The notes under the pieces are model-generated. The model did not search any database, was not told the origin of the DNA, and saw only the letters and a program-made list of their open reading frames with translations. A program made the translations under genes and the position numbers. DNA of 64,000 nucleotides, from assembly GCF_011397635.1 (NCBI RefSeq), contig NC_064759.1, positions 17,012,428-17,076,427 on the forward strand. Direction: 5' to 3'. Positions 1 through 64,000 of this stretch are shown here, in pieces; position 1 is the first letter of the stretch; each line of letters starts with the position of its first letter. The stretch is from Epinephelus fuscoguttatus (taxonomy: Eukaryota > Chordata > Actinopteri > Perciformes > Serranidae).

Positions 1-119
1 TGGGCATGGAGAACATTGGGGGCATCTTTGTGGTGCTGATCTGTGGCCTCATCATTGCTGTGTTTGTGGCCATTATGGAGTTTGTGTGGTCGACACGCCG
101 CTCTGCAGAGACCGATGAG
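1..119 (+). CDS. GRIK5: GRIK5 (kainate receptor KA2) penultimate coding exon, 5' end cut by window
   Basis: This exon encodes the last transmembrane helix (M4) of a kainate-type ionotropic glutamate receptor subunit and the start of its cytoplasmic tail. The window opens inside a codon that reads as Leu-Gly-Met-Glu-Asn-Ile-Gly-Gly. A hydrophobic helix follows ([16 protein letters not shown]), then the strongly conserved [11 protein letters not shown] segment of KA2. The exon ends after GAT GAG at 119, followed by the donor GTATGC, in phase 0. The next exon also starts in phase 0 with VSVCQE, which matches the family. KA2 subunits assemble with GluK1-3 subunits into glutamate-gated cation channels in neuronal membranes. 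Identification comes from recalled family sequence and is firm; the remaining exons lie to the left. Confidence 0.95.
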
Positions 120-206
120 GTATGCCCCCATACCTGCCCTCGCCGACCCCACAGACACACCCCAGTAGGTTCCCATGGCATCCCGCCAACCCTTTTGATT
201 ATGTTG

Positions 207-241
<35 letters not shown>

Positions 242-1444
242 GTGTGAGAGTGGGTAGATTTCTTTCAGCTTCTGCCTCCATTTGAATGTTTTTGTTTGTG
301 TGCGCTCTAACATTTGAAGTTCAGTGTGTTATGTGCATGCGAGATTAGAGGAATGTTCAAGTATGCGGCTCTGAACTGCTGTAGTGTCCAAAATGTAAAT
401 AACAAATAGCGAATTTTGACTTTGCATGTCCTGCCTTTTTTTTTTTTTTGGAAGTCATTGTGGCCTTTTAGTGTTTGGTGTTTAACAGTATGGCAGCAAG
501 TGTTTGTGAGCTAAACTTGATGGTACGGATAAGCAATATTGAGAAATGCCAATATTTGCTTGCATAAAGAAGTAGTGTGATCTTTTTCCCTGGCATTAAA
601 TGTCATGATGTATCTTCTTTTACATGCCTCACATGTACGCTGGTATTCTTCGTTTCCATTCTTGGATTACTTCTCACCCATTTCACTGTGTGTCTCCCTC
701 TCTGTCTCTCTCAAACACACACAACTCCTGTCATCAGTGTCTGTTCTCCGATAATGAATATTGTTTCTGTTTATGTGAGCACATGACTTTTTTTTTTAAT
801 TATGATTTCAATGAGAATGTTGTTTGTTTGTAGTGGACATGTTGATGCATTTTGTCCGTCATGTGTGCAAACTACAGTGGTCATGCTGTTGGAATGATGA
901 CAAAGATCTGTGGGTGTCTTACCGTGCGTGTGTGAGGGTGTGTGTGAGTGTGCCTTTGTGTATGTGCACCTGAGTTCGCAGGCCTGCCTGTCCGTTCATA
1001 GTGCATAGTGCCATAATGAAGTGCCCATGAACTAAACAACATTTTGGTGTTTTGTGTGTTTGGATTGTAATAACTCTCTCTGCTCCTTGGATATTCTCCC
1101 ATCTCTATCCGTCTCCACATCCTTCCCCATCACCTCCTTGTTTCTTTTTTCAAACCATCCCTCCATTTGTTGATCTCTGTGCCCTCGCTTCTCCTACGAC
1201 TTTTTCTTTTCCCATGCCTTACTGTGTCTGTTCCTTCTGCCTTGTTCTCGCCTTGTTCTTCTTCTTTTTTTTTTTGCTTTTCCTTTCACCTCTCTTGTTT
1301 TCCCTCCGCTCTCCTATTTATGTACTGCCTTACCACTGTCTTGTTCTGCTGCCTGCCTACTTTGTGTCTGTGGCGTCCCTCCTACCTTTGCCTCCTTCCC
1401 TTCCGTCTTTCCCTCTTTCCTCCCTCGTTCCTTCTCTCCTGTAG
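120..1444 (+). other. GRIK5: Last intron of GRIK5
   Basis: The intron begins GTATGC at 120 and ends in a long pyrimidine-rich tract (about 1,080-1,440) followed by TCCTGTAG at 1,444. It holds a (GT)n microsatellite near 210-238. The open frames across 1,052-1,466 come from the pyrimidine-rich acceptor tract and are not coding. Confidence 0.9.
210..238. repeat. (GT)n microsatellite
   Basis: About 14 uninterrupted GT units in the GRIK5 intron. Confidence 0.95.
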
Positions 1445-2080
1445 GTGTCTGTCTGTCAGGAGATGATCACAGAGTTCCGAAACGCCGTCTCCTGTAAGAA
1501 GAGCTCCCGTATGCGCCGCCGTCGGCCCCTCAGCAGCTCCGTGGCCCTGCGCCATCCCACACGCATAGCCCTGGGGGCCCCTCGGCCCCTGCGCCTCGTC
1601 CGGGAGATGCGCCTCAGCAACGGCAAGCTCTACAGTGGAGCTGGCCCGCTGACAGGTGGAGCTGGAGGTGGAGGAGGTGGAGCAGGAGGGGCAGGGCCTC
1701 CTGACCTGGGCCCAGGGCCCCAGCGGATCCTAGATGATCCACTAGGGGCCAACACCACCCCTCCTCCACCAGCCCCTACCCCTGTGATGCTGCCTGCCCG
1801 CAGCTGCACCCACGTGCGGATCTGCCAGGAGTGTCGGAGGATCCAGAGCCTGAGATCAGGCAGCAGTATAGGATCAACCTCAACAAGAATACCACCTTCA
1901 TCAGCACCCCTGCCCAGGCTGCCCCCGCCCCCACCCCCATCCTCATCCAACACAGACAGTGAGGGCGGAGGGGGGCCCAGTCCAAGGCGGCTACACCACA
2001 GCCCTCCGCCTCATACTTCCCGACCCATTCCACCTCCACAGAACAGCAACACCACAGATCTACTGGGTGACCAGGACTGA
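1445..2080 (+). CDS. GRIK5: GRIK5 terminal coding exon (cytoplasmic C-terminal tail)
   Basis: Terminal exon of 211 codons plus TGA at 2,078-2,080. It starts with VSVCQEM right after the acceptor, in phase with the preceding exon. Recognisable KA2 tail blocks are HAVSC-like NAVSCKKSS, the arginine cluster MRRRRP (the arginine-rich ER-retention element known from mammalian KA2), REMRLSNGKLYS, and CTHVRICQECRRIQ near the middle. These conserved islands are separated by low-complexity Gly-rich (about residues 72-85) and Pro/Ser-rich stretches that look intrinsically disordered. The tail ends TDLLGDQD. Base composition is very GC-rich compared with the AT-rich flanks, so reverse-strand open frames here are composition artefacts. 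Confidence 0.95.
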   Translation: MSVCQEMITEFRNAVSCKKSSRMRRRRPLSSSVALRHPTRIALGAPRPLRLVREMRLSNGKLYSGAGPLTGGAGGGGGGAGGAGPPDLGPGPQRILDDPLGANTTPPPPAPTPVMLPARSCTHVRICQECRRIQSLRSGSSIGSTSTRIPPSSAPLPRLPPPPPPSSSNTDSEGGGGPSPRRLHHSPPPHTSRPIPPPQNSNTTDLLGDQD

Positions 2081-2889
2081 GACCAGAAGTAGTGTGCAGG
2101 GTGAGAGGGCAGTTGATGTGACTGAGGACCATTTGTGCTGCTGAGAGAAACACTTGTTTCCACAGATTAAATTTATTGGAGAACGAAATGAGGGAGTGAT
2201 GGAGGAAAAAAATTAACTCGGCAACGTAAGCCAATGGAAGATGAGACGGCCTTTAAAAGGAGAATGAAGGCAAACCATGACCCTTTCTCCAGCTGAGCTC
2301 GAGGCTTACAGATACAGAACTTTATACGAGCATGCTGTGAGATGGTCGTCAGTTAAGCTTCGTAATCAACTGAAGAACAGTTCAGTTGGGACGAATCTGA
2401 GCGGAAATGCACATGACAAGATGATGGTTTTCATTGGCCTTCTTTTTCTCTCCTTACTCCCCCTCTCACTCCTTTAGATTTGAGGGTGCTGGTTTTGTCC
2501 TGCAGACACTTCCCTGGAAGGTAACTACCCCTCTAGTAAAATGAAGCCTTGTTGGAGGACATACTGTATCCGTATGTGATTTAAAACAGCAACTAAAAGA
2601 CTTCCAGAGAATTATTTCCTGTTGTTTTTTTCTTTTGTTGTCTTTCTTGTTTTGTTACCATTGTTCTAAGTGGGAATTACAGAGTTAAATACAGACTACG
2701 TGTGACAATATGGTGGGTTATAACATACTAAGAAACTCAACTGCGGCTAATTGTGTTCACGAGTTTTGTGTCCCTCCCTGTGCCCCATAGCTGCTTTCTG
2801 GATGGTATCAGGGAAGGTGGATGAAATGACTTCAAGACGGCAACATAATGCAAACGGTAGAAGAGGAAACTGTCGGTCTGCCTTTCTTT

Positions 2890-2926
<37 letters not shown>

Positions 2927-4385
2927 CAATGTGCTCCCTGTAAGTCTGTCTGTAACTACTCAAAGTGAGGAGAACCATGTATCCAGCAACGGCACCCTTC
3001 TACAAATGTAAGATAATCAGACAGCTGCAAAAAAAAAAAAAAAAAAGGAGAAAGAGCAAGAGGCTTTGAAATGTGAAATTAATGTCCCTCGTTATCCTGG
3101 GTAACACTTGCCAAGTCTTTACTTCTTTTTCACCTCTGTTCACACAGCGTGGAGGAGATAGAGAGACCGGGGCGAGGCAGAGCCAGAGAGCCAAGATAGA
3201 GGAGAACAGAAAGAGAGGAGATAGAAGGAGGCAGAGAGTGAAAAGGACACTACTGAATTTGAATTAGAAATCCCTAACTGAACTACTTCCATTATTAGAT
3301 CTGTCCTGATCTGTTAATTCTGGGCATCTTTTAAGGGGCTTGTTAATGCGCCAGCAGGCTGTAGCTACAGCTTCTTCCCTTCTCTCTGTTTAACTGACAG
3401 ACTTGGCCTTCCTCAGTGGAGGCTCCTGCCAGAGTGATAGACTCAACATAGCCTTGTCAATACTGTCTCAAGCTTTTGATCGCCTAATTACTCCCCTCGG
3501 TGGCGGGGGACTCATTCAGGAGGGGCTGAACACAGGGAAACATGCTGATAAATAGATTTAGAAGAAATACATGTTTTTCACTCCGGCTGCGAAGGGAACC
3601 TGGTTTCTTTTAATTATGCTGTTAATGTTAAAGTCCTGCTGTTTTGTTAAACTCCAACTGAAGCTAAACACTACAGTTTATTAGCGCGGTGCTTAAAGGG
3701 AACACACTGGTGGATTTGCATGTTTTAGTCCTTTAACTTTAAATTGTGCACACTTTATGTTATTGCTGATGATTATTGCAGGCAAACCAGAAGTTTCTAA
3801 ACCGATTTCCAATCTCCCAAGTAGCTTTCATGGCAAGTTATTGCGGTGTAATCACAAAGAACATTAGAGACAAGGCTGGTTGTATTTTTTTCTTGTTGTG
3901 GACAAATCCAGTGAAAACACCAAAACTAACAATGAGCTGATCTCAGTAGCCAAAGCCTCATGTAGCTTATTCCTCTGTGCTATCGACCTCCATTGTTTAA
4001 AACGCATTAATGAGTCACACCGCTGCACTGGTTTGAGTAATGTTTGCTAAAAACAATTAAAAAATTAATATATTTGTGCCCATTTTTTTAAGAGTTAGGT
4101 CTTCTGTGGGACTAAAGGCGCTGAGTGTCACTAACAGGCTGCAGAAGCTGGAAACTATGGTGAGATAGATCAACACATTAATGGTTTTTGGTCTTTTCAT
4201 GGACTTTTGTTGACAACACTGGCAGCCTAATCCTTCAAAGTCTGCTTTAATTGTAGGGAAAATAAATGCTGAATGTGTTGAGGCCACCAGGTTGCAGATC
4301 AATCATCGTATTTATTCAAATGTAATTAAGTACTTGCTTCCATTGATCATCAAGGATCACTACTGAAACTGATCAGATCATTTTT
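2081..4385. other. GRIK5: GRIK5 3' UTR and flank, no gene seen
   Basis: Non-coding DNA after the GRIK5 stop. It contains a (TG)n tract at 2,894-2,924 and a poly(A) run at 3,029-3,046. I could not fix the polyadenylation site. No convincing exon on either strand. Confidence 0.6.
2894..2924. repeat. (TG)n microsatellite
   Basis: About 15 TG units. Confidence 0.95.
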
Positions 4386-5018
4386 CAGGGTGTCTGCAGG
4401 TCCTTAAAAAGTCTTAAATTCAGAGTCATTGATATTCTAAAATTTGAATTTGTGAGGTCTTAATTTGGATTTATTGAAAGGGTAGCCCCTTGAGATATAG
4501 CATCTCATTTTCAGACCTGTGGTTCCCAATTGGTCCAGCCACAGCTTCCAGATTTTTCCTTCGTCATTAGTTCAAGGTCCCCACAAATTAAAACATTCAG
4601 CGTTATACTTGCAATTGGCCATGTTGTTGAGTTAGTTAGCTGTCTGTAATTCACTCATTCTACACCGACGCCCCAAACATCTAATACCATTTATCAATTT
4701 TGTCAAGTTCTTCTGCATAAATGTCAACATTTCTGATGTTGCAAGTTTTTAAACCTACCACTGAACCTAATACTGTCTTTTAACTTGATACTTAACCTAC
4801 CTGTTGTCAAAATGTGACTTACTCACTCTAATAACTGTAAACCTACATAAAAACTACCTATAGACTGGATCACATTAATATACTACTTATCTTCATACTT
4901 AACTGCAATGCTTTAATAAGAAGAAGATCATTTGTCCAAAGATCAGATCATTTTGTTTAAAATGATCTTGAAACAGTCTTAAAAAGCATTAAAGTGTCTG
5001 ATACCTGCAGGCACCCTG
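4386..5018. mobile_element. hAT-like non-autonomous DNA element with inverted ends
   Basis: The left end starts CAGGGTGTCTGCAGGT and the right end is its near inverted repeat (ACCTGCAGGCACCCTG), about 630 bp apart. Inside, at about 4,517-4,675, is a partial copy of the CAGTGGTTCCCAACTGG repeat family seen elsewhere in the window. No clear target duplication was found. A truncated relative lies near 27,174. Confidence 0.55.
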
Positions 5019-7984
5019 GTTTTAGGTCCATACTAAATGAGGTGTGATTGGTTACTGCAGCATGACTTCCTGTTTGTTTACTCCAAACATACCTGTAATC
5101 ACTCTAATGTGCGGCTGCTGTGTCTCTGTGGTACGAACACCTCTGTGAAACGTCCCCTCAGAAACAAATGTCCTGATTTTTTTCCACAATAGCCTATCGT
5201 CCCATTTTCTTTTTTATATGTAATCATGATCAAGTGCTGGATTAGCATTTTCTGCTCCGCAGGTCATTGACTCATCAGTGTCTCAGTGTTCATTGAATCT
5301 AATCGGTTCCCGAAATATTCACTGTGGAGTGATTCACCACTTACTGAACTAGGAGGCGGTTTTAAACACACCCTTAGTTACAGTTGACATACTTTGTTCT
5401 AAAAAAAGTCTTTCTTGGTGTTTGATGGTGAGCTGATGCAACGTTTTCGACGCAAGAAATTACTGAATTCCCATCATCCTGTTCAGTGTTTGCTCATTGT
5501 TTATCTTTTATGGTTTGATGTCCTGACAGCAGATTTCATGAATGTATCAGCAGCTGATTCTCACTTCTATCAGTCAGTCAGTGTTTCCAATAGACTTTTT
5601 CTTTTCCCTTCTCCATTTGTACCACAGTTCTTGATAGTGTTGTCACGATACCAAAATGTTGACTTTGATACCAAGTTTACTGTCAGAATACGCCAATACT
5701 GAAACAATACTGATTTGATAATCGACACCAAAAAGATCAGAAACAAAATGTCCACAAGGCTTGATCACACTTTATTGTAAAACCATGAGACTGAGAGCGC
5801 ACAAGGATTTCATTCTAGTTTCATACAGTGCTAATTCAGTGCTAATCGTTGGTTATATTTACTGGATTAAATGTCAAGATTATGTATCATAGACCTGCCC
5901 TACACATTGCCCATATATTATTCTATGGAGAGTTCCAAAATCACACACTATAATTCAACCAACAGGCCGCTTACACCTTAAAGTTTCTCCAGCAAGCCAA
6001 TCACTGTGGGCGATGTTATGTTACTCGCTGTTCTTTGTGAAAATGTCAAGCCACTGTAGTTTATAAGTGACATGTAGCTAGTAGTAATATTAGCCCAATG
6101 CTATTTCACAATTTAATCATTTTGAAAAGCACCAAAATGAGACTCCCAAATAACCGTAGCTTAATACGTTTGTCGTTTTGGAACTTGTCATACTGTTAAC
6201 GATACACAGTAGGCCTCATATTGATATGTGACGCTCATGATCAGCTACATATTCCATATAATACAGCAGCTTTTCACAGCGCTACCGCTAGCTCATTGCT
6301 AACCTGTCGTGTTCTTGGTGTCTGTCACTGTCTGAGCTGCTTAGCGAGATTATGTAGTGTTTCCTCCCTTGTACGACACTGTTTTATAGCAGCTTTTACA
6401 TACAGGCGTCGTTATGTCAGTGGGTTCACCATCAGTGTCAGCTTGGTAGGCAAAATAGTCCCACTGTCGACTTCGGCCAGTTTTTTTAACCAGTACAGGG
6501 CTTTGAGGTATCATTTACGCTGTTGTTGTCAGTAGTAGACACTATGAGGTACTGCTTTTCCCTCAGTCAGAGCTAAGGGTTGCACTGTATTAACAGAGAT
6601 TAATTCTCAGCTGAAATGTCCCCTGATCACAACACATTTAACAGAACGTTGGGAAATCCTAACACTGAACCTTTTTTCACAGAAAATTACCAAAAAACTA
6701 GTCCTTGACACTCAAGAGTCTCCTCCAATGCACATAAATGTACCAGCTGTTTCACCTTGAAGTGAGGAGCTTCCTGCTGTCACCCAAACAGGAACATAAT
6801 CCCTCATTGGCTTCCCATCCATCCATTTTCAACAGTAATACAAAGTGTGTGACGCAACATGCAATCCAACCAGTTCAGCCCTTCACAAATACCCTGAAAA
6901 AGGAAACAGTGGCATTGTTGTCTGGGCCAACATTGCAGCGCTGTATGAAAGTATACATTTTGCAGCGGAACAGATTTGTCGACAGTGTCGTGCTCCAGAT
7001 AATGACTGATAACATTGTTTGCACACATTACACTGTTTCTCCGAATGATTGCTGTCAGCAGAAGCAGGCCCGGGTTTGATGTGTCTCTTCCTCTCTCTGT
7101 TTACTTCTGCCTTTGTGTTCAGAATGCTGACAAGGCAACACGAGCCAGCCCCTTTTCAGGAGAAGTCACAGTACACTCACACACACAAACACAAACAGAG
7201 ACACACTCGTCTACAACATCTTCATTTCCAATTCCCTTGTTGTCTAAAGGTTGTAAACCCACTGGTTGTTTTTTTCTTCTTTTTAAAATTTGTCTCTTTT
7301 CTGTGTCTTCTTTGGTTTGTTATGTGTACAAAATCAAAAAATCTGATATGTGACAGCACCGTGTGGCCAACACGTGGCTATCGACAGCTTTAAACCATCA
7401 GCTGAAAGCGTTTATGAGCTGCAAAGCATTGTGCGGACAGGCGAGAGGAGCGTGCAAAAATATTGCTAGTAGGAAAATTAAAGGGAAGGGAGGGTCACAA
7501 AACAAATCTGATGGGGTGTCCGAACAGTCGCTCCACAAAACAAACCTTTTTGTTTACTTTTACGTTCTTTTCTTTGGTATTTTTTCATATTTCTATACTA
7601 GTGCTAAATGGATTATTAAAACTGATGATGAATATTATGATTAAATTGTTGTTATTATTCCTATTGAAGAGCAAGAGGTTCTATAGTGTGACTGTGGGTG
7701 GAGGGTGGGGGACGGGTGGTGTTGGGATGAAGGTGCCGTGATGTTCTTCGAGAGATCGCCCTGTTGTTCAAACCTATAGACACACAAACTTCTTTTGGAA
7801 TAAAAATATTCAAACAGTCTCACAGTGGCACGTCTGTTGCTTTATGAGAGGAAGGTGTGCTGCATTTTTCCATCTCTTGTCTGATTATCTTACAGGGAAA
7901 CACTGTCATAACGCCAGGGGTGGAAGAAGTACGCAGATCTTTTACTCCATAACAAGTCCTTCATCCTCCATAAGCAAAACGTAC
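5019..7984. other. Intergenic, no gene seen
   Basis: AT-rich DNA without a supportable exon. Open frames here are short, lack family motifs and have no consistent splice context. A sharply delimited transposon begins at 7,985. Confidence 0.5.
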
Positions 7985-9577
7985 TTAAAGGAATACTTCA
8001 AATGATCACTTGTATATCAGTCACTCACCCTGTGTTATGTCAAAGTCATGCAGAAACCTTTTTTAGTTTTTCTCGCATGCCTCCGTTGAACAAAGAATCC
8101 AAAAATAGAAAATTCTTGGTGAGTTGTAATAAAAGGGGTCCGAGTTTGACAGAAACAAAACTTTATCAAAACATCAGTTGACAAACTCACACAGCTCGTG
8201 CAGTATAACTTAAGTCTCATTCATCTAGTCGTTTGCTCAGCACTTCCCAAAGAGACAGCTCTCTCCAACAGGAAACTGAATCATTAACAAAAACTGATTT
8301 TACTTTGGTGTTGTAAAAGGTTAGTTTTGCAAAGTCACACAATAGGCTAGTTCGAGATGAACTGTGCCCCCCCAGCAGGAAGCGTTGATAATAAGCCGCG
8401 TTCAGGTCGGACAGTTTCCGACACTTTCCAGCAGCCTTTAGTCTGTACAGAAAGTCACAGAAACACTCACATCCTGTTGGATCTGATGTCGATAATTAAA
8501 ATGTTATCAGACTCATATATCAGTTTGTTCTCAGTCTCTCAGTGTTTTCATCATGACAGAGTATCCTATTAAAATGCCTCACAGGCGATCTGTAATTTAT
8601 GTTCATGGCTCAACCTCTGTTTCACATAAATTCTCATGTAAATCAGCATTATATGAGTTTGCTGCTGCAGAGCGGACCTGTCCCCTCAACTACACAGGCT
8701 AAATAAATTGTGTTAATGTTTTCAGAGGAAAAAATACAAGACAACAGCTTTTATTAAAGATCAGTCAGATATAGTCAGGCCTTCATGTTATTTTAAGAAT
8801 CCTCCCATCTCACTGACCACTAGTCTTGCTAAATACTTCAGTGATTTAAACAGTCCAGTGTTAATGTACAGTAGACTCTGTATAGTTTATGATGAATGTC
8901 TTTAGTCTCTGACGACTAAACATCACCGTCAGTCACACAACATGTTTTATGTTAACAAAATAAACCTTTAAATCAGACAAATAAAATTTAAAATCGCTGA
9001 AATTTAACAAAAATGAAAAGTTTGTCTATAAAGTCATCTTGTTGAATCAACTTCTAAACCAATCAGCTGTTAGATCAGGTGAGAGCCAGGTGTTTCCCAT
9101 CATGCCCTGGGTCTTGCTCTTGCGAGATTATGACTGTATGCTTTTGTATGACATCAGAGCAAGTCGGGATGAAATCGGACACAAATCTAACCAACATGCA
9201 TCTTGCAGCGATCGCCGTTGATCCAATCTGCGCGGACGAGCCTTAAAACACTGACAAACGTCTGATTGAGGCACCGGTAAAATTGCTGTTTCTGTCAATT
9301 AAGTCTGGCTTTAAAGAGAGTATAAATAAGGGAAATACTGAGCATATGACAGGATAAATGAGACTTGGTTTATACTGCACAAATTGTGAGAGTTTGTAAA
9401 AGGTTGCTTTGATATAATTTTGCTTCTGGTTGGACCCCTATGACTTCAATTCATCAATAATTTGTTTTGGGATTCATTGGTCACCATTGAGGCATGTGAG
9501 TCTTCACAAATTAACCGTAACACGGGGTGAGTAATCAATTTACAAATGGTCATTTCGGGGGTAAAGTTTTCCTTTAA
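7985..9577. mobile_element. TTAA-flanked MITE-like element (family 1, long copy)
   Basis: Both ends carry inverted versions of the same sequence. The left end reads TTAAAGGAATACTTCAAATG and continues to an ACTCACCC block. The right end has GGGTGAGT about 40 bp inside and finishes CCTTTAA. The flanking DNA on both sides belongs to a different repeat (a GTGGAAGAAGTAC family), so this is an insertion into an older repeat. About 900 bp in the middle appear unrelated to the other copies and may be a further insertion. Related copies are at about 10,588-12,510 and 62,704-63,436. Confidence 0.6.
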
Positions 9578-10957
9578 AGTATGAAAAATAAAAGTACTGT
9601 CTTCCACTCCCTTCAAACAGCATTTACCTTATATTTCTTATGTGTCTCCTGTTGTTACGGAACTCTTCAGAACATACAAACACTGAGAAACCACAGATTT
9701 AGTAAGCTCTGTAGAAAAAATGCGTAACTTAATGAAGCAAAAGCCACTAACAACAACAAGTTATGGTTCAAAGCAAATGTGGAGACGATTTACAGTTTCC
9801 GTCAATCATCGCCAGCCTGATCTGATAAACAACCAACAGGAGTGAATATCTTAGAAGCATTACACTGATTGTAAACAAATCTTAAGCACAGACTTTTAGC
9901 AGAAAACAGATGTAACTGCACAACAAATTAAAAGATGTAATGAGCCCTTATGTTAGTCATTTTACACATTAAAAAACAACATTGAGTTCTCACGTATCCC
10001 GACAGCACAGATGGTAACTGTAATCAAATTTCTTAAGCACTAAATGTCAATATAATACAAATGAAACAACACAGGAAATAAAAAATGAGCCCGCAAGAGT
10101 GTTTCACACAGCAGTCACATATTCTGACAGCACAGAGTGAGTCTAATGGTTATGAGTCGTTTGTTTGTTTCACCTGCCATTCTCTACCTGCCCACCAGAT
10201 GCCCTCAGACCTTCCCACTGGTCCCAGTCACCTGCCCTCACCTGCACACCTGTTTCCACTCTCCCTAATCAGCCCTGCAGTACATGCACCAGCTCCTTCT
10301 CTCCAGTCAGATGCCAGTTTGTCAGTGGTGCTTCATGCCATTGCTTTCCTGTCTCTGTACTCTGCAGGAGTCTTCCCTTGAAACCTGTGTCTGCACCTGC
10401 CTGCACCTTTTCCCTGTGCCATCACCATTGCATGTGGATTTTCAGTTACTCCCATTTGTCTTCCAATCATCTGTCCCAGTGTGTCACGTTCACGTCAATG
10501 ACAGGAGCATGTAACCAGAGCCGAGGCCCCTCGACTCTGGAGCGACCTGCTGGAGGAGATCATGTAGGCCAGCTCTGTTTCTTTGTTTAAAGTAAAACTT
10601 CACCCACATAATTACCATGTTGTGTCAGTTAGAAATGCCGTGTTACCTTGAATTCATAAAGAAAAGGTTGTTTTTCTTGCATGCCTCAATGGAAAACTGT
10701 GATCATACTGATTTATTGATTGATTGGGGACCACGATGTTTACAAACTGACACAGCCTGTGCAGTATAATCCAAGTCTAACCTCCAGTCGTATGCTCAGT
10801 GCTTCCCAAACACATGCATTTTCACTAAGAAACCTTCGCTTTGGAGTCTGGCTTTGAAGAGAGAGGAGTTTCACTTTGAGTTAAGAGTTAACAGCTGGAT
10901 TAATGAGACTTGGATTATACTGCACAAGTTGTGTCAGAGTTTATAAACAAATGTTTG

Positions 10958-12385
10958 CCCCCCCATAACCTGGCTCCTTCCAGCCTTGCTGACCTGAGGT
11001 CTGTACTACGAAGCTGGTTCAACTTACCCAGGATATCTTCTTGTTATCTGGTTTGACTGACGCTAACACTGGCTGTCTGGATAACCAGTACTACAAAGTT
11101 GGTTATCAACCAGTTCAGTCAACTCTGGGTTTTCCTGTCCAGTCATGAGCATGTGAAAGATGCAGTGATGTCAATTGCGAGCAACATCATCAGAACCATG
11201 ACTGGAGGAGGCTGCTTCATATCATATGAGATGAAACGGTACCAAAAGTGTCTGAGACAGTAAAACACTGTCCAAAAATTCACCTTCGTCCAAGACTTAA
11301 ATTTCGTGCACGTATCACTGAGCTATGGGCCTATGTGACATTAGTGAAGAGTATTTTTTTTGCTGTTTAGCTGGACGATGACGAAACTACTCTGAATATG
11401 TCACATAAAACACTTTAAAATGATGCCAGACTGTTTCTGCTACTGAATTAAAGGGTGGAAAAGTAGCCTAGTTAATGACTGATGAGCTGAAATGACTGAC
11501 TGAAATCTGGCATTTATAATAACGGGAGCTGATTAACAGTGTATGGATTATTTTTACTAAAATATTTTAGTTCTCATGACGTATGTGTCTCTTGTTAATT
11601 TGAGCTGCAGTGATGAGAGAATAAAAGTAGCAGCACTATCACTGTGGACTAAAGTTAACTTTGCATAATTTCAAATCCTGCTAAATCATGTGTTTACTGT
11701 TATAAATGATCTCTCCATTTGTTAGAAGCTCTGTTTTAAAACCAGTGGAAGTAGAGCCCTGGAACAATGAAATGATTCTGCTGATCTGTAACAATATATA
11801 TATGCTCTTCTTTTTTACCTGTCACTCCAGGCATTTGTTCATGGATGCTTTTTTCTTCAGTGATCTGATTGGCCAGAGGTCGAGGTGTTGACAGGCTGTG
11901 ATCCGTTACCCTGAAGTTAACCTACTTCGGAGCAGGTTGACTGTTCAGTATAAGTTGCCACGGTGATTTATCCCGGTAAAAATAGAACCAGCTTCGGAGT
12001 ACTGAGATTTAATCCCAGAGTTACCTTGCTAACTTCAAATCCTGCGTCGTAGTACAGGCCTCTGCTCAACCCGCCACACTCCCTCCTGCAGACTCCGCTC
12101 CTCTGATGCCAACCTCCTGACCACTCTGAGAACCAAGTGCTGAACCTGAGGTGATAGAGCCTTCTCCTTAGCCGACCCCTCCCTCTGGAACTCTCTTCCC
12201 AAACACATTTGAGACTGCGCTGACCTCTCCTGATTCAAATCACTTATCAGAACAAACAGCTTTTAATGTGTGAATGATGTCGTGTGTATTTTACTGTGTT
12301 CTATTTTTCATTTTTAACTAATGTAAAGTGTCTTCGAGTACCATGAAAAGCGATCTATAAATAAAATGCATTATTATAGTTTGCT
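10958..12385 (+). mobile_element. Non-LTR retrotransposon 3' fragment, split by an insertion
   Basis: The right part (12,061-12,385) reads, with interruptions, as the C-terminal end of a fish LINE reverse transcriptase (GDRAFSLADPSLWNSLP). It is followed by a 3' end with AATAAAATGCATTATTAT. The left part (about 10,958-10,996) encodes the preceding residues. An intact reading frame is absent, so this is a relic. Confidence 0.55.
10997..12060. mobile_element. PIF/Harbinger (ISL2EU)-like DNA element
   Basis: The ends are inverted repeats: GGTCTGTACTACGAAGC at the left and GCGTCGTAGTACAGGCC at the right. These resemble the GGCCTGTACTACGAAGC termini of fish ISL2EU/Harbinger elements. It lies inside the LINE fragment. 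No transposase frame is visible, so it is non-autonomous. Confidence 0.6.
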
Positions 12386-12510
12386 GTTGTTAATCGTGGT
12401 TCCCAATCAGTAATCAATGTTAAGCATTTTCCATGGAGGCATGTTAGAAAAAGTCTTAACGACTTCAAGGTAACACGTCATGACACATTTGTTGGTCATT
12501 TGTATTGCAC

Positions 12511-13990
12511 CGTTGGTTCTCATGTTGCACACTTGCATGTATGTTTTAACCGTCTGTTACTGTGCTGTTTTGATACACTTTTTAAATATATTAATATTTT
12601 TGGTATGATAAAGCAAACTTACACTTTGGGTTTTTAAGTTGTACGTAGATGTGAAGCAAAAATACAACTACTCCACTTTTCCTCTCTGATTCACAAAGCC
12701 TTTAACCCTAAATGAGACTTGGATTCAAGCACAGGGTGGTAACTGAGTTAGAGTAGTGAACATCTTAGTTGCCAAACATTGTGATGTCCGGTTGACAAAA
12801 ATCACAACAATGGACATCTAGAATCTGATTTTCCCGCAGAACTGGAAATCATCACTGTTTCCTTTTCAGTTTTTTTCTCCTTTCTTTGATCCTCTCTGAT
12901 ACTTCTGAGAAACAGGAACCTTCACTGTTTCTTGTAATTGAGCAACCGGGTGAATAAATATCTGTGCAGCTCTAGTACTGCGTCACATAACTTTGTATTT
13001 TTGGCTAATTTCAGTAAGATGAGGCAACTTGTGTCAAGTTCTCAGGAACAGCGTTTGTGTGGGAGTCATGCAACACCCTGAAACTAAAAACAGAAATGGC
13101 TGTAAGAAGCACATTTTCGGAGTGTATCAAACATTAAATTGAGATTACAAGTCAGCCATGCCAGTGTCTCTGTGAAGCTGTACTTCGGCACAGCTGTGCT
13201 CCAAACTAGGTGCTTTGTTAGGTCGGCCTGGTTCATCGTCTATGCCAGCTTTACACCAACAACATTTAAAGTGTTACAAACTGTCACAGACGAATTTCCA
13301 ATGTCAGAATAAAATCAGTACTTCAGTTGTTACACGCTCCTGTGATCTTGATTGTTTGGTGTAAGGTGGTCATAAAACTCAGTGTGAGCCATCTTACATC
13401 AGTATTTATCTTGTCTTGACAAGATAAAGGCTCTCTACAGCACTTAACAGGAAGTAGCAAAGCAGATAAACATGGAGTTCTTTTGTACTGTGGAAAAACA
13501 GGAGAAGAAACTGGTGGAGCTAGGAGTGAACAAGAGTCTGTTTAATTCAGTGTGTATCTGATCCACCAACCAACACTTATTTTTTTATTTTTTTTAAACT
13601 GCATTTTATTGGGTTTTTCTTTTTTGCATGTGTCAATACAATCATCATTTACAAAAAAAAAGAACAAACAAGCTAAAAAACATTTACTCATTCCTTTACC
13701 CCATACCTTCCCCACCCATCATGTGTACGTATTCAGCATTCTCTTTGTCCTACAAACATCATTTCATTATAATCTTAATTCAAATACAAAAATATATTCT
13801 CTCATAACCAACACTTATTTTAATGAGAAATCTGAACTTTAGCTAAATCAAATTGCAAAGTTTGTGTGCAAATACAGTTTATCTTTATAGACCATATAGT
13901 TGATGCCCAGGAGCAGATGTCACACCAAGCACACTGTCTTTCTATGTGAGAGGGTGTCAGACTTAAGTCTTTTCAAAGTCTCCCTAGTGT
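12511..13990. other. Intergenic, no gene seen
   Basis: AT-rich non-coding DNA; the region 13,575-13,820 is T-rich and A-rich low complexity. No exon supported. Confidence 0.5.
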
Positions 13991-14292
13991 AGTGGTTCCC
14001 ATCTGGTCCAGCCACAGGGTCCAGAGTTCTCCATAGTCATTAGTTCAAGGTCCATGCAGTTCAATATATTCAGCGTCATAGCTGCATTTGGCCATGTCAT
14101 TGAGCTAGCTTGCTGTCTCTGTTCAGTAACTGTCTGTTAGTCACTCACTCTACAGTCCTTCAAAATAAAAGCTCTGTCGGAAATTTACTGTACCCTGAAA
14201 AAAAAAAGTGTGTTTTTTACAAACTTGACGCATTTGTGAGTCACTTGTGGTCCACTCAGAATGGACCCGTGACCCACCAGTTGGGAACCAGT
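13991..14292. mobile_element. hAT-like MITE (AGTGGTTCCC... family)
   Basis: The left terminus AGTGGTTCCCATCTGG and right terminus CCAGTTGGGAACCAGT are inverted repeats about 300 bp apart. The internal sequence matches the elements at 26,237-26,976 and 54,551-54,848. Confidence 0.65.
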
Positions 14293-16263
14293 GTTCTAGT
14301 GTATGGTAGGCATTAGTTTAATGTACAGTTGAGGCTGATGGGAACGCCAGTAGTTTGGTCAAAAAGCAGAGTACTGAGCAAATTCACTAAAAACGCAAAT
14401 GTCAACCTCATGATGGCACTATAGGAAAAATCAGGGTGTTATCAAGTCAGTAGGATTCCTCCTCTGGGGACCATCAGTGTCTTTACAAAAATTCATAGCA
14501 ATCAGTAAAACAGTATTTGAGATATTTCAGTCTGAACTGACGACTAATGTTGCTGAATTGCAGAGTGATTATTGTAACAATTGGGTCCAATATATTGTAG
14601 CTTATATACAAGTTTATAAACCAGAGTTGTATTTACATATTTGTTTTACCCTTCACTGCCATTTTGGGCTCCCATTACAGGAAGCAGGAGAACTCTTTTT
14701 TTCCAGTGTTAATGCTGGGTGAGCAGCTTGGACAGGATTGTATGGCTGCCAATGTTTGGATTACTCATCCATTGTTTATTAAATCCAAAGGTTTTGTTAG
14801 TTAAAACTGGATGCATGACATGAGTGACAATCATAGAGGAACATCACCTACAGAAAACTGTCATAATTGGCTGGAAAGATTCAGGTACAGTGAGATTTAA
14901 GAGAGCAGGAATTGAGGGCCTGGAGAAGTCACAGGTTTTTGGTTTTAACCAGTGGAACCAGAGCTGAGGAGCACTGACGGCATAAGGACGCCCAAGTACT
15001 GAGAGACGCCTTGTTGGTCTTAACTTTTTTATGTGATTTACTGATAACAAAAAATTAAAGAATAGCATCTGCATTCTTTTTTGAGATGAAGTAGGCGGTC
15101 AAATTCTGGCTATATTGGGCAAAATCCCATTTTAATCTTTGAGCATATCATGATTTAGGTGGACTGAGAGAACACTGGACCTTTGCACCTACTCTTCTCT
15201 ATTTTTAGGCTTTAGAAAATCTAGACTTCAGCCAATCACAGGTCATTTCAAAAAAGAGGGTGTTCCTACTGGCTGTTGTACAATTGTCGATGGCATTGTG
15301 CACGTCCCTTTGGTGAAATCCTGATTTAATGGTCATGATCCTGCAGACACAGTTGCTATTTCAGCACTGGCAACAACTACCTACACTGCACAGCAATCCA
15401 AAAAAAGAAAACGGCTTTATCAAAAAGTGTATAAAATAGCGTCCGACAATAAATGAAATAAAACGCATCATTAGCGGTGAAGTGTTTCAGAGATAGAAGT
15501 GAAAACATTAACAGTTTAGCTTCAATTCCACGTTTATGGAGCTGATGTTCGCTAGAGCCTTGAATTACAGTATGTCCTCCACCTCACTGCCCACTGCTAC
15601 GGACAACTTTATTGGGAGGGGAGCTGGCAACAACTCTGGAGACGGACTCCTAGTCAGTGACCGCAGCAACCTGAATCCTCCAGCTTGGGGATAGGTTAGA
15701 CCCGGCAATGGTCACCAGCCCAATTTGACAGGTGGCAGTAGGGGGCTTGAACTGCTACAGCTGCCGACCTGTGGTCAAAATCAATGTATGGGAAACACTG
15801 GGTTACCGTAAGAAGCGTGTGCATATGCCTGTGGTCGCCTGGTGGGAGGGGCTTTGGATAAAGAGTGTCAGTTTTTGCCCTTTTTGTTTGTTTGTTTTGC
15901 CGCTTCCAGATTTCTGCCTACCCCAGCTTTAAGGAGCAACTGATTTATCAGAATCAGAAATATTTTATTGATCCCCATGGGGAAGTTGTGATTCTTTAAA
16001 GCTGCTCCGATGAGGGGAAAAAAAAAAAAAAAGGGGAAAAAAGAGAGAATAAGAGTATGAAATAGAAGTTTGGAAATATACAGCAATGAAATAAAATTGA
16101 AATGAAAATCTTTGTTGTGCTGAGGCTCTAAGTGTGCAATTTAACTTCTTTAGGTCAGGATGTGTTGACAGTTTTACTTCAGCCAAAATGATGCTAAATG
16201 CAACAAACAACAACTTTAAGAGTCTTTTTTCCCCTCTTCAAGGAAAAGACAAAACTTAATTTT
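14293..16263. other. Intergenic, no gene seen
   Basis: No exon with family similarity or coherent splicing was found. The region ends just beyond the relic ITIM exon of PVRL-A. A poly(A) run lies at about 16,018-16,032. Confidence 0.5.
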
Positions 16264-16363
16264 TCAGTCTCTCTTATTTAAGTTGCCAACCATCACTTCG
16301 AAGTGTGTGACATCCTCATTGGTGCAGACTGTGTGTTTGTCACTGGATGAGTGGACCAAGATC
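16264..16363 (-). pseudogene. Decayed ITIM exon of PVRL-A (both ITIM tyrosines lost)
   Basis: This segment is collinear with the last coding exon of PVRL-B (28,745-28,870) and lies at the matching place downstream of PVRL-A exon 5. The acceptor ACACACAG is kept and the sequence starts GATCTTGGTCCACTC, where PVRL-B has GATGTGGTCTACTC. The first ITIM tyrosine codon TAC therefore reads CAC, with a one-base frame change. About 40 bases between the two motifs are deleted. The second motif, VTYSEV in PVRL-B, reads VTHFEV here (TAC to CAC). Read from exon 5, it would hit TGA after seven codons. Translation already stops in exon 5, so this exon is non-coding. Confidence 0.75.
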
Positions 16364-16521
16364 CTGTGTGTCAGAAAGTGTTTGGAGGATAGGAAATTAG
16401 GGCTCTCGTATTCAGGGTGATTTGTTTTAACAGACGTTTTTTTGTCATAGCAACAAAATAATTAAACAATCAACTACAATTTAAAGACGGAGCCTCAAAC
16501 CAGCTCCAAGCTCACCTCGTT

Positions 16522-16550
16522 TCATTCACACACCACTGCACCACCTTCAT
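16522..16550 (-). CDS. PVRL-A exon 5: truncated tail with stop
   Basis: Begins after acceptor CTGTCTTTCAG and reads DEGGAVVCE then TGA at 16,522-16,524. The old donor GTGAGC is still present six bases further on, which shows this was once an internal exon. Confidence 0.7.
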
Positions 16551-19500
16551 CTGAAAGACAGAGAAGCTCAGCGGAACTGAAACACACACCAGGCCATGCA
16601 AGTTAATGTGGTGCTTTTTAGAAAAAGAGAGAAGAGAAACTTACCATAACAGACACGGTGTTCGACCAAAACCTCACGTCTAGGTAAAGAAAACAGGTAT
16701 TAGTTGTTTTGCACTTGACCGCCTGGTGTCAGAAGTGAATTTTCTTCTAATAAAGGAAGGATAAAGATTTAGTAACTGATCAAAACTAGTTTGAGTTTGC
16801 TTTTCAGCAGCTCACACTGTATACCCCCACATAAAATACACACCTTATTCTGATGATGATGAAGTAAGTTGTTACTAGCATGGTCGATACTATCAGCACA
16901 AACACCCCAGCAGCAATCATTCTTGGTAATATCGTCTTCCCTCCTGAGGGAAAAAAAACCTCCTATGATCAACTCCAAACCATGTGAGTCTTTCATCAGT
17001 GATGTTGTGTTAAACCGTTCAGATCCCCTGTTTATTCCAATGGATGTGACTTTTCTAGGATGTCTAGATCTACGATTACTATCACCTGATTCCACCCAAA
17101 TGCACAGACGTATTCGATAGGATGTCTATAAACCAATCACATTGTTTTACATAATTTAAAGTGGACTGCATCATAGCCACGCCCCTTATTTAACAAGCAT
17201 GGCCGACCATGAGGCAAGGAGGGCGCACAAGGCAGGTTTCAGTCTATCTTACGAAAACTCTGTTTGTGTGTCTGTTCCACGTTTTTCTCCTCACTGACTT
17301 GGTCAATCCATGTGAAATTTGGCACAGTGGTAGAGGGTCATGGGAGGATGCGAATGAAGCAATATTACATCAATTGGCCAAAGGGGGGCGCTATAGCAAC
17401 CGATTGAAACTGTAAACTTTGAATGGGCATATCTCATGCCCCGTATGTCGTAGAGACATGAAACTTTGCACAGAGATGCCTCTCCTCACGAGGAACAAAT
17501 TTGCCTCAAGAACCCATAACTTCCGGTTATATAGATTTTCCGCCGTTTTGTATTTTTTGAAAAACACTTAAAATCAATCTCTTCCTAGGAAGTTTGACCG
17601 ATGTGCATGAAACTCAGTGAACATAATCTAGGGACCAATATCTAAAGTTCCCTCTTGGCAAAAGTTGGAAAACTTACTAAAACTGAGCTTCTATAAGGCA
17701 ATGAATATTGTGGAGGGCGTGGCTCATCACATAAAGGTGTATAACATCTCAAGGGTTTCACCCATCACCACGCAACTTTGTAGGCATATGACCACACATA
17801 ATCTGAGGGGACCCCTCCATTATTGACCCCATCAAACAAAATGGGGGCGCTAGAGAGCTAATTTCTTATCTAGGCCTAACTGCCATATTGATTTTTACTA
17901 AACTTGGTAGATATGTAGAGCAGGACGCTTCAAGGTGACTGGAGAAATTTAACTCTAAGGGGCAACTGGGTGGCGCTATAACAACAGAAAAATGCTTAAA
18001 AATGGCTAAAATGCGACCGATCACTGTGGCTCCCCCTGTGGCCCAATGTTGGGTTTTTTATCTAATTTTTGGTGTGACCAAGAAAATGAACAGGGAAACA
18101 CTGCTCTGTTTGATTTTCTAATGATACAGTCAGTTTATAAAGCATTTCATTGATGAACTACACAGAGTATTCATCTTGGGAGGTTTTTAACATACTGTTT
18201 CCTGGAGATAGTATTCGGTTGGCGGCTATATAGGACTTGCCACCATAGTCATCAGAATGCCAATCTGCGATGCCACAATATCCAGATGTCTTCTACATAT
18301 ATGTACCACATTTGGTGCTTTTATCACAAACTGAACGATTGTCTTGATTTCGTGAGCTACGTCACCCCGCTGCTTTGAGATAAATCAAACTTAAGTTTTG
18401 GGAGGCCCCTGCCTACCTATAGACTTGTGCCTGCCTTTGCCCCATCTGTGTTTGCCTCTTCTGACTGCCTGTTAACTTAAACCCTGCTTTGATTATTGAT
18501 CACATAAACTGCATTTTTGCCCGTTCTGCTTACGAGTTCAGCTTCTGAGTCCAAACCTTATATGTGAGAGCAGTTACAGATATGACTTCAAATATTTGAT
18601 GCTCACCTTGAACTACAAGGTTGGTGGTTCCTTCAAATGAACCACTGGGAAAAGTTGCAATGCTGCAGGTGTACGACCCTGCATCTGTCATCTGTACATC
18701 TCTAACGATCAAAGATTGTTCTTCAAGCTCCACTCTGTCCTTCAGAAATGTATTGTAAACACTAACTCCAAAATTAACATTGAAAACAATAAGGACGATG
18801 TTCTCTCCTTCTGGTGGCTTGAGCTCCCACTGAACCTGAGTAATATCAGCGTGTTGTGCTCCCTGGATGAATGTGCATGGCAGGGTGACATCATGCCCCA
18901 GGTATCCCGTCACTGTGGACGAGACTTTGACTTCTTGTGCCTCAAGAACTGCTAGAAAAAAGGTGAAATTGTGGCATGAGATTTGTGATTCATCAGTCAA
19001 ACCGTAGACTTTATTGTTATTTGCAATTTCACCTTATTTTAGATGTAAATGTCCTACTGTAGTTTCCAACATATTTGCTGCAGATACCTTGTGTTAGCTT
19101 CACAACACAGTCTTAAACATTTTGAGGGGCCTGCCTGCTCTGCTCAGCTCTGCTCTTGTTTTGCTCAATGTTCTTCTTCCTCTTCTTCCTACCATGAAAT
19201 GTCGCAAATATGTCAAACTTCCTCAACTGAAATTTGGGGTTGGATGATAGTGCTGCAGTGACCATCTAAAGTTAAAAAGTTTTCAAAATTCATAACAAAT
19301 CAGCTGTACGCGTTACGACTTTGCAGCTTTCACTGAAATGTAGCCCCAGCTGAGCAGAAGTTTTCACACACTTGGACCTGGTAGGAATTAGGAAGTCCAG
19401 CACTCTGTTTTTACATAAAAAAGTGTTAGCTAATTACACCTAAGTGCACCCACATGTTTCACTCAATCAACACCAAATTCACCGCACAGCATCTTCAAAC

Positions 19501-21241
19501 TATCCTCCAAAAACAATCCTTATTATTGAAATATAAAAAATGAGCCCAGACTGCATGAGAATGTTTCAGTGTAAACATACTGTAAACAGCTGCTGCAGAT
19601 TTTTGCTAAATAAATCTCCAATGGGGGCGTCGGTGGCTTAGCGGTAGAGCAGACGCCCCATGTACAAGGCTGTTGCCACAGCGGCCCGGGTTCGACTCCA
19701 GCCTGTGGCCCTTTGCTGCATGTCACTCCCTCTCTCTCTCTCTCCCCCTTTCACGCTTGTCTGTCCTATCAAATAAAGGCTAAAAATGCCCCCAAAATTA
19801 TCTTTAAAAAAAAAAAAAAATTCCAATGTTCATGAATAATACAACAACAGATTCATGTCACGGTAGAAGCAGTGTTGAATTTTAAATTCTTACAAAGTGA
19901 AGTTATGACGTTTTGAATTTTGTCCTCAACTTAACAATAGCAGTCAATGGAAAAAAAGAGCATCAGTTTGTCACTTATGGAGCAATCAGTCTTTGTTAAA
20001 ATAAATAAGACATCTTCATGTTGTTTAGATGAAGTACATACATTTTCAGAATTTTGTCTTTAACTTTTTTTTTTTTTTTTTTTTTTTGTTACACAAGTTT
20101 GAAATGTCCCTTTACATGCAACTCTGGTGGTAGCTCAACAACATCATGACTAACCATGAGAGTCTAAGGTTGTGGGTTCATTCGAGGTCTGGGTGATGCA
20201 GAATAAACATGCTGATACCTACGCAGGTCTTTCTCACAGCGGACATTTTGACTTGTCATAGCAGGACAATTCTAGTTGTTATAAATAACACCAATGATGG
20301 CTCTGTTCTGTTCCAGAGAGTGACAGACAATCAATGATGGATAAATTCCATTTAGCTGCTTTATTTCAGTATCCTTGATTCTATTATTTAGACCTGTGCT
20401 GTTCCTGTGTGACATGTCAAAATGCCTTCCCTGAAAAAAGGCCTATTGTGCTGTGTGGATTAGAGACACATGATTTCTAAGTTATTTTAACTTAAGAAGT
20501 TGAAAATAGTTTAGATCTGGGTATTTCTCATATTTCTGTCTCCTCTTCCTTTTTTCATCGTCTTTCTCTTCCTTCTTCTGCTGCTGCTTCTTCTGCTGCT
20601 GCTTCTTCTGCTTCTGCTTCTGCTTCTTCCTCCTCCTCAAAATGTGGGCCCTGTCTCACCGCTGTACGGCAGCTATAGTTTAGTCATTGTTTTTAATAAG
20701 CTGTTGTCCCCCACAGGCTAACACTCCCCTGTGCGCACACAAGGAAATCTGAAGTACATTTATTCAAGTACTGTACTTAAATACAAGTTTGCAGTACTTG
20801 TACTTTACTTGAGTACTTTTTATTTATGTAAATGTACTTTATACTTTTACATCATTGTGTTTTACTTCATGTTATTCGACATTTAACAGCGTGTCAGTTG
20901 AATTTTAGATACAGAACATGAACAACTTGCAAAATATGATGCATTGTTATAAATTAAACAGCCTAACTATGTGTGCAGCTAATATACAGTTCATCTCAAA
21001 CAGCAAAAATATTAGAACATTAATATGCACCTTAATGCACTAGCAACAATCCAGTGATATAACACAATGAAAGGGGCCACACCACTTCCTGATGAGTACT
21101 TTCCAAGTGCTGCTGTAAGTATATTTTGCTGCCAACACTTTTACCTAAGTATTTAAAACCTGTTGTCTTACCTGGGATTGTGACGTGAATGAACCATAGA
21201 AGGAGAAGGGGTGATCTGCTGCAAGTTTTCATCGTCCTCAT
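16522..21241 (-). CDS. PVRL-A: PVR/nectin-like single V-domain receptor with truncated tail (5 coding exons)
   Basis: Coding exons on the minus strand: 21,172-21,241, 18,607-18,948, 16,844-16,943, 16,645-16,679 and 16,522-16,550, in phases 1, 1, 2, 1. They total 576 nt, or 191 residues plus stop. Order: signal peptide; one V-set domain (residues about 24-137) with LPC and YTC cysteines, VQWEL tryptophan and the ATFPSGS motif typical of PVR, TIGIT and CD226; almost no stalk; membrane helix (about 146-168, no charged residue inside); and a basic RIRRE turn. The tail is only about 23 residues, ends in an in-frame TGA in exon 5 and has no tyrosine motif. A second Met at codon 4 aligns with the PVRL-B start and may be the real one. 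The copy may be an expressed ITIM-less sibling or an early pseudogene. Confidence 0.75.
16645..16679 (-). CDS. PVRL-A exon 4: juxtamembrane tail
   Basis: 35 nt, phase 2 to 1, encoding RREVLVEHRVCY. It has the same length and phases as PVRL-B exon 4. Confidence 0.7.
16844..16943 (-). CDS. PVRL-A exon 3: transmembrane segment
   Basis: 100 nt, phase 1 to 2, after acceptor TTTTTTCCCTCAG. It encodes a short GGKTILPR linker and the helix MIAAGVFVLIVSTMLV with a hydrophobic extension, then RIR. It has no Lys, Arg, Asp or Glu within the helix, so adaptor pairing through a charged residue is not evident. Confidence 0.75.
17268..17724. repeat. Dispersed repeat R1, + copy
   Basis: Starts near TTCCACGTTTTTCTCC and runs to GTGGAGGGCGTGGCT. 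It is nearly identical, in opposite orientation, to 47,264-47,715. Related sequence may continue to about 18,050. It lies in the PVRL-A intron between the V and transmembrane exons. Confidence 0.7.
18607..18948 (-). CDS. PVRL-A exon 2: Ig V-set domain
   Basis: A 342-nt phase 1-1 exon after acceptor TTTTTTCTAGCAG, closed by donor GTGAGC. It encodes GYLGHDVTLPC, ITQVQWEL, a C'-C'' region with NVNFGVSV, and DAGSYTCSIATFPSGS. It is 106/114 residues identical to the PVRL-B exon. All eight changes lie in the second half. The NTS sequon of PVRL-B is NTF here, so the predicted glycosylation site is missing. Confidence 0.9.
19626..19816 (+). mobile_element. tRNA-derived SINE
   Basis: A tRNA-like head has an A-box-like TGGCTTAGCGGTAGAGC and a B-box-like GGTTCGACTCC. 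A CT-rich body, CAAATAAAGGC and a terminal poly(A) at about 19,806-19,819 follow. The poly(A) tail and body show it is a SINE, not a functional tRNA gene. It lies in PVRL-A intron 1. Confidence 0.8.
20559..20638. repeat. (CTT/CTG)n-rich simple repeat
   Basis: Imperfect trinucleotide array of CTT, CTG and CTC units. Confidence 0.8.
21172..21241 (-). CDS. PVRL-A exon 1: signal peptide
   Basis: Reads MRTMKTCSRSPLLLLWF and onward, a hydrophobic leader ending in phase 1 before donor GTAAGA. The MKTCSRSPL part aligns with MKPCSKSPL of PVRL-B. Confidence 0.75.
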
Positions 21242-22679
21242 TGACACGTTCTCAGTTTTCTTGTCTTCTAAAAATAGTCATCATGATTTCCTGTAGTTCA
21301 TTTCTCTCTGTCGTCTTCATTAATCTTCAGAAGCACAGTGACCTCATGTGGCCAGATGATGATGTGCAGAGAAAAGGTAATGGATAATACCAGACAAGTT
21401 GTACATATGCGTCTAAAATAAGGTGAAATTACTATATGATGTTAAGTTTGAGAATGGACACTCAAGCTCACTGGTGCAGACCAGTCAGTCAGACCACCAT
21501 GTCTAAGTTAAACCAGCCCTGCAACTCTGTTTACAAACAATGTTTTATTCCCTGAACATGTTCAGCTATCTTGTCTTCATCAGGGTGGTGTTTCCTTAAC
21601 GCTCAATTATAGATGGGGGTTCATTTCCTTAAGCTTTTCTAGAAAGTCTCCTGTGGAAATGCATGTCTTACAAGGTAAAACCAAAAACCAGGACCCTACA
21701 GTATAAGCTCAGGACTAAAGTAAAGAGTGGGTAACAGTTTTTCACATCTTGGGTGTGACTTGTAATATTAATCAACTTCAGCAATATGCTCTTACTGTGG
21801 GTGACAACAGTAATACTTCTACTGCCACTTCTGTTTTAAATGCTTAATGATACCGATTTAATACTGACCAACTAATCCCCTTTTTTCAAAACACTCACAG
21901 CTACTGCACTGTAGACAATATCTGTCAAAGTTTTTATTTTAGGAGCACAATATTCACAAACATGAAGTTATCATCATCAAAGAGACTTAAGGTTATCTCT
22001 AAAAATGCTCTCACTAGGTGCTAAAATTAAATAAACCTCCACAAAGCTTCCTAATACATAGAGTTGCTCCTAGTGATTAAATTCTTAAAATTATGATATT
22101 TTCTTAGAATTTCTCCTTAAAGTTAAGACTAGGTCCTTGTAAAGATAAAAATCAATCACAGGGCATCTTGGACCTTAAAAGCGCTCCTAAGGTGAAAAAC
22201 TGTTAGGAGCAGGGAGGAGGACTTTTCAGATGTTTAAGAGTTTCTTGATCAGAGGAGAAAGAGGTCAGAGAAATATTCTCCAAATGTTGGATGTCATTGA
22301 GTAAATGAAATTGAGCAGATTAGATTGTGCAGCAGTGATGACTTGAGTCTGTCTCAACCTTCCATCAGCAGAGTGATCACACTAACAATGACAGCACTTT
22401 CACAGTCAGCAGTTTCATTTCCACTGGTTGTCCACACCTTACAGACTCATAAAAGGGTGTGTCTGTGACAACCAGTCACATCTGTTAACAGACTGCATTA
22501 TACCGAGCAACTAAGGTTAAAGTTTCTGTTCCTTGCTTGCTCAGAGTTGCTCTGAGAACTTTCCTGAACCACTTCTAAGCTTGGACTCCTTACTACAAGT
22601 GTTTAGGCTGAGTTAGGAGCTCTCTGAGAGTGTTCTCAGAATATTTGTGAATACGGCCTTGGGTCAGAAGGTTGGTTCA

Positions 22680-22990
22680 TTGGTCTCATGGATGGATTAC
22701 TTAGCAGGCTTACCAAGCATAGGCCAATGGCAGCATTAGCCAGAGCCACTGTTAGAGTTTTGTTGAAAAGTCAATGAAAATACAACAAAGAGACACAAAA
22801 CAATCCCAAACAGCAAAACAAGCATGAAGAGGTTCAAATGACCAAAGAGGAATGCAAAAGGACTACAGAGAGACACAAAACAACCACAAAGGGATGTGTA
22901 ACCACACCAGCTCAGGACCTCCACATCCAGCGTCTTCACTTGCACGATCGTCGACTTGGTCCTTTTCAGCCGTTTAAATGGACTCAAAGG
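22680..22990. repeat. Dispersed repeat with short internal tandem units
   Basis: Starts near CTCATGGATGGATTACTTAG. It contains loose repeats of an ACAAAGAGACACAAAACAA unit of about 20 bp. A related copy is at about 36,380-36,850. Confidence 0.55.
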
Positions 22991-23689
22991 AGTGACTCAG
23001 CATTTTTGGGGCATATGTGAACACTCCAAGAGAACTCAGACCCCTCTGAAGCGAACCTAACTCAGACCACCTCCGCTTCATGTCCGCAGTGCTGTTCACT
23101 TAACCTGTGCCTTGTAAACACAAAGCAATTGCTTTGTTCGCTTTGCTCTTTGCCATTGTATTTAGCCCCCTAGATCACATGCTGTTGCACTGGGACGCTT
23201 GATAAAAAACAGATGAAACAACGTCGGCCTGTAACACTTGCAAAGACACAGGACGAGGATTAGTTTGGTCTACGGAAGATACTGCCTGTCTCCAGATGTG
23301 GAATGTAGAATACATCAAATGGCAACAATCTACAGCACACAGTGACGCGAAGATTTCCTTCCAAGTTTAAGTTCATTGGAAAATTAAGGGTTTCATAACC
23401 GCACTGCAGTGCCACGTCAAAAATGCGTCGATATATGTATATATATATTGTATACAGGCTATGGTGTGAACAGAAAGAGGACTGAGGCTCCATTAGAGCT
23501 GAAGTCAACCTGAGAGAGAACTGAATCCTCTTTCAAATGAATTGACACTGTGAACACAAAAAGAACCGAGTCCCTTTTCTGTAGGTCCACTTTTTGGTGC
23601 ACTTAAGGAGGTCTGAGTTTGGTTTGTTTAAAAAGGACTCTGTGAAAACACCCTTTGACCAGCCACCTGAACAGATGATGCAATAATTT

Positions 23690-24320
23690 GTTGCACAACT
23701 TTCTGCACAAACCATCAGACACCATATCAGGGAAGCTCATCTACACGCTTGGTCTCATCACCAGGGCCTTGACCTGACTGCTTATCATCGATGGCGTCTG
23801 GCACTTTAGAGAAGTGTTGTCTTTACAGATGGATCCTGGTTTACACTGTATCGGGCAGTATGGCGTCGCGAGTATGGACGAGCGGTTTGCTAATGCCAAC
23901 ATTGTGAATAGGGTGCGCCATGGTGGAGGTGGGTTTATGGTATGGGCTGGCAAAAGCTACAGACAATGAACGTAGGTGCGTTTCATTGATGGCAGCATGA
24001 CTACACAGAGATGCAGTGACGAGATCCTGAGACCTTTTGTCATACCATTCATCTGCGGCCATGACGTCCTGTTGCAACATGATGAAGCAAGGCCCCGACC
24101 TGTATCGATCTTTACACAATTTCTGGAAGCTGAAAACATCCCAGTTCTTGTGCGGCCTGCATATTCACCAGACCTGTGACCCTCTGAGCATGTGGCATTT
24201 CCTGCCACGATCCAGGGACCTCACACAGCCATTGAGGAGGAGTGGGCCAAAATTCTACAGATCACAATCAACAACCTCATCATCCACTTTGTCCTCAGAG
24301 TTACATTTGTTAACACAATA
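23690..24320 (+). pseudogene. Tc1/mariner transposase relic
   Basis: Reading across frames recovers conserved Tc1-type transposase blocks: GGGFMVWAG-like sequence, an RFIDGSM block, QHDEARP, and IPVLVRPAYSPDL followed by an in-frame stop and PSEHVW. The last blocks match the QHDNARPH and SPDLNPIEHVW region containing the second D and the third catalytic residue. Several stops and shifts make it non-functional. It lies between the two PVR-like genes. Confidence 0.75.
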
Positions 24321-25537
24321 GCACATGACTAATGTTCTCTCATTCTCAGTTGTGCTACAGTGAGACGTATCTGCAGTTTTTCTTCTCATGTCTGAGTAAT
24401 AACAGACTGCTATGGAAAGACTTTCATAATGCACGCTCTTCAAACAGCACTTGTCTTATCTCTCTCATCTACTTCCTGCCATGACAGAACTCTACAGTAC
24501 GTGAAAAAAAATCCCAGGGAAACCACGTCTGTGATTATGTCTGTGAAAATATAGAACTTTATTTAACAGTTTCCACTGACAAACAGTCTTGTTCACAAAT
24601 GTGGGGACAATTGACAGAACTGTGCTCCGTCAGCTGTCTGCCAGCTCGTCTGCATGATTTAACAGGAATTAAACATCTCAAATGCATTACACTGATTGTA
24701 ATCACAACTCCAAGCACTGATTTTAAATATAAACTTAATGGAACAACACAGGAAATTAAATTAGCCCTAAAGTTAATATCTTAACACAGCAACAACAACA
24801 AATAAACATTTTATTCTGGCGACACAAAGTGAGCGTATAGCAGACATAATCTCACACCCACAAAGTGACACAGTCAGGAAACGCAGCTGAAAGGCAGAAA
24901 CTAACAGAGAGTGAGTGTTGGGGATGTTCAGTGATGGTGTGCATCATCATGGCATCTCTGCAAACCATATTTTATCACCTTTTTACACATGCACGATCAG
25001 ACTGCAACATCTAGGAACAGGATCTTGAGATTCAAACCCTCAGCAGACACAGTACTGGGTGTGGTGAAATACTACTACAACTGCTATCTGTATCAGTGCT
25101 AACAGAATACGTAGAGTGCTCTATTATAGTATGCATTTATTGCTGTTACAGTTAGCAAAAAGGCTCAGAACAGAACAAGTGAGAATTTGAAAGAGTGGCC
25201 TTCCTCTCTGACTCATAAACCCTTAAACACTGAAAAAAGGCTCACATGCAAACGCTTGGTTAAGGCACGAGGTACACATCACTTCTCTTAACGTCATGAT
25301 GTCCAATTTAGCTGAATGACAAAAAATTGAAGTCTAGAGAGAATTTTACTGCAGAGATTGCGCAAGTTTGGTGTCACTTTTCAACACGCTGACCTCTTGC
25401 CGTCATTAACACACTCTGTTGCATTGCTGAGCTGGTTCCCTGTCCATTGTGTTATTTTCAATTTTTGTCTTCCTGTTTTTGTCTTCCTCCTTTGATGGTC
25501 AACAAAGGAGGAATAGGAACTTTATATTATGTGATGG

Positions 25538-25916
25538 GCGGCACGGTGATGTGGTGGTTAGCACTCTTGCCTCACAGCAAGAGGGTTGCCGGTTCGATCC
25601 CGGGCATGGGAGCCCTTTTGTGCGGAGTTTGCATGTTCTCCCCGTGTCAGCGTGGGTTCTCTCCGGGCACTCCGGCTTCCTCCCACAGTCCAAAGACATG
25701 CAGATAAGGGACTAGGTTAATTGGTAACTCTAAATTGTCCATAGGTGTGAATGTGTGCGTGAATGGTTGTTTGTCTCTATGTGTCAGCCCTGCGATAGTC
25801 TGGCGACCTGTCCAGGGTGTACCCTGCCTCTCGCCCGATGTCAGCTGGGATAGGCTCCAGCACCCCCCGCAACCCTCAAGAGGATGAAGCGGTTAGAAGA
25901 TGAATGAATGAATGTT
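25538..25916 (+). mobile_element. Abundant fish tRNA-derived SINE-like repeat
   Basis: Starts GGCGGCACGGTGATGTGGTG with tRNA-like A and B boxes (GTGGTTAGCAC and GGTTCGATCCC). A body including TTTGCATGTTCTCCCCGTG and TCCCACAGTCCAAAGACATG follows, with a short (GAAT)n tail. An inverted copy is at 51,935-52,294. Confidence 0.75.
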
Positions 25917-26236
25917 ATGCGATGTGCTGTAATGACGTGGTCATGTTGGCATGGTGAGAGTGTTTTTCCACTGCACAGCATGGTGAGTTAAGAGACGTGT
26001 TGGAGGTGTAAACAGCTTACTGTGGCTGCTTCTGCTTGTAATACCTGTAATATTTAAAAGCAAATGGTGCCAAACGTGTCCACATGTCGCTGCGTTGCCC
26101 TGTTAAGCTATGCTAGCTGCACTGCTTTGGTCCAGACTGAGATATTTCAGCAGCTACTGGATAGATTGTGATGTCATTTTAGACAATCATGGTCCTTAGG
26201 GTCACATTGTTTAATATGACTGGATTTTGGCTAAAG

Positions 26237-26976
26237 CAGTGGTTCCCAACTGGTCCAGCCATGGAGTCCAGATTTCTCCTTAGTCATTAGTTCAAGGTCC
26301 ACACAGTTTAATATATTCAGCGTCATACTTGCATTTGGCCATGTCGTCCAGCTAGTTTGCTGTCTTTGTCCAGTGGCTGTCCGTTAGTCACTCACTCCAC
26401 AGCAGGAAACAGCACTTCAAAATAAAAGCGCTGTGCTGACAATCCACTGTACTTTAAATGAAATGTGTTTTTTCAAACTTGACACATTTACGAGTCAATT
26501 GCGATCTAGTCTCGCTCACCAGACCTTTCTCAAGAAAAGAAAGGTCTGGCTGGGCCAACACACACTTTGAGATTGAAGGAAAAAACGCCCCGGCTGCTTG
26601 TATTTCTTTCAACCAATCACAATTGTTCTGGACGGTGCCACAGCAACGGCGCGCTTGCAAAAATATTGCCGGGGGGAAACAGGTTTTGGTGTAACACGCC
26701 CACAAAAATATTGCCTACAGGACGCGAACCATGGCAGAAAAATGGCTACATCCCCGCAAGATCAAACACCGCAAAAGTTAGTAAAGGACGTGTTAAACGG
26801 TTGAAAACTGCTACACAACCAGAGGTGGTAGGGCGGGACTTCAGCGGGTGGCTCGTTCCGCCCAATGAGAGGCTGATCTATGCAGCGAACTTCCACCCAC
26901 TCAGACTAATTGCGATCCATTCAGAATGGACCCGTGACCTACTTTTGGAACGCGACCCACCAGTTGGGAACCACTG
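26237..26976. mobile_element. hAT-like element with perfect 8-bp target duplication, carrying a nested insertion
   Basis: The termini CAGTGGTTCCCAACTGG and CCAGTTGGGAACCACTG are inverted repeats. Both ends are flanked by GGCTAAAG (26,229-26,236 and 26,977-26,984), an 8-bp duplication as expected for hAT transposition. A second element sits inside at 26,507-26,908. Confidence 0.8.
26507..26908. mobile_element. Nested 402-bp element with 9-bp flanking duplication
   Basis: It begins TAGTCT and ends AGACTA, and is flanked on both sides by ATTGCGATC (26,498-26,506 and 26,909-26,917). Open frames through this stretch are parts of the repeat and not a gene. Confidence 0.75.
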
Positions 26977-27480
26977 GGCTAAAGGATTGGCTCAAATCTT
27001 GAAAGTGAGTTGCTCAAAAGGAAAAAGGATTGTGAAATCAGATTAGATCACGTAATCCAGTCGAGGTTTTGATCTGGATCAAACCGTTAGAAAGTGTTAA
27101 AAACTTTAATTAAGTTATCAAGTACTTCCTTCCACTGATGTCAAGGATCACAATTAAAACAAATCAGATCAGGGCGTCTGCAGGTGCGTTTGGCCATGTT
27201 GTTGAGCTAGTTTGCTGTCTCTTTTCAGTAGCTGTCCATTAGTCCCTCACTCGACAGTGGGAAACGGCACATCAAAATCAAAGCTCTGTGAGTCACTTGC
27301 GGTCTGTTCAGAATGGACATACGACCCACCAGTTGGGAACCACTGGGCTAAAGGACTGGATAAAATCTTGAAAGTGAGTTGTTCAAAAGGAAAAAGGGCT
27401 CTGAAATCAGATTAGATCATGTAATCCGGTCTTGGTTTTGATCTGGATCAAACCTTCAGTAAGTGTTACTCAGAACTTTT
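26919..27480. repeat. Local direct duplication of a repeat end and its flank
   Basis: The stretch from about 26,919 to 27,105 recurs at about 27,293-27,475. Both copies hold the ACCAGTTGGGAACCACTG terminus, GGGCTAAAGGA, a GAAAGTGAGTTG segment and the GTTTTGATCTGGATCAAACC block. The offset is about 369 bp. Confidence 0.65.
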
Positions 27481-27632
27481 GACTAGGATTGGCGTGCCTT
27501 TGATTTAAAGAAAAACAGGATTATCCAGATCCCAGCGGAGGCATGGATTCAGCGTGGCTTTCAGGAACAAAATGTGATAAAACTTTTAAACTGGTCAAAT
27601 AAACACACAATTATATTTTGCAGTTGATATGC

Positions 27633-28060
27633 TTAAAGGTCCAGTGTGTAGGATTTAGGGGGATATATTGGCAGAAATTAAATATATTAGTCATAGCTAT
27701 GTTTTCATTAGTGTATAATCACCTGAAACTAAGAATCGCTCTCTTTATGTTACCTTAGAATAAACCTAGATATATCTCGATGCTGAGCACATCCTCTTCC
27801 ACAGAGTCCACTATGTTGTCCTACAGTAGCCCAGAAAGGACAAATTGGATACTAGCTTTAGATAGGGCCATTTACATTTTGACATGATGGGGATTGTAAA
27901 CATTATACCTGCAAAACACAGGCCCCCAGGAGAGCAGCTCAGCCTTGCTTCCAATGTTTCTGTGTGTCTACTCAGAGTGAAAAAATCCCACAGCGCCCAA
28001 AAAGCATTTTCCCCGTGGAAAAGAGACATCTGTTAAATGTTGACAGGACACCTCGAACTG
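27633..28060. mobile_element. TTAA-flanked repeat (family 2), one end clear
   Basis: Begins TTAAAGGTCCAGTGTGTAGG, the terminus of a common fish MITE-like repeat. Relatives are at 43,156-43,774, the right end near 35,701 and the right end at 58,829. The far end of this copy could not be placed. Confidence 0.5.
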
Positions 28061-28744
28061 AAAACAAGGTTATTAATGGCACTTTTATTTATGAACTTTT
28101 GATCCGTGGAGGTTTTCCCTTTGTAAATCTTTCCTAAGCTGAGAAAAGCGAGTTAAAAATCTGTGACGTCATCACAGTGTAAAGTCTTTGAGCTGATCAG
28201 GAACTTGCGGCTAGGTCCAGTGGGAGAAACACTACTGCACATATATCCTTAGGTAATCCTGTATGGCTAGTAACTTTTTTGGCGTATGTGCCAGGCGAGC
28301 AGTCCCATTGGACTGACTAGGTGCCATCGTGGGGTCATCTAGTTGTTGTTACATATCTATGGCTAAACACCAGCATCGTAGCATCGTCACTTTAAGCATG
28401 TTTGCGTGTTAACATGAGCATTTAGCTGAAGAACAGCCTTACAGAGCCACTGGGCTGGTTGCAGACTCTATATATTGAATTATTAAATTTCCTTTTATAC
28501 TGTATTTTATCAGCTGCTGTGAGGCTGTAATGGAAACATGGGCCCATAGAGAAAACCCTTTATGAGAGTAGGATAGACGGCCTGGAGGAGCCACAGAGGT
28601 TAGGTTTTATTTTAGAAGCAGCTGATGTGCTGATTTCACTAAATGATACCAAAATGATGGTAAATGAAACTTTCATACAGCAGCTGAAAAGTGCAAGTTG
28701 TACAAGGAAGAAAACGTCATCATGATTTTAGCTTACATTTCATC

Positions 28745-28870
28745 TCATTTATGCTCCTGGCGCAAAACTACAACCTCAGAGTACGTGACATCATCCGCTG
28801 TGTGTTTTTCACTGGGTGGAGGTTTAGCTTCTCTGGATGATTTGAGCTTGACGTCAGAGTAGACCACATC
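28745..28870 (-). CDS. PVRL-B exon 6: tail with two ITIMs and stop
   Basis: 126 nt beginning at GAT after acceptor CACTCATAG, in phase 0. It encodes DVVYSDVKLKSS, a proline-containing spacer, DDVTYSEVVVLRQEHK and TGA at 28,745-28,747. Both motifs fit the consensus V-x-Y-x-x-V and are 26 residues apart. Confidence 0.85.
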   Translation of the reverse strand, partial: DVVYSDVKLKSSREAKPPPSEKHTADDVTYSEVVVLRQEHK

Positions 28871-31800
28871 CTATGAGTGATGGAGAGACAGAGTTAAGAT
28901 GGAGAGTTAACTGCTCAGTGCTTTAGTGAAACAAGAGCACAATTAGACTGAAACTTCCTGCAGCTTAAATTCCGAGATGTGGCTTCAGACCAGCTCACCT
29001 CGTCTCGTCGAAGAACAGATGGCCTGGCCACATCCATCGTTGGATTTGTATCTGAAAGACAGACACGCTTCAGACACGGGAACTGAAACAAATCGGTTGC
29101 TGTGTAGAAATAGAGTGAAGAGTGCTTGTGTTCTCACCGATGTAGACGCGGTGTCTGACAGTAGGATCACGTCTGAGTGAAGGAATCAAAAGTTCTGTGA
29201 TCAGATTTTCTGCATGTGATTGAGCTGATTTGACTTCTGTTCTACAGGAATTTTTCTAATCCTATAAACCTTTCTGTATAAACTTATATATCCCTTCTTA
29301 AATTAAAAAACAGCTGACACAAACCAAAAAAGGCACAGCTTTTTGTTTTAAATGAACTAAATATAAAATGAACTTAATTAAAACTTGATTTATTACCGAT
29401 AAATATTCAAAGAAGATACTGAAGATATGTTTAGGGACGACAGAGGAGATACCCGCACACCAACGCAACTGAGCTGGACAGCACAAAAAAGGTTTACACA
29501 AAAAGAAGGATGCTCAGAGTACAAAACATATTTTTGAGAAGTGAATAAAAACAGCAACAAATGTTTCTGTCTTTGACTTTCGTCAGTTCCCTCAAGGACT
29601 AAAATGTTTGCTGCTGTTTCTATTCACTTTTTATTATTATTTTTTGCACTTTGAGCACTCTTCTTTTTGTTCATGAATGTCTTAAATAAATTGACCTTTT
29701 TTTTGCCTTGATCTCAGCTTGTGAACCTTATGTATGTCTGTCCAGCCCGGTTTCATTGGTGTGCAGGTGTCCATGTACCGACGCACCCAAGATAAACTTT
29801 TTGTTGTTCTAAGTAGGTGCAGTTTCACAGCAGCCCGAAGATATGCTTAACAAATTAATAGACTTGCACCGATTACAATTTTTTGGGCCGATAACGATTT
29901 CCAATTTGCAGAGTGTTTGGATGGCCGATTCCAATTTAATGTTTTTCAAACCACTTTACAGCACACAAGATATTGCAATATTTTCTATCTTTGCTTTATT
30001 AGAACATTTTAACCAAGATACAACCAGCTTTTCAATAATTATCTCAAACAAACAAACAAAAACACGTTTGACACGTTTCTTAACCTGTTAAGAAACATTT
30101 TCCTTTTTGCTCAAATATAACTTCAGGTACAGTACTAAAATAAATAGGCTAAGTAAAAAAGGCATACATAGGCTAAATAAAAAACATAGATAAATAAAAT
30201 AATAATTCTTGGTGTATAGCATTGGCAAAGGACAAATCCCCCTCAGTGTTTAGCACATGTGCATTTGTCCCTCAAAATGAAAACATGAAAGTATCAGACA
30301 AAATCAAGACATTTACACCATAAATTGAGGCAGAAAATACACAAATTGGTGCATATAAATTCACCAGAATGCATAAAATTGAAAGTGTTTGATGACCTCC
30401 AAGCCTCCTGTTTCATATGTGTCCCTCCCACTGTTTAAACCAAACCTACTGTACGCCCTTGCAGCTCAGTAAAGGCAGTAAATCCCGAGAATGACTAAAA
30501 CATGCAGTACATCCCAGAAATTCAAAGAAATAGCAAAAAATGTATCATGCAAAGAGAGCATAATGCCTGTCTGACAATAAATAGAAAAGTGCACACTGTA
30601 TACACATGCAGGGTTCATCATGGCCATGCATGCATAAAACTCTGCATTGTGCAGTTTGTTGTTTTTTTTCCCTGTAATTACACTTAGCTGTATATGTAAA
30701 TATCAAAGACCAAATAGATAAGAAGTCACACATTTACAGTAATACCATTACATAATGATCAGTGGAAACAAAGTATATAGTTATCGTTAGAAATATGTGG
30801 TAAGTGTGTGGGTTTCATTTCCACATTGTGAGGGACCATATGAAACGCAGGGTTTAGGGGTTGTCCACCAGAGAAGTTTGAGCATCAAACACTTGATTTC
30901 CTGCATCAAGCTGAATTTTATACACCAGTGTGCGCATTTTCTGCATCAATTTACTGTATAATGTAAATGTCCTTAATTTTGTCAAAATAAAAGTCCTGTG
31001 CTACTTTAATGATTAATGTTTTTATTGGAGGGACAAATGCACATGTTCTAAATATTGAGGGGGACATGTCCCCCGCTTACCCCCCAAAATCTACACCTGT
31101 GGATAATGACATATCTGTGACAGCTGACGAAATAAGCAGGGCTCAACAATAAGTTTGTCCCATTGTCAAGGGCAGGTAAAATGCCACGTCAGCTATGTCA
31201 GTTGCTAATCTAATAACTCACCTCTCTGATTGAGTAAGTGTTAAAAAATAATTACACATTGTTTTTTCAAGAGTTGATGATGGAAATGGCTAGAGTGAGG
31301 GTTCAGAGTTGCACATGTGCAGTACTGATTAGGCACTCATGAGAAAATGGCAGCAGGTCAAGACAAAGTTTATGAGCTGAAGTACAAGCGAGCATTTTAA
31401 TTATCCTGGAAACACTCTCAGTTTAGTTGTGGTTTAGTTGGGTGGGGGTAGATTAAACATGACAGTTGACTTTAGTATTTGTTGTTATTTGATAACCACT
31501 AATAATTAAAAGGCAAGTAAAATTTGATTTTGGGCAAGTTGATTTCTGACCCACTTGCTCAACTAGGAAAAAAACCCCATTAATGTTGAACCCTGGAGGG
31601 CGTCTTTGTCAGGGGAAGAGGTTTCCTTTCTACATTTAATACACATCAAACACACACACCTTTTGATGAAGCGGAGGTAAAGTGCGGCTGCCACGACGAC
31701 TAACAGCAACAGGACAGCAATCACAATACCAGAAACCGCCCCTGATGATAACTGCATCTGTTCTGGGAGAAGAAACGTGACTGTGATTATTTATCATTAA

Positions 31801-33476
31801 TAACTGCTGTATAAATGTTGAGTGACGTACAAGGTCCACAGCAGCTGTATCAAATGATCCGTCTTATGTTCTAAGAGAATCCAAGCCATGTTTTCCCCAC
31901 TGATGAGTAGGGCTGGGTGATCTGTCCTGAAAATTATATTGTGATATTTTTAGGCTGTATCTCGATACATGATATATATCTCGTTTTTTTTTTTTTTAAA
32001 TCTCCTCAAAGATTTAATTTAATTTAATGCCAGGACTGGGAGACATAATCGAACACAATGTTTCTGAACAGATACGCTCTCTGATGCAGAACGTTGAAGG
32101 GATGACTGTTGTTTTTTTGTTGTTCTTTTTTCCTCAGAAAATATTAACACAATGAGATTGTTGATGAATAATCATAAATAATGGATTAATGTGAATTTAT
32201 AATGTTGATCTGTCCTATTACACGTCTGTCCGTCCTGGAAGAGGGATCCCTCCTCCTTTGCTCTTCCTGAGGTTTCTACCTCTTTTTTTTAATGTTTTTT
32301 TGGGGAGTTTTTCCTTCTCAGCAGTCAGGGTCCAAGGGCAGAGGGATGTTGTGTGCTGTAAACCCCTCCGAGGCAAATTGTGATTCACGATATCAGGCAT
32401 TATGAATAAAACTTAATATAATTAATCCGGACATGACGACTAAGTGGATTGAGGCAAGCATTAAAATAAATAAACAGTCTGGTAGGTTGATAAATTTCCA
32501 AAATTTTACTCTAATTAAATGAGGGGAAAAAACACCATTTATGCCACATCACGGTACAACGATGTCCAAAATCTAAGACGACACATTGTCTTGTATCTTG
32601 ATACTGATATAGCATCTCCATATTGCCCAGCCCCACTGACAAGCAATGTACAGTCAGGTTAAAATAATCTACTGTCAAAGCTGAAATAAAATATTAGGTT
32701 CAAGTTATTAGTTTGGGATCATGCTGATTTTGAAGATTATTTATCATTTGCGTCAACATGCTTTTCATACTCACCTTGAACAACAAGGTTGGTGGTTCCT
32801 TCAAATGAACCACTGGGGAAAGTTGCAATGCTGCAGGTGTACGGCCCAGCATCACTCATTTCTACATCTCTGATGATCAAAGATTGTTCTTTAAGCTCCA
32901 CTCTGCCCTTCAGAGACGTATTGTGAACACTGACTCCAAAGTTAACATTGAAAACAATAAGGACGATGTTCTCTCCTTCTGGTGGCTTGAGCTCCCACTG
33001 AACCTGAGTAATATCAGCGTGTTGTGCTCCCTGGATGAATGTGCATGGCAGGGTGACATCATGCCCCAGGTATCCCGTCACTGTGGATGAGACTTTGACT
33101 TCTTGTGCCTCAAGAACTGCTAGAAAAAAGATGACATGTTGTTGATCTCTGGCAGTACTCTTTCTGTCCTCACATTTAATTGACCCTTTTGCAATCACAC
33201 ATCATGGCCTCAACAGCATTTAACAAACAAACTTATCTTCTCAGATCTCTGAGCACTGAGAAGCTGGGCGCCATTTATAGATCGTAGGCTGCAGAACGTG
33301 TTTTACTGGGTTAATGGGGAAGTTTCACAGCTGAGTCTCTCAATCAACATTTTCTTATTTCTATATACTCTACTACATCAGCCTTTCAAAAGTAGAAAAC
33401 ATTTTGTCTTACCTGGGAGTAATGTGATGTAAATCAGCTCCAGCAGTATGAGAGGTGACTTGCTGCAAGGTTTCAT
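28745..33476 (-). CDS. PVRL-B: PVR/nectin-like single V-domain inhibitory receptor with two ITIMs (6 coding exons)
   Basis: Coding exons on the minus strand: 33,413-33,476, 32,775-33,116, 31,660-31,762, 29,138-29,172, 28,999-29,051 and 28,745-28,870. All have GT-AG borders, phases run 1, 1, 2, 1, 0, and the total is 723 nt, or 240 residues. Layout: signal peptide (1-21); V-set domain (22-135) with C46, W62, C116 and the ATFPSGS motif of PVR, TIGIT and CD226; a very short stalk; transmembrane helix (about 144-165) followed by RFIKRR; and a tail of about 70 residues with ITIMs VVYSDV (Y203) and VTYSEV (Y229). In known receptors such motifs recruit SHP-1/SHP-2 and dampen immune-cell activation. 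A sequon lies at N87. The family call is by motif; I cannot say which mammalian member it matches best. Confidence 0.85.
28999..29051 (-). CDS. PVRL-B exon 5: cytoplasmic linker
   Basis: 53 nt, phase 1 to 0, encoding DTNPTMDVARPSVLRRDE. It is open throughout, unlike the PVRL-A counterpart, which stops. Confidence 0.8.
29138..29172 (-). CDS. PVRL-B exon 4: juxtamembrane tail
   Basis: 35 nt, encoding RRDPTVRHRVYI. It is paralogous to PVRL-A exon 4 in length, phase and sequence. The intron between exons 3 and 4 is about 2.5 kb here against 164 bp in PVRL-A, expanded by repeats. Confidence 0.8.
31660..31762 (-). CDS. PVRL-B exon 3: transmembrane segment
   Basis: 103 nt, phase 1 to 2, after acceptor TTTCTTCTCCCAG. 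It encodes EQMQLSSG, the helix AVSGIVIAVLLLLVVVAAAL, then YLRFIKR. There is no charged residue within the helix. Confidence 0.85.
31908..32637. mobile_element. hAT-like element (GGGCTGGG termini) in PVRL-B intron
   Basis: Starts TAGGGCTGGGTGAT and ends ATTGCCCAGCCCCA, which are inverted repeats. Flanks CTGATGAG and CTGACAAG match at 6 of 8 positions and may be an old target duplication. Inside, about 32,220-32,400 carries a segment (GGGGAGTTTTTCCTTCTC, then GGGCAGAGGGATG) that recurs near 41,690-41,790. Confidence 0.55.
32775..33116 (-). CDS. PVRL-B exon 2: Ig V-set domain
   Basis: 342 nt, phase 1-1. It has the same motifs as the PVRL-A V exon. The half that encodes strands A to C' is almost identical to PVRL-A at DNA level, and the half that encodes C'' to G differs at about 17 sites. 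It carries sequon NTS. Confidence 0.9.
33413..33476 (-). CDS. PVRL-B exon 1: signal peptide
   Basis: Reads MKPCSKSPLILLELIYITLL and onward, ending CCCAG before GTAAGA in phase 1. Thirteen bases upstream of the ATG lies GCCTGCAG, a plausible acceptor, so one or more 5' UTR exons may lie further upstream. Confidence 0.8.
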
Positions 33477-33688
33477 TGTTTTATAACTGCAGGCAAAATA
33501 ACAGAAACACATTACAACACAACACAATAGGGCGTATATGGATTAATGCACCAGCATTTTGGGAGGCTACTGTGGTCCATTACTAACACAAAGTGAGCTG
33601 GGTGAAGTTAAAGTAGCGTCATCATGAGTCAGCTGTTGAAAAATGACTTGCTTTAGTCGCTTTAGGTCAACAAATTAAAGGAACTTAC

Positions 33689-34105
33689 AGTTACAGAGAG
33701 GCAGATCCGTCAATGTTCAGTCTCTGCTGCTTCAGTCGAATACACTGCAGAAACATGAAGTGTGGCAACAGGTGAGAAGTCTAAAAATGATGGCGATATG
33801 AGGCAGACAGAAAAATGAGCATTTGCAAAGAGGAAGGTAAAGTCTGAACCGAGGCCACTAAACCTCAACACTGATCCGAGTTCAGCTATAAATAAAAAGT
33901 GCAGTAAAGTGTGAGTAACCAGTGTTTGTCCACTCCCTGTAGAGTCCTCACGCTTCATATATCAAACACCCAAAGTTATCAACAGCTTATTGAAGTGTGT
34001 GCACACCTGTCTTATTAAAACAACTTACCAAAGAAAAAAATGAAGAAGAGGATACAGACATGACCGCGGCAGGAAGCATTTTCCCTTCTCTCAGCACTTT
34101 GCCCT
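33689..34105 (-). promoter_or_regulatory. Candidate 5' UTR exons of PVRL-B
   Basis: Two exon-like blocks lie upstream of the start. The block 33,689-33,744 has acceptor GTTTCTGCAG and donor GTAAGTTCC. The block 34,029-34,105 has acceptor TTTTTATTGCAG and donor GTAAGTTG. Neither can be read in frame into exon 2, so they would be untranslated, with a small upstream reading frame starting at 34,079. This is a splice-site reading only. Confidence 0.35.
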
Positions 34106-34225
34106 GCAATAAAAACACAACAACTCCACAGGCCGGTGGTTTCTCTTGTGACTGCAATCAGCAGGCAGCTTGATTTCCGACTGCTTATTTATTCCCCTTG
34201 TTGTCGGTCTGTGAAGCATCCACCA

Positions 34226-34262
34226 GTAGAACAGCGACCTCGTGTGGTCAGATGACGACAAT
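34226..34262. promoter_or_regulatory. Sequence block shared upstream of both PVR-like genes
   Basis: The block here (AACAGCGACCTCGTGTGGTC, then AGATGACGA) resembles 21,333-21,362 upstream of PVRL-A (CACAGTGACCTCATGTGGCC, then AGATGATGA). It may mark the ancestral promoter-proximal region, or may be a small dispersed repeat. Confidence 0.3.
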
Positions 34263-34445
34263 GACATCTCATTTTATTTTATTTTATTTGGGGTTTTTGT
34301 TTTGTTGTGTTTAAATTTGTTAATTTTATGTTATTTTATTTATTTTATGTTATTTATTTTGTTTTGTTTTATTTTGTCTTATTTTATTTATTTTATTTTT
34401 TATTTTATTATGTTTTATTTCTTTTTGTTTGTTATTTATTTATTG
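34262..34445. repeat. T/TTTTA-rich low-complexity array
   Basis: Irregular repeats of TTTTATTTTA type; the long open frame across it is composition only. Confidence 0.85.
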
Positions 34446-35559
34446 AGAAAGTAGAAAGAGAGTTTGCTGTTTGAACAAAGTATTTCCTTGATAAGTAAGA
34501 ATGAGTTGCGATTTGTGGATATGTCAACATCAGCAGCTCTGCATCATCGCAGGCTGATTTAAAAGTACCAGACGTCCTGATTGTGTGAAATTCTGATATT
34601 ATCCCTTGTACCGTCAGCCAGAAAGCAAATACCTTATTTTGTTTTATGCCATTTTATTTTATGTGATAGCAAATTCAAAACACACAAACATTACTACATT
34701 ATTGTGGTTTGTAAATTTCCAGGAGATGAAATTAGAAATACAAACTAGCCACAAAAAGTTCAGTAATGTTTGTTTGATATTTTGTTTGTACATGTAATTA
34801 TATTTTGTAAACGTAGCATTTGCACAGAAAGTTGTGCTGTGCTGTTAACGGGTGTGCAGTGAGATACCAGATTTGTGGTAATGCTTTTGTTTCCCTTTTT
34901 TATAAAGGAGGAAACTGTCGAGACTGTTGGACGGGGCTTTAGTTCTCTCTTCATATCAGCACCTTTTTAATGTGAGAATTTGTGTTAAAAGAGAAAGACA
35001 GGAGAATATAAATGTGAATAGAATTGTAACTTTCCCCCCATGTGCCAAGTGTGTAGGAGAACTACAGTGGCCAAGGCAAAGAGACCTGGATATAGCGTTG
35101 GATGAAAGATGCTCAGTGGCACATGAAGCCAAAAACATGCAACTGCTGCGTATAAAGTAACCTGGATAATCGGTGCTGCTTCTGCGTCACTGGGCCCATA
35201 GGGCAAGCGCACTAGAAACTTCCACCAGCCTAACCAGCTAACTTGACTGGGGATAAAGTGATCTAATCTCGCAGCTCTTACAGACTTTCCAAATGCTATT
35301 GGACCAAATGGATCAAATGCTGATAGTGAAACAAGTCATGTTGTAGGATTGTGGCGCTAAAAAAACGTATCCAGTGATTTACAGACGTCTCTTTCCAACT
35401 GTGTAACTCTATGGGAAAAAGTCTTTTCACCCCTATTGCATCATGTGACAAACACCACTACAAAATTTGGCTTCAAAGCTTGACGCACTTCCTGGAGGCC
35501 TACTCTATTGAGAGCCAGTGTTTGGTTTGTCTGTTCTGCACTCTGTATAAAGACATACA

Positions 35560-35701
35560 GTAAACAGCTCATTCTAAGGTAACAAAAAACCCAACGGTGT
35601 CTTATTTTATGTTGATTATAAACTAATGAAAACATGGTTATTAATGGAATATATAACTTCTGCCAATAGATGTTCCTAAATCCTACACACTGGGCCTTTA
35701 A
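35560..35701 (-). mobile_element. Family-2 TTAA repeat, right-end fragment
   Basis: Ends AAATCCTACACACTGGGCCTTTAA, shown here in two halves (AAATCCTACACACT and GGGCCTTTAA). This is the inverse of the terminus at 27,633. Confidence 0.5.
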
Positions 35702-36379
35702 ATGGGAAATTACACATCTGCAAATTTGTGTTTTTCCAAATTGTTGTTGATAAGGTCTTGAAAATTGTGATAGCTGTTCACATGATCATTTTCGTTGCTT
35801 TTAGTCCTGTGGCTTGTTGGTTTATTGGTGACCTTGTTCTTTTACTGATGCTTCTGATGATGAATCCATGTGTGCAAAGAGTTTTACAGTTAAATCATGA
35901 AAACTAAATTGATATAAAGTAAAAAGTTTTGATAGCAAGACATGGGAAAAAGGATGGTCATGAACTTTGACACTACTTATAGCATGACAGCAGATCCACA
36001 AAGAGTGCTATCATCAAAAGAGGAAAATTGTTATGTCAAGATCCTATTTACTTCATAACTTTATTTATATTGCATCTTTAAAAACAGTTTACAAAGTGCT
36101 TTGACAGACAAAGCAAAAGCAAAGACAGATATACAGAAGGCAACAGAAAGCCAGACAATCCTACCAAACATAAGAGAGAGAAAATTAGAAATGCAAAAAT
36201 GCGTAATTCAAAATGTCAACATAAATAAATACAAATGAAAGAAGGCAATAAAAACACAAAATAAAAAGACGACATTAGATAAAAGGAAGTCTATAAAGAT
36301 GTGTTTGAAGAAGTGATATAAAAGAAGTCACTGATTCTGCAAACCTTACCACCTCAGGAGGTCATTCGAAAGCCGAGGG

Positions 36380-36850
36380 GCCCTGATGGTCATGAATGGA
36401 TTACTGAGCGGGCCAACCAAGCACAGGCCTGTGGCCCAGAGTGTCAGGGGCCATCCTGGCCTTCATCTGCAAAATGTCAGTCAAATTACTGACCCGGAAG
36501 AGACTCAAAATGACTACAGAGATGCAAAGAAACTGCAAAAAGCCTCAAAGTAACTACAAAAACATGCAAACCAACCACACAGAGACAGAAAAACAAATAC
36601 TAAAACAGGCAAAACAACCCGAAAGACACACAATGTGACAAAGAGATACAAAGAAACTGCAAAGAGACACAAAATAACTACTAAAACAGCCAAAACAACC
36701 AGAAAGAGACACAAAATTACCTCAAGGAGACAAAAACAAGTAAAGAACAATACAAAACAACAACAACAACAACAAAAAGGCAAAAAGATGGTGATGGGGC
36801 CTGTATATCTGTGCCCAGGGGCCCACAGTCTCATAATCCGCCCATGGTGA
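36380..36850. repeat. Dispersed repeat with about 20-bp tandem units
   Basis: Includes GGTCATGAATGGATTACTGAG and many ACAAAGAGACACAAAATAAC-type units. It is related to 22,680-22,990. Opposite-strand open frames across it are artefacts of the repeat. Confidence 0.6.
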
Positions 36851-37500
36851 AGGCAAAAACAAGGTCACCTTTAGATTCAAGCCTCGACTCTGTAACAGCC
36901 ACAGGAACTGCACTGGAAGATTTAAGTCTGCGAACTGGCTCATATGGGGTTCAGCATTTGTGCTTTATGGCTGCGGGCCAGGTCCAGACGAGCTTAAAGG
37001 TGATTTGTAAAGTCTTAAAATCAATTCTAAAACGAACAGGAAGTCAATGTGGAGTAGCCAGGACCGGGGTGATGTGATGTCATCTGTTAAAACCAGTGAG
37101 AGGCCTTCCTGCCGGACTCTGAGCTGTAGTCGGAGCGACAGAGTGACATTTGGTTGACGCCAGAAAGGAGGGAATTAAGACAGTTCTTGAATGCAGGACG
37201 CAGGACTGGACAACTTTTTGATATGTGGTTGGAAGCTTAGATCGGAATCAGATAATACTCCCACAGCTTTGGCAGCAGGCTTCAGATTAGCAGACGAGGG
37301 ATCAAGGTCACTCTCAGTGGGGCTGATAGGTTTTGGTGGAGTGAACAAAATACCTGCTGTCAATAGTTCTTTAAGTTGCGGCAAAATATTTGACAAAGAC
37401 ATGTTGAGGGGATAAAAAAGCATTTTGTTCAGTTTAACCCTCCACTGGAAACAATAGAAAGCAACTTTTCTTGCTTTAGTTGTCAATCTTGTGAAGACTT
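36851..37500 (-). mobile_element. Non-LTR retrotransposon fragment (L2-like)
   Basis: A minus-strand frame at about 37,191-37,486 ends with AVGVLSDSDLSFQPHIKKL, which matches the late reverse-transcriptase region (LGVxFDSxLSFxxHIKxL) of L2-type LINEs. The lower-coordinate part resembles the LINE 3' region. No intact ORF. Confidence 0.55.
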
Positions 37501-37505
37501 AATTT

Positions 37506-37770
37506 ACGGGGCTGTGGCTCAGAAAGCAGAGCAGGTCGTCCACTTATCCAAAGATCAGGAGTTTGATCCTCAGCTCCTCCAGTCCACATGTCTAAGTATT
37601 CCTGAGCAAGATACTGAACCCCAAATCGCTCCCAATGGCTGTTCCATCGGTTTGAGTGTGTTTAAAAACTGAGTAACAGGTGGCACCTGGTAGCCTCGGC
37701 CATCAGCTTATGAATGAGTGTAGAACGGTGCTATATAAGTGCAGGTCCATTTACCATTTGATTTAGTATT
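37506..37770 (+). mobile_element. tRNA-derived SINE
   Basis: The head GGCTGTGGCTCAGAAAGCAG and a B-box-like TTTGATCCTC are followed by a body with GATACTGAACCCCAAATCGC. The 3' end contains GCTATATAAGTGCAGGTCC. It is a typical fish SINE, not a tRNA gene. Confidence 0.7.
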
Positions 37771-37804
37771 TTATGTTACATTAGGCATTCAGTTTATGTG
37801 ATAT

Positions 37805-37890
37805 AAAACTCACCACTGGTAAATTGTGATGAAATAGAGACCCAACACCATGACTAAAGTGATGGCAACAACGTCTCCCTGGAGACACAC
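37805..37890 (-). other. Orphan transmembrane-like exon candidate (DAP12-like GD motif)
   Basis: On the minus strand, acceptor TGTGTGTCTCCAG is followed by 65 nt reading GDVVAITLVMVLGLYFITIY and ending CAGTG before GTGAGT. The helix with an acidic residue at its start resembles the DAP12 (TYROBP) membrane segment. No signal-peptide exon or ITAM exon was found nearby; the DNA downstream is a SINE and a LINE. It could be a chance frame or the relic of an adaptor or receptor. Confidence 0.2.
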
Positions 37891-38869
37891 ACAGGACATT
37901 TTCATTTGAACATCAAATATTCAGTCCGCTATGATCATCAGTCCCCGCCATCTTCTCTCATTCTGTTTGAGAACTGTTGTTTGACTGTGCAGCCACATAA
38001 ACCACCACCTTTGTTTTAATTCCAGTGACTGATCAGTAATGTGTTGTGCAATATCTGATGTCCTCTTTAATTCTGTGAACTTTGTCCAGATATCACCACC
38101 TCATGTACTCAGTCTGTCGGTCAAAGGTCCAGCCCGCCTCGCTCGACAGTTTCGTTTAAGATGCTGGATGATAACAGCGTGAGAAAACAAAAGAGCACAA
38201 AGCAGAGCACTGCATTAATTTTATAGCCTCGCACCAGCAACCTTGTGTCACGTCTCCTGATAGAAGCTGCATCTCAGAGGAGTGATGTATGATTATCTCC
38301 ACCAATCAGAGACCCTGGCTAAATTAGCCCCAGGTGTCTGCCAAGGTAATCAGGTCAGGGATGCAAAGCTTCGCCTGTTTCAGTTGGTCGAACTCAGCTT
38401 GTTGCCTGCATGTAAATTACTGGTTTTACTGTGCAAGACAGGAATAACAACTGCGACTGGCATAGCTCTGCATCGTCAGTTACATTCTTCAAGGTCAAAG
38501 CACACACAGTTTTCTCATAGTGGTGCACTGAACACTGTGAATGTGTTGGTACACTATTAATAGCTAGAAGGGCTGCAGATGCAGTTCTGTAGGTCGTAGG
38601 TTGCATTTCAACATGGGGAGGGGGGGGGGGGGTTGATTGGTGGGTGGACATGAAACAGAGGGTTCAGGAGAAATATCTCAGTCTCAAACACTTTGAATTT
38701 TTATACAACAATTAGTGTCTTTTTTTGTCAGTTTATGCCTTTAATGTCTTTAATTTGATCTAAATAAAAGTACTCTGCTATTGCAATGTTTTTATTGGGA
38801 GGACAAATGGATATGTTCTAAATATTGACGGGAACATGTCCCCTGCATCCTCCCTGAAATCTACACCTA

Positions 38870-39200
38870 TGCATCAATGAGTAGATGCACGCTTCCTCCT
38901 GTGCAGTGATATGGTTGGTGGGTGTTGAAAGACAATAGTTCCTACATGAAAATGCTCACAACAAGGTCTGTGGATTATCTTGCGTAACCACATCATAATT
39001 TCTGTAAAGAGACATTGCTGTTGAGTTGTATTTTCTTTTTTTGACGCGTTGAGCTCCACAAGCTGAGTGCCATCTAGTTTCATTATATTCAAGAGAAGGC
39101 AGACATCTCTATGGCCGATATCTCCAACACTCACACCAAAACAATCTAGGCTGAGAAGCAGCACTCTATGTAAGAGGAAAATATGTATTTTTTGATTTGT
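38870..39200 (-). repeat. Dispersed repeat R2, copy 1 (inverted relative to 46,595-46,960)
   Basis: Contains AACAAGGTCTGTGGATTATC and CAAGCTGAGTGCCATCTAG, the reverse complements of blocks near 46,930 and 46,820. Open frames here (38,874-39,263, minus strand) are within the repeat. Confidence 0.6.
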
Positions 39201-40380
39201 CGCTTTCATACTTTTTCCGTCACTGATGATCCGTGTAACACTCGACACCACAGCTTCATTCACAGGACTGGAGATGAGATGTGTAGGCTGCAGTTGACAG
39301 GATCAGTTACCCAAATAATTCTGTTAAAAAGACTCCATAAAAGAAGGAAAAAAGCAGAATTTCTTAATTAAAAGGCAGTAAATTTATTCCATGCTGTAAA
39401 CAGGAACATTATTTTGCCACAAACTAGACTGGATATTTGTCTCATCTTGTAAATCTACCCCGCCATTTTTCAGCCACATTATCACAGTACCTGCAAATTT
39501 AATATTTTTATTCACAGATAATTTTGAATAATACAAGTTGCACTATGTACAGTTAGACATACCAGGAAAAAACTGAATGACATGGAACAATCATGCTTAT
39601 ATATTATCACCCACATAATTTTAAATACACAAACCCTGATGTAATTATATCAAACTCCATCAAGAGTTGCTCATTCAGTCTGATTGTTTGATGAATCAGG
39701 AGAGGTGTGGTCTGTGGAAACTCTTCAGTGTGTCATACGCAGTGACTGGGTCAGGGTTAGGATCACAAGGTTTGTAGCTGTGAAGCAACACTGCTGAACT
39801 TTTTGTCACCCAGAAAGGGGAATTTCACACAACAGCTTCCATGTATATATATATAAACCTAAAAAAAAGGTCTAAGTATAAAAAAAGTATTTCTAAAAAT
39901 ATGTTTGCTGCCTGTAAAAAAAAGTGTTCATTTTCTTCTATAACAAAAGTTTCATTAACTGTAACCCTCTGTGTGTTTTTATATAAAACAGGTGAATATT
40001 TCTTCAGTATAAATGAATATGTAAAAAGCATTTATGTTATTATTATTTGTGAAACCACATGTGAACACGCGGGTGTTTATTTGCACTCATACATGTCCAA
40101 AAGAGTATTTCATTAACATGAAAGAGAAATCTTTTTTCCAGGGTGAGAGTTTCCTCTTGAGCTTGAGCACCAAAGTCTCTTCAGTCAAAATAACTTTTCC
40201 TGTGCAGCAAATTTGTATTGATTTTAATCAAGGTCCTCTGTCATAAGCAAACACATCGGAAGGAAGAATCTGAAAAAAATAAAATATATGCTATGTAAGT
40301 TAACATGACAGTAAGATAGATTACAGGTGTTTAAATATGACAGATAGATCATGAATATTAATCTCACCTGCCTCTTCATG

Positions 40381-40454
40381 TCACAGTAACCCTCTCAGAG
40401 TCAGCGCACTGATCAGCAGCAGTGAAAACGACCAGCCGGGAGCAGTGCAGGATG
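40381..40454 (-). CDS. CEACAM-like GPI-signal exon with stop
   Basis: 74 nt. It reads [20 protein letters not shown], then a short RGLL end and TGA at 40,381-40,383. Small residues before a hydrophobic C-terminus and the absence of any tail point to GPI anchoring. Confidence 0.7.
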
Positions 40455-43400
40455 CTTCATGACAACAACAAACAACAGTTATCACCCCTTGAAAATTGGC
40501 ATCTGGGATTAACATGTAAGTAACTCTGACGCAAAGTGCAACCTCACCTCTCAGATTCAGAACTGTGGAGTTTTCCAGCATGGTCACCATGTTTCTGGCA
40601 GTGCAGGTGTAATTGCCAATGCTCTCTGTCCCCAGCCTCTCTATGACAAACATGGAGGTGTTAACATGTGTCTCATTGCTGTTGAACGTCCAGCTGAAGT
40701 TTGCTGGAGGGACAGAGTCCGCTGTGCACTGCAGGGTGACTCTGCGGCCGGGTGCTGCTGCTGATGGTCCAATAATTGATATGTTATGTGGTCCAACTGA
40801 AAGAAAAGAAGTACAGGAAGTATTCAGATCCTTTGCTTAAGTCCACATACACCACACATAGGAATACCACACTGTGAATGCATCCCATCACAAGTAAATT
40901 CATCAGGAAAATGTACTTAAAGTATTAAAAGTGAAAGAAAAATGTCCCCTGTGACCATTATATTATTATATATTATATCATAAGAATAATTACTCATGCA
41001 GTAATGTAAAAGCAGGATTATAATGTTATTTTAAGGCAACTTATAATCATTTTCATTATTGATTAATCTGCTGATTAGTTTCTCGATTTATCCATTTTTA
41101 GTTCATATTAAAATTTATAAAATCATAAAAAATGCTCATCACATCACTCAAAGCTAAAAGCAACACATTCACATGCTTTTTTTTTATTCAATCATTAGTA
41201 CACAATTTAAAACTATTACAGATAAATTAGAAATATTAAAATAATTTCAAGGAAAAGCAACATATACGCTGTAATCTTAAAATGTTTGGCTTTCTTGCAT
41301 TAAAAATAACTACAGAATTATCAAAATAATTGCCAAATTTTCTGTCACTCAGTTGTTCCAGCTACACTCCTCATATGTTTTGTATGGAAACATCGTTACT
41401 GATAAAGTAACTGGTTACTAAAGCTGTCAGATAAATGCAGTGAATTAAAAGTACAGAATTTCCCTCTCACTTGAAGTGTTTTCAGAATAAATATTAAAGT
41501 AGAAGTACCTCAAATTTGTACTTAAAAGCAGCTACTAGGAGTTTTAAGTCGGTTATGAGAAAGTGTCAATTTAATACTAATACCTTTATATGACCTACTG
41601 TATGTGAGCAATCAAGAGAGTAACAATGAGAACAGTATCTGTTTCTATAAAGTTGTTCTTAATGCCTTTTTCCCCCATCTAAAGGGTTTTTTGGGGAGTT
41701 TTTCTTTATCTGTTGTGAGGGTTCAAGGGCAGAGGGATGAAATTGTGATGTGTGATATTGCGCTTTATGAATAAAATTGACTTGAATTGAACTGAATGTC
41801 TGCCCCTGAGTCAGATTCCCTAGCAAGTCAGTCAAGACAATGAAGCTCATTGAAACACTACCACTTTTGTCCACAGGAGGCCGCCAAAATCAACACAAAA
41901 TAATTTCCAAGTTGCTTTAAAGCTCCAGTTGGTCTCTTTTATGAAAATGACTTTATGTCGTAATTGCTGAAACTGTCACTATATTCTGAAAGACATACAT
42001 AAAGCAGTCTGTGGAATACATCATGTCCCTCCTCTTCTTCCTAACGCATCTAATGGCTTTTGCTTGAATCTACTGCAGAGCTGTCAGTCATGGTTCATGA
42101 CCTGCACTCAAACTGGCAGCATGTCCAAAACATGGCTGGATCACAAACATTCTCATTTTACAGCTAAACAGTACACTAAAATATGTTTCTGAAAACATCC
42201 CGATGCAATAACATAGTCTTGATTCATATTTGATCAGTGCTTTCTAGTTTAACAGTTTGACAGCAATTCTTGAGCAGTGACTGACCGCTGCGTTAGACTC
42301 CTCAGTTCTGATTGGTTGTTTTCATCTGTCTTATTTAGTCTTTATATGTATATCTATATATACATCAGTGCAGTGCTTAGCTCCTATCTGTACTTACTTA
42401 AATGTACGTAGTTACATTCCACCACTGACTATGCTGCATTAGAGCTGTAAACTTCAGACCTGTCCCTAAAAAACTACAATAACTGATAAGAATTAAGAGC
42501 TAATACCCAAATATTTCAACAAATACACTCAGTTTTCATCTTGACATGAGTCTTTATTGTCTATTTCTTTCTAGAAATAGTCACTGGGAGCCGACTGTAC
42601 AGTGAGCAGTACTCACAGTTGACAGTGAGATCGTGGGTCGCGGTCATGGTGCTGACTGGGTTGCTGAGTCGACACTGGTAGGTGCCGTGGTTGGAGCTGT
42701 GAACAGGCTGCATGAAGACCGTCCTGTTGTCCATGGAGAAGCTGACTCTGTCATTCGGATAAAGCGGACGGCCATCCTTCGTCCACACTCTGGTGCTGAT
42801 GGAGCCGGAGGCCTCGCAGCTCAGGTTGGTGGAGCTTCTGTCTTCTATCAAGATGGCTGCAGGGCTGCGGATGGTGGCTCCGGTTATTAGTGCTGGCACA
42901 ACATAAAGAGAGTCAGTACAAAGAAATTGGTTAAAAAAGTTAGTTATTTTATTTAATTATTCACAAATAATTCACCCATTCAAGCTATTTCAAGGTTGTA
43001 AGTCTAACAGATGGGGGAAAAATTGTGTTGTTTATTTTCAGTTGTATTATAATATTCGTCTTATAGCAACTTTACAGTTCTAAAATTTCAAACTATTCTA
43101 TTTAATATTTTACCAAATATTTCTTTTTCTCAAACTTGTAATTTTCAAACATGTCTTAAAGATCCAGTGTGTAGGATTTACAGGAATATATCGGCAGAAA
43201 TTAATTATAATATAATAAGTGTCTTTTTTAGTGTGTAATTGGCCGAAATTAAGAATTTTTGTGTTTTAGTTAACTTAAAATGACCTGTTTATATCTACAG
43301 TAGCCCTGAAAGGACAAACAACAAATACTATGCAAGTATTTTGCGTCCGCCGCTGTAGTTAGCAGCCCCTCTGCAACAAGCAGCACTGCAAAACTGCTTT

Positions 43401-44720
43401 ATTCAATATTTTTACACAGTTAAAGTCCAGTTTTTTTCTGTAAAACCTCCTCCACATCTGGATCTCAAGTTATCAGAGGAAAAGGGTGAACACACATTAG
43501 CAGGTGCTGGGCTAGCAACCCATCTACAATGAGCCAAACAGCGTAGGAGAAACACTGATTTGTAACATGGAACTGCTTCATTCAGTGTTTTTACTGGTTT
43601 TAATAAACTGGTCTGTCTGTTTTGGAGGAGAGGAGACCTCTGCGGATAATTAAACTCCTGTTAAAAAAACCTTCTGAACAATAAACAAAAATATAATCAG
43701 GAGGAGTTTCAGCAGGTTCCAATCTGCAATCCTCACTGCTAGATTCCACTAAATCCTACACACTGCTCATTTTAGAGTGGTGACACTGCATTGTGTCAGT
43801 GAACATGACAAATAAAACCTATGACTCCTTGAATCCTAGCAGGAACTTTTGTGCATATTCCCCAGCGATATCAAACTATGAACTCAAAAACTGCTCAGTT
43901 TTAAATAAAAGACATGTAATGCAATGTCATGTTGAAAGAAAATTAATTAAAGAAAATTAATGCAGGATTACTGCATTGGATTGAATTATATTAATATAGT
44001 ATCCACCACAGAGACATCCACATAACAGATCTGAAGATATAAATTGAAATTAAGATTTCTGTACTAAAACACTGAACATCTATTAATCTTTTTATAAAAA
44101 AAAAAAAATCAGAGACAGCCCTTATTTTTAGAGGGATCGTCACCCTTTTCAAATGACATTAAGATATTTTCTTCTCAGTTATTGAAAAACCACTGCAACA
44201 TTAAACCCACCATACACATCCAGTCTGGTCCTCCCCTGTTTCTGCAGCCCTCCGTCTGGTATGATGGTGACGGTGTACTCCCCGCTGTCCTCGGGCAGCA
44301 GGTTCCTGAGCTCCAGGGACCCCGTGGCTCGGTCCAGTGTGATCCTGTTGGCATGCCCGGGCTCGATGATATCAGTGCTGGTGGAGGTGATGATGTTCAC
44401 CCCTTTGAAGCTCCAGCTGACTGAGAGGAATGGACTCGCAGGAGGTCTGAGGGTGGTGGTGAACTTCACTGTGCCTGCCACAGCTCCGCTCAGGGGTCCT
44501 GGAGGTAAGATACCCTCACCTGCACACATAGCTATTTATACAAAATAGAAAATTAAGAGCAGCTCTGTCATATCTTTGACCTTAATGGTGAGAAACATAA
44601 TACATTTTGGTGGTAATACAGCAAACTAAATTCATGATGTAGCAGATTTCCCATCAACACATCATCTGGATTTAATCTACCTGATAAAACAAGCACCAAA
44701 CAAGCAGCCGTCCCGAGCAT
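40381..44720 (-). CDS. CEACAM-like GPI-anchored glycoprotein (5 coding exons, complete)
   Basis: Coding exons on the minus strand: 44,681-44,720, 44,211-44,519, 42,617-42,892, 40,548-40,796 and 40,381-40,454. All introns are phase 1; the total is 948 nt, or 315 residues plus TGA. The protein has a short leader ([14 protein letters not shown]), then a CEACAM-type N domain (about 14-116) with the fish signature [15 protein letters not shown] and [16 protein letters not shown] and no cysteine. Two C2-type Ig domains with cysteine pairs and several N-x-S/T sites follow. The C-terminus is small residues and then a hydrophobic stretch ([12 protein letters not shown]) ending in TGA with no cytoplasmic tail, which fits a GPI-attachment signal. 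In mammals such CEACAMs act in adhesion at the outer cell surface; the function here is inferred. Confidence 0.8.
40548..40796 (-). CDS. CEACAM-like B-type Ig exon
   Basis: 249 nt, phase 1-1. It starts [11 protein letters not shown] and has [18 protein letters not shown] and [10 protein letters not shown]. It has several N-linked sequons. The acceptor is CTTTTCTTTCAG. Confidence 0.85.
40803..42428. mobile_element. Repeat of the GTGGAAGAAGTA...TTCCACCACTG family in intron
   Basis: The left side has GAAGTATTCAGATCCTTTGC and the right side ends ACATTCCACCACTG. Related copies are at 53,938-55,247 and around 7,915-9,610. A SINE-like tail (GGGGAGTTTTTCTTTATC) lies inside near 41,690-41,790. Confidence 0.45.
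42617..42892 (-). CDS. CEACAM-like A-type Ig exon
   Basis: 276 nt, phase 1-1. It encodes a C2-set domain with [18 protein letters not shown] and [13 protein letters not shown]. The acceptor is GTTGTGCCAG and the donor GTGAGT. Confidence 0.85.
43156..43774. mobile_element. Family-2 TTAA MITE-like element, near-complete
   Basis: Begins TTAAAGATCCAGTGTGTAGG and ends AAATCCTACACACTGCTC followed by ATTTTA. The ends are inverted repeats about 620 bp apart, in the intron between the N and A exons. Confidence 0.6.
44211..44519 (-). CDS. CEACAM-like N-domain exon
   Basis: 309 nt, phase 1-1, with acceptor TATGTGTGCAG and donor GTGGGT. It encodes a V-like fold with [25 protein letters not shown] and [11 protein letters not shown]. 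The two canonical Ig cysteine positions are occupied by other residues (KFTTTL and YTVTII), as in CEACAM N domains. Confidence 0.85.
44681..44720 (-). CDS. CEACAM-like GPI gene, leader exon
   Basis: The ATG at 44,718-44,720 starts a hydrophobic leader that ends in phase 1 before GTAGAT. An acceptor-like TTTTTTTATTTCAG about 30 bp upstream suggests a separate 5' UTR exon; a donor-like CCGTAG/GTAGCT near 44,930 could be its end. The leader is shorter than usual. Confidence 0.6.
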
Positions 44721-45234
44721 CCTGTTGTCCACGCTGAAACGTGTCCTCTCTGAAATAAAAAAATAACAGAGAGTCAGTGGTGCTCCTGCTCTTTTATCGT
44801 TCCACACCCACAGCATCACAGGACCAACTCCAGCCCCCCACTCAGTGATGAAAAGCACAAACACTGTTTACTATCACTGTGTAAATACACCAAGATGCCT
44901 GAGGGTATGTGTTCAGTCAGGAGCTACCTACGGAGGTGGGTCGATGGACTGAGTTGTTTTTTGCAGAGATGTCCTTTGATCAGACAAATAGCGCTCAGCA
45001 GGGTTTAAATCTGTGTCCTGACTTTGTTTTTATCTGTGTCAAAAGAAGAAGAATCAACAGCCACTAAACACCTCATCAGATCTTATATCTATACGCTAAA
45101 CCTTGACATGATCTTGGTTATTGCACATCTTTAAATAGGTTTGTAACCTTTACTGTGGAACACAATAAAGTGATGAGCAGCATTGGAAAAACACAAATAT
45201 TTTTAATGTGACACTACTTTAGCCTCAAAAAGAA

Positions 45235-45735
45235 GAACATGTTGGAAAAAGTGGTCAAGTTGTGCTGCAAGATCACTGATCCATCCAGACGTCCCTCTCC
45301 CCAGCAACGCTCTCCAGCTCCTCCTGGGGGACCCCAAGGTGTTCCCAGGCCAGATGAGATATGTTATCCCTCCAGCTTGTTCTGGGTCTGCCACAGGGCC
45401 TCCTACCAGTGGGACGTGCCTGAAACACCTCCAGCGGGAGGCGCCCAGGACGCATCTTGATCCAAACCACCTCAACTGGCCCCTTTCAACGCAAAGAAGC
45501 AGCAGCTCTACTCCTCATCCTATCTCTAAAGCTGAGCCCATCCACCCAATGGAGGAAGCTCATTTTAGCTGCTTATATCCACAATCTCATTCTTTCCATC
45601 ACTACCCAGAGTTCATGACCATAGGTGAGGGTTGGGACGTAGATGGACTAGTTTACAAAAACCACCAATCCATCTCACGCTCCATTCTACCCTCACTCGT
45701 GAACAAGATGAGAGACAGATCACTGGTGTCACTCA
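45235..45735 (-). mobile_element. Non-LTR retrotransposon fragment
   Basis: Minus-strand frames at 45,203-45,475 encode RWFG-like sequence, GRRPCGRPRTSWRDNISHLAW and VAGERDVW across two frames. This is the reverse-transcriptase C-terminal end of a common fish LINE. The segment beyond 45,480 matches its less conserved neighbouring region. Broken and not functional. Confidence 0.6.
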
Positions 45736-46594
45736 AATGAAGTTGATTATAATTAATATCTCTTCAAACTTTAAATCAGCTGTGAAGATAAAAACATCCC
45801 AGAGCAGTGCAGCATTGCAGAGCGTTGCATCAGTCTGTTTGTCAGCTAGATATCTATAAATGATCCAAACTCTGCATTAGGACTCGAGCATTGACATTTT
45901 ATAAGCGGGCCAAACCAGAATTTATAAAACAGGCATGAAAACACCATATTTTGACCTTCTTCACACTTTGGGCACATACTGTTTTGCTTTTTGGTAGATA
46001 ATCAGAATTCAACCGCCACTTAAGTTCCTCAGTTTATGAGACAACTAGAATATAAATGCATTAGACCGTACTGAATGCATATGAGTGTGCAGCAGAGGCC
46101 TGAGTCATGGTGGTGGAGGCGTGTTGTGCATCACTTTTATGACCTCTTCAGTGAGTGCTTTGGGGTCTCTTACAGGGCGATGTTTGAGGAGCAGCAGTGA
46201 GGCGTAGCATTCCTGGGGGAGGTGGATCAAAGACGTCCAGATACTTAGCCTCCTTCAGACAACTTAACAAACACGTCTGTGACTTCAATGTCTACAGATA
46301 GACTGAATTTTAAATTGGAGGGAAAAAATGAGGGTGGGGGTGGGGTTAATTCATATTGTGTCTCTCATTGTAAACAAATACTGTGACCTGACCATCAAAC
46401 CAGCTGAAACAATGGGGTTTTCCCAACGTGTCACATGTGTCTATAATTCCTGACATGTGAATGTGCACAACAGGAGGTCAAACATCAGTCAGGGATGTGT
46501 CACACAGATGGGTCATTCCTGTTACACAACAACATTCCTGTCCCCATGAACTAATTCCTCATGTTTTCTGTAAATGTGTCTCGTTTATAACAAA

Positions 46595-46970
46595 TAACTT
46601 AAAGGGACAGTTCGATCCCCCAAATCAAAGGCACGAATTTTCCCCTCATCTTTAGTGCTGTTTATCACTGTAGATTTGTAGTTTTGGTGTGAGTAGCTAA
46701 GTGTTCATAAGTGCTATATCATAGGCAACTGGACTTCCTTGCAAGGAAGTCCAGTTGCCTATGATATAGACTGAGAATCTTCACCAACTGGCTGAGTTTT
46801 GGATGGTGGAACTAGATGGTACTCAGCTTGTGGTGTTCAAAGCATCAAAAGAATTCATTTGATAAATTCAACAGGAATGTCTCTTTATCAGAAATCATGA
46901 CCTGGTCACGCAAGACAATCCACAGACCTTGTTTTTAGCCATTTCATGTAGTAAATATATGTACAGTTTA
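46595..46970 (+). repeat. Dispersed repeat R2, copy 2, with perfect palindrome
   Basis: Starts TTAAAGGGACAGTTCGATCC and contains blocks shared in inverse orientation with 38,870-39,200. A perfect palindrome at 46,714-46,769 interrupts the matching region. Confidence 0.55.
46714..46769. repeat. Perfect 56-bp palindrome
   Basis: Two 28-bp arms with no spacer; the centre is TTCCTTGCAAGGAA. The left arm starts CTATATCATAGGC and the right arm ends GCCTATGATATAG. Confidence 0.95.
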
Positions 46971-47263
46971 TTATAAAACAAGAAAAGAAAATAATGACGG
47001 AGATGGGTTTGCATTTCTAGGGCATATACAGTAGCCTATAGCCAATGCCACTATTTTTATCTAGCTAGCTGTGACAGACATAGAAAAGAGAGTGAAAGAA
47101 ACTGACTCAACACCACTATATCCTGTTAAAACAATACTCATAACTTGGATTCCTTTTAATGACAAACCCTTTTGAGTCATTTAATCTGAGGACCCTTGTG
47201 GACTAAAGGAATATGAAAAATTTACAGGGTAGTCGAGGAATAGACGCATAATTTGACGCAGCC

Positions 47264-47715
47264 AACACGCCCTCCACAATATTCATTGCCTTATAGAAGC
47301 TCAGTTTTAGTAAGTTTTCCAACTTTTGCCAAGAGGGAACTTTAGATATTGGTCCCTAGATTATGTTCACTGAGTTTCATGCAGATCGGTCTCTTCCTAG
47401 GAAGAGATTGATTTGAAGTGTTTTTCAAAAAATTCAAAATGGCGGAAAATTTATAAACTGGAAGTTATGGGTTCTTGAGGCAAATTTGTTCCTCGTGAGG
47501 AGAGGCATCTCTGTGCAAAGTTTCATGTCTCTACGACATACGGGGCATGAGATATGCCCATTCAAAGTTTGCAATTTCAATTGGTTGCTATAGCGCCCCC
47601 CTTTGGCCAATTGATGTAATATTGCTTCATTCGCATCCTCCCATGACCCTCTACCACTGTGCCAAATTTCACATGGATTGACCAAGTCAGTGAGGAGAAA
47701 AACGTGGAACAGACA
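47264..47715. repeat. Dispersed repeat R1, - copy
   Basis: Near-identical inverse of 17,268-17,724, from ACGCCCTCCACAATATTC to GGAGAAAAACGTGGAAC. A CA microsatellite follows. Confidence 0.7.
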
Positions 47716-50700
47716 CACAGACACACACACACACAGACAGAGTTTTTGTCATTATGTAGTAAGATATTACCATTCCTATATAACGCAAAAATATCAAAAA
47801 TCAATTTAAAAAATAAGTTTTTAGGCTGAAATGTTGCTGCACAACAGAAATGACCCAGATACGATGTGACCTGTCAGTAACAATGTGCTTTTGTAAAGTG
47901 GCACTCGCAGTGTAAATATAATGTTGCTCAACCTCTGTTGTCACACTGTCTGCTGGGAGTGATGGAGCTGATGGAGCTCATTCGGTGCAGAGTGATTGAT
48001 AAGAGAACATGTCTTTCATATAGAAAAGTGTTTTCTCAAGGTTTTTATTCACACAATGAAGTGGTGTTTATATTTGCAACCCCAAGTTGTTAGCAGGTCA
48101 ACCAAAGGCTTTACATTTTTGTCTTTTGGTTTGTTGTTTGAAAACAGAAAAAAAAGAATAATGTGCTCAGTTTACAAAAAAATCTGAATCTTATCTAATC
48201 TAAAAGTAATTTCTTGACACAGACAAATGATTTACTAATGCTTTATTATAACACAGTGTCCTTACATTCAGTCAAAACGGAACCAAACGTACCACTGAGT
48301 TTTACAAAGCTGAATTTCACCACCATACTGTAGTTTCACACAGTCACTGGAGTTTCATGTGATACAGACGCATTCTTAACATCAGAAGTCACGCTACACC
48401 TCTAAGTTTTTATGGGGTCTGAATGGATTCTTTGGCTGTCTCCCAAGTACGTAAAGTTTCTGTAATGTAAATGTAAAACCACACTTTTACAGACAGACAC
48501 AGTTTATATTCAAACTTTTTTTAAGCAATGTAGTTCACCTGAAAAAAAGGCACTCCTTTTCACCTTATACAGCCGTTTCTGAGTAAATAAAATTTTAAAA
48601 GATACTAAATTTCATATCGTTCTTGGTATAGAAAGCAATTCAATGCATCTACACATTTTGCTGAAATTAAAGTTCTTACAAGAGATTAAGTTTTCTTACA
48701 CACAAAGGGGAATTTTATTCCTTATTTTGGTCTGCTTGTTATTGTATTTAAAATCCAACCAAAGGTCCAAAACTCTACTCATTTTTATCAAGGGTGATAT
48801 ATGACAAAGAAAAGCAGCAAAAAAATCACATTTAAATCATCATCATCAGATATTCTTGTGTCGATAAACTGATTGATTAATTAACTACACACACACTCTT
48901 TCTCATAATGACTTATTTAATGTCCCAGAAACACAGTGAAGACTCACAGTGTCCTTTATATGAATGGGATGACAAATGAGGCTCAAAAACAAAATCCAAT
49001 GTCTAAAACTAAAAGACAGTTTGAACTTCAGTCCTCATTGGTACAGGAAAGAGTAAAGCTTAATTTGGAGATTCCAGAGGAAGTATATGTAACATTTTTA
49101 GGAGTGAATGTGAATTGAATTGTTTGTCTGATTTTCCTAAAAGGTTAAAGCCGTCTAAAAAGTCTCAGCTTTTAGATCTTTCAACCAGGTTGACCTGTGA
49201 CCTCTGCAGAGTGTAGCAACTGCCAGTTCTTATCTGTTAATTGTTGAATGAGTTAATATTTTACCGCAGAGAAGAGCCATTGTTTTTCATCTCAGTTAAT
49301 CTTCAGTATATATGTAATGATGTCGCCTGACTGACATGAACCAAGTCAGACATTATTAGAGTAACATTATTGTTACAGCCCAGTTGGCAGGATAAAATGT
49401 TGGGATTGTACATTTGTGCAAACCATTGGTATGTTACATCTGTCCAGATTAGATGTATACTAGTTTCTCATCAGGAGGAGGTGCATTACGTCGTATCCTG
49501 TTGTGTTTGTAGCGATCAAACTGGGTATTTTAAGCTAAAAATAAGTTTTTCCGAGCCCTAACCAAGTGGTTTTGGGGCCTAGACCTAACCACACATTAAC
49601 ACAGTGTTATCATAACATAAAATTGAAGCATAAAAAAAAAATCAAAGAATCAACATATTGACTACATATGAAACTACAAATGTAACATATCTGTGGCTTG
49701 CAGGAATGTACAATACCAACATTTGTCCTGGCACTTGGGTTGATTGTTAAAAACTCTGAGTCAAAGTGTTGTTCTGTATAGACTTTAGTGTCTGGAGTTG
49801 GAATATCCAGAGTGATAGAATAAAAATCTGACCTTTCATGACATTTCATTTCATTTAGAAATGAAGTTCTGGATGACACCTTAAACTTGTGATTGCTGCT
49901 AGATGGTGTGTTGTATTTAATAACCAGTGACTGATGTAGAAACCTGTAGAGGGCAACAGTGTGTGTTTGTCTGCTTCTGCTTTTCCTTGCAGTCAGATGA
50001 GAGATTATCAAAAGTTCTTCTTTTCTTAAAGCTCAGATAAATTGTCTTTGTTATTTCATATCTCCTGTTTGTGGTTGGTGTAAAGGCAAAAATACAAAGA
50101 TGGAATGCAGAGTCAATGGTGCTGAAATGTAAAAATTTACGTCGCAACAAAACCATTAGTAGACACTTCTATGAGCCTCCTGCACAAAGACATCATCGCC
50201 AAGGGGGACGGAGGGATCACATCATCCCCAACCTCCCCTCAAATGTCTGACCAAAGATTTCAGCTTTGCTCCTGCACCTATAGGTCACATGAGGTCACCA
50301 CCAATTAGGGTTGATCTAGGTAATTGTAGAGATTACATGCAGTACAAGCCCAGCTTGTGTAATGTGTGACTGCAGCCTGATTGTGTGCAGTGTTAAGTGC
50401 CTGACAAACGTGTTCTTCCGCTGTCCTTGTTCTGGTCCAAACCTTGTGACCAGATTAATGATTTGCACGTTAAAGAGTAATAGCCTAAAATAATAAAAAT
50501 GATAAGATCCAACCTGACAACAGCTCCATGACATCCTTTGTGTTGGACCAGTCCAGCTCGATACACATGTACACATCTGTTTAAGGGTCAAATACGCAAC
50601 TGAATGCTGTCAGTCATAAATAACAGACAAAGTCCATTTATTTCTACAACAGGTGCCATAAAATATTTATTATAGACATAAATTATGAACCAAGAAACAT

Positions 50701-50822
50701 TGCTCTATAGAGCCCAGTAATAATAATTAACAAGGCCGATGGTGTGATGATTTTCCATCTGACTCTACGTGAAGCACTGAGTTTTTATTTAGTATGAATT
50801 CATAAACCTTCAGTTAACATTT
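47716..50822. other. Intergenic, no gene seen
   Basis: AT-rich DNA between the two CEACAM-like genes. Open frames of up to 133 codons (49,610-50,011) show no domain or splice logic. Confidence 0.5.
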
Positions 50823-50917
50823 CGGGGATATCAACATGTTTCGACTATACAAGTGTTCATCAGGATATGACAGTGATATGATAAGACTTGTGTAGTCGAA
50901 ACGTGTTGATATCCCCG
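50823..50917. repeat. Long imperfect hairpin
   Basis: Arms 50,823-50,854 and 50,886-50,917 pair over 32 bp with two mismatches around a 31-bp loop. Each arm carries CGGGGATATCAACA and GTTTCGACTA. Confidence 0.85.
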
Positions 50918-51934
50918 TTTTATTAAAGGATTTTTACACTACCCCAGAATGCCTCAGACTCTTAGTTTGGACTACCTTTTGTTACATCTTGATATCTCTG
51001 TTTACAAATAGGACAGTCCTTTCTCTTTTTTATACATTATTTTTTTTTCCTTGGCCACGAAGAACACCTGTGTGGTTTTTTGATTCCTTTTATTCTGACC
51101 CAGGGCAGCACTTACTTTTTTCTTTTGTTTAACAAGACTAAATTCATATTTGAGAAAAGGGAAGTTCAGTTACACTACCTCAGTATGTTTTATGGTTAAT
51201 GTGGTACTGGAATTATAAAATGAGAATGAGGAGACCAGACAGTTTATTTTCTTTACTTTGAGCCTTTCCCAGTTAATACTGGGTAGAAGTCACCAGTTTA
51301 CTTATTAAAACACACAGACAAACACTTAAATGATATATAACAACTTACATCTGTTTTCAAATTAATCAACAAACAGAAATTTTTACTCAAGATATTGTAT
51401 TTTTCATTAGTGTCACTGGAAAAAGCATCAAGAGGGCAAAAAGTGAAGTGTCAAGATCAAATTTTAGTGCAGTTTGAATTGCATGTGTACTCATTATCTG
51501 AATAGAATAGGTAAGTATTTAGTACTTTTCAAAACCCACATTACAAATTGCACCATATTTAAATATTTAAACTAACCACAAACACAATTGTTAAAGACAA
51601 AGAACAAATTGGGGGCAAAGAAACGGCAATAAAATGCAGCTGAAAGTCAGGTCATGACATGGTTTACAGTGCTCACAGAAAGATAAATATTACGAGATAT
51701 ATAGTGGAGAGCATATATTTATTAAATAAAAACCATATTTAAGATGATAAACAGCATCTGTTTCAATATCAGCTTAGCATATCTATCTGTTCTCACCTGT
51801 GATTGCTGTATCAGCTTCAAAGATAAGATAAGCTGTGTGGATTCATTGAAATAAAAAGTTTATGACCCCTTTAGGAAATTTGGCATCATTGCTATATTGC
51901 ACTCAGCTGTATGTGTCACTATCATGTTAAGTCA

Positions 51935-52294
51935 TTCATTTTTCATTATCGCTTATCCGGTTAGGGGTTGTGGAGGTGCTGGAGCCTATCCCAGCTGACA
52001 ATGGGCGAGAGGCAGGGTACGCCCTGAACAGGTCACCAGACTATCACAGGGCTGACACATAGAGACAGACAACCATTCACACTCACATTCACACCTACGG
52101 ACAATATAGAGTCACCAATTAACCTGCATGTCTTTGGAGTGTGGGAGGAAGCTGGACTACCCGGAGAAAACCCACACTGACACAGGGAGAACATGCAGAC
52201 TCTACACACAAGGGCTCCCTCACCCTGGGTTTGAATCAGCAACCCTCTTGCTGTGAGGCGAGAGTGCTAACCACTGTGCCAATGTGCCGCCCAT
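51935..52294 (-). mobile_element. Fish tRNA-derived SINE-like repeat, inverted copy
   Basis: The same family as 25,538-25,916, on the minus strand. It has CATGTCTTTGGAGTGTGGGA, the reverse complement of the SINE body, and ends in GGCACATTGGCGGC-like head sequence. Confidence 0.7.
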
Positions 52295-52772
52295 TCACTA
52301 TCATGTTTATGGTGATAAAACTTTTCTTTTTTTGTTGTATTCAGAGGCAGTGACACAGGAGGCACTGGGGATTCAGATGACATCTTTATTGAATATACAC
52401 ATATTTACACAACATGTCTTGAATGATAAAAGACACTGAACTTTATTTTATTTTACTGTACTACTACTACTACTTTTATTTTACTACTACTATATTACTT
52501 TAAATGAATAAATACTTTTAATAATTTTTTCCTTTTGTAATTTCTTACATATATTCAGAATAAGTGTTCATCTCAAACTAATTCTTGCAAACCATCAGAT
52601 ATGATCAGAAAATCAGGTTACACAAAAAGTTGCAATGCAGCTGTGCATCAAACTCAGCACAATGAAGTGTAATCTGAAGGAGGCAGAAAATGGTTGGGTT
52701 GAATAAATAAATACAAAAACAATAACACTGCCGTCTTCTTACAGTATGTGTGTTTGTGTTTCCTAATTTTGT

Positions 52773-53138
52773 TCATGCTGCAGGAGGAAAAAATAACAAA
52801 TGGTTAGAAAAATACAAAACTGTGAACTCAAGGCAAACACACGGGCGCTCTCTCTTCAAAATCAAATTTAATTTGATCACATTCAACTCACCGTCAAAGG
52901 AAGTCAAGCCATTCTGTGCTGTCACTGAGATCTTATACACGTCTGAACGTCTGTTCCTCATGCTCAGAGATTCTGAGGAGTCAAAGTGCAGTTTAAATAA
53001 ATTCATTAGGTCACTTCATTACGTCAGTTTTATCACTGAGAAATGAGTCTTTCCATCGTCCTACATGGTAACTTAAGAAAAGAACTTGGATTAGATGAAT
53101 ACTAACCTTGTCGATGTGCTGGATAGTCGCTGCTGTTT
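52773..53138 (-). CDS. Cytoplasmic exons of CEACAM-like transmembrane gene
   Basis: Three small exons: 53,107-53,138 ([11 protein letters not shown]), 52,892-52,972 ([20 protein letters not shown], then NGLTSFD) and a 5-nt terminal exon 52,773-52,777 that completes Ala and gives TGA. The terminal acceptor TTTTCCTCCTGCAG is strong, but a 5-nt coding end is unusual. The tail has tyrosines in SDYPAH and DVYKIS; neither fits an ITIM. Confidence 0.65.
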
Positions 53139-56100
53139 CTGAAAAAATAAAAAGGAAGGAGTTGTTAAAATATGGCCACATGTTACACATAATTCAAACT
53201 TGAACCAGCTTTAAACTCAAATTTCCACAGAAAGTCAATGTGTTATATTTGGGTAGAACTCTATAACGAGGCTGTGTCAACTGCAGTGAGAAAAATATTC
53301 ATCAATGTCAACTGGAGTCTCATGTGAATTATGTGTGTGACCAAAAAAATAGGCACCCCTGTGTACAGTAAGTCAATCCAATACAAAACATGATATTTTA
53401 TTATTAATTGGTGCTGCCATTGTGTCAGAGGTTTTATTTTAATTCAAAACTGATCTCTGAGGCTGTCGTTTGTGGCGTTGTGGTGTTGTGGCGTGGCGGT
53501 GTATCCAATATGTTGCTCCTCCATATAAATTCCACATTTTTAGAGACACATTTCAGTATAATGTAGTTCAATGTAAAACCATCACAAGCTACAGCCTCAA
53601 ATTATTATACATTTAAGTCAACACATAAATAATAACCTCTGCGATCTCAGTATTTACTGTAAGGTTACTGCATTGTATTACTTTGTGAATCAGTTTTTCT
53701 CGCTCATCTTCAAAACAGAGATCATGAACAGCATTTCATAAACCATTTAACCATCTATTCATTAGGTTATTATCATAAAGAAAGTAACTATTGTTTCAGT
53801 TAAGTATTTTCTAATAAATTATTGCATTTATTCAAGATGTTAGGTAATACAGCCAAGTGCATGTGGTCTCACTTTATGGACAATTATGTCATCCTGTGCA
53901 TATGTACAATTCAAGATAACACACTTGTAGCCTTTGTCAGTGGTGAAAGAACTATTAAGATCTTTTACTCAAGTAAAAGTAGCCATACCACAGTATAAAA
54001 ATACTCCATTAAATGTAAAAGTCCTGCATTTATATTGTTACTCAAGTAAAAGTAAATAAGTATCAATCATCAGAATGTACTTTAAGTATCAAAAAATCAA
54101 AGTATTTATTAGGCAAACCCGGTCGCTTGAAGACAATGCTGACATTGTATGTTTCTGCAAACCACAAATGTGTTACTCTTGCATGTTGCACATGTGTCAG
54201 ATCAGAGTGTCTTAAGTAACGTAGTATGTGAGCTGACTTGGTGGATGGTGTTACACCTTGGCGAGGCACCTGCCAAGCTGCAGACCACTGTTAAAGACCA
54301 ACAAAAGACAAAACCATGTGCTGTGTCTCCAGAGGCTCCAAATGCAAGTGTTCTGGAGCAACCTGTCATGAGTTTCCATCAGTACTATGTTTTCACAGAG
54401 ACATCGCTGTGCTTCCAGTGTACTCCCAAAAGTGGGTATTTTAAGCCAAAACATTGATCGTTTCGTAACCGCGATCATGTGGTATTTGTGCCTAAATTTA
54501 ACCACACATTAACCCTTTTGAAATATTAACTTTCACTGTATCCTCTACAGCAGTGGCTCCCAACTGGTCCAGCCACGAGTCTGGATTTCTCCTTGGTCAT
54601 CAGTTCAAGGTCCACTCAGTCTATTATACTGAGTGTCATAACTGCATTTGGCCATGTCATTGAGCTAGTTTGCTGTCCATTATTACACACTCTACAGCAG
54701 GAAACAGCACTTTAAAATAAAAGCTTTGTACCGGAAATTCCATTCACTTCAAAATAAAGTGTGTTTTTTACAAACTTTTGCGACATGTTTTCGAGTCCCT
54801 TGCGGTCCATTCAGAATGGACCTGCAACCCACCAGTTGGGAACCACTGCTATACATTATGACGTCTAAAAGTAATAATCTGTGGTTTGCAGAAACGTGCA
54901 ATGCCAACATTTTTTTCTGATGGTTGGGTTGTGGAGTATTATGTATTACTGAATCATTATTATTGATGCATTTATGTAAGCAGCATTTTAATGTTGTCAT
55001 AGTAGAACTGATTTTAACTCGTTAATATACTATTATGTCATTTTAAGAATGAATAACATTTTTTGAACTGATCATATGTTTTACATGTTAAATCTTGACA
55101 TAAAAAACTATCACTGTCAGATAAATGTAGTGGAGTAAAGAGTACAATATTTAAGACATCAGAAAATGGAAATACTCAAGTCAAGTACCTCCAGGCTGTA
55201 CTTAGGTACAGTACTAAAGTAAATGTACCTATTACATTCCACCACTGGCCACTAAGGAGCTTTTTTCAGCAGAACTCATGATCTGTTTTATGCTTACCTG
55301 TTCCTCCTTATCATGCCATACACAATTGTTCCACCAACTACAGCAATAAGAAGAAAGCATCCAGCTGTTATGATGGTAGCTCTCCCGGCAGCAGTTGAGC
55401 AGTCACAGTCTAAGAAATCTGAAGGAAAAAAAACACCCAAGAGGATCCTTAATGCATTTCTCCAAAACACACATAGATATACAGTTTTTCTTTTTTTTTT
55501 TTGTCACATACCTACAACAGTTAACTTGTGGCTCACTGATTGATTCAGCCCTGTAACAGCGTTCACAGCAGTGCAGGTGAACGTCCCCCCGTCAAAGGGT
55601 CTGATGGATTTTATGACGAACGCAGCCTCACGGACACTGGTTGGCCTCCCGTTGTAAAGCCAGATGAACGTTGGTGATGGTACAGACATCGTGGAGCAGT
55701 AAAGCATTGTAAAATCGTTAACACGCACTGAACTGGGTCCTGTGATAGCCATGTTGTCAGGTCCATCTGTAACACAACCAATCAGATTGTTTTAAGTTAT
55801 TGCAGTCTGTGCAGTGTCTGTATTATTGTAGAGGCTTTTGATGGTTCCATCATACTTATTTTGTGTGTTTTATTTTTTGCTTTCGGTCTTCAGGATTAAA
55901 CCCATTGTTACAAAGCTCATACTGTTGTGGGCCAGTGCTGATAATGAACAATTTGCTGAGAACAGCTGTACGTATACGGGACTGTGAATCACATTTAGAA
56001 GTAGGTAAAGTAAAAGTAGCAACAGCCCTGTGCAGACATACTCTAAGTAAAAGTCTTGCAATTAAAATTGTACTTGTTAAAAGTGCTCACTGTGCAGAAT

Positions 56101-56374
56101 GTCCCATTTCAGAATGATATATTTAAAGGTTATTCTTTAGGGCTTTTGCCTTTATTCTAGGACACGATGCACGCTTTAGTAGTTGAGCAAGATGTCGCCT
56201 CCAGAATGATATAGTTTATATACAGTAACTGGATCATAATCATCATTGATAAATTAATGTCTTCATCACTTCAATATTGCATCTGGTAAAGGAGGAGCTC
56301 AATTTAACCAAGCTTGTGAATGTACCCCTGGGGATCAAAAAGGTCTTATCTTCATAAATTACCATTCATTTGTT

Positions 56375-56425
<51 letters not shown>

Positions 56426-59400
56426 TTCTTTTTTTCCCCCCACAAATACAACATGCTAATGTTTTTAGCACAAGCCTATGGCATTTTACATTGTAGAAAT
56501 TAGCCTAGCCGCTAGCCTACCTCTACTATGAGGCCAGGAACATGTAACAAATGTAACGTTTCAGAATTTGGGTCACTTACAACTCACAGAGTTCACCGAC
56601 CAAACAACTGTCTTATACGAAACACGTTTTCCAAACACATATCACATGCTAACGTTATTACAAGCTTATGGCATTTGTTGTGTACACTAGCCAAGCGATT
56701 ACGAGCATGCGCGGTGGCAGGGGGCGCTCGAGCTCCTCCAAAAAGGTCGAGCGCACCAATTTCCTTTATTTTTCAGATTTTTCAGATTACATTTTTTTTT
56801 AAATCAATCGTTTGTTTGGAAGTGAATACAACAAAATTTATTCACATTTAAAAAAGAAATGATTGTATTAATTTCACGCAAAGCCGCCCCGTGATCCCGT
56901 CTTGTGATTGGTTGCTCAACGATCACGTGCCAGAGACGTTTGTTGAAGTTCGGCTGTCAAAGCTCGCAAACAAACATGTTGTGTGGTCTGTAATGGATGG
57001 GTTGTTGTTCCGTGAGTACAAACAAGCGTGGAAAGTTGACTGTGATGCAGAAAAACGCCACAACACGATAACGATAAAGTGTGGGATGAAGTTCAACTGG
57101 CGAAGCGCCATATTGAAAGAGAAACGGGATTACTGTTAACGCCGTATCAGGACCACAGACTGAACGGGGCTTCTGACCGGTGAGTACATCTTTGTTTAAA
57201 CTGACTAACGTTAGCTGTTTTGTTGTTTGGACAATGTGTGTATCGTGTCATTGTCAATGTGTGTACCAGCTCCTGTTTTCCTTTTGCATTATTGATGATA
57301 ATAAGCCATGTGGGCTGTTAGTTCAGTTGGACCCGGAGGGGTCACAGATTTCGGTGTTACACGTGTTTTGCAGTGTGTTTTGTTGTCAGTGGTGGTTCAT
57401 AATGGTGGTTGTCAAATGGAAATGGTTGTTTTTATGCTGGCTACAACTTCAGGCATTCATAGTACACAGGTAGAATTGGTGACGGTGATAATGATTTGAG
57501 TTTTGTGTTTAATTTTGTTATCTCTGACGCATTTTTCAATATTTTGCTTCTGACTGTAGTAGATTTCTGTGCATGGCTGAACAGTTTTGTATTGTTGTAG
57601 TGCTGTATTAGGTATAAATAAAGTCTTCAGATCACTGAAGCACGCATATAAGACCCTCATTTTATGTCCGTGTGGTTAAAGCACACTTTACACTCATAAT
57701 TTGTTACCCTTAGATCAGGTTGTAGGTGCATTGCAATGAGCACTGAGTCTAGTTATTTGGTCTATGAAGATAATGTGTGACTGATAATTGATGACATTGC
57801 TATTAATAATAGGTCTACAATAGTGACCTCTAGAAATGAGGGACAAACACTTATGTCTACATATAAACTAAACCACAATGTCGTGATATGACACTAGGTT
57901 TTGTCTTAGATTTTACATATAAAATCATAGGTGTTGTCTTTTCCTGTTTTAAAAGCTGCATTACAGTAAAGTGATGTGGTTTTCTGAACTTACCAGAGTG
58001 TTCTAGCTGTTCTATTATTTGTCTTTCCTCACTTAGTCATTATATCTACATTAGTAGTGATTATTTGTCAAAAAGCCCATTGTACGAATATTTATTTCAA
58101 AGCACCTATCAACCCTATCAATCCTACAATACCATGGCAATATTGATATCAAGGTATTTGGTCAAAAATGTTGTGATATTTGAATATGTCGCATTGCACC
58201 ACTATGTTTCCACAGCAGCCCAGAACAGCCAAATCACACACTGGCCTCAGATTGGGGCCGTTTGTGTTTTCCCATCGGCCACCGTAGCTAGCAGCCTCTC
58301 CATGATGAGTTGTGTGAGAAAACACTGATTTTTCCAACTTGAAACTGCTTTATTCAGTGTGTTTATCGGTTTAAATCACTTTTTCCCCACTCAAAGGCAG
58401 TTTGTGGAGATATGAGTTGCAAGGGGGATAACTGAACAGTCGTTCTGATTAGAGCTGACCTGATCAGATCGATGGATAAATCCTGTAATGAACAGGATCC
58501 TAAGTTAAAGAAAAAAGTTGAGCACACATTAGCAGTTGTTGGCCTAGCGACCTGTCTACGCCGAGCTGACCAAGGTCAGAGAAACACTAATTTGTGCCTT
58601 GGAATTGCTATACTTGGTGTTTTTAGCAGTTTTAATCACCTGCTCTGTTTGTTTTGGAGAGGGAGAGATGTCTCTGGATAACTCAGCTCATAGTAAAACC
58701 CTCCTAAACAACAACATTGAAGGAATTTTAACTGGGAGTTCACGCTTGGCACACGGAAGAAGTTTCAGCTGTTTGATATCTGCAGTCCTCACCAATAGAT
58801 GCCACTAAATCCTACACACTGTTCTTTAAGTCTGAGGGTTTCAGCCTGTAGGGTTGTGAGCATCAGATCCATAGATGTGGTTTAGATCTGTTAATGCCAC
58901 TGAGCCAGCTGGGGTCTCTATGGAACCTGAAAGTAATTGCCATCTTAACTCAGGGAAGGTGTGTAGCACAAGTCCCTTTGTCACATACTCACGTTGGATG
59001 AAAAGATTCACCGGCTGGGTGATTTCACTGCTGACACCATTCGACACGTTGCAACTGAATGGTCCCTGGTCGTAGCGGGTCACTCTAGTTAGAGTGAGAG
59101 TGGCGCCTCCATCAGTGAGCTGAACTCTGTCACTTTTTGTAACCTTGGAGCTGCCGTTCAGCCAGAGGAAAGAGGGGTAGGATCCAGAGGCGGAGCAGGA
59201 CAAACGGACAGAGCTGTTGAACTCAAACAGGCCCAAGTGTGAGTTGTTTGAAGTCACCATCACATTGGAGATTGGTGCTGTGGATAAAAAATAAAAAGAG
59301 GATAGCAGAAAGCCACATTTTCAAAATGTAAACCCATTGCTCTGTGACCGTATAAATTACTGAATGTATTCAAACTTACTCCGTACAGAGATGGCTGCAG

Positions 59401-62400
59401 GCTTAGATTTTTCATATCTCAGAGTTTTGCTGTTATAGGCCTGACAGCTGTAGCGTCCACTGTGATTCATCTGACTGTTCATCAGTCTGAACTCTGGTCC
59501 AGTATCATACAGCAGGCTTCCATTCAGAAACCACATAAATTGGGCAGCAGGTCTGGAGTCAGCTGAGCATGTCATGTTTATGTTTGACCCTACCTTAAAG
59601 TATTTTTGTGGCGGAGACAGCTTCAAATTAATATTTTCTGGGCCATCTGTGGAAAAAGACAAAACAATATCGTCACCAATAAAAGAACATTAGCGTGAGA
59701 CAAGCTGCAGATTGCATCCAGCTTGGCTCAGTGTGAAAGGGTCATTACTGTTAAGGATGCCGTTCAAACACTGAGCTGCATCATTAAACTAAGCACAGCT
59801 TTCATTTTCTCACTATCAGCCAAACTGCAACAATCAAACAGCAAGGTGCACAATAAGTAATTTAAACCAAACCACTCCTGACATGATGGCTGTAATAATC
59901 ATGAATCAAGCAGTGAATTTCAAGGTCTGTGTAGCATTTGCATGCAGATGCTGTAACATCAAAGAGGACTCACAGCTGATGTTGAGTGTCACTGGATCGC
60001 TGGTGTAATTGCTGAAATTATTGAACACATGGCAGAAGAATGGTCCCTGGTCGTAGCGTGTGACATTAATTATCGTGAGAGTGGAGTTTCCATCAGTGAG
60101 CAGAACCCTGTCGCTGGCTGTAACCTCAGAGCTGTCGTTCAGCCAGAGGAAGGTGGGGAAAGATCCAGAGGTCAAGCAGGACATAGAGACTGAGCTCAGC
60201 TCTAACAACTCTGTGGCGTTGGGAGTCACTACAACATTGGAGATTTGAGCTATGGGTAGAAAAAGGCAAAAAAAGTAAGGAGTCATCAATTGTTGAATAA
60301 AAATATTACACAAATCAATTGCTCTGACTTCTACAGTATTTCCTGTTTTGCAAGCAAAACAACCATTAAAATTGCATTACATTCAGCAAAGGATATCACA
60401 CTCTGTACTAATTCTTCATCAAACAACACAACTAAGAACCTCTTAGGAATTATCTACTCAGTCATCAGAAAAAACATTGGTAGATCCAGTTTCACTAAAT
60501 TTCACTAGCTGGATATTTCTTGCCTGAGCCTCTCTGAAAAGACTTTGCCAGTGAATTCTGCCTCTGTGTCAGGGGTCTGGATGCCGAGGCATTTTCCTTT
60601 TTCGCTCAGCCATCACTGCAATTATGTGTCGGATTTCAGGGTGTGCTGTGTGTGCGTTCCCAATGCATACACAAGCTGGACAATCAGCTAAGTCTCTGTA
60701 AAAAAACAAATGCTTTCATGGCAATGTCCCTGCTGAAAAAGCAGCGATGTCTTGTTAAAATACACCCACATTAGTTGCCTTAAAGGCGCTGTATGTAAGA
60801 ATGTGGCCAAAACGGTTACTGCACTCAAATTCAAAATACTGCTGCGAGTCATGTCCGCTCCCCCTCCCCTACAGATTCGAGGTTGCTGGACAGTGGCACG
60901 CTGGAGACTGATTTGTTTGCCCACGGGCGGCTGCCGTGCCAGGGCTGCGTCGCCACGTCCTTGATCTTTGGTTTTCCAGTGGACCGTTCGAGCAAGTCCG
61001 GCTTCTCTGCTGCTAACACTGCTGCCGGGATACAGCTGAGGAGAAGCCGGTTGCTCATGCTCTCATACAGTCTATGCTCATGCTATGTACTGGGACACTG
61101 CTAATGCTGCTTGCTGTGCTGCTGTGTCTCAGTCGTAACTGTAACTGATGCTGAGACTCTACTGACTGCATGACTGGTAGACGGCGGTGGGTGGCGCAAC
61201 AGGTCAAAACACAAATTCAAAACATAAACATGATTTGCGGAAAAAAATGCGCAAAAATGTTTTTTAAATGCGAATATTCTGGCTGTACTGTTGTTCTTGG
61301 TGAGATCAGTATGTTATATGAACATTATTCCTTACTCTCTGTGACATATGAGGAGGATTTTACGACTATTTGCTTTAGATTTCTTACATATAGCTCCTTT
61401 AAAAGCCGCTAAAAATACAGACTTGCTAAATCACATCCGGAAACATATTTGTGTTGCCGAAACCTACATTGCCAACATTTTCTTCTTGCAGCGAGGCTGA
61501 AATCACCTCTGACCTACAGAACGAGTAAAGCAAGAGTGCACGTTTTCTCTCTTTTCAAACCTTCAGACTACTTGAAAAAGCCTCATCAAAAGCCTCTACA
61601 ATCTCTGACCTTCAAAGAGGCAGTGCAGACACTAAAAGCCCAAGTTATTTTAGCCCTCAGCAACAACAGATAATTCACTCCAACTTACATTTTAGTACAG
61701 AGATGGCTGCAGTCTGCGATGTTTGATTTCTCATAGGCCTAGTTCTGTTGTTAAAGGCCTGACAGCTGTAGTTCCCATTCTGACTCTTCTGAATGTTCAC
61801 CAGTCTGAGCTCTGGTCCAGTATCAGACAGCAGGTCTCCATTTAGAAACCAGTGAATCAAGGCAGGAGGTCCGGAGTCAGCTGAGCACATCAAAGTGATG
61901 TCTGAGCCTTCGTCATAGAATTCTTGCGATGGAGATATTGTCAGATTGATATTTTCTGGGCCGTCTGCAGCAAGAAACATAAAAAGATATGGTCACCAAT
62001 AAAATGTAGGGAGGAAATGGATCGGCATCAAAAAGAATATCACGGATAGTAATTTTAGTAGCTCAAGGAAAAAAAGGACATAAAGCTTGACTCAGTGGCA
62101 AGACTTTAAACTGTCTGGGATTTTAATGAACGTGTGATGAATGTGTCTGTTAGTGACTCACAGATGATGAGGAGGTTTACTGGATCGCTGGTGCTGTTAC
62201 TGAAATGATTGAACACGTGACACCTGAATGGTCCCTGGTCGTAGCGGGTCATGTTAACTATAGTGAGAGTGGAGCCTCCATCAGTGAGCTGAACTCTGTC
62301 GCTGGCTGTAACCTCAGAGCTGCCGTTCAGCCAGAGTAAAGAGGGAGAGGAACCAGAAGCGGAACAGTACAGGCTGACAGAGCTGCTGCTGGACTCCAAA

Positions 62401-62443
62401 ATTTCTGTCGTGCTGGCATTTACTGTTACATTGGATATTGGTG
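52773..62443 (-). CDS. CEACAM-like transmembrane protein with at least six Ig domains (5' end beyond window)
   Basis: Ten coding exons on the minus strand: 62,162-62,443, 61,689-61,964, 59,974-60,249, 59,380-59,646, 58,993-59,277, 55,512-55,766, 55,298-55,418, 53,107-53,138, 52,892-52,972 and 52,773-52,777. All six Ig exons are phase 1-1 and the chain stays open for about 626 codons. The domains alternate: A type (x[14 protein letters not shown], [10 protein letters not shown]) and B type (GPENINL, CSADS, WFLNG, YSCQA), giving three A-B pairs, a pattern known from CEACAMs. A linker with DCDCS, a membrane helix and a short tail ([13 protein letters not shown], then [13 protein letters not shown]) follow. 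No ITIM or ITAM is visible. The leader and N domain must lie past 64,000, since none is found in 62,444-64,000. Confidence 0.8.
53938..55247. mobile_element. CAGTGGTGAAAG...TTCCACCACTG repeat with nested hAT-like MITE
   Basis: The termini CAGTGGTGAAAGAA and TTCCACCACTG are inverse. Inside it holds AAGTAAAAGTA segments typical of this fish repeat, and another element at 54,551-54,848. Confidence 0.5.
54551..54848. mobile_element. hAT-like MITE
   Basis: The termini CAGTGGCTCCCAACTGG and CCAGTTGGGAACCACTG are inverted repeats. Flanks CTCTACAG and CTATACAT agree at 6 of 8 positions. Confidence 0.7.
55298..55418 (-). CDS. Transmembrane exon of CEACAM-like gene
   Basis: 121 nt, phase 1 to 2. Reads [20 protein letters not shown], then a hydrophobic stretch [16 protein letters not shown] and basic IRRNR. 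Confidence 0.8.
55512..55766 (-). CDS. Ig exon B3 (membrane-proximal)
   Basis: 255 nt. Reads [47 protein letters not shown]. It is more diverged than B1 and B2 and closest in style to the B domain of the GPI gene. Confidence 0.85.
56380..56421. repeat. (AT)n microsatellite
   Basis: About 20 AT units in the intron between exons A3 and B3. Confidence 0.95.
56880..57190 (+). other. CpG-containing block with exon-like end, origin unknown
   Basis: Richer in CpG than its surroundings, it contains CACGTG. A + strand frame ([18 protein letters not shown] and onward) stays open up to GCTTCTGACCG followed by the donor-like GTGAGTAC at about 57,180. No family is recognised. It could be a promoter and first exon of an unseen transcript or part of a transposon. 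Confidence 0.25.
58190..58829. mobile_element. Family-2 TTAA repeat, right end clear
   Basis: Ends AAATCCTACACACTGTTC followed by TTTAA. The internal segment with ACTGCTTTATTCAGTG matches the element at 43,156-43,774. The left border is uncertain. Confidence 0.5.
58993..59277 (-). CDS. Ig exon A3
   Basis: 285 nt. Reads [47 protein letters not shown]. Acceptor TTTTTTATCCACAG, donor GTGAGT. Confidence 0.85.
59380..59646 (-). CDS. Ig exon B2
   Basis: 267 nt. Reads [48 protein letters not shown]. Acceptor GTCTTTTTCCACAG. Confidence 0.85.
59974..60249 (-). CDS. Ig exon A2
   Basis: 276 nt. Reads [48 protein letters not shown]. It is separated from B1 by an intron of about 1.4 kb. Confidence 0.85.
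61689..61964 (-). CDS. Ig exon B1
   Basis: 276 nt. Reads [42 protein letters not shown]. Acceptor TTTCTTGCTGCAG, donor GTAAGT. Confidence 0.85.
62162..62443 (-). CDS. Ig exon A1
   Basis: 282 nt. Reads [45 protein letters not shown]. Acceptor TTCTCCCACAG, donor GTGAGT. Confidence 0.85.
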
Positions 62444-62703
62444 CTGTGGGAGAAAATATTTTGATTAAGTTTAAGTTTTATTTTTAAGTTTATTTACTTA
62501 AAGATTTACTATAAGATTATTTGTTGGTACAAATTTCATGAAAACTGTCCTAACCCTAAAGATGCATGATGAACTGTCTCATTCTTAGGTTATCAAATTC
62601 AGACGCTTTGCGAAAATGGTTCAGTCCAACTACCAACCCAAAGTTAAACACAGCACCTTCGAAGGTATATTAGACATTGACAAGTATCTACAAAAAGTGC
62701 CAG

Positions 62704-63436
62704 TTAAAAAGAATATTTCACCTGCGAAGTGTCTATTTGATCATCAATTACTCACTGCGTGTCACCTTGAATTCATGAAAGAAACCTTGTTTATCTTGCA
62801 AGCCTCCACGGTGAACAGAATCTGAAAAAGGCAAATGTTTTTCATGGATTGAAGTAAACAGGGACCATATTTAACAACAGCAAACTATATCCAAACATCC
62901 CTTTACAAAGACTCACAAAACACATGCAGTATGATCTCATTTATTCAGTGTGGTCTCATTTATCCAGTCGTATGCTCAGTACTTCCTTAACACATGCATG
63001 TTTGCTAAAATGCTTCAATATGAAACACTTCTGTCTATGAGTAAGGCATCCTGAGAGTGCCTATGAGCTCTGTTTAAACAGAGTTTTAACATGTGCCCAG
63101 TCACAGTATTTGGCTGTGCCTGAGACTGTTTTATAATTTAACGTTTTAGCGAAAATGCATGTGTTTAGGATATACTTAGCATACAACTGGATAAATGAGA
63201 CTTGGATTATACTGCACAGGTTGTGTGAGAGTTGGTAATCGTATGTCTTGATATAGTTTCGCTGTTGGTACATGTGGACCCTGATTACCTTAATTCATGA
63301 AGAATATTTGCCTTTTTTTGATTCTCCATTCACTATTAAGACATGGGAGAAAAACAATTTTTTTTTATGAATTTAATGTAACACACAGTTGGTAATTGAT
63401 ATACAAATGGTCATTTTGTGAGGTATTCCTTTAAAA
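62704..63436. mobile_element. Family-1 TTAA MITE-like element, short copy
   Basis: The left end is TTAAAAAGAATATTTCACC and the right end is GAGGTATTCCTTTAA, which are inverted repeats. The interior matches 10,600-10,950 (for example CAGTCGTATGCTCAGT and GAGACTTGGATTATACTGCA). Confidence 0.65.
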
Positions 63437-64000
63437 CATTTTGCTCATATTTTGAAGATAAAGTCATCAACCAATATTTTCTTGTGATTACTTGCATTCC
63501 AATGTTTGAAAGGTAAAAAGTAGTAGATAAAAGAGGCTAACGATCTTTCCAATGACTGCAACTGTCGTTGTCAATGTAAAGATTAATCACATTACTGTAA
63601 TGTATTACTGCCAACACTGGTGGTAAAGCAGTGTTAAATCCACTGTTTAAATTCTCAAAGAGCTTAAATGTGCAAGGCTAAGTTGTGGGTTAAAAAAGAA
63701 AGTGATGCACAGGACATCTAGAATTTGATTTTACATCTAGATATTTTATCAAAAAACATGATGTCGTATTTGTCAAGCATCATAAATGTTACGTTATTTA
63801 AAGAAGTGTAGGTCCATTCAGATAGTACATAAGGATTTAATATCCTACAATGTGGGCAAAAAAGGTTTGCTAACTTAAAGTAGCCTAATTTAAGTAATAA
63901 TATGAGGGGAAATCTGTACTAAACATACTGTACACACCAAATCCAAATGCCTGTAGTTGACAATAAAATGCCAACTTACTGAATATGTAACTACCATGTA
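63437..64000. other. Intron or flank of the CEACAM-like transmembrane gene, no exon seen
   Basis: AT-rich, with no Ig, leader or N-domain exon on the minus strand. Since exon A1 at 62,443 needs an upstream exon ending in phase 1, this is intronic. Confidence 0.6.

Follow-up and report, generated by a model that had tools for sequence, protein, structure and literature searches.

A tandem pair of nectin-like single-V receptors in a fish genome: a predicted two-ITIM receptor and its short-tailed sibling, possibly a decoy

The window analysed here, a 64-kb stretch of DNA (contig C8, 17012428-17076427), carries on its minus strand two related receptor genes, PVRL-A and PVRL-B (hereafter A and B), arranged in tandem and in the same orientation. 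Judging by its exons, B is built like an inhibitory receptor and carries two ITIMs, while A is built like a sibling that lacks them. An in-frame stop ends the tail of A, a relic of the ITIM exon lies beyond it, and the V exons of the two genes display a pattern of gene conversion. Our preferred reading, to which we give about an even chance, is that A is an old short-tailed membrane sibling sharing the ligand face of B, and probably a decoy. The features of both genes are as follows.

21172..21232, minus strand: leader exon of A, starting MKTCSRSPLLLLWFIHVTIP; homologous to the B leader (49/67 aligned bases identical, z 14.3 against 500 shuffles)
18607..18951, minus strand: V-set exon of A, nectin/PVR-like, lying in a block of 375 bp that shares 94.1% identity with B, whose copy matches Pfam V-set and PDB nectin-1
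18774..18949, minus strand: codons 1-58 of the V exon of A, which look recently converted; dS 0.024, unbroken identity to B from 18,919 to 18,774
16844..16943, minus strand: transmembrane (TM) exon of A, with an Arg at the outer membrane border (ILPRMIAAGVFVLIVSTMLVTTYFIII); from hydropathy and from homology to the B TM exon with 40-nt flanks
16645..16679, minus strand: exon 4 of A, 35 nt, juxtamembrane; 21/35 identical to B exon 4, with the same length and phase
16516..16550, minus strand: exon 5 of A, 35 nt (53 nt in B), containing the stop; from alignment to B and in-frame translation
16522..16524, minus strand: in-frame TGA of A, 6 nt before the exon-5 donor, in the frame read from the leader
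16264..16363, minus strand: exon 6 of A, the ITIM-exon relic; acceptor AG retained, frame broken, second Tyr codon CAC; score 41 against 19.1±3.2 in shuffles
33413..33476, minus strand: leader exon of B, from the exon model, ending at GT
32775..33119, minus strand: V-set exon of B; Pfam V-set and PDB nectin matches
31660..31762, minus strand: TM exon of B, outer border without charged residue
29138..29172, minus strand: exon 4 of B, 35 nt, from alignment to A
28999..29051, minus strand: exon 5 of B, 53 nt, from alignment to A
28745..28870, minus strand: exon 6 of B, with two ITIMs (VVYSDV, VTYSEV) and the stop

Translated, these exon chains predict a 189-aa protein from A and a 241-aa protein from B. 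In both genes, AG and GT flank the internal exons and the leader ends at GT; the relic retains its AG. An earlier, sequence-only reading of this DNA had described A as retaining its leader, V, membrane and juxtamembrane exons, with a stop in exon 5 at 16,522-16,524. Indeed, these exons and the stretch of exon 5 up to the stop keep an open frame, in phase, between consensus splice dinucleotides; damage is confined to exons 5 and 6, and translation from the leader runs into the TGA. Upstream of both leaders, a 35-bp match (83%; 21,328-21,362 in A and 34,224-34,258 in B) is perhaps a common 5' exon or a piece of promoter.

The tails of A and B are homologous. Local alignment of A 16,114-16,720 with B 28,595-29,215 scored 131, against 28.9±3.6 (maximum 45) in 300 dinucleotide shuffles. 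Block by block, this single alignment gives identities of 21/35 in exon 4, 60/74 in intron 4, 25/34 in exon 5, 94/134 in intron 5, 60/89 in exon 6 and 77/106 in the 3' flank. Exon 5 is too short and too altered to be recognised by itself (score 12 against 11.8±2.2, reached by 292/500 shuffles), so its homology is argued from its position between aligned introns. The relic taken alone scored above every shuffle (0/500 reached its score), which supports its earlier identification as a remnant of the ITIM exon and goes against the possibility that 16,264-16,363 is not homologous to B exon 6.

ITIMs recruit SH2 phosphatases, and B should do so through its two motifs. At the second ITIM, B reads GTC ACG TAC TCT GAG GTT and A reads GTC ACA CAC TTC GAA GTG, with CAC in all alignments compared. 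The change of both ITIM tyrosines from TAC to CAC, as previously proposed, is therefore secure for the second; for the first it depends on the alignment, A having either CAC or no motif at all. MAFFT and the local aligner pair the first ITIM of B with A sequence upstream of the relic acceptor, in which case the motif would have been lost outright, and forcing its TAC opposite CAC scored 0, whereas the unforced alignment reached 8 (with 40 and 20 nt of intron included). The further proposal of about 40 bp lost between the motifs, with a frameshift, is tied to that same pairing; the CAC codons lie 48 nt apart and the TAC codons of B 78 nt, a net difference of about 30 nt.

No cytoplasmic ITIM was found in any of eight models of A (no skip, or skipping of exon 4; exon 5; TM; exons 4 and 5; TM and exon 4; TM and exon 5; V). 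The model that skips exon 5, an event which would have counted against the earlier reading if it restored another tail, is predicted to encode 203 aa with a tail that is different but has no ITIM. A scan of the 64-kb window for the two-ITIM exon pattern returned four matches, one of them B's own exon and none in A. Together with the tail homology and the stop, the eight models bear out the view of A as a sibling without ITIMs of a receptor that carries them. The B ITIM-exon peptide, searched against the whole genome (1.05 Gb in 26 contigs), matched itself alone (1 candidate) and yielded no tail outgroup; the pattern scan over nine 9.9-kb stretches around V paralogues, and four beside two of these, gave some two-ITIM matches, none assignable to a gene. 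In this one species, loss in A, as opposed to gain in B, is suggested by the broken frame of the relic.

The V domain of the B copy is a V-set domain (Pfam, E 4e-17). Among the best 60 of 80 PDB matches, nectin-1 came first (E 3e-14), followed by nectin-4, nectin-2, PVR and nectin-3, and CD226 and TIGIT matched weakly (E 6e-5 and 1.5e-4), among other Ig proteins. Searching the genome returned 21 V-domain matches including A and B, the other 19 at 28-43% identity; the most alike, at C8 16.478 Mb (40%) and C17 12.467 Mb (43%), look by eye like nectin genes. By eye, the list of open reading frames holds no Ig-like frame of at least 80 aa between the V and TM exons of A or B. Their sequences thus place A and B with the nectins by V domain but not by full build, since nectins have three Ig domains (V and two C-type) and A and B a single V. 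An AlphaFold model of the V domain, for which the alignment consisted of A and B only, reached pLDDT 46.3 and pTM 0.36 and was set aside.

The window also holds other Ig-domain open frames. On the minus strand, open frames at 55,504-62,477 and 40,381-44,535 resemble CEACAM genes: the Ig domain at 61.7-62.0 kb has carcinoembryonic antigen as its best PDB match, the V-like domain at 44.2-44.5 kb gave no match in a PDB search, and the frame at 40.4 kb shows, by eye, a hydrophobic end like a GPI signal. A Pfam scan of the open frame at 1.4-2.1 kb gave no match. This neighbourhood recalls human 19q13, where nectin-like receptors lie beside CEACAMs. Elsewhere, at C24 15.03-15.99 Mb, several genes with a V domain and a membrane segment form a cluster; we take them to be CD200/OX-2-like. 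Two mobile-element traces were seen by eye, namely a tRNA-like SINE in the first intron of A (19,628-19,800) and, between A and B, a fragment resembling a Tc1/mariner transposase (23,700-24,330).

The two V domains are 93% identical in protein (106/114 residues). The eight amino-acid differences all fall within codons 65-92, and the stretches TQVQW, NVNFG and TFPSG, which presumably correspond to motifs of the PVR/nectin/TIGIT group, are unchanged. At the DNA level, the 94.1% identity spans the V exon plus 18 nt of the preceding and 12 nt of the following intron. In the introns adjoining the V exon, blastn found no further A/B match, and the 300 nt at the start and at the end of the A V-TM intron stand at shuffle level against the B V-to-exon-4 stretch (score reached by 108/200 and 34/200 shuffles). 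Moreover, the 22 differences in these 375 bp are unevenly placed: a run of 146 bp has none (p 0.0003 under random placement), and 15 of the 18 in-exon differences fall inside 98 bp (p 5e-5). The dS between A and B is 0.024 in codons 1-58, 0.345 in codons 59-94 and 0.154 in codons 95-114, and the non-coding K is 0.33 (introns 4 and 5 and the 3' flank, 231/314 identical). Because the dS of codons 59-94 is close to the non-coding K, these codons seem to reflect how old the pair is, and codons 1-58, with their very low dS, to result from recent copying. As read from the sequence, this mosaic is that of gene conversion confined to the V exon. Since conversion has homogenised the V exon, A and B likely bind the same ligand. 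Conversion does not prove a function for A, because a nonfunctional allele can take part in it, as is described for SIGLEC16P (PMC5701461).

The pair had also been described as caught in the course of losing inhibition, a view that the divergence of the relic does not favour. Exon 6 of A is 67% identical to B and the introns are 70-81% identical; with the relic about as diverged from B as the introns, the ITIM exon has probably been unconstrained for a large part of the history of the pair, and its loss in A is probably not fresh. The TM exon (58/94) and exon 4 (21/35) of A are likewise no better conserved in DNA than the introns. Faster-than-neutral change of these two exons is not claimed, as it depends on the alignment (TM 58/94 or 37/96). 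We also considered whether the TM exon of A had been swapped in from elsewhere, given a protein-guided identity of 37/96. Compared by itself with everything from V to exon 4 in the other gene, the TM exon has its score reached by 46/200 and 9/200 shuffles. The A TM peptide, however, has no genomic match other than itself (1 candidate), and the TM exons of A and B taken with 40-nt flanks score 52 against 21.2±3.0 (300 shuffles); on these grounds the swap was rejected. In the A V-TM intron, 17,010-17,141 is a dispersed repeat with at least 39 other copies at 81-89% identity (40 of 202 candidates scored).

Of the two fates earlier proposed for A, decoy or pseudogene, the anatomy fits the former. 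That A is instead a recently dead pseudogene, its V exon looking fresh through conversion from B, we give rather less than an even chance. Exon 6 is broken, as expected of such a gene, and recent conversion of codons 1-58 would hide decay there. Against this stand the intact leader, TM exon, exon 4 and splice sites, and a stop so placed that a stable short-tailed protein would result. Indeed, only 6 nt separate the stop from the exon-5 donor and, by the 50-nt rule for nonsense-mediated decay, a transcript of A should escape that decay. How long the exons would survive without constraint was gauged by simulated drift that started from the B exons other than V and applied the rates observed for substitutions and gaps (26 gaps, of which 15% were multiples of three). 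The exons stayed intact in 5e-6 of runs (1/200,000) when A was unconstrained for its whole branch, in 0.0036 for half and in 0.10 for the last fifth. These figures, rough because equal branches are assumed, B serves as the start and the gaps come from an optimised alignment, suggest that A was kept intact through much of its history, and say nothing on whether it is alive now. They disfavour the pseudogene, though about one run in ten would leave the exons intact had A died within the last fifth of the branch. Codons 59-94 show a dN/dS of about 0.31 from few changes (8.5 and 6.5), a value that constraint in B alone could partly explain and that to this extent weakens the case for a short-tailed decoy.

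The preferred reading of A as a decoy may be put together as follows. A and B would be an old tandem pair of single-V nectin-like receptors, in which A lost its ITIM exon long ago, so that its tail now ends at the exon-5 stop and what is left of the lost exon is decaying, probably within the 3' untranslated region. The ligand face would be kept equal in the two by conversion limited to the V exon. If expressed, A would show the binding domain of B without the inhibitory signal, competing for the ligand or for a pathogen that exploits B. Sharing the binding face of B and anchored in the membrane, yet lacking an ITIM, A would most simply act through such competition without inhibition.

The V-exon mosaic and an Arg at the outer membrane border of A (ILPRMIAAGVFVLIV) are additions to the earlier description, and the latter opens a third fate, that of an activating partner. 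Here the border Arg would bind FcR-gamma or another adaptor, and the short tail would need no motif of its own; we think this unlikely. FcR-gamma-linked receptors such as FCAR and LILRA have an Arg at the start of the membrane segment, a layout that ILPRMIAAGVFVLIV resembles, the border of B has no charged residue, and the genome holds four matches above cut-off to the CD3-zeta/FcR-gamma membrane family. However, the best hydrophobic segments of A of 19, 21 and 23 residues all leave the Arg outside by hydropathy, so it may lie outside the membrane. Moreover, the next cytoplasmic Arg follows at a distance of 23 residues, a wider spacing than is usual in FcR-gamma partners, and a single residue is weak evidence. 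A has no cytoplasmic tyrosine motif, and its only Arg in relation to the membrane segment is this one at the border. The fuller version, a fish nectin-type pair whose ITIM sibling became activating through tail loss and a border Arg for an ITAM adaptor, the ligand face being locked by conversion, we regard as equally doubtful. If it were true, it would represent a separate origin, from nectins, of the role that TIGIT and CD226 play in mammals.

Very improbable, finally, is that the main product of A is an alternative splice form, either a V domain secreted because TM is skipped or a TM joined to the relic with both His-for-Tyr places in one frame. Without TM, the frame does stay open across exons 4 and 5 into the relic (191 aa), and without exons 4 and 5 the product is 201 aa long and ends ..ILVHSSSDKHTVCTNEDVTHFEVMVGNLNKRD, but B is also open on TM skipping (199 aa), so the frame of A may be chance, and neither form has a cytoplasmic tyrosine motif.

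With respect to paired receptors, A and B have near-identical binding domains, with ITIMs in B and none in A. Among the papers listed, no description of a fish nectin-type ITIM pair was found in titles and the openings of abstracts. The pattern itself is already known in other immune receptors, of which A and B would be a fresh case, adding the nectin-like V family to the CEACAMs and Siglecs, in which exon-restricted conversion is known to link an inhibitory receptor with a sibling lacking the tail. Because the V exon holds both a fresh and an old tract, conversion and tail loss could be dated separately in related fish, where one could also ask whether selection keeps a decoy without a signal.

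Within the PVR/nectin/TIGIT/CD226 group, whose V-domain sequences are like those of A and B, TIGIT consists of one V and an ITIM. PVR also has an ITIM, and is reported only in placental mammals (PMC7286890). By V domain, A and B are nearest to nectins, not to CEACAMs or Siglecs; the closest precedents for their arrangement are nevertheless found in the latter two families. In Xenopus CEACAM pairs (ceacam301/303 and others), conversion is described as limited to the binding-domain exon including its splice signals, with poorly conserved adjoining introns (PMC5112662), and an ITIM member stands beside a sibling of another signalling type, much as in A and B. The activating partners there carry ITAM or ITAM-like motifs, whereas A has no cytoplasmic tyrosine motif; furthermore, the authors hold opposite gene orientation to be necessary for such conversion (PMC5112662), whereas A and B share one orientation and have a nectin-like V. 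Mammalian CEACAM pairs are treated in PMC2832619. The single-IgV CEACAM1-like genes of turtles, described in a preprint (PMC13278318), are like A in combining one V with a membrane segment, in having ITIM exons predicted to be lost and unexpressed, and in a V close to that of the inhibitory gene, and are considered possible decoys. They differ in that their TM exon is read through, whereas A has an in-frame stop in exon 5 and an exon-6 relic, and in the family of the V domain. SIGLEC11 and SIGLEC16 are neighbours with a V-set exon homogenised by conversion and one inhibitory member, as are A and B; Siglec-16, however, is described as activating, and the human conversion spans about 2 kb including sequence upstream of the gene, compared with one exon in A and B (PMC5701461). 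By analogy with the CEACAM and Siglec-11/16 pairs, A and B may well work as these do.
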